Positions 1 to 26,157 of a stretch of DNA of 26,157 nt are shown in pieces. A program made the position numbers and the translations under genes. The DNA is from a virus. The notes beneath the pieces are model-generated. The model searched no databases. It was not told the origin of the DNA and worked only from the letters and a program-made list of their open reading frames with translations. The stretch is from positions 1-26,157 of the IMG/VR virus record IMGVR_UViG_3300022921_001533. One strand, 5' to 3'. Within the stretch, counting starts at the first letter, position 1, and the number at the start of each line of letters is the position of its first letter.

Positions 1-90
1 GAAACCGATTTCATCGAGGAAAGCGAAATCTTCGCACAGAACGAAGAATTAAGAAACGTCAAATATATTGTAGAAGAAGACGATCTTTGA
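1..90 (+). CDS. C-terminal end of an upstream gene, unidentified (partial)
   Basis: Frame 1 is open from the first base to a TGA at 88-90, giving 29 residues. The tail is strongly acidic (ends VEEDDL) with glutamate clusters in between. The beginning of the gene lies outside the window and the fragment is too short to assign a family. Nine bases separate its stop from the first ATG of the next gene, and those bases contain a TATAAT, so the next gene may have its own promoter rather than being coupled to this one. Confidence 0.7.
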   Translation, partial: ETDFIEESEIFAQNEELRNVKYIVEEDDL

Positions 91-92
91 GC

Positions 93-98
93 TATAAT
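93..98 (+). promoter_or_regulatory. Candidate -10 box upstream of the glycosyltransferase gene
   Basis: A perfect TATAAT lies at 93-98. The best -35 candidate is TTGTAG at 68-73 with a long 19-base spacer, so the -35 is weak. A start of transcription 5-8 bases downstream would fall at or just before the ATG at 106 and after the ATG at 100. The segment ATAATCATGCAT (94-105) matches ATAATCAGGCAT at the promoter at 18340-18351 in 11 of 12 positions. Confidence 0.5.
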
Positions 99-114
99 CA
101 TGCATATGCGTGAT
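97..114 (+). repeat. 18-bp imperfect palindrome over the start of the first complete gene
   Basis: ATCATGCATATGCGTGAT is self-complementary except for one T/G pair. It begins inside the -10 box and covers both candidate start codons. Its outer arms, ATCA and TGAT, recur around the starts at 18350 and 26096. It could be an operator or just an AT-rich coincidence. Confidence 0.4.
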
Positions 115-924
115 ACTATAGCAGTATACTCTCTTTGGAGAGATAGCGAAAACCATATAAAAAGAACTTTATCCCAGCTTGAGGATTTAGAGTCTTTAGA
201 TTATGACTTTGAATATTATTTTTACGAAAATGACTCCAAAGATAATACTGTAAGCATTTTAGAAGATTGGATTAAATACAGAAAAGGCGTATTTCTTCAT
301 GAAAATCTTGACGCAAAAAAATTTGGTAGCGTTATAGATGCAGCAAGAATGTATCTTCTTTCGGATTGCAGAAATAAATGTAAAAAGCTTGGAGATCACA
401 GCAAATCTAAATATTCTTTATTAATAGATTCTGACATTGTGTTTAGCAAAGATAATTTAGAACTTCATATACAAGACATAGAAAGCCTTGCTAACGCAGT
501 TATGGTTACGCCAAATGTTAGACAAAACATACCAGATTTGATTTATGGACAATCTAAAGATTCATATTATGATATCTTACCCTTGTGGGACAGATTTAAA
601 TCAGACTCTTTAGCTTGGTCTGATTGCCCATTCAGAAACGGCATTGATAAAATGAACTGGGGCTTAGGAAAACCTGTAAAATGCCTATCTGCTTTCGGAG
701 GTTTCGCTTTAATTAAAAGTGATATTTTCAACAAAGTCAAATGGTCAACATCTGGAGATTCGGAACATGTAAATTTTTGTTTAGATGTTAGTAGTCTTGG
801 AGATATTTATATATGCCCCAGAAATAAAGTTAAAACTCATGTCAATGTAACTGATAAGGATATTGAATTGTTTTCTAGAATTTGTATTAATAGGTTGAAC
901 AGCCCAAGATTTATCAATATTTAA
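106..924 (+). CDS. Glycosyltransferase, GT-A fold (GT62/GT2-like)
   Basis: A predicted sugar transferase of about 272 residues. Counting from the ATG at 100, an N-terminal beta-strand is followed by YFYENDSKDNT (residues 41-50), the nucleotide-sugar entry motif of GT-A enzymes related to the ANP1/MNN9 group. A DSD at 110-112 sits after the hydrophobic strand YSLLI, where the metal-binding DxD is expected. AFGGFALIK (198-206) and GDSEH (219-223) resemble the acceptor and catalytic region of such enzymes. No membrane segment or signal peptide is seen. The ATG at 100 is possible, but it lies one base after TATAAT and would be upstream of the likely transcription start, so 106 is preferred. It is followed three bases later by another transferase-like gene, so the pair probably decorates a surface or virion glycan. 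Donor and acceptor are unknown. Confidence 0.7.
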   Translation: MRDTIAVYSLWRDSENHIKRTLSQLEDLESLDYDFEYYFYENDSKDNTVSILEDWIKYRKGVFLHENLDAKKFGSVIDAARMYLLSDCRNKCKKLGDHSKSKYSLLIDSDIVFSKDNLELHIQDIESLANAVMVTPNVRQNIPDLIYGQSKDSYYDILPLWDRFKSDSLAWSDCPFRNGIDKMNWGLGKPVKCLSAFGGFALIKSDIFNKVKWSTSGDSEHVNFCLDVSSLGDIYICPRNKVKTHVNVTDKDIELFSRICINRLNSPRFINI

Positions 925-927
925 CTA

Positions 928-1665
928 ATGAAAGAAAAAACAAAATATCTTAGAAATATATTGTCTCAAGGACATTCATTAAATGATTTAAAAGGAGCTT
1001 ATGAAGGGGAAGATTGCTATATATTAGCAACAGGGCCATCATACTCCGATTATACTCAAGACTTTTTAAAAGAAAAACTAAAAGATAAGCTAGTATTTTG
1101 TATTAAACAAGCTTTAGAAGGTTTAGAAGATATTTGTGATTTTCATTTTTGGAATTGTTCAAACTTCCCGCTTGGAAGCCAAGGCAATCCTTATAAATAT
1201 AAATTGTTTCAAAGACCTATTGTAGTTGCTAGTAGCAACTTTCCTTTAGGTTACAGATGGGATAAAAATCAATTATTAGATATATTTATAAAAATTCCCT
1301 TAATAGAAGACTTTGGAAAAGAAAACTGTTTAGTATTCAAAAAAAACTACAATGACTTTCTTTTTTCTAAAAACGACAAAAGAGCGGTAGGCCCCGGTAT
1401 CATGCTAGAAACAGTAATTTATTTCGCGGTGCATCTTGGTGTAAAAAACATAAAAACTTTAGGCTGGGATTTAAATGCACACGGCTGTCATTTTTATGAG
1501 GAAGGAAAAGTCGATAATAAAGGCTGTGAAATTCCTTGGGATATTAAAGCAAATGCTGAAGCAGTTCCCTCTATTGTTGAGTGGTTAAAAACCAAAGGAA
1601 TAAACTTGACAACAATTTCAAAAACAAGTAGTCTTTCAGAAACAGTAGAAAGAATAGAGTTGTAA
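928..1665 (+). CDS. Maf/DUF115-like glycosyltransferase (nonulosonic-acid transferase family)
   Basis: A 245-residue protein resembling the Maf/DUF115 family, whose best-known members attach pseudaminic or legionaminic acid to flagellin. The evidence is the Rossmann-type start DCYILATGPSYSDY (29-42) with the GPS turn, the strand LVFCIK (55-60) after it, and the family's late motif GPGIMLETVIYFAVHLGVKN (155-174) followed by TLGWDL (177-182). It is much shorter than full Maf proteins (about 600 residues), so only the core domain is present. The protein at 2621-3388 has the same architecture. It lies just ahead of the nonulosonic-acid synthesis run, which suits a role in using the CMP-sugar made there. 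The MptE-like DUF115 enzymes are an alternative, but the context favours glycan transfer. Confidence 0.6.
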   Translation: MKEKTKYLRNILSQGHSLNDLKGAYEGEDCYILATGPSYSDYTQDFLKEKLKDKLVFCIKQALEGLEDICDFHFWNCSNFPLGSQGNPYKYKLFQRPIVVASSNFPLGYRWDKNQLLDIFIKIPLIEDFGKENCLVFKKNYNDFLFSKNDKRAVGPGIMLETVIYFAVHLGVKNIKTLGWDLNAHGCHFYEEGKVDNKGCEIPWDIKANAEAVPSIVEWLKTKGINLTTISKTSSLSETVERIEL

Positions 1666-1736
1666 TGAATAGTTTTTATCAAAGTTTAGTCAACGAAGTT
1701 ATACTTGGAGATTTTTATAAATTAAAACAATTATGA
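1665..1736 (+). pseudogene. 23-codon ORF, possible remnant of a truncated sugar-cluster gene
   Basis: The stop of the preceding gene overlaps an ATG (TAATG, 1663-1667), the coupling used elsewhere in this window, and the frame stays open for 23 codons to a TGA at 1734-1736. The peptide begins MNSFYQSLVNEVILGDFYKL and looks like the N-terminus of a larger protein rather than random translation. It may be what is left of a gene deleted when the synthase module at 1791 was acquired. It could equally be a genuine short peptide or chance. Confidence 0.3.
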
Positions 1737-1742
1737 ATTCTT

Positions 1743-1771
1743 TACAGTAAAAGGGCATCTTGTTTACTGTA
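1743..1771 (+). repeat. 9-bp perfect inverted repeat upstream of the first NeuB-like gene
   Basis: TACAGTAAA (1743-1751) and TTTACTGTA (1763-1771) are perfectly complementary around an 11-base loop. The stem is AT-rich and no run of T follows, so it is a poor rho-independent terminator. It ends 20 bases before the ATG at 1791 and overlaps where a -35 would be expected, so an operator or a 5' RNA hairpin is as likely. The non-coding stretch 1737-1790 holds nothing else recognisable. Confidence 0.45.
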
Positions 1772-1779
1772 GTAATACT

Positions 1780-1785
1780 TACAAT
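1780..1785 (+). promoter_or_regulatory. Candidate -10 box for the nonulosonic-acid cluster
   Basis: TACAAT matches the -10 consensus at five of six positions and ends five bases before the ATG at 1791, the same geometry seen at 18350, 24996 and 26096. No good -35 lies at 16-18 bases; TTGTTT at 1760-1765 is only 14 away. It precedes the longest uninterrupted run of overlapping genes in the window. Confidence 0.4.
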
Positions 1786-1790
1786 ATAAA

Positions 1791-2621
1791 ATGAAAAAAA
1801 CTTATATAATCGCTGAAATCGGGATCAATCACAATGGTGATCTTGATATTGCTAAACGACTAATTGACATTTCTGCTGCGGCTGGATGTGATGCTGTAAA
1901 ATTCCAAAAACGTAATCCTGATGTTTGTGTTCCAGAACATCAAAAATCGGTTATGCGTGACACCCCTTGGGGACAGATGACTTATCTCGATTACAAACAT
2001 AAGGTTGAGTTTGGTCAGGAAGAGTATAATGAAATTGACAAATACTGCAAAGAGAAGGGTATCGCTTGGAGTGCATCTCCTTGGGATTTAGATAGTCTTG
2101 AGTTTTTGAATCAATATGATCTTCCATTCATTAAGATTGCATCAGCAAGCATTACAGATATAAATCTTCTTTCTAAGGCTTGTGATACTGGAAAGAAAAT
2201 TATTATTTCTACAGGAATGAGTTCTCAAGAAGAGATTGAGGATGCAATTAAGATACTCTCTAATAATGCTTCTGATTATGCAGTCTTACACTGTAACTCT
2301 TCTTACCCAGCACCCGTAGAAGAACTAAACCTGTCTTGTATTAAAACTCTTAAAGATAATTATAACTGTGAAGTTGGTTATAGTGGCCATGAGTTTAGAC
2401 TTGGAACTACTGTTGCCGCTGTTTATCTTGGCGCTACCATTATAGAAAGACACGTAACGCTCGATAGGACTATGTGGGGTTCTGATCACATGGCATCTGT
2501 TGAACCACAAGGTCTATTTAAGCTTGTTAGTGGTATTCGTGAGTTAGAGAAATGTTACGGAGATGGCGTAATATCAGTTAGTGAAACTGAAAGAGCAGCC
2601 CGAAACAAACTAAGAAAATAA
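1791..2621 (+). CDS. neuB: NeuB-family nonulosonic acid synthase, catalytic barrel only
   Basis: Predicted to condense phosphoenolpyruvate with an N-acylated hexosamine to give a nine-carbon sialic-acid-type sugar. Family hallmarks are in order: AEIGINHNG (8-16), GCDAVKFQK (32-40), the SASPWD segment (94-99), KIASAS (115-120), HCNSSYPAP (167-175), GYSGH (196-200), ATIIERHVTLDR (215-226) and SDH (231-233). At 276 residues it stops after the TIM barrel and lacks the C-terminal SAF (antifreeze-like) domain of ordinary NeuB, which in that enzyme covers the partner subunit's active site. A second, complete synthase lies at 5321-6292. The stop overlaps the next ATG by one base (TAATG). Whether it makes neuraminic, legionaminic or pseudaminic acid cannot be told by eye. 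Confidence 0.85.
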   Translation: MKKTYIIAEIGINHNGDLDIAKRLIDISAAAGCDAVKFQKRNPDVCVPEHQKSVMRDTPWGQMTYLDYKHKVEFGQEEYNEIDKYCKEKGIAWSASPWDLDSLEFLNQYDLPFIKIASASITDINLLSKACDTGKKIIISTGMSSQEEIEDAIKILSNNASDYAVLHCNSSYPAPVEELNLSCIKTLKDNYNCEVGYSGHEFRLGTTVAAVYLGATIIERHVTLDRTMWGSDHMASVEPQGLFKLVSGIRELEKCYGDGVISVSETERAARNKLRK

Positions 2622-3388
2622 TGAAAACTTGGTCTAACTCTGGAACTATAGCTGGACACTTTATTGAAACTAAAGAACGCTTCATCTCTAACTCTATTAG
2701 AGGGGTAGACTACCTTGATAGGTATAACTTTTTACCATTTGATTTAAAAAAAACTCAAGAGTTTATTTATTCTGATGTGCCAGAGTTTGAAAAATTCAAA
2801 GATAGTAAAATCTTAGTAGTTGCAGGTGGCCCAACCTGCAATACATCTAATTGGAATGCAGAGGATTACGATTATATATTTTCTTGTAATCATTTCTTTC
2901 TAAATGATAAACTTAAAAAAATTAAAGTTGACTTATGTTTGATTGCCGATGAAGTTGATATTTTACGAAAAGAGTTTTTATCTTACGTTACAAAAAATAA
3001 AACTTTAGTTGGATTTGAAGATTACAATAAGTCACCGCTCACAGTAAAGAAGCTTAATAGCTATATCCCCAATCAAGTTTTTTGTGGAGTTTCTAGAATG
3101 CAAGGTAAGATTGGTGTCGGCCCAAAGCTTGTAATTTTAGCATTAGTTCTTGAGGCTAAACAAGTTGATTTTGCTGGTATTGATGGTGCGCCAAAAAATT
3201 ATAAACAAGGAGAAGTTTCGTTACACTCATTTCAAAAAGATAAAAAGTTTGTTACTGGTTATCCATATGAATTAATTATTGATCATTACAAAGCTTTTAA
3301 AGATTACATTTTAAATGACATAGGTTGTAATTCTGTAATAAATAATTTAGGTGCTGGTCATGAATATAATTGTTTTTCCAAAGTTTAA
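2621..3388 (+). CDS. Maf/DUF115-like glycosyltransferase, second copy
   Basis: A 255-residue protein with the same plan as the gene at 928-1665. A strand and turn, KILVVAGGPT (63-72), comes first. YIFSCNHFF then stands where the first protein has LVFCIK, and VDLCLIADE follows. Late in the protein is the conserved helix-strand VGPKLVILALVLEAKQVDFA leading into GIDGA, the equivalent of the other protein's GPG...TLGWDL. It is therefore a candidate transferase for the sugar made by this operon, distant from the first copy. It lies between the two synthase modules and overlaps the NeuB stop by one base. The N-terminal 60 residues match nothing I recognise. Activity and acceptor are inferred from family resemblance only. 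Confidence 0.5.
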   Translation: MKTWSNSGTIAGHFIETKERFISNSIRGVDYLDRYNFLPFDLKKTQEFIYSDVPEFEKFKDSKILVVAGGPTCNTSNWNAEDYDYIFSCNHFFLNDKLKKIKVDLCLIADEVDILRKEFLSYVTKNKTLVGFEDYNKSPLTVKKLNSYIPNQVFCGVSRMQGKIGVGPKLVILALVLEAKQVDFAGIDGAPKNYKQGEVSLHSFQKDKKFVTGYPYELIIDHYKAFKDYILNDIGCNSVINNLGAGHEYNCFSKV

Positions 3389-3390
3389 TT

Positions 3391-4359
3391 ATGAAGTCTA
3401 AAAAAATTTTAATTACAGGAGGCACTGGCTCCCTCGGCAAGAAGTTAGTTGAAAACCTCATGATTGAAAATGAAGTTATTATCTATAGCAGGGATGAAGG
3501 TAAGCAAGCTGCAATTTTTAATGATAATACAAATGTTATTAAAGTGATTGGTGACGTAAGAGATTTTGACAAATTTAATACGACATTAAAAATACATAAG
3601 CCAGATTATATTATTCATGCCGCTGCTTTAAAAAGAATTGATGACATGGAATTTCATCCAGATGAATGTATCAAGACTAATGTAAATGGTAGCGATAATG
3701 TTGCTAGAGCAGCCATCGAAAACAATGTTAAGAAATGTATTCTTGTTTCTACAGATAAGGCTTGCCTTCCCGTTAATGTATACGGCTCTAGTAAATTTAT
3801 TGCAGAGAGGATATTTTCTAATTACAATTATAATTCTATTTCAACTATTTTTTCCTCCGTGCGATATGGTAATGTGATTGCTTCAAGAGGATCATTTATA
3901 CCATTATTTATGGATTGGATTAATAATAATCAAGAAATCAGATTAACATCTGAGTTAATGACTAGATTTCTTTTTACCCTAGATGATGCTGTAGATACTG
4001 TTCTTGGAGCTTTGAAAAATAGTGTAGGTGGAGAGGTTTTCGTGCCACAGATTGATTCGTATACTCTTCCCACCTGCGTAAAGGCTTTAGAATTATTATG
4101 CGGAAAAAAGGCTAGAACTAAAATTGTTGGTCTTAGGGCTGGAGAAAAGCTTCACGAAGATATGTTAGCCAAAACAGAATTAGATTTTACTTTTCAAGTT
4201 CCAGATCAAAATCTTCTTCAAATACGCCCTCAATATAATAAAAATCATTATCAAGATTGGGATAAGTATAATGGGCCAGAGTTCAATTCTTCACTTTGGG
4301 TTAAAGACGATATTGAAAAGCTTTCTTCTTTAATAAGAAGAGGTGTAGATTTGTTATGA
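3391..4359 (+). CDS. pseB: UDP-N-acetylglucosamine 4,6-dehydratase-like SDR (PseB/CapD family)
   Basis: An extended short-chain dehydrogenase of 322 residues that would convert UDP-GlcNAc to a 4-keto-6-deoxy sugar, the first step toward pseudaminic or legionaminic acid. Visible motifs are the NAD(P) loop GGTGSLG (10-16), HAAALKR (76-82), STDKA (120-124), the catalytic Y131xxxK135 in VYGSSK, RYGNVIASRGSFIP (158-171), MTRFLFTL (190-197) and RAGEKLHED (249-257). These are characteristic of PseB/FlaA1/CapD rather than of RmlB or GalE. It lacks the membrane segments of the larger CapD-type proteins. The ATG at 3391 is two bases past the previous stop; an in-frame ATG at 3370 would overlap that gene and adds residues before the usual family start. 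It is followed by its expected partner, an aminotransferase. Confidence 0.85.
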   Translation: MKSKKILITGGTGSLGKKLVENLMIENEVIIYSRDEGKQAAIFNDNTNVIKVIGDVRDFDKFNTTLKIHKPDYIIHAAALKRIDDMEFHPDECIKTNVNGSDNVARAAIENNVKKCILVSTDKACLPVNVYGSSKFIAERIFSNYNYNSISTIFSSVRYGNVIASRGSFIPLFMDWINNNQEIRLTSELMTRFLFTLDDAVDTVLGALKNSVGGEVFVPQIDSYTLPTCVKALELLCGKKARTKIVGLRAGEKLHEDMLAKTELDFTFQVPDQNLLQIRPQYNKNHYQDWDKYNGPEFNSSLWVKDDIEKLSSLIRRGVDLL

Positions 4360-5336
4360 AAGTTTTTGAATGTAATTTTTCTGAAGAAGATATAAACCTT
4401 CTCAAGCCAATTATAAAAAACGGCGAACTTGGTTTTGGTTCAAACGTAATAAAGTTTGAGGAAAAGTTCGCTGCCTTTTCTAAAAAGAAACACAACATAG
4501 CAACTAACTCAGCATCTGCATCTGCATTTGCAATTTTCCACTATCTAAAAGAACTTTATGGGTCTTGTGATGTTTATACCCCATCTTTAGGTTTTACTTC
4601 TCCAGCTTGGGCTGCAAAGCACCACGGTCATAGAATTATTTGGGTTGATGTTGATGATAATTTACTCTTTGATTTAGAGGATTATAAAAGAAAAAGAGAA
4701 ACCTACCGCAATAAGTATCTTAATGAGGAAACAAAACCAGTTCTTATGCCAATCTTATATGGAGGCATTTCTACTATTGAAGGTTTTGATTCAATAAAGC
4801 TAGATGGTTATGGAGAGATTGTAATTGTAGATTCTGCACATTGTGTTACTCCCACAATAGATTCTGATTTTATCTTCTTTTCATTTCACCCCTATAAGCC
4901 TATAGCAGCTTCTGATGGTGGAATTATTTCTGTAGATTGCGCTAAATCTGCTGATTGGTTTAGTAATTATAGAAATTTTGGTAGATACGATCATATGGAA
5001 ACGTATGACATTACACAAGAGGGATTTAAGTTTTATATGAACAACTTAAATGCTTCTATAGCATTAATAAGCCTTTCTAAATATGATGAACTTTTACATA
5101 TTAGAAAGAGTAATTACAATAAATTAACCAACGTCTTACCTCAAGATGATTTTTCTTCTTATTATTTTGCAACAAGATTGAGTGATAATGCAAACAAATT
5201 TAATACTAAAAACGGTTTGGCTAGGCATTACCCGCTTCTTCATCATAGTAAATACTTTAAAGACGGTTCTATACTTCCAAATACAGAAAGACTTCATGAT
5301 AAAATAATCAATCTCCCACTATGGAAACTTTTATAA
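4356..5336 (+). CDS. DegT/DnrJ/EryC1-family sugar aminotransferase, short C-terminus
   Basis: A PLP enzyme of 326 residues predicted to put an amino group on the 4-keto sugar made by the preceding dehydratase (PseC-type step). The N-terminal strand and NGELGFGSNVIKFEEKFA (22-39) match the family's substrate-binding start. NSASASA (51-57) is the phosphate-binding region. VDSAHCV (158-164) carries the aspartate that contacts the PLP nitrogen, and SFHPYKPIAASDGG (176-189) holds the Schiff-base lysine K181. Family members usually run 360-390 residues and continue with a final helix after a LPL(F/W) motif. This protein ends three residues after LPLW, so about 30-40 residues are missing. It starts on an ATGA overlap and shares its last 16 bases with the next gene. 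Confidence 0.85.
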   Translation: MKVFECNFSEEDINLLKPIIKNGELGFGSNVIKFEEKFAAFSKKKHNIATNSASASAFAIFHYLKELYGSCDVYTPSLGFTSPAWAAKHHGHRIIWVDVDDNLLFDLEDYKRKRETYRNKYLNEETKPVLMPILYGGISTIEGFDSIKLDGYGEIVIVDSAHCVTPTIDSDFIFFSFHPYKPIAASDGGIISVDCAKSADWFSNYRNFGRYDHMETYDITQEGFKFYMNNLNASIALISLSKYDELLHIRKSNYNKLTNVLPQDDFSSYYFATRLSDNANKFNTKNGLARHYPLLHHSKYFKDGSILPNTERLHDKIINLPLWKLL

Positions 5337-6292
5337 TAGCTGAAGCTGGAGCAAATCACGACAGAAATTTTGAAAAAGCTTTATTATTAATTGATAGTGC
5401 TGTAGAAGCAGGTTGCAATGCTTGCAAGTTTCAAACTTATTCTTCCAATACTCTTTATAGCAAAAATACTCCTGATTTTGCTGGATATAAAAATATAAAC
5501 AAACTCATAAAAAATTTAGAGCTTCCTAGAGAATGGCAAAAAGAATTAAAAATTTATTGCGACTCTAAAGATATTGAATTTATGTCAACTCCTTTTGATG
5601 AGAGTGCTGTAGAGGAGTTGATTGATTTAGGGGTTAAACGTATGAAGATAGCTGGATTTGAAGCTACTGATATTAGATTTGTTGAGATGGTAGCATCTTC
5701 TGGTCTTCCAGTTATCATGTCTGTTGGAATTGGTTTTTCATGGAATGATTGGCATCTGTATTCGGAAATCTTTGAAAGATACGACAATCACGTTACTCTA
5801 TTGCATTGCAATAATGCTTATCCAACTCCTCCAGAAGATGTTTTTCTAAACACTATAACAGAATTAAAGATACATGGTGTGGATTGTATTGGCTTTTCAG
5901 ATCATACTATATCTCCATTCACTCCAGCCTTAGCTGTAACTCTAGGCGCTAAAGTTATAGAGAAACATTTTACACTCAGTCGTTCTCTATCTGGGCCAGA
6001 TCACAGCTTCGCCTTAGAACCCGAAGAGCTAAAACAAATGGTTAATTACATAAGGCATACAGAAAAATGCTTAGGTTATAAAAAAGGTTTTTCTAAATCT
6101 GAAGAAAATTTTAAAAAAGCTATGAGATCAATTGTTGCTAAAAAACAAATAAAAAAAGGAGAACTGCTCACAGAGAATAATTTAACAACCAAAAGACCTT
6201 ATCTTGAAGGCAATATACCAGCTTTAGATTGGAAGCGTAAACTAAATACCGTTGCTGACAGGAATTACAACGTAGATGATTTTATTAAATGA
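5321..6292 (+). CDS. pseI: PseI/NeuB-family nonulosonic acid synthase with SAF domain
   Basis: A complete 323-residue synthase that would join phosphoenolpyruvate to a 6-deoxy diamino-hexose (pseudaminic/legionaminic branch) or ManNAc. The barrel shows AEAGANHDRN (7-16), GCNACKFQTY (31-40), the STPFD motif (89-93), HCNNAYPTPP (162-171), GFSDHT (191-196), GAKVIEKHFTLSR (209-221) and GPDH (225-228). The SAF domain begins near residue 265 with RSIVAKKQIKKGELLTENN (269-287) and reaches the end. It differs clearly from the NeuB-like gene at 1791, so the two are not a recent duplication. It begins inside the aminotransferase gene in another frame and ends on an ATGA overlap, which implies translational coupling. 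Pseudaminic specificity is inferred from the PseB-like and DegT neighbours. Confidence 0.85.
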   Translation: METFIIAEAGANHDRNFEKALLLIDSAVEAGCNACKFQTYSSNTLYSKNTPDFAGYKNINKLIKNLELPREWQKELKIYCDSKDIEFMSTPFDESAVEELIDLGVKRMKIAGFEATDIRFVEMVASSGLPVIMSVGIGFSWNDWHLYSEIFERYDNHVTLLHCNNAYPTPPEDVFLNTITELKIHGVDCIGFSDHTISPFTPALAVTLGAKVIEKHFTLSRSLSGPDHSFALEPEELKQMVNYIRHTEKCLGYKKGFSKSEENFKKAMRSIVAKKQIKKGELLTENNLTTKRPYLEGNIPALDWKRKLNTVADRNYNVDDFIK

Positions 6293-6855
6293 ATATTTTA
6301 TTCTTAGGCTATAAGAACTGCAAGTTGTTTAACTTTTTAAATAATTTGTATAATGTTACCCACACTGAAGAAAAAATAAAAACAGAAGCTCTTGAAGACT
6401 TTGATTGGGTAATTAGTTTTGGCTACAAACATATACTGAAAAGTGATTTTATTTCTCGTTTCTATAGGAAAATTATTAATCTTCACATTTCTTACCTCCC
6501 TTATAATAGAGGCTCCCATCCTAATGTTTGGTCTTTTGTTGAAGATACCCCCAAAGGGGTTACTATTCATTTAATAGACGATGGAATTGATACGGGAGAT
6601 ATTCTTTTACAAAAAACTGTAAAATTTTCTGATTCTGAAAATACGCTATCCTCTACCTACAAAAGACTTATAGAAGAAATTCAAAATTTATTTATAGAAA
6701 ACATTGATGCTCTCTTATATAATAAGATCGAACCAACTCCTCAAATTGGTGAACATTCTCATCATTTGGTAAAAGATTTAAATAAAATAAAACATTTACT
6801 AGTAGATTGTTGGGAAACTAAAGTAAGTGAATTATGTATAAAAGAACAGACCTAG
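6289..6855 (+). CDS. Sugar N-formyltransferase (formyl-THF dependent, FMT-fold)
   Basis: A 188-residue protein with the catalytic core of methionyl-tRNA and sugar formyltransferases. The asparagine-histidine pair lies in NLHISYLPYNRGSHPNVW (64-81; N64, H66) and the aspartate in DDGIDTGDIL (97-106; D101). It is much shorter than tRNA formyltransferase (about 310 residues) and lacks that enzyme's C-terminal tRNA-binding domain, so a nucleotide-sugar substrate is far more likely. Lying between a nonulosonic acid synthase and a CMP-sugar synthetase, it probably formylates the amino group installed by the DegT enzyme. N-formyl versions of these sugars are known in bacteria. It overlaps the previous gene by 4 bases and the next by 22. 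Confidence 0.8.
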   Translation: MNILFLGYKNCKLFNFLNNLYNVTHTEEKIKTEALEDFDWVISFGYKHILKSDFISRFYRKIINLHISYLPYNRGSHPNVWSFVEDTPKGVTIHLIDDGIDTGDILLQKTVKFSDSENTLSSTYKRLIEEIQNLFIENIDALLYNKIEPTPQIGEHSHHLVKDLNKIKHLLVDCWETKVSELCIKEQT

Positions 6856-7034
6856 ATATTATTGATGACATTGAAAAAGTTAGAGCGAAAAATAATGTGA
6901 ATTGGATGGATATTCTTCGTCTTGCTTTCACCCATGCCCCCAAAGAAGCTAAAGAGATTATGGGTAGAGTAAATAATCACGACAACAAGATTTCAGAATT
7001 ATTAAAAGAGTTATCTAAAAATGAAGAAAACTGA
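6834..7034 (+). CDS. Small helical protein of the nonulosonic-acid operon, function unknown
   Basis: A 66-residue protein without recognisable catalytic motifs. It is charged and predominantly helical: an N-terminal acidic stretch (DLDIIDDIEKVRAKNN), a short segment NWMDILRLAF with two aromatic residues that could pack against a partner, and a C-terminal amphipathic helix ISELLKELSKNEEN. It overlaps the formyltransferase by 22 bases and the CMP-sugar synthetase by 14, so its translation is tied to both, and its reading frame between those overlaps looks maintained. Its placement suggests a regulator or scaffold for one of these enzymes, but nothing in the sequence proves it. Confidence 0.65.
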   Translation: MYKRTDLDIIDDIEKVRAKNNVNWMDILRLAFTHAPKEAKEIMGRVNNHDNKISELLKELSKNEEN

Positions 7035-7698
7035 AGATATTTGCGTTTTAGTTCAAGCTAGACTTGGCTCTCAAAGAGTTCCTCGTAAAATGATTAGACC
7101 GTTTTGCGATACTACCTTGGTTGACATACTTTTTGAAAAACTTAAATCCTTAAAATCTATTCCTCAAAGCAATATTTATTTCTCTGCTTATGAAGATGAA
7201 TTAAAGGAGATAGCTAATAATCATGGGATTAACATTTATCACAGGTCAGAAGCTTCCGCTAAATCTGAAGGCCAACCACTTTCTGAAATTTACGAGTGGT
7301 ATGACAAGCTTCCATTTAAATATGTAATTTTAGTTAGCGCCTGTAACCCCTTGTTAAAAGTTGAGACGATTGATTCTTTCATTGATTCTTTCATAGAGTC
7401 TGATAAAGAGGGGGCTTTTGCGGTATTCCCGAAGAAAACTTACTATTGGGACGAGCATGGTAACAATCTTACAGATTGGAAAGGTTCTACCATCATGAAC
7501 ACTAAGTTTGTTGACCCTGTTTACGAAGCGGCTCATTGCTTATACGCTTCTAGAATGGATATTATTGGGGATGGATATTGGATGGACACAAAATCTCCAC
7601 CAGAACCTCATCTTTTTGAGATGCAGGAATTAGAGGCTTTTGATATTGATTATGAATGGCAATTTAAAATTGCAGAACTTTTATACAAGAATTTATGA
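7021..7698 (+). CDS. CMP-nonulosonic acid cytidylyltransferase (NeuA/PseF-like)
   Basis: Predicted to activate the nonulosonic acid with CTP, making the CMP-sugar used by transferases. The 225-residue length fits the family. The signature QARLGSQRVPRKM (12-24) is the nucleotide-binding loop of the CMP-NeuAc/CMP-KDO synthetase group. VILVSACNPLLKVETIDSF around residues 101-119 matches the strand and turn that hold substrate and metal, although the common DATSP-like wording is changed to SACNP. The end, DIDYEWQFKIAE, is typical of NeuA/PseF. It is translationally linked to genes on both sides (14- and 4-base overlaps). The similar SpsF family also has this N-terminal loop, so the exact sugar is uncertain. 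Confidence 0.8.
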   Translation: MKKTEDICVLVQARLGSQRVPRKMIRPFCDTTLVDILFEKLKSLKSIPQSNIYFSAYEDELKEIANNHGINIYHRSEASAKSEGQPLSEIYEWYDKLPFKYVILVSACNPLLKVETIDSFIDSFIESDKEGAFAVFPKKTYYWDEHGNNLTDWKGSTIMNTKFVDPVYEAAHCLYASRMDIIGDGYWMDTKSPPEPHLFEMQELEAFDIDYEWQFKIAELLYKNL

Positions 7699-8435
7699 AT
7701 GAGTTGAATAAGTATTTTAAACAGATCGAACAAGTAGAAAAAGAAACTGGTTCTCAAATGAGGGCTAGGTGGGCTATCATTAAACTTCTAAAAGATTTTG
7801 AGTTTGAGAATGTTTTGGATATTGGTTGTGGCCCTAAAAAACACTCAAGAATTTTTGAGTTGAACGGTAAGTCTGTAGACACTCTTGATGGATGTGAAAA
7901 ACATAAGCCTAAATTCCTTGGTAACTTTTCTGAATTGGCTGATTCTATTCCAGATGAGAGTTATGATTGTATTTGGTTTAGTCATGTGCTTGAACATGAA
8001 GTAAATGTAGCTTCCTTCTTAACAAACGTAAAAAAGAAGTTAAAGGAAGGTGGTGTTCTTGCTGTTACTGTGCCACCATTAAAAGAACAGATTGTTGGCG
8101 GTCACGTTAATCTTTATAATTTGGGTCTTCTTGTTAGAGTTCTTGTTGCCTCTGGGTTTGATTGCAGTGAGGGTTTTGGTTATAGTTATGAATATGACTT
8201 ATCTTTTATTGTTAGGAAGAAAGATATCAAATGGTCAGATGATATTATCAAAGAGTTAAATTTAGATAATAGCTTTATTGATAAGAGTGGAGCTTTAGTT
8301 TCTGATGGTGGAGACTTGTTTAAAATTAAAAAATATTTCCCTCCTCTTCCTTGGCAGCAGCATGGCACAGATGAGTCTTACAATGGTAATTTGAAGTCAA
8401 TTAGAGTAAACACATATAACAGTTTTGGACTATGA
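7695..8435 (+). CDS. Class I SAM-dependent methyltransferase
   Basis: A 246-residue methyltransferase. Motif I, NVLDIGCGPKKH (39-50), binds S-adenosylmethionine. DTLDG (62-66) is the acidic motif II region. YDCIWFSHVLEHEVNVASFL (90-109) is the motif IV region, and KLKEGGVLAVTVPP (115-128) is the following strand. The C-terminal half contains GGHVNLYNLGLLVRVLVASG, a cap often seen in methyltransferases of polysaccharide clusters. It overlaps its neighbours by 4 bases on each side and most likely methylates a sugar or glycan intermediate of this operon. DNA or protein methylation cannot be excluded, but no target-recognition domain is present. Confidence 0.75.
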   Translation: MNELNKYFKQIEQVEKETGSQMRARWAIIKLLKDFEFENVLDIGCGPKKHSRIFELNGKSVDTLDGCEKHKPKFLGNFSELADSIPDESYDCIWFSHVLEHEVNVASFLTNVKKKLKEGGVLAVTVPPLKEQIVGGHVNLYNLGLLVRVLVASGFDCSEGFGYSYEYDLSFIVRKKDIKWSDDIIKELNLDNSFIDKSGALVSDGGDLFKIKKYFPPLPWQQHGTDESYNGNLKSIRVNTYNSFGL

Positions 8436-8725
8436 TTATTTATGTTGATATAGACAATACTATTTTTGACACTCAGGGCATGGATTACGAGGGCAGCAAA
8501 CCAATCCTTAACAGAATAGAAAAAATGAATAAACTATATGATGACGGTCATACCATTGTATATTGGACAGCTAGAGGTTCTGGTTCTGGTAAAGATTGGT
8601 CAGAAGTAACCAAAGAACAGTTTAAGCGTTACAGTGTGAAATATCACACTTTAAAATTTGAGAAACCTATATATGATATCTTTATAGACGACAAAAATAT
8701 AAACTCAGAAGAATTTTTTAAATGA
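8432..8725 (+). CDS. Small HAD-superfamily phosphatase-like protein
   Basis: A compact 97-residue protein of the haloacid dehalogenase fold. Motif I is VDIDNT (5-10), with the nucleophile D6 and acid/base D8. Motif II, YWTARG (44-49), gives the phosphate-binding threonine. K88 follows the acidic pair D86-D87 in FIDDKN as motifs III/IV. There is no cap domain. Proteins of this size and motif pattern are common in capsule and O-antigen clusters, where they may dephosphorylate a sugar phosphate, and this context agrees. The substrate cannot be read from sequence. It shares ATGA overlaps with both neighbours. Confidence 0.75.
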   Translation: MIIYVDIDNTIFDTQGMDYEGSKPILNRIEKMNKLYDDGHTIVYWTARGSGSGKDWSEVTKEQFKRYSVKYHTLKFEKPIYDIFIDDKNINSEEFFK

Positions 8726-9846
8726 AAAAAGTAATTATTACAGGGGTAACAGGACAAGACGGTAGCTTAATGGCTGACTATCTCTTGAAAAATACAGAGC
8801 ATACTATTGTTGCTGGTGTCCGCAGGTTGAGTATCAAGAATCACAATAACATCTCTCACTTGCTAGACAACCCCCGTTTCAAGCTTATTGATTTAGATGT
8901 TGCCGATCAAGCAAATACAGAGATGGTAATAGCAGAAGAGAAGCCAGATTACTTTATTAATCTTGCTGCTAATTCTTTTGTTGGAGTAAGCTGGAAAATG
9001 CCAGTTAATCATATGGAAACAAATGCTATGGCTGTATTGTTTCAATTAGAAGCTATCAGAAAACACTGCCCAAATTGCAGGTATTATAATGCAGGTTCTT
9101 CAGAGGAGTTTGGTGATGTTGTAGAAGTCCCCCAAAAAGAAACTCATCCACTCAGGCCACGAAGCCCATACGGTGTTTCTAAAACCTCTGCTAGACACAT
9201 GGTTAAGGTCTGGAGGGAGTCGTATGGACTATATGCTGTTCAAGGTTGGTTATTTAACCATGAGGGTGTGCGCCGTGGAGAAGAATTTGTTACTCGAAAA
9301 ATTACAAAGAATGTCGCTCGTATTTATAATGAATATAAAAACGATCACTTCAAACCACTTGAACTAGGTAATATGGATTCTATGAGAGATTGGAGCGATG
9401 CCGAAGATTTTGTCGAGGGTATATGGATGATGCTTAATCAAGAAAAATACAATTCAGCCCTCAAATGTCGCCTAAACAAATACAAGGCTATGTCAACGTC
9501 TCCAATCAAAGAAGAGCAGATTACAGCTTGGCTTTCTCAAAAAATTCAAGAATATGTGCTTTCTTCAAACGAAACGCATAAAATACGTGAATTTGTTGAA
9601 GAGGCTTTTAATTTTGCTGGATTTGCTAAGGATCAATGTCGATGGCAAGGTAAAGATTTAGAAGAAAAATACATACACGAAGATAAGGTGCTTGTGAAAA
9701 TAAATCCTGAATTTTACCGACCTGCGGAAGTTGAAATTTTATACGGAGATTCATCAAGAGCCAGAAACGAATTGGGTTGGCAACCTAAAACAAATTTCTT
9801 GAGTTTAGTCGAAAAAATGGTCAGAAACGACCTTAAAAAAGATTAA
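8722..9846 (+). CDS. gmd: GDP-mannose 4,6-dehydratase
   Basis: Converts GDP-mannose to GDP-4-keto-6-deoxymannose, the precursor of fucose, rhamnose, perosamine and related sugars. Diagnostic motifs are GVTGQDGSLMADYLL (8-22), NLAANSFVGVSW (80-91), NAGSSEEFGDV (123-133), catalytic Y150xxxK154 in YGVSK, FNHEGVRRGEEFVTRKI (178-194), DWSDAEDFV (223-231) and the ending RPAEVE...GDSSRARNELGWQP. At 374 residues it is near usual length, but the segment from about residue 243 to 275 looks like an extra insertion: ordinary enzymes go almost directly from the MMLNQ-like helix to YVLSSNETHKIREFVE. No fucose synthase or perosamine synthase is visible downstream, so the 4-keto product must be used by host or distant phage enzymes. 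It is the last gene of the sugar run. Confidence 0.92.
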   Translation: MKKVIITGVTGQDGSLMADYLLKNTEHTIVAGVRRLSIKNHNNISHLLDNPRFKLIDLDVADQANTEMVIAEEKPDYFINLAANSFVGVSWKMPVNHMETNAMAVLFQLEAIRKHCPNCRYYNAGSSEEFGDVVEVPQKETHPLRPRSPYGVSKTSARHMVKVWRESYGLYAVQGWLFNHEGVRRGEEFVTRKITKNVARIYNEYKNDHFKPLELGNMDSMRDWSDAEDFVEGIWMMLNQEKYNSALKCRLNKYKAMSTSPIKEEQITAWLSQKIQEYVLSSNETHKIREFVEEAFNFAGFAKDQCRWQGKDLEEKYIHEDKVLVKINPEFYRPAEVEILYGDSSRARNELGWQPKTNFLSLVEKMVRNDLKKD

Positions 9847-9925
9847 AATTCTTGTTGAAAAAAAAGTTCAAATTTGTCTTGCTTTAGACTCAAAAATCGG
9901 TTACAAAAAGTGTAACTTTAATACA
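9847..9925 (+). promoter_or_regulatory. Short intergenic region before the ribonucleotide reductase genes; weak -10
   Basis: This 79-base gap separates the sugar operon from nrdB. TTTAAT (9917-9922) or the overlapping TAATAC sits just before the ATG at 9926, but no convincing -35 lies 16-18 bases upstream. Two small inverted repeats, TTGAA/TTCAA (stem 5, near 9855-9871) and GTTAC/GTAAC (9900-9916), are too short and lack the T-run of a rho-independent terminator. A promoter is expected from the gene layout but only weakly supported. Confidence 0.3.
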
Positions 9926-10897
9926 ATGATTTTTGAGGAACAAGTATCGAGGAAGCCGAACCATTATCCGTGGACAGAGGAGTTTACTGAAGCTATTTAC
10001 AATGGTTTTTGGACGGATAAGGAATTCTCCTTTTCAACTGATGTTCACGATTTTTCCGTGAATTTAACAGACCAAGAAAAGGAGATCATAGTAAGAACAT
10101 TATCAGCAATCGGTCAGATTGAAGTGGCTGTAAAAACCTTTTGGGTTAAGCTTGGTGACAATTTGCCACACCCTTCTTTAAATGACTTGGGGATTGCAAT
10201 GGGTAATGTGGAAGTTATTCACAATAACGCTTACGAGAGGCTTCTTGAGGTGCTTGGCCTAGAAGATATTTTCGAGAAAAACCTTGAACTGGATTTTATT
10301 CAAGGTCGAGTCGCTTACCTTAAAAAGTATACGCATAAATTCTATAAAAACAGCAGAAAGCAGTATGTTTACGCTCTTATACTGTTTACCCTTTTTGTTG
10401 AGAACGTCAGCCTTTTTTCTCAGTTCTATACGATTAACTGGTTTTCTCGTTATAAGAATGTCCTAAAGGATACTGATCAACAGGTAAAATATACAAGAAA
10501 CGAAGAAATGATCCACGCTCTTGCTGGAATGAAGATCATCAACACTATTCGTGAAGAGTATCCAGAATTTTTCGATCAAGAGCTTGAGGATCGCATCCTG
10601 CACGAAGCAGAACAAGCATACAAAGCAGAAGCCAAAATCATTGATTGGATGGTCAATGGTATCCAAGAAGAAGGGTTGAGCGCACCTATTCTTAAAGAAT
10701 TCATTAAAAATAGAATCAACGAATCCCTTGAGGGTATTGGCTTTCCAAAGCTTTTTGAAGTTGATCAAGAAATTTTAAGTTCTACCTCTTGGTTTGAGGA
10801 AGAATTGCTGGGCAATAACGCTACAGACTTTTTCCATTCCCGCCCTGTAGAATACAGCAAAAAATCACAAACTTTCAGTGCAGAAGAACTTTTCTAA
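9926..10897 (+). CDS. nrdB: Class I ribonucleotide reductase, small (radical-bearing) subunit
   Basis: Houses the diiron centre and tyrosyl radical used to reduce ribonucleotides to deoxyribonucleotides. The 323-residue length is usual for phage NrdB. All expected ligands can be placed: E66 in IEVAVK, the E96xxH99xxxY103 motif in GNVEVIHNNAY (Y103 is the radical tyrosine), E159 in FVENVSLFSQF and E194xxH197 in NEEMIHALAG. The retained tyrosine argues for class Ia/Ib rather than the tyrosine-free Ic type. The order small then large subunit reverses that of many bacteria. Its stop overlaps the nrdA start by one base (TAATG). The C-terminal end SAEELF is the tail expected to dock on the large subunit. 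Confidence 0.93.
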   Translation: MIFEEQVSRKPNHYPWTEEFTEAIYNGFWTDKEFSFSTDVHDFSVNLTDQEKEIIVRTLSAIGQIEVAVKTFWVKLGDNLPHPSLNDLGIAMGNVEVIHNNAYERLLEVLGLEDIFEKNLELDFIQGRVAYLKKYTHKFYKNSRKQYVYALILFTLFVENVSLFSQFYTINWFSRYKNVLKDTDQQVKYTRNEEMIHALAGMKIINTIREEYPEFFDQELEDRILHEAEQAYKAEAKIIDWMVNGIQEEGLSAPILKEFIKNRINESLEGIGFPKLFEVDQEILSSTSWFEEELLGNNATDFFHSRPVEYSKKSQTFSAEELF

Positions 10898-12543
10898 TGA
10901 ATAAATACTATTGGCTAAACACAGACTCGCAAACCTTCTTGAAGAAAGATTACCTTCTTCCAGAAGAAACCCCACTTCAAAGAATTAAAGATATTGCTCA
11001 AGCAGCAGAAAAATATCTAAAAATAAACGGCTTTGCCGACAAATTTGAGGATTACATGTCAAGGGGTTTTTATTCTCTTGCAAGTCCTGTTTGGGCAAAC
11101 TTTGGCCGCAAGCGTGGTTTGCCAATTTCGTGCAATGGTGTTTACATTGAAGATACAATGGAATCCATTCTTCAAAAGAATGCCGAAGTTGGTATGCAAT
11201 GCAAAAATGCAGCAGGAACTTCTGGTTATTTTGGAGACTTGAGAGAGCGCGGAGCTTCAATTAGCTCTGGCAGTTCTTCTTTTGGCCCTGTGCATTTTAT
11301 GGAGATGTTTGACAAGACTGCTTCCATTGTTTCTCAAGGCGGTGTGCGTAGAGGCAGTTTTGCTGCATACCTTCCAGTTGAACACCCAGATGTTAAAGAG
11401 TTCTTGAGAATTCGTGGCGAAGGTCACTCTATTCAAGAAATGTCATTCGCTGTTACTGTTACAGACGAATGGATGAACTCTATGATTGCTGGTGATCCAG
11501 AAAAGAGAGGTATTTGGGCGCAGGTGCTGAAAAAGCGTTCAGAAAGCGGATATCCTTATATCTTCTTTACAGACAATGCAAACAACAATGCCCCAGAAGT
11601 ATACAAAGATAAAAACAAAAAGATTTATGCTTCAAATCTTTGTGCAGAAATTTCCCTTTCATCAAGTGCTGATGAATCCTTCGTTTGTTGTTTATCTTCT
11701 TTGAATTTGATTCATTGGGACGAAATCAAACAAACTGACGCAATTGAAACACTGACGCATTTCTTGGATGCTGTCATGGAAGAATATATCCAAAAGACAA
11801 AAGACATTCCCTTCATGGAAAGCTCTCACAACTTTGCCAAGAGACAACGCGCTATTGGTGTTGGTGTTCTTGGTTGGCATTCTTTCTTGCAGAGCAAGAT
11901 GATTGCATTTGAGAGCATGGAAGCAAAAATGCTGAACGGAGAAATCTTTCAAACAATGAAAGAGCGAACATACAAAGCAAGCGAGGAACTTGCCCAAAGC
12001 TTGGGAGAACCAGAGTTGCTCAAGGGTTATGGACGCAGAAACACAACCACAATGGCAATTGCTCCTACAACCAGTAGTTCTTTCATCTTGGGTCAAGTAT
12101 CTCCTTCAATCGAACCACTTAACAGCAATTACTTTGTTAAGAATTTGGCAAAAGGAAAATTCACTTACAGAAATCCATACTTGGCAGATTTGCTTGAAAA
12201 ATATGAAAAGAACACTCCTGAAGTTTGGAAGTCTATCTTGGTTAAAGGTGGCTCTGTGCAACACCTAGAATTCCTTACAGACGAAGAAAAAGATGTATTC
12301 AAAACATTTGGCGAAATCTCTCAAAAAGAGATTGTGATTCAAGCAGCCCAACGTCAGAAATACATTGATCAAGGGCAATCTTTGAATCTTATGATTCCAC
12401 CCAAAACCTCTCCAAAGGAAATTAATTCTCTTTTAATTTTCGGTTGGGAGCAAGGAGTTAAAAGCTTTTATTATCAACGAAGCGCAAATCCAAGCCAAGA
12501 GCTTGCAAGGTCTATTTTGACCTGCTCCTCTTGTGAGGGATAA
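10897..12543 (+). CDS. nrdA: Class I ribonucleotide reductase, large (catalytic) subunit, compact form
   Basis: The catalytic subunit, only 548 residues against about 760 in E. coli. The missing part is mainly the N-terminal ATP-cone, so dATP shut-off by that domain is not expected. Active-site residues are all present: C79 in PISCNG, the N247-C249-E251 set in NLCAEIS, a cysteine at 264/265 in FVCCLSSLNL, the radical-transfer pair Y525-Y526 in KSFYYQRS, and the C-terminal shuttle pair in LTCSSCEG (C543, C546). IAPTTSSSFILGQVSPSIEP is the typical substrate phosphate-binding stretch. Together with the upstream subunit it would provide dNTPs for phage replication. The reducing partner (thioredoxin or glutaredoxin) is not in the window. 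Confidence 0.93.
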   Translation: MNKYYWLNTDSQTFLKKDYLLPEETPLQRIKDIAQAAEKYLKINGFADKFEDYMSRGFYSLASPVWANFGRKRGLPISCNGVYIEDTMESILQKNAEVGMQCKNAAGTSGYFGDLRERGASISSGSSSFGPVHFMEMFDKTASIVSQGGVRRGSFAAYLPVEHPDVKEFLRIRGEGHSIQEMSFAVTVTDEWMNSMIAGDPEKRGIWAQVLKKRSESGYPYIFFTDNANNNAPEVYKDKNKKIYASNLCAEISLSSSADESFVCCLSSLNLIHWDEIKQTDAIETLTHFLDAVMEEYIQKTKDIPFMESSHNFAKRQRAIGVGVLGWHSFLQSKMIAFESMEAKMLNGEIFQTMKERTYKASEELAQSLGEPELLKGYGRRNTTTMAIAPTTSSSFILGQVSPSIEPLNSNYFVKNLAKGKFTYRNPYLADLLEKYEKNTPEVWKSILVKGGSVQHLEFLTDEEKDVFKTFGEISQKEIVIQAAQRQKYIDQGQSLNLMIPPKTSPKEINSLLIFGWEQGVKSFYYQRSANPSQELARSILTCSSCEG

Positions 12544-12548
12544 TTGAC

Positions 12549-12577
12549 TTGACAAGAAATATAATACTTGTTAATAT
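12549..12577 (+). promoter_or_regulatory. Sigma70-type promoter for the recombination/replication operon
   Basis: TTGACA at 12549-12554 is followed after exactly 17 bases by TAATAT at 12572-12577, a near-consensus promoter. Transcription would start about 12583-12586, at the TTG start codon of the next gene. A 7-bp inverted repeat, ACTTGAC (12547-12553) and GTCAAGT (12580-12586), brackets the promoter and could be an operator. A perfect TATAAT at 12560-12565 has no fitting -35. Confidence 0.65.
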
Positions 12578-12585
12578 AGGTCAAG

Positions 12586-12933
12586 TTGAGTAAAAAGCCA
12601 AAAAAAATCAATAAAAAAGAGATTCTTTTTCGTCTTGTAGATGTTCCCCCAACAGGGCGTAGGAATTTCTACGCAAGAGAAATGAAGTTTTTAAACGATC
12701 TTTGTGATCGTTATTCTCTTGAGTTTATGAATGTGGTCAGCTTTAATAAGAAGTTTGACTCACTAACTTATTTGGTTAGCCCGAAATTAAAGAAAACTTT
12801 AGATCAAAAGTTTAGAGCTTTTAATTTTTTACTGGACAAGAGTAGATATCCAGAGTATGATATAGGAGAAAAGGCAGGAAAAGATTCCGTAGTCAAAAAG
12901 AAGAAAACACTAAAAGATTTTTTAAATGAGTAA
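12586..12933 (+). CDS. Small basic protein of unknown function upstream of RecA
   Basis: A 115-residue protein starting at TTG; the next in-frame ATG is more than 30 codons in, and the reading is coherent from the TTG. It is lysine-rich at both ends (SKKPKKINKKE and KKKKTLKDFLNE), with a central part containing RRNFYAREMKFLNDLCDRY and LVSPKLKKTLDQKFRAFNFL, likely helices. No catalytic motif is visible. It is the first gene of the recombination operon and overlaps recA by 8 bases, so a DNA-binding accessory or recombinase mediator (a UvsY-like role) is conceivable from position and charge alone. I do not recognise the family. Confidence 0.7.
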   Translation: MSKKPKKINKKEILFRLVDVPPTGRRNFYAREMKFLNDLCDRYSLEFMNVVSFNKKFDSLTYLVSPKLKKTLDQKFRAFNFLLDKSRYPEYDIGEKAGKDSVVKKKKTLKDFLNE

Positions 12934-14050
12934 AATAGAAGAAACAAACAAGATGCTTGAAAACTTCCTCAAGGCAAACAAGGAAGATCATTATAATTTC
13001 GAAGAAGAGATTGATTATAAAGTATCAAGCGGCTCTTTACAGCTTGATCTACAACTAGGAGGCGGTTTCGGTCCCGGTTTACATCGCTTCGTTGGAATCA
13101 ATGAAGGAGGCAAAACTTCGGAGTCTTTAGAAGTAATGAAGAACTTTTTAAATGATCTCCCAAACACAAAAGCCGTTTATTTTAAAGCAGAGGGAAGGCT
13201 TTCTCCAGAAATGAAAGAAAGGTCTGGAGTTAAATTTGTTTATAACGCAGAAGATTGGAAAGAAGGAACATGTTTTGTATTTGAATCAAATATTTATGAA
13301 ACTGTAGTTGATTTAATGAGGCAATTAGTCACAAAAAATCCAGAAAAAACTAAGTATTGTTTCTTGCTTGATTCTGTTGATGGTCTTATTGCTAAGAATG
13401 ATTTAGATAAAAACTTTGATGAATCTGCAAAAGTTGCAGGTGGAGCGGTTATTGCTGCTACCTTCATGAAGAAGATGGCTATCTCTCTAGCCAAAAGAGG
13501 ACACATGGCAATTTTCGTTTCTCAAGTTCGTGCAGATATCAAGCTAGACCCCTATACAAAAGCACCAATAAGACAAACATCTGCAACAGGAGGCAATGCC
13601 TTACTACACTTTGCTAATTTCATTATTGAATTTGAACCAAGATTTAGAGACGATTTAATTCTTAAAGACCCAACCAATAAAAAAGTTTCTGAAAAGAATC
13701 CACCAATTGGTCACTTTGCAAAAATAACAGTCAAGAAGTCTCCAAATGAGACAACTAACAGAACACTTTGCTACCCAATTAGATATGGGCGCAAGAATGG
13801 AACATCTATTTGGATTGAAAAAGAGATTGTAGACCTTCTTTATGCTTGGGAGTTTGTGAATAAAAAAGGAGCTTGGATCAATGGTTCTGACGAATTTATT
13901 GAAATGCTTAATGAAGCAGGTTTTGATGAAGACGTTCTTAAGTTTCCAATTCAGGGTGATGCAAAACTATTTTCAATCATCGAAGAAAACAACGAGCTTT
14001 CCAAGTTCTTGATTAAATTCTTTAAAAAAGCAATCAATGAGTTTTCATGA
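12926..14050 (+). CDS. RecA/UvsX-family recombinase
   Basis: A 374-residue ATP-dependent strand-exchange protein. The RecA start VSSGSLQLDLQLGGGFGPG (33-51) leads to Walker A GINEGGKTS (57-65), which keeps GxxxxGKT but not the usual PESSGKT wording. AVYFKAEGRLS (83-93) carries the catalytic glutamate region, CFLLDSVDGL (145-154) is Walker B, and IFVSQVRADI matches the RecA motif that senses nucleotide and contacts DNA. SATGGNALLHFANF resembles the RecA loop L2 and following helix, with GG retained. The C-terminal 90 residues differ from bacterial RecA and are closer in style to phage recombinases. It probably serves recombination-dependent replication and repair with the nuclease, helicase and primase encoded after it. 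Confidence 0.9.
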   Translation: MSKIEETNKMLENFLKANKEDHYNFEEEIDYKVSSGSLQLDLQLGGGFGPGLHRFVGINEGGKTSESLEVMKNFLNDLPNTKAVYFKAEGRLSPEMKERSGVKFVYNAEDWKEGTCFVFESNIYETVVDLMRQLVTKNPEKTKYCFLLDSVDGLIAKNDLDKNFDESAKVAGGAVIAATFMKKMAISLAKRGHMAIFVSQVRADIKLDPYTKAPIRQTSATGGNALLHFANFIIEFEPRFRDDLILKDPTNKKVSEKNPPIGHFAKITVKKSPNETTNRTLCYPIRYGRKNGTSIWIEKEIVDLLYAWEFVNKKGAWINGSDEFIEMLNEAGFDEDVLKFPIQGDAKLFSIIEENNELSKFLIKFFKKAINEFS

Positions 14051-14454
14051 AATTCTTAGATTGCAACGGCAAAATAAGAAATCTTAAAAACGCAAAAAAA
14101 TATCTTATTAATTGGGATACTAATAGCAGAAGTAAATTCCAAAAAAGCGTAAAAGATTTTTTAAAACCTTATTGGCAAAATGATATTGTCTTTGAGGAGC
14201 TAAAGGTAGTCGGTTCAAGACTTTCCTTAGACTTCTATAACGCAAACAAAAAAATTGCGATTGAAGTTCAAGGACAACAACACACAAAGTTTGTGAAGCA
14301 TTTTCATGGTAATAGATTAAAATTTTTAGATCAACTAAAAAGAGACAAGAAAAAGCTTGATTTCTGTGAAAATAATGGTATAAAGCTAGTAGAGATTTAC
14401 CATAAGAACGAAATACACGCATCGTTCTTTGAAGACCAAGACATTTTTTTATAA
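14047..14454 (+). CDS. Small PD-(D/E)XK-type endonuclease (Vsr/DUF559-like)
   Basis: A 135-residue predicted nuclease. The core reads SRLSLDFYNANKKIAIEVQG (57-76), in which D62 and E73-x-Q75 fit the metal-binding D...ExQ/K pattern after a beta-hairpin. QHTKFVKHF and the later RDKKKLDFCENNGIKLVEIY complete the pattern seen in Vsr/DUF559-like and related phage nucleases. A basic N-terminal helix (RSKFQKSVKDFLKPYW) may bind DNA. It overlaps recA by 4 bases and is one base from the next gene. A role at recombination or repair intermediates, for example as a junction or fork nuclease, fits the neighbours. A free-standing homing nuclease is less likely because it is embedded in the operon. Confidence 0.7.
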   Translation: MKFLDCNGKIRNLKNAKKYLINWDTNSRSKFQKSVKDFLKPYWQNDIVFEELKVVGSRLSLDFYNANKKIAIEVQGQQHTKFVKHFHGNRLKFLDQLKRDKKKLDFCENNGIKLVEIYHKNEIHASFFEDQDIFL

Positions 14455-14455
14455 T

Positions 14456-14689
14456 ATGAAAGAAGATAATGAAATAGAGTTTTCAATTCCAGAAAACCTA
14501 ATCGAAAAACTATATGAATTTAGCGGTGATACTGATAAATACAAAGGAGTTATTTTAGCAGTATGCTCTGAAAATGGCGATCCTATTGTATATCACAGGT
14601 TTGATTGCGGTTTAACAGAACTTGGCTTAAAGAAAGCTGTTCAAGAATTTTGCTCGGATACAACAAACAATCAAAACTATGATTTATAA
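14456..14689 (+). CDS. Small acidic protein of unknown function
   Basis: A 77-residue acidic protein. The ATG at 14456 is one base after the preceding stop; an ATG at 14429 in frame would overlap the nuclease gene and is less likely. IEFSIPENLIEKLYEFSGD and YKGVILAVCSENGDPIVYHR suggest a small alpha/beta domain, and a helix with LGLKKAVQEFC follows. No motif of known enzymes is present. It overlaps the replicative helicase gene by 11 bases, a position where helicase loaders or regulators may occur, but nothing in the sequence proves that. Confidence 0.6.
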   Translation: MKEDNEIEFSIPENLIEKLYEFSGDTDKYKGVILAVCSENGDPIVYHRFDCGLTELGLKKAVQEFCSDTTNNQNYDL

Positions 14690-16190
14690 TTACGAATTAG
14701 AAAAACAATTACTCGCTGGTTTAATAAAAAACCCAAATGATTTTTCTGAAATCTCAAGCTTTATCGAGGCTTCTGATTTTTATTCAGAACAAACAAGTCT
14801 AAACAGCAGCATCTTTACCGTTATTAAGCAAGCAATTGATGCTGGTGAAGACATTGATGAAATCATTATCGCACAAAGAGTTTCTAATATCGGGCTATCC
14901 TTTGAAGACAATCTCAATCCGTCTGATTACATTAAGTCCTTGGCAATGCGAAAGGTTCCAAACGGAAACCTTATCAAGACTGCAAAGGAATTAAAAAAGT
15001 TTTCTATCAGAAGGGGTATTGCTATGGCTTCACAAAATGTAATGAAGTCAATGAAGTCTCTGCCTATGGAAAGCTCTTTGGCTGAGATTGTAGAAAAAGC
15101 AGACTCTATTTATAATTCTCAAATCAATCTTTACGAGATTGGAAACGATTCTCCAGAAAACATTTATGAAGAAATGGAGTATATTGTTGAAGAAAGAGGC
15201 AACAATCCCATGACTGAATTTGGGATGATGGGGCCACACAATAAATTAAATAAAATTTATGGCTCATTGCTAAGGGCTGGAAATATTACTGTTATTGTTG
15301 CACGTTCTGGTGTTGGTAAAACTCAATACTGCATGGACTATTCAACAAAGGTAAGCATGAAGTATGACGTTCCTGTTCTTCACTTTGATAATGGTGAAAT
15401 GAGCAAAGAGGAACTAATAATGAGACAGTGCGCTTCTCTTTCTGGTGTTCCCATGCATCTTATCGAGAGTGGTAAGTGGAGACAGGCTGGTGAAGAAGTT
15501 GTAAACAAGATTAGGTCTGTTTGGCCAAAGATAAAAAAACTTAAGTTTTACTATTACAATGTTGGCGGCATGGATGTTGATTCAATGATCAGCACACTTA
15601 AGAGGTTTTATTACTCAAAGGTTGGTAGAGGCAATAAAATGGTGTTCAGTTTTGATTACATTAAAACAACATCAGAAAACCAGCATGGCAAAAACGAGTG
15701 GCAGGTTGTTGGTGAAATGGTTGACAAGTTTAAGAAGTGTATTCAAAAAGAGATTCTTGAAGATGGTGAACCTGTTATTCCAATGATTACTTCTGTCCAA
15801 TCAAATAGAAGCGGCATCACAAATAACAGAAACTCAGAAAACATTGTTGACGATGAAAGCATTGTTTCTCTTTCTGATAGGATTACTCAATTCTGCTCGC
15901 ATATGTTTATCTTAAGAAATAAAACAGTAGATGAAATTGAACATGATGGAAGAATGTTTGGAACGCACAAGCTAATCAATGTAAAAGCTCGTCACTTGGG
16001 CGAAGATATTGCTGGCGCAGTTGAACCTGTTCAATTCGGAGACACCTTAAGAAAGAATTTTATAAACCTAGACTTTAGAAACTTTAATATTACTGAATGT
16101 GGAGACTTGCGAGATATCGTGAGACACCATAGCGGCGAAGCCGTAATTGACAATGATGCAAGCAATGAAGAAATCCCAAGCCTTGATTAA
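14679..16190 (+). CDS. dnaB: DnaB-family replicative DNA helicase
   Basis: A 503-residue hexameric helicase that unwinds duplex DNA ahead of the polymerase. The N-terminal domain (about 1-105) begins YNYELEKQLLAGLIKNP, as in DnaB, with the characteristic ASDFYSEQ segment. The RecA-like motor starts near 190. Walker A is ARSGVGKT (208-215), LHFDNGEMSKEEL is the H1a region with its glutamate, MVFSFDYIKTTS is Walker B, and MITSVQSNRSG plus the basic NVKARHLGED are the late motifs. The YIK after the Walker B aspartate replaces the common YLQ. It precedes a primase, as in the T4 gp41-gp61 pairing, and is linked by overlaps to genes on both sides. Confidence 0.93.
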   Translation: MIYNYELEKQLLAGLIKNPNDFSEISSFIEASDFYSEQTSLNSSIFTVIKQAIDAGEDIDEIIIAQRVSNIGLSFEDNLNPSDYIKSLAMRKVPNGNLIKTAKELKKFSIRRGIAMASQNVMKSMKSLPMESSLAEIVEKADSIYNSQINLYEIGNDSPENIYEEMEYIVEERGNNPMTEFGMMGPHNKLNKIYGSLLRAGNITVIVARSGVGKTQYCMDYSTKVSMKYDVPVLHFDNGEMSKEELIMRQCASLSGVPMHLIESGKWRQAGEEVVNKIRSVWPKIKKLKFYYYNVGGMDVDSMISTLKRFYYSKVGRGNKMVFSFDYIKTTSENQHGKNEWQVVGEMVDKFKKCIQKEILEDGEPVIPMITSVQSNRSGITNNRNSENIVDDESIVSLSDRITQFCSHMFILRNKTVDEIEHDGRMFGTHKLINVKARHLGEDIAGAVEPVQFGDTLRKNFINLDFRNFNITECGDLRDIVRHHSGEAVIDNDASNEEIPSLD

Positions 16191-17226
16191 TCCAGAAACC
16201 ACTAGGTCTATCCTTGAAAAAATGGGATATGATTTATTGGATTGTGGAAATCATTGGAGAACAAAAGCTATTTATCGTGGAGGCGATAATCCAACTGCTA
16301 TTCAGATTTACAAAGATACTGGAGTATGGACTGACTATATTCATGGCAACGGTAAATCAAAACCATTAAAAGCCCTAATCAACCTTACAGTTAAAAATGA
16401 TCCAACTCAGTGTAAAGAACTTGAAGAAGCTTTAGAAAAAGAAGACACTGTAGAATACACACCTATAGAATTAATTGAAATGCAAAAAATTTATCCCAAC
16501 GAATGGTTAGACAAACTATTCCCAAATTACAGTTTTTATAAAAACAGAAACATCTCCGAAGAGACGCAAAAGTTTTTTAAAACTGGTTTAGCATCTGGCG
16601 GTCAATTGTATCGCAGGATGGTCTTTCCAATATATAATGAACACTCTCAAATTATTGGGTTTTCTGGTAGAAGGGTTGATGAAAATCACTCCATCAAATG
16701 GAAACATATTGGAAGAAAAACAACTTGGCTTTATCCTTCCTACATTCCAGCGGAATTTACTGTTGATCAGATTATTGATAAACAGAAAGAAGTTTATCTA
16801 GTAGAAAGTATTGGAGATGCAATGGCTCTTTATGAACAAGGAATCAAAAATGTTCTTGTTATCTTTGGAACCAATGTAAGCCCTGCTATTATTTCTTACC
16901 TCTGCGGTAAAGACCTAAACAAAGTTTACATATGCACGAATAATGATTTTGATAGCTCTCAAAACAACGGCTTACTAGGAGCTTTTAAAGCTTATGTAAA
17001 GTTAAGTGGATATTTTAACCTAGATCAGCTTGAAATCAAATTGCCGCCAAAACCATACAATGATTTCGGCAAAGCGCACGAAGAAGGTTATAATTTTACT
17101 GAATGGAAATCTAGATTAATTGATACCGAAAAACAACAAGAACATATTTTTTCCTATGTAAAAAATCATATCACAATGTTCTCAAAAGAACAGGCTAACA
17201 AATTTTTAAAATTAAATGAGCAATAA
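16153..17226 (+). CDS. DnaG-type primase with TOPRIM domain, zinc cysteines absent
   Basis: A 357-residue primase expected to lay down RNA primers with the adjacent helicase. The N-terminal 70 residues keep the fold-typical wording NHWRTKAIYRGGDNPTAIQI and TGVWTDYIHGN but have no CxxH/CxxC zinc ligands. The middle has RRMVFPIYN and IIGFSGRRV, the DnaG RNA-polymerase signature. The TOPRIM domain has VESIGDAMAL (217-226) with E218, and CTNNDFDSS (261-269) with the acidic pair D265/D267. It is short of DnaG's C-terminal helicase-binding domain, as in many phages. Possible starts are TTG 16147 and ATG 16153, 16156 or 16165; the family-like part begins after 16165, so the true start may be there. 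It overlaps the helicase gene by up to 38 bases. Confidence 0.85.
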   Translation: MMQAMKKSQALINPETTRSILEKMGYDLLDCGNHWRTKAIYRGGDNPTAIQIYKDTGVWTDYIHGNGKSKPLKALINLTVKNDPTQCKELEEALEKEDTVEYTPIELIEMQKIYPNEWLDKLFPNYSFYKNRNISEETQKFFKTGLASGGQLYRRMVFPIYNEHSQIIGFSGRRVDENHSIKWKHIGRKTTWLYPSYIPAEFTVDQIIDKQKEVYLVESIGDAMALYEQGIKNVLVIFGTNVSPAIISYLCGKDLNKVYICTNNDFDSSQNNGLLGAFKAYVKLSGYFNLDQLEIKLPPKPYNDFGKAHEEGYNFTEWKSRLIDTEKQQEHIFSYVKNHITMFSKEQANKFLKLNEQ

Positions 17227-18319
17227 TAAAAAAGAATCTAAATACTTATCTGCAAGTAGAATCAAGACGCTACAAAGCTGTTCTTGGCTTTACTGGTGTA
17301 AGTATATTTTGAAAATGCCAGATAAGAAAAACGATGGTTCAAGCAGAGGAACTATCTGCCATTTGATTTTTGAAGTTCTTGGAAACAAAAGACATAAAAA
17401 GCATTTTGATAAAATCATGAAGACACAAGATGTTTTCTCTGTTGAATCAATTAAAAGATTAATAATTAAACACGCAAAAATTTTAGAAGTAGATGATTTT
17501 GAAAACATTTCATTAATCAAGCAGATGATCTTTAATGGTCTTTCTTATGACTTCTTTGGCAAAAAGCTCGGCACACCAACACAATCTTTTTCAGAGCGAG
17601 AATTTGCTATTGAGTTTGATGATGATAATTATTATTTCAAGATTAGGGGCTTTATTGATAAACTTTTCCTTTACAATAAAAAGAAGTATGCAGTAATTAG
17701 AGACTTTAAAACTAGCAAATCTGTTTTCTTACCAACTGAAATTGAGGATAACATGCAAGACCTTATGTATAGTTTTGCAGTGACCCAAATGTTTCCAGAA
17801 TATCAAAACACTCAAAGTGAATTTTTATTTTTAAAGTTTGACTTGGACGATCAAAAAACTAACGAATATGTTCAAAGCGAACTTTTTAATGGAGATAAAT
17901 TGGTTGCAAATTTTCAAAAGTCTCATGTAGAATCTGGCGTTGTAAGAATGCAACCAATAACCCAAGGAGAGCTTGAAGGATTTAAGCATGAGTTAACAGA
18001 GATTCAAAAACTTATTGATAATTTTTCAGAAAAAGACGCAGTTAAAAACTTTGCTGTTAAAAAAGGTTTTCCAAAAGATGGAACTTTTAGCGGGAAGCTT
18101 ATGTGTGGATTTGCCAGCAAAAAAGGAGAACTTAAAAAAGATGGCAGTCCCAAATGGCACTGTGCAATGAAATTTGATTTTAATTATTTTCATATTAAAA
18201 ATGCCGATGGAGATGTAATCAATTCCGTGTTTGAGGAAGAATTCAATGAATCTTTGGTTCCAGAGGGTGGCACATATGAAATGAAACATTATGCTGGTTG
18301 CCCAGCACATTGTTCTTGA
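17216..18319 (+). CDS. Cas4/RecB-like PD-(D/E)XK exonuclease with possible Fe-S cysteines
   Basis: A 367-residue nuclease of the RecB/Cas4/AddB group, expected to trim or resect DNA ends. The start YLSASRIKTLQSCSWLYWCKY (10-30) is the family's opening. RGTICHLIFE (44-53) gives the histidine H49. IRGFIDKL (143-150) provides D148 and VIRDFKTSKS (160-169) the D163-x-K165 catalytic pair. NMQDLMYSFAV (179-189) is the QxxxY helix. Cysteines at 22 or 28 in the N-terminus and a C-terminal CPAHC (362-366) recall the Fe-S staple of Cas4 and AddB, although the fourth ligand is not certain. It is the last gene of the RecA-helicase-primase run, overlapping the primase by 11 bases, and lies just before a new promoter. 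Confidence 0.8.
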   Translation: MSNNKKESKYLSASRIKTLQSCSWLYWCKYILKMPDKKNDGSSRGTICHLIFEVLGNKRHKKHFDKIMKTQDVFSVESIKRLIIKHAKILEVDDFENISLIKQMIFNGLSYDFFGKKLGTPTQSFSEREFAIEFDDDNYYFKIRGFIDKLFLYNKKKYAVIRDFKTSKSVFLPTEIEDNMQDLMYSFAVTQMFPEYQNTQSEFLFLKFDLDDQKTNEYVQSELFNGDKLVANFQKSHVESGVVRMQPITQGELEGFKHELTEIQKLIDNFSEKDAVKNFAVKKGFPKDGTFSGKLMCGFASKKGELKKDGSPKWHCAMKFDFNYFHIKNADGDVINSVFEEEFNESLVPEGGTYEMKHYAGCPAHCS

Positions 18320-18344
18320 CATAATCTATTATAGATGCCATAAT
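18316..18344 (+). promoter_or_regulatory. Sigma70-type promoter of the polymerase operon
   Basis: TTGACA (18316-18321), a 17-base spacer and CATAAT (18339-18344, five of six matches) form a strong promoter. The -35 overlaps the stop codon of the nuclease gene. The ATG at 18350 is five bases past the -10, so a normal transcription start would give a leaderless message for the PHP-Exo-Pol-Clp genes. Confidence 0.65.
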
Positions 18345-18347
18345 CAG

Positions 18348-18373
18348 GCATGATTCCATTGTTTAAATCATGC
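18348..18373 (+). repeat. 8-bp perfect inverted repeat at the start of the PHP gene
   Basis: GCATGATT (18348-18355) and AATCATGC (18366-18373) are perfectly complementary with a 10-base centre, covering the start codon and first codons. A nested AATCA/TGATT repeat (18342-18346 and 18351-18355) overlaps the -10 box, and ATGCC/GGCAT (18335-18339 and 18347-18351) encloses it. No T-run follows, so an operator or start-codon hairpin is more likely than a terminator. Confidence 0.45.
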
Positions 18374-19090
18374 TATTCTATAGGCAAAAGCATTCTCACG
18401 CTTGAAGAATCCTCTGTGGATGAAGGTTCAGATAGCATTATAGAGCTATGTCAGCAAAACAAAATTCAAGACTTGATTTTGGTTGAAGACAGCATGACAG
18501 GATTCATGAAAGCATTTCTTTCCTGCAAAAAAGCTGATCTTAATTTAATCTTTGGTTTAAGAATTACATGCTGCAATTCAATTTCTGATGAAAATGAAAA
18601 ATCAGATCATAAAGTAATAATCTTCGCAAAGGATGATGAAGGCTGTAAAATTCTAAACAGAATTTCTTCTTTTGCTGCTGTTGAAGGAAACGGAAAAATT
18701 GACTTCAAAATTTTAAACTCAATGTGGAACGACAGTGTTGAAATGGCTATCCCCTTTTACGATTCTTTCATATTTAACAACAATATGACAATGAGTAAAT
18801 GCATTCCTGATTTCAGCAAAATCAAACCAACCTTCTTTATAGAAGATAATGGTTTACCTTTTGATCAAATTGTAAAAAACTCTGTAGAGTCTTTCTGTAA
18901 AGATAAATACGAAACACAATTAGTAAAATCAATTTATTACAATAAAAGAGAAGATCACGAAGCCCTCATTACATATAAGATTCTTTGCACAAGAAATTTC
19001 GGCAAGGTTTCAACCCTTGATTCTCCTAACCTAAACCACTTTGGCAGCAATGAATTCTGCCTAGAAAGCTACTTAGAATATGAACGCTGA
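18350..19090 (+). CDS. Stand-alone PHP domain of DNA polymerase III alpha, metal site degenerate
   Basis: A 246-residue protein that aligns by eye with the N-terminal PHP domain of DnaE. It shares the opening strand followed by SIGKSILTLEE (where DnaE has EYSLLDG), the helix SIIELCQQNKIQDLILVEDSMTGFMKAFLSCKKADLNLIFGLRI in three consecutive parts (DnaE: helix, TDHGNMFG, FY..AK, IKPIIGCE), the strand KVIIFAKDDEGCKILNRISSFA, and a later IDFKILNSM. The metal-binding HxH and TDHGN residues are missing (SCYSIG and VEDSMTG instead), so phosphatase or exonuclease activity is unlikely and a structural role as a scaffold for polymerase and proofreader is probable. It shares an 11-base overlap with the exonuclease gene. 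The assignment rests on pattern and position because the identity is low. Confidence 0.65.
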   Translation: MIPLFKSCYSIGKSILTLEESSVDEGSDSIIELCQQNKIQDLILVEDSMTGFMKAFLSCKKADLNLIFGLRITCCNSISDENEKSDHKVIIFAKDDEGCKILNRISSFAAVEGNGKIDFKILNSMWNDSVEMAIPFYDSFIFNNNMTMSKCIPDFSKIKPTFFIEDNGLPFDQIVKNSVESFCKDKYETQLVKSIYYNKREDHEALITYKILCTRNFGKVSTLDSPNLNHFGSNEFCLESYLEYER

Positions 19091-19712
19091 TTTACTTAGA
19101 TTCGATCAAAAGCAAAAGTATCTAGTAATTGATACAGAGACAGAAGGCTTGAATTTGGTTTCAAGCAGACCTTGGCAAGTTTCTTGGCTCGTTTGCCAAG
19201 GAGATAAAATTCTTGAAGAGCATGATATTTATGTTAAGTGGAAAAACCTTAAAGTATCAAAAGGTGCTGCTAAAATTACTGGATTTACCACAGAAGAATA
19301 TGAACGCAAAGCAGAAAACAATAAACAAGCTTGGGATAAAGTAGCTTCATATCTTTATGATCCACAATATAAAATTGTTGGACAAAACCTTTTAGGTTTC
19401 GATGTTTATATTTTGAATACTTGGAGACGGCTTAGAAACATGAAATCTGATTATTCTTTTGTTAACAGAATCATTGACACAAGATCGCTTGGCGTTTCAA
19501 TCTCCAGAAACATTCCATTGAACAAAGATAATTTCTTATCTTGGCAATATAAAATGCTTGAAATTAAAACAAAAAGAGGCGAGAATTCAATGGGGACATT
19601 GCTGAAGAAATACAATATTCCTCACGATCCCAAAAAGCTTCACGATGCACTTTATGATATTAACATGAATTATAAAGTTTTTAGAAAACAACTATACGAA
19701 GTTGAGCTATGA
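19080..19712 (+). CDS. DnaQ-like 3'-5' exonuclease (DEDDh proofreading subunit)
   Basis: A 210-residue proofreading exonuclease. ExoI is VIDTETEGL (16-24; D18, E20), ExoII is GQNLLGFDVYIL (101-112; D108) and ExoIII is LHDALYDIN (187-195; H188, D193), which completes the DEDDh set. The helix after ExoI begins RPWQVSWLV, as in DnaQ and PolC-type domains. It begins 11 bases before the end of the PHP gene and overlaps the polymerase gene by 4 bases, so the three are probably translated together and act as one enzyme. In PolC of Firmicutes the exonuclease lies inside the PHP domain of one chain; here the same parts are separate genes in the order PHP, Exo, Pol. Confidence 0.88.
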   Translation: MNADLLRFDQKQKYLVIDTETEGLNLVSSRPWQVSWLVCQGDKILEEHDIYVKWKNLKVSKGAAKITGFTTEEYERKAENNKQAWDKVASYLYDPQYKIVGQNLLGFDVYILNTWRRLRNMKSDYSFVNRIIDTRSLGVSISRNIPLNKDNFLSWQYKMLEIKTKRGENSMGTLLKKYNIPHDPKKLHDALYDINMNYKVFRKQLYEVEL

Positions 19713-22270
19713 ATATAAAAGAATTTAAGAAATACGAAAAACCATTTCCTGTAGGTGTAAAGCTTCCAGAAATCAAAATCGAAGATAAGTATTACGATCT
19801 TGTTGATTGTCAGCGAGGCTCTAACAACTTTCAGTTTTTAAGAAAACTCTGCTTTAAAGGCGTTAAAGACTTAGGTATTGATAATGCAGATAACAAACAA
19901 GAATATTATGACCGCCTAACAATGGAGCTTAATATTCTTAATGATCTTGGTTTTGTAGATTATATTTTATTGAATTGGGATGTTCTTAATTTCTGCAAGG
20001 AAGCTGGTATTCCAACTGGCGCTGGTCGAGGCAGCGCGGCAGGTAGCTTGGTGTTATACACCATTGGTGTTACTAATATTGATCCAATTCAGTATGATCT
20101 TTTCTTTGAAAGATTTGTTTCTCAAAGCCGAGCTAGAAAGATTGAAGATGATGGCGAAATTTATTTGGATGGCTCTCTCTTGGCAGATATTGATAACGAT
20201 ATTAGTTATGATCGCCGTGTAGAGGTGATAGAATACATTAATAAAAAGTATAAAGGAAAAACATGTAAAATACTAACCCTCAATACTTTGAGTAGCAAAC
20301 TTTGCATCAAAGAGTGTGGAAAAATTATTGAAGATTTATCAGAAACAGAAGTCAACCAAATTAGTGACACCATACCAAAACAGTTTGGTAAAGTTGCTAA
20401 ACTAAAAACAGCCTATGAAGAAAATGAGCAATTTAAGAAGTATGCAAAAAAATATAAAAACGCATATAAAATTGCAAGAAAAATTGAAGGCTTGGCAAAA
20501 AACACTGGCGTTCATCCTTCTGGTATTTGTATATCAAGATTTAGTCTTGAGGATGTTATGCCACTTCAAAAGACAAATGATGGAGCGTTAGTATCTGGTT
20601 ATGACATGGATGATGTAGCGAGCCTTAGTGTGAAGTTCGATATTCTTGGACTAAGAACGCTTTCTGTGGTTCATGATGTTTGTAATCAGATTGGTATTAA
20701 AGTATCAGATATTGATCCGCACCATCCATCTATTTATGCAGCATTAGCCTGTCTTGAAGCCCCACAGGGTCTTTTCCAAATTGAAGCCGACACAAATTTC
20801 AAGGTTTGCAAAGATATAGCCCCAAGAAACCTTGAGCAGCTTTCCGCTGTAGTTGCTATTGCTCGACCGGGAGCCTTGGACTTTAAGAATAATTATGCAG
20901 AATATGTAAGAACTGGCGAATCTCAATCTGTTCACTCATTCTTTGATGATATTCTTGAGTATACTGGAGGCATCCCACTTTACCAAGAACAGCTTATGAA
21001 AATGGCTGTAAAGGTTGGATTTACTCTAGATGAATCAGAGCAACTTAGAAGAATTGTTGGTAAGAAAAAAGTAGATCAAATGCCAGCTTGGAAGTCTAAG
21101 ATCAAAGACAAGATAGAAGAGAATAATTTAGACCCTGCTATTGGAGAAGTCTTATGGAAGGTTGCAGAAGATTCTGCGAACTATTCCTTTAACAAATCTC
21201 ACTCTATTAGCTATGCTTATCTTGCGGCTGTTACTATTTATTTGAAATTTAATTATACTCAGGAATTTTTCTTAAGCTTGCTTAAATTTGCTCGCTTTGA
21301 ACCAGACTCTCATGAAGAAATTGCAAGAATTTCTCAAGAGCTTTCGATGTTCGATATTAAGCTTCTTCCACCAGACCTAAATCTTTCAAATCTTGACTTT
21401 AAAAAAGATGGCAAAGATATACGTTATGGACTAAACTCAATTAAAGGGGTTTCAGACAAAGTGATAGAATCTTTGATTGAATTCAGAGAATCTTCTTTTG
21501 AAAACAAATACGAAGTATTCCTCTCCGCAAAACAAAGCGGAATTAATATTGGCACACTATCAGCATTTATTCAAGCTGGTATGCTTGATTCATTCATTGA
21601 TAATGATCGCTGTAGACTTGTTCTTGAGGCTCAAACATTTAACATTCTTACTGAAAGAGAAAAAAGAAATATTATAGAGCTAGGCAAATTGTTTAATTAC
21701 GATGTTCTTAACACAATACATGATTGTCGCAAAAATCAAACGATTGCAGACGATGGTAAAATTCTGTTTAAAGAAAGTAGATTTCAAACCTTTAAATCAA
21801 AATACGAGGTTTACAAGAAAATCTACGAGCAGAATAAGCAGCATATAAAGTTTGCAAACTGGTTTTTTGAAAACAAGCTTCTTGGTTATAGTTACTCCTA
21901 CAAGCTTAGGGATATATTTAAATCAAATGACAGAGAAAGCTTTGTTTCTTCACAAGAAATCAAGAATCAAGTAAATCGCTCAAACATTAGGTTTGTTGGT
22001 GTGCTTTCAGATATTATGAGAAGAGTTAGCTCTAGTGGTAACAAATATGCTAGATTAACACTAAATGATGAAATTGGTCATGTTGAGGGTCTTTTTATGG
22101 ACAATTCTAGAGAAGAAAAGTTGACAAATTACATAAACTCTGGTAAAAAGCTACCAGAGAAAGACGATATCGTTGTTGTTTGTGGTTCGAAAAACGATGA
22201 TATTGTTTTTGTAGATAATATCTTTGTCTTGAAAGACAAAATTTATATGAAACTGTCAGATATAAAATGA
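19709..22270 (+). CDS. dnaE: DNA polymerase III alpha subunit, polymerase core without PHP
   Basis: The 853-residue replicative polymerase of the C family, starting where a full DnaE would leave its PHP domain. Visible are GAGRGSAAGSLVLYTIGVTN (104-123) and the FERFV helix. The catalytic triple in LLADIDNDIS (157-166) has D160, D162 and D164, corresponding to DnaE's PDFDVDF. VSGYDMDDV plus KFDILGLRTL (309-318) carries D311. GLFQIEAD and the fingers motifs through NKSHSISYAYLAAVT (495-509) follow. A helix-hairpin-helix region lies around 570-640 and an OB fold from about 758 (RFVGVLSDIMRRVSSSGNKY). The tau-binding C-terminal domain of E. coli DnaE is absent. PHP plus core sum to about 1,100 residues, close to an intact DnaE. 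The 4-base overlaps on both sides imply coordinated synthesis. Confidence 0.93.
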   Translation: MNIKEFKKYEKPFPVGVKLPEIKIEDKYYDLVDCQRGSNNFQFLRKLCFKGVKDLGIDNADNKQEYYDRLTMELNILNDLGFVDYILLNWDVLNFCKEAGIPTGAGRGSAAGSLVLYTIGVTNIDPIQYDLFFERFVSQSRARKIEDDGEIYLDGSLLADIDNDISYDRRVEVIEYINKKYKGKTCKILTLNTLSSKLCIKECGKIIEDLSETEVNQISDTIPKQFGKVAKLKTAYEENEQFKKYAKKYKNAYKIARKIEGLAKNTGVHPSGICISRFSLEDVMPLQKTNDGALVSGYDMDDVASLSVKFDILGLRTLSVVHDVCNQIGIKVSDIDPHHPSIYAALACLEAPQGLFQIEADTNFKVCKDIAPRNLEQLSAVVAIARPGALDFKNNYAEYVRTGESQSVHSFFDDILEYTGGIPLYQEQLMKMAVKVGFTLDESEQLRRIVGKKKVDQMPAWKSKIKDKIEENNLDPAIGEVLWKVAEDSANYSFNKSHSISYAYLAAVTIYLKFNYTQEFFLSLLKFARFEPDSHEEIARISQELSMFDIKLLPPDLNLSNLDFKKDGKDIRYGLNSIKGVSDKVIESLIEFRESSFENKYEVFLSAKQSGINIGTLSAFIQAGMLDSFIDNDRCRLVLEAQTFNILTEREKRNIIELGKLFNYDVLNTIHDCRKNQTIADDGKILFKESRFQTFKSKYEVYKKIYEQNKQHIKFANWFFENKLLGYSYSYKLRDIFKSNDRESFVSSQEIKNQVNRSNIRFVGVLSDIMRRVSSSGNKYARLTLNDEIGHVEGLFMDNSREEKLTNYINSGKKLPEKDDIVVVCGSKNDDIVFVDNIFVLKDKIYMKLSDIK

Positions 22271-24711
22271 GTGTAAATAAATCAGTGACTTTAAAAGAAT
22301 ACAACCTTACTCCCAGAGCTAAAAAAGCTATTAAAGATGCTCAGAAATTTGCTCAAGACATGGGCAATAAAACTGTAAACAACTTACATATTTTTTATGG
22401 TTGTATCTTCAACGCAAACGGCGATCTTAATAAACTTTTAAATAGAATTTATTTAACCGCAGACCATATTGACATGGAAAGTCTATTGGATGTTGCTTAC
22501 GAAGAGTTTCCAGAAAAGTTTACATTAACAGAATCCTCTGATCCTTGGCATCCAGAATTGACTAAAGCCCTCAAAAAAGCAAGCGACATTTCTAATGACT
22601 TTGATCATTGCTATATCGCAATTGAACATTTATTGCTTGGTATACTTGAGACTTCACCTTATATTTTAGAATACCTTTCTGAAATGGGTTATGATATTAA
22701 AAAGAATCTGTCCCAATTAATTAATTTAGTTTCTGGAGAAAAGGTCTTAGAGGAACACTCAATTAGCGATGATTATGAAAATTTTAATTTACATGATTTA
22801 GAGAACATAGAAGAATTGACAAAAAAAGAAGAGTCAATCCATGAATTGCAGAAATTTGGATCAAATTTAAACTATTTGGCAGCACAAGGTAAAATTCAAC
22901 CTGTGTATGAAAGAGAAAATGAAATTTCAAGCCTGATTGAAGTCTTATCCAAGAAAAACAAAAGCAATGCAATCCTAATCGGAGAGGCAGGTGTTGGCAA
23001 AACCGCTATTGTTGAGGGTCTTGCTATGAAAATTTACAATGCAGAGGTTCCAGCAAATATATTGAATTTTGAAATTTACAATATTGATTTAACCGCAATG
23101 GTTTCTGGAACCAAATACAGAGGCGAATTTGAGCAGAAATTCGAAAAATTAATGAAAATTGTCAAAAACAATCCACACATTGTTCTGTTCTTTGACGAAA
23201 TTCACAACATATTTAAGGCTGGCGGCGCGGATAACTCTATGGATGCGTCCAACATCCTCAAACCATACTTGGCGCGTGGAGAGATAAAATGCATAGGCGC
23301 AACCACCACAGAAGAATATCAAAGCATTTTTGAGAAAGATGCTGCAATGAAGCGAAGATTTGAATCAATTGATATTAAAGAGCCAAATAAATCTCAAACT
23401 CTTAAAATTGTTGAAAATAGTATAAATTCTTACGAGGAATTCCATAATGTTAAATTCAGTAAACCAATACTCAAGTATGCTATTGATTGTTGTGAAAGAT
23501 TCTTGGCTCACAAGAGATTCCCAGACAAAGCCTTTGATGTGATTGATCAAATTGGATCAAAAGTAAAGATAAAGAACCTAAAACCATTAGATGGTTTAAA
23601 AAATAAACACAAAAATATTATTAACACTCTACAAAAAGATAATGTAAATATTAAAAAAGTAGAGAAATTAATAAAAGATTATGTTCAAGACTTAGCAAGT
23701 TTACAGTCTGAGGAAAAACAAAATCCAACAAACATTAAAATGTCTGATGTAAATTTGGTTATCTCAGAACATAGTAAGATATCTTTGTCTGAAATTGAAT
23801 CAAGTTCAAAAAACTTTGATAAATTTTATAACAACATCAAAAAAGAAGTTTTTGGTCAAGATGAAAACCTTTCTAAAATTAACGATATCTTATGTTGTTC
23901 TAAAATAGGTTTAAACGAAGAAAACAAGCCATTGGCTAGTTTCTTCTTTGTTGGCCCAACCAGTGTCGGCAAAACCTACACAGCCAAAAAGATGGCAAAG
24001 TATTTCTACGGCAATGAAAAAGCTTTTATTCAAGTAAATATGTCAGAGCTACAGGATTCAACTGGAGTTTCTAAGTTAATTGGCGCAAATGCTGGATATG
24101 TTGGTTACGAAAAAGGCGGTTTTCTTACTAATTTTGTCAGGAATAATCCCAACTGTGTCGTATTGTTCGATGAAGTAGAAAAAAGTAGCCCTAAAATCTT
24201 AAACCTACTGCTCCACCTTCTTGATGAAGGATACATGATGGACAACTTAAACAGAAAAGTAGATTTTTCAAAAGCTTTAATTGTATTGACAAGCAACATT
24301 GGACATGCTGAAAGCAAAAAGAAATCAATGGGTTTCTTGTCAGAGGAAACTCCTAGAAATGATTCCTACAGAAAATCGGTTAAATCTCAACTTAAGCCAG
24401 AGCTTATTGCTAGAATTAATGAAATCATTGTGTTTAATGATCTTGATGATAACGGATTGACTAAAATCATCGAATCAGAAGTGTGCAAGTTTAAGGATAG
24501 ATTATTGGGTCAGGGTATACAATTAAAAATAAATAAAACTCTTTACAAGGATTTGCTTGAGGTTTTAAAATCCGAAAATATCCATGCTAGAGAAATAAAA
24601 GATACGCTAAAACAAAAATTAATCATTCCAACAGCCAAATTTGTTGTTTCAAACCCCAAAAAATCAAGTATCTCAATAAAAATGCTTGACAAAACAATCA
24701 ATATTCAGTAA
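22267..24711 (+). CDS. ClpA/ClpC-type double AAA+ unfoldase
   Basis: An 814-residue Hsp100 unfoldase. The N-terminal Clp-N repeat domain covers about 10-150 (LTPRAKKAIKDAQKFA; HCYIAIEHLLLGIL). The first AAA+ module has Walker A GEAGVGKT (239-246), pore loop GTKYRGEFE (281-289) and Walker B VLFFDEIH (306-313). The second has GPTSVGKT (563-570), pore loop AGYVGYEKGG and Walker B VVLFDEVEK (631-639). The linker between modules is short, so the long coiled coil of the disaggregase ClpB is missing. A tripeptide MGF (688-690) stands where ClpA has IGL and ClpC VGF, the loop that docks on ClpP. No ClpP gene is in the window. It overlaps the polymerase gene by 4 bases, suggesting replisome remodelling or targeted degradation during replication. 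Confidence 0.9.
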   Translation: MSVNKSVTLKEYNLTPRAKKAIKDAQKFAQDMGNKTVNNLHIFYGCIFNANGDLNKLLNRIYLTADHIDMESLLDVAYEEFPEKFTLTESSDPWHPELTKALKKASDISNDFDHCYIAIEHLLLGILETSPYILEYLSEMGYDIKKNLSQLINLVSGEKVLEEHSISDDYENFNLHDLENIEELTKKEESIHELQKFGSNLNYLAAQGKIQPVYERENEISSLIEVLSKKNKSNAILIGEAGVGKTAIVEGLAMKIYNAEVPANILNFEIYNIDLTAMVSGTKYRGEFEQKFEKLMKIVKNNPHIVLFFDEIHNIFKAGGADNSMDASNILKPYLARGEIKCIGATTTEEYQSIFEKDAAMKRRFESIDIKEPNKSQTLKIVENSINSYEEFHNVKFSKPILKYAIDCCERFLAHKRFPDKAFDVIDQIGSKVKIKNLKPLDGLKNKHKNIINTLQKDNVNIKKVEKLIKDYVQDLASLQSEEKQNPTNIKMSDVNLVISEHSKISLSEIESSSKNFDKFYNNIKKEVFGQDENLSKINDILCCSKIGLNEENKPLASFFFVGPTSVGKTYTAKKMAKYFYGNEKAFIQVNMSELQDSTGVSKLIGANAGYVGYEKGGFLTNFVRNNPNCVVLFDEVEKSSPKILNLLLHLLDEGYMMDNLNRKVDFSKALIVLTSNIGHAESKKKSMGFLSEETPRNDSYRKSVKSQLKPELIARINEIIVFNDLDDNGLTKIIESEVCKFKDRLLGQGIQLKINKTLYKDLLEVLKSENIHAREIKDTLKQKLIIPTAKFVVSNPKKSSISIKMLDKTINIQ

Positions 24712-24719
24712 AGTATATT
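24686..24719 (+). promoter_or_regulatory. Promoter of the small monocistronic gene
   Basis: TTGACA (24686-24691) lies within the end of the Clp gene. At 17 bases comes TAAAGT (24709-24714, four of six), while a better hexamer TATATT (24714-24719) is 22 bases away and ends four bases before the ATG at 24724. Either gives a message with little or no leader. The -35 is convincing; which -10 is used is not. Confidence 0.5.
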
Positions 24720-24723
24720 CATT

Positions 24724-24948
24724 ATGACAAACAACAATAAAATTATTAACACTATTCGTAATAGCCGTGGTCGATTCTTTGGTCTTTATACCAAGCAAGG
24801 AGAAGCCCTTAACGCGCAATACGTTGATGAAAGCCCTTCATACATTACTGTGTATGATCGCAACCAAGGTGATTATCGCAAGCTCTCCAAGAAGAGTGTT
24901 AGCGGTTTGAATTTCCAAGGAACCTTGATTGGCAAGGCTTATTGCTAA
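24724..24948 (+). CDS. Small basic protein, probably highly expressed, function unknown
   Basis: A 74-residue basic protein (TIRNSRGRFFGLYTKQGE early; DYRKLSKKSVSG later) with beta-rich character and no catalytic motif. It looks like a small nucleic-acid-binding or fold-back barrel protein, but I cannot name the family. All five arginines use CGN codons (CGT, CGT, CGA, CGC, CGC), whereas the flanking genes use mostly AGA, and lysine leans to AAG in the second half. That pattern is typical of highly expressed genes. It has its own promoter and is followed by a strong terminator, so it is transcribed as a single gene, unlike its neighbours. These signs suggest an abundant protein made in larger amounts than the polymerase operon before it. 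Confidence 0.75.
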   Translation: MTNNNKIINTIRNSRGRFFGLYTKQGEALNAQYVDESPSYITVYDRNQGDYRKLSKKSVSGLNFQGTLIGKAYC

Positions 24949-24962
24949 TCAAAGATTTTGTA

Positions 24963-24991
24963 TTGGAAACTCGTTGCGGCTGATCTATAAT
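24963..24991 (+). promoter_or_regulatory. Promoter of the kinase-like gene, nested in a terminator
   Basis: TTGGAA (24963-24968, four of six) is separated by 17 bases from a perfect TATAAT (24986-24991). The ATG at 24996 follows after four bases, so the transcript is expected to be leaderless. The -10 box and the ATG both lie in the loop of the terminator hairpin at 24973-25017. Confidence 0.6.
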
Positions 24992-25017
24992 AGGTATGGA
25001 TCAGTCGCAACTTTTTT
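24973..25017 (+). terminator. Rho-independent terminator of the small gene, overlapping the next gene's start
   Basis: GTTGCGGCTGATC (24973-24985) pairs with GATCAGTCGCAAC (24999-25011) over 13 base pairs with a single G-U wobble, and TTTTTT (25012-25017) follows directly. The loop is 13 bases (24986-24998). The stem begins 24 bases past the stop codon at 24948, a good position for that gene. The 3' arm and T-run are also the codons MDQSQLF of the next gene. Transcripts that begin at the nested promoter lack the 5' arm and so cannot form the hairpin. Confidence 0.8.
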
Positions 25018-26057
25018 CTAAAAGAGCTTACGTTTTTGACGGCTCTGATAAAAATACTGATTCTGAATTAGAATTAGTTAAGAAAATATTTTTTTCTTTA
25101 GAATCTCCGATTAAAATCGAGAATATTAAACTAAAAGAATCAACACACAGCTACGATATTTACAAAGCTGTTTCTGAATCCAAAGCTTACACCTTAAAAC
25201 TTTCTTTTGCTGACGATTGCAAAGCAATACATAGAGAAAATGATATTTTAAACTCTATTGAATGTTCAGTAGCTCCAACCGCGATAACTTCTGGTCAAAT
25301 CAAAATTGGTGAGAATATTCAATACTCCATAATGTCTCATGAACAGTCCGATAAAGTTATTGAACTTGGTAGAGGTTTTTTAGTAGAAAATTTTAAATCT
25401 TTTTGTCAAAGTTATAAAATCTTGAGAGAAAATGACCCTCCTCAAAATTCTATCTCAGAAGTAATTGGCGATTTATTTGATTTAAGCAATCTTGAAAATA
25501 ATTTTCTTGAAACGTCCATTGAAGCTATAGAAAGCTATACTGATAAACAAAAGATAAAATCTTTGTTTTCTGATATCAAAACAGAAATTGCCAGTTCTTT
25601 TGATTCTGGAGTTTTAGACCGTCATGATTTTTGTCATGGCAACTTGTGTATTGATAATATTCTTTGCCGCAACAATACATTCAAAATGATTAATTTTGAT
25701 TATGCACACAGAGGTAATGTGATGTTTGATTTATCAAGATTAATATTATCTATAGGTTGTAGTGGCAATCAAAAGACTCAGCTAATTAGAGAATTCTGTT
25801 CAGAAACTGGAGTAGAATTCAACGAATCAGAATATAATTCATGCGAAAAGATTAATCTACTTTTAGTATTGCACAATTTGGCGATTAATTATCTTTATGA
25901 AGTGTATATGTTTGATTCAGCTAGGGAGATAAATATTTGCAATATTATCAACGAATTCGCGCAAAATTATAAAAATTTCCATAAGCTTAGACTCTTTGAA
26001 AAACATAGAGACTTTATATCTAGAACGGTCATAGAACCAATTGTAGGAAAGCTTTAA
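24996..26057 (+). CDS. APH/choline-kinase-fold protein, possible pseudokinase
   Basis: A 353-residue protein of the aminoglycoside phosphotransferase-like kinase fold. The N-lobe has YTLKLSFAD (65-73) with the presumed ATP lysine K68, and HREND (79-83) with the helix-C glutamate. The C-lobe has the Brenner motif FCHGNLCIDNILC (212-224), then MINFDYAHRGNVMFDLSRLI (231-250), where D235 would bind metal and the later FDLSR is typical. In active APH and choline kinases the motif reads HGD/HND...N. Here the catalytic aspartate is N216 (codon AAC), although N221 and D235 remain. It may be inactive, or use another base. The start at 24996 is set by the -10 box four bases upstream; it is a single gene with a new promoter after it. 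Substrate unknown. Confidence 0.7.
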   Translation: MDQSQLFSKRAYVFDGSDKNTDSELELVKKIFFSLESPIKIENIKLKESTHSYDIYKAVSESKAYTLKLSFADDCKAIHRENDILNSIECSVAPTAITSGQIKIGENIQYSIMSHEQSDKVIELGRGFLVENFKSFCQSYKILRENDPPQNSISEVIGDLFDLSNLENNFLETSIEAIESYTDKQKIKSLFSDIKTEIASSFDSGVLDRHDFCHGNLCIDNILCRNNTFKMINFDYAHRGNVMFDLSRLILSIGCSGNQKTQLIREFCSETGVEFNESEYNSCEKINLLLVLHNLAINYLYEVYMFDSAREINICNIINEFAQNYKNFHKLRLFEKHRDFISRTVIEPIVGKL

Positions 26058-26062
26058 ATAAT

Positions 26063-26090
26063 TTGAAATTCCTTTAGAACGCCATATCAT
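26063..26090 (+). promoter_or_regulatory. Promoter of the last (partial) gene
   Basis: TTGAAA (26063-26068), a 16-base spacer and TATCAT (26085-26090), five of six on both hexamers. The ATG at 26096 follows five bases after the -10, as at 18350. The -35 starts six bases after the kinase-like gene's stop. Confidence 0.5.
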
Positions 26091-26100
26091 ATGGTATGAT
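26082..26100 (+). repeat. Overlapping palindromes across the -10 box and start codon
   Basis: CCATATCATATGG (26082-26094) is a perfect 6-bp inverted repeat around one base. ATCATATGGTATGAT (26086-26100) is another perfect 6-bp repeat around three bases and includes the ATG. The ATCA...TGAT arms also occur at the starts at 106 and 18350, so this may be a shared operator. Short palindromes are also easy to get by chance in AT-rich DNA. Confidence 0.4.
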
Positions 26101-26157
26101 TCAATTTTATAAACCTAATAAGGCAAACACTGGAAATGCTTTCGGTTTTCGCATGGG
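26096..26157 (+). CDS. N-terminus of a further gene, unidentified (partial)
   Basis: An ATG at 26096 opens a frame that runs to the end of the window: 20 codons and two bases, beginning MIQFYKPNKANTGNAFGFRM. It has a promoter five bases upstream. The fragment is too short for a family call. A single-stranded DNA-binding protein would be natural next to this replication set, and the aromatic, polar start does not contradict that, but this is a guess from position only. Confidence 0.5.
   Translation, partial: MIQFYKPNKANTGNAFGFRM

What the first reader, a model, noticed from the sequence alone, without database searches (positions are those of the whole stretch)
18350..22270. DNA polymerase III split into three overlapping genes: PHP, exonuclease, polymerase core
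A degenerate PHP domain, a DEDDh exonuclease and a PHP-less C-family core lie in consecutive genes with 11- and 4-base overlaps. The order mimics PolC, where the exonuclease sits within PHP, but here the parts are separate chains. Core plus PHP add up to a normal DnaE length. It may be an intermediate between DnaE plus DnaQ and PolC architectures, or the product of an exonuclease gene inserting into dnaE at the PHP-core boundary.
Basis: partly seen in the sequence, partly recalled or inferred. Interest (0 to 1): 0.75.

Follow-up and report, generated by a model that had tools for sequence, protein, structure and literature searches.

The report
Phage replicase split into three subunits
A widespread group of uncultivated phages makes its DNA-copying enzyme as three separate proteins (a catalytically dead PHP domain, a proofreading exonuclease and the polymerase body), although the PHP domain is normally an integral part of the polymerase chain in bacteria.

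Summary
Window 18350-22270 holds three separate ORFs: a whole, metal-site-less DnaE PHP domain (246 aa), a DEDDh exonuclease with all catalytic residues (210 aa) and a PHP-less DnaE-type core (853 aa), overlapping by 11 and 4 nt. The same order recurs in 73 complete loci (61 distinct triplets, core identity down to about 42%) of an uncultivated phage lineage, within a fixed DnaB-primase-PDDEXK-PHP-exo-core-Clp cluster. No fused copy was found. In some members unrelated genes, such as an IMPDH-like gene, sit between the three, so they are true cistrons. By structure, PHP 1-246 matches E. coli alpha 6-248 and core 1-841 matches 261-1073: the cut lies exactly at the PHP/palm border. The PHP has lost its metal site but is under strong purifying selection. 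Best reading: a DnaE replicase whose PHP works in trans as a structural or docking subunit, with the exonuclease doing the proofreading. The 'PolC intermediate' idea is not supported: PHP is uninterrupted, OB is C-terminal and profiles favour DnaE. Insertion of an exonuclease gene at the border remains possible. Plain PHP/core splits also arose independently in Rhodococcus and Microbacterium phages. Physical assembly of the three chains is untested.

The parts
18350..19090 (+). PHP subunit, 246 aa: complete DnaE-type PHP domain without its metal site
   Evidence: Pfam/PHROG/NCBIfam; AF2 pLDDT 89, Z 23.4 to Taq DnaE residues 7-259, E. coli 6-248; metal motif lost; dN/dS about 0.03-0.09 in close relatives
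19080..19712 (+). DEDDh 3'-5' exonuclease, 210 aa, catalytic D18 E20 D108 H188 D193
   Evidence: PF00929 3e-18; catalytic residues invariant in 77 of 78 loci, the other being incomplete
19709..22270 (+). PHP-less DnaE-type polymerase core, 853 aa: palm, thumb, fingers, HhH, OB
   Evidence: DNA_pol3_alpha 215 bits, finger 98 bits, HHH_6 59 bits; AF2 pLDDT 87, model 1-841 matches E. coli alpha 261-1073; catalytic Asp invariant in 79/79
14679..16190 (+). DnaB-like replicative helicase (same conserved cluster)
   Evidence: PF03796/PF00772; order conserved
16147..17226 (+). DnaG-like primase (same cluster)
   Evidence: DNAG_N, Toprim; order conserved
17216..18319 (+). PD-(D/E)XK nuclease (same cluster)
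   Evidence: PF12705; order conserved
22267..24711 (+). ClpA/B-like AAA+ ATPase (same cluster, overlaps core by 4 nt)
   Evidence: PF07724, phrog_4871; order conserved
12926..14050 (+). RecA/UvsX-like recombinase (same cluster)
   Evidence: phrog_97 1.7e-34; order conserved

Best explanation
This is a DnaE-type replicative DNA polymerase of a large uncultivated phage lineage whose alpha subunit is made as two chains, with the proofreading exonuclease gene lying between them. The core synthesizes DNA. The PHP protein, which has lost its metal site, re-associates with the core in trans at the normal PHP/palm interface and serves as a structural and docking subunit, as the dead PHP does within the E. 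coli alpha chain. The DEDDh protein is the proofreading exonuclease that replaces PHP proofreading. Overlapping genes make the three chains together for co-assembly. Shown: the three ORFs, their domains and folds, the exact cut site, conservation, intact or lost active sites, and selection. Inferred: polymerase and exonuclease activities, PHP-core and PHP-exonuclease binding, and co-translational assembly.
For: The cut site loses nothing: PHP 1-246 = E. coli alpha 6-248 and core 1-841 = 261-1073. The same PHP-exo-core order holds in every locus that covers all three genes, 61 distinct triplets, none fused. Catalytic residues are invariant in exonuclease and core. The dead PHP is still under strong purifying selection, dN/dS about 0.03-0.09. 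The genes sit in a fixed replication cluster RecA-DnaB-primase-PDDEXK-PHP-exo-core-Clp, and no PolA or PolB was found in seven contigs of 99-164 kb. In 17 cultured phages with DnaE, the 3 with a degraded PHP site all encode a PF00929 exonuclease, against 2 of 14 with an intact site; adding this clade, Fisher p 0.005, or 0.018 with sister phages merged. This matches the bacterial trend, and the structural role of the dead E. coli PHP, reported in PMC3666897. Plain PHP/core splits recur in Weaselvirus and Krampusvirus, so the junction tolerates a chain break.
Against: The exonuclease ends right after its catalytic domain, so it lacks a tail like the one E. coli epsilon uses to bind PHP. No beta-clamp or T4-type clamp gene and no canonical clamp-binding motif were found; the T4-clamp search had no positive control. 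Nothing is known experimentally about this lineage.
Confidence: 0.78

Rival explanations
1. An evolutionary intermediate between DnaE+DnaQ and PolC, or a broken-up PolC.
For: Gene order PHP-exo-core resembles PolC; the exonuclease profile hits PolC-type exonuclease about as well as DnaQ; the AU test cannot reject the clade next to PolC (p = 0.40).
Against: PHP is a complete uninterrupted domain, whereas PolC has the exonuclease inside PHP; OB is C-terminal as in DnaE; core scores DnaE 400 bits versus PolC 30 bits; PolC NCBIfam cut-off is missed by far; PHP fold is nearer DnaE (Z 23) than PolC (Z 18-19).
Confidence: 0.07
2. A single historical insertion of a dnaQ-like gene at the PHP/core border of a phage dnaE caused both the split and the gene order (a statement on origin, compatible with the best explanation).
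For: Exact border cut, exonuclease always between the two halves, one monophyletic clade.
Against: Other phages carry the PHP/core split without an exonuclease between, so split first and exonuclease later is equally possible; later inserts such as an IMPDH-like gene show that genes enter this gap freely.
Confidence: 0.45
3. The PHP gene is a decaying remnant without function; core and exonuclease suffice.
For: Metal site fully lost; weak sequence similarity to other PHPs.
Against: Kept in all complete loci, strong purifying selection, 20 invariant residues in 30 divergent members, confident complete fold.
Confidence: 0.04
4. The parts are rejoined into one chain by frameshifting, inteins or trans-splicing.
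For: Short gene overlaps in many members.
Against: Spacing varies from -23 to more than 1100 nt with whole genes in between; start codons are present; no extra intein-like sequence is attached to either half.
Confidence: 0.03

Closest known systems
Bacterial DnaE1 Pol III alpha (E. coli, T. aquaticus, M. tuberculosis) with separate epsilon
   Same: Same PHP, Pol3, HhH and OB folds, same catalytic Asp, separate DEDDh exonuclease; dead PHP as in E. coli
   Different: PHP is its own chain; exonuclease gene lies between PHP and core; exonuclease lacks an epsilon-like C-terminal tail; no clear clamp motif or CTD
Rhodococcus phages Grayson gp102-gp103 and Peregrin gp99-gp100 (Weaselvirus), Microbacterium phage NarutoRun gp56-gp57 (Krampusvirus)
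   Same: PHP and polymerase core in two adjacent genes
   Different: PHP metal site intact, no exonuclease gene between, separate origins (AU test p about 1e-10 against one origin with this clade)
PolC
   Same: PHP, DEDDh exonuclease and Pol3 core functions together
   Different: PolC is one chain with exonuclease inside PHP and OB/NTD at the N terminus; core sequence not PolC-like
Bacteroidetes DnaE1 with exonuclease fused N-terminal to PHP (PMC3919608)
   Same: DnaE with a dedicated DEDDh exonuclease at the PHP end
   Different: Fused, exonuclease before PHP, PHP still joined to core
Pbunavirus (Pseudomonas phage PA01) exonuclease + DnaE
   Same: DEDDh gene overlapping a phage dnaE whose PHP site is degraded
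   Different: PHP and core fused; exonuclease upstream

Membership tests
DnaE-type C-family DNA polymerase (alpha) | Pol3 palm/thumb/fingers with three catalytic Asp | tested here: met
   Asp invariant in 79/79
DnaE-type C-family DNA polymerase (alpha) | OB domain C-terminal to HhH | tested here: met
   Model aligns to Taq DnaE through residue 1122
DnaE-type C-family DNA polymerase (alpha) | PHP domain in the same polypeptide | tested here: not met
   Separate ORF in all loci with complete genes
DnaE-type C-family DNA polymerase (alpha) | Internal clamp-binding motif and C-terminal tau-binding domain | tested here: inconclusive
   No canonical motif seen; chain ends after OB
PolC | Exonuclease inserted inside the PHP domain | tested here: not met
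   PHP 1-246 is a whole domain; exonuclease follows it
PolC | OB/NTD before PHP | tested here: not met
   PHP starts at residue 1 and OB is at the core C terminus
PolC | PolC profile above cut-off (TIGR01405) | tested here: not met
   39 and 13 bits against a cut-off of 1043
DnaQ/epsilon-like proofreading exonuclease | DEDDh catalytic residues | tested here: met
DnaQ/epsilon-like proofreading exonuclease | E. coli-type C-terminal PHP-binding tail | tested here: not met
   Protein ends at the end of the catalytic domain
DnaQ/epsilon-like proofreading exonuclease | Binds the polymerase and edits mismatches | not testable with these tools
   Needs co-folding or biochemistry
Catalytic PHP exonuclease | Nine-residue metal motif HHDHEH[C/H]DH | tested here: not met
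   Lost in all 30 members aligned

The most novel reading that the evidence does not exclude
A standing three-subunit C-family replicase in which a free, catalytically dead PHP protein is an obligate hub that holds the exonuclease and the core together, so polymerization and editing are switched by protein association in trans. This would be a subunit plan for Pol III that, as far as I found, has not been described.
Probability: 0.35. Interest if true: 0.75.

Novelty: new variant of a known kind. Interest (0 to 1): 0.6.

Why it matters
In bacteria the PHP domain is described as strictly conserved in replicases and as a major structural element of Pol III, which unfolds cooperatively (PMC3666897). 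A lineage that keeps it as a separate, catalytically dead, strongly conserved protein gives a natural way to ask what PHP does apart from catalysis, and how polymerase and exonuclease communicate. It can be tested directly by mixing three purified chains.

Tried and rejected
PolC intermediate (architecture and profile tests). Assembly error or chance split (61 distinct triplets). Frameshift, intein or trans-splicing (variable spacing with inserted genes). Single origin with the Grayson and NarutoRun splits (AU p about 1e-10). The exact place of the core among DnaE groups stayed unresolved: long stem, joins DnaE2 in the quick tree with probable long-branch attraction, and AU tests reject none of PolC, DnaE2, PA01 or ZY21/B1VFA as neighbours. 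Whether the exonuclease comes from DnaQ or PolC is unresolved. Scans for more distant or fused relatives: L067 gave only itself, L201 gave 4 loci, the Grayson core gave none. The closest human-gut 'phage' hits (H1, H51) look like bacterial contigs: ordinary DnaE beside bacterial genes. T4-like clamp and Gp23 searches gave nothing, but had no positive control. Literature searches found no description of the split; preprints and subscription papers were not covered.

Full report
Observation. The three ORFs are at the stated coordinates with overlaps of 11 and 4 nt. Pfam, PHROG and NCBIfam name them PHP (27.8 bits, just above the cut-off), DEDDh exonuclease (RNase_T 3e-18) and DnaE core (DNA_pol3_alpha, finger, HHH_6). 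The PHP and the core hit different, consecutive stretches of the same family phrog_405 (51-256 and 323-1078).

Generality. A scan of IMG/VR returned 80 loci. tblastn and ORF analysis show PHP-exo-core on one strand in every locus long enough. A second scan reached relatives at about 42% identity with the same order and no fusion. In all there are 73 complete loci and 61 distinct triplets. Overlaps of -4, -11 or -14 nt are common. In some members, genes sit between the three: an IMPDH-like gene in L035, L045 and L059, a 57-aa protein, and an apparent DprA/RNase H-like ORF in L067 (identified by eye). The products must therefore be separate chains. The flanking order RecA-DnaB-primase-PDDEXK-PHP-exo-core-Clp is fixed. 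No cultured phage is close: the best tblastn identities are about 30%, and the PHP protein has no cultured-phage match apart from one weak hit to a likely bacterial contig.

Fold and cut site. AlphaFold2 models of PHP (pLDDT 89) and core (pLDDT 87) match DnaE. PHP 1-246 aligns to Taq 7-259 and E. coli 6-248, Z 23.4 and 22.8. The core aligns to E. coli alpha 261-1073 with OB at its end. The cut falls between alpha residues 248 and 261, and nothing is missing. PolC matches are weaker for both (Z 18-19 for PHP; profile 30 bits against 400 for the core).

Active sites and selection. The PHP metal motif is lost in all 30 members aligned. The exonuclease DEDDh residues are present in 77 of 78 sequences, the other being incomplete, and the core Asp residues in 79 of 79. 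dN/dS for PHP is about 0.03-0.09 between close relatives, so the dead PHP is most likely functional. Among 17 cultured phages with DnaE, a PF00929 exonuclease is encoded by all 3 with a degraded PHP (PA01, ZY21, B1VFA) but by only 2 of 14 with an intact site. With this clade added, Fisher p is 0.005, or 0.018 after merging sister phages; phylogenetic correction is incomplete. This extends to phages the bacterial trend reported in PMC3666897.

Relatives of the split. Rhodococcus phages Grayson and Peregrin (PHP 303 aa + core 942/959 aa, 8-nt overlap) and Microbacterium phage NarutoRun (345 + 767 aa) also have PHP and core in separate genes, with intact PHP sites and no exonuclease between. Grayson groups with fused Bmoc, and NarutoRun with fused Troll4. 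One origin with this clade is rejected (p about 1e-10), and so is Grayson with NarutoRun (p 0.0025). The split thus arose at least three times; the interposed exonuclease is particular to this lineage in what I saw.

Phylogeny limits. The clade is monophyletic (support 100) on a long stem; its nearest kin cannot be fixed. Architecture, not the tree, is what speaks against a PolC intermediate.

Mechanism. Most likely the core polymerizes, PHP docks at the normal palm interface and stabilizes it, and the exonuclease edits. The exonuclease has no epsilon-type tail but a conserved N-terminal 'LLR/LLK' stretch, a candidate docking peptide (inference). Seven contigs of 99-164 kb hold no PolA or PolB, and six hold a clamp-loader-like AAA protein. 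No clamp was recognized, which leaves the processivity factor open.

Noticed in passing
L210:1987-5379 (Pseudomonas phage ZY21) and L211:1984-5352 (Rhizobium phage B1VFA): Phage DnaE with a degenerate PHP and a C-terminal uracil-DNA-glycosylase superfamily domain (PF03167); 68 related loci of B1VFA in IMG/VR.
   Followed up: no
L168:5019-8751 and L218:1830-5181: Independent PHP/core gene splits in Weaselvirus (Grayson, Peregrin) and Krampusvirus (NarutoRun).
   Followed up: partly
window 100-9846: Phage-borne glycan cluster: two NeuB-type synthases, DegT aminotransferase, polysaccharide synthase/epimerase, formyltransferase, cytidylyltransferase, GDP-mannose dehydratase, glycosyltransferase.
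   Followed up: no
L035:1287-2312, L045:4225-5178, L059:4208-5176: An IMP-dehydrogenase-like gene (identified by eye from its sequence) inserted between PHP and exonuclease genes.
   Followed up: partly
L082: A contig of this phage lineage binned in a Lokiarchaeota MAG, probably a binning error.
   Followed up: no
window 10897-12543: Short (548 aa) ribonucleotide reductase large chain next to the small chain.
   Followed up: no
L005, L058, L076, L063, L201, L059 records: Clamp-loader-like AAA protein but no recognizable sliding clamp; the clamp may be too diverged for Pfam.
   Followed up: partly
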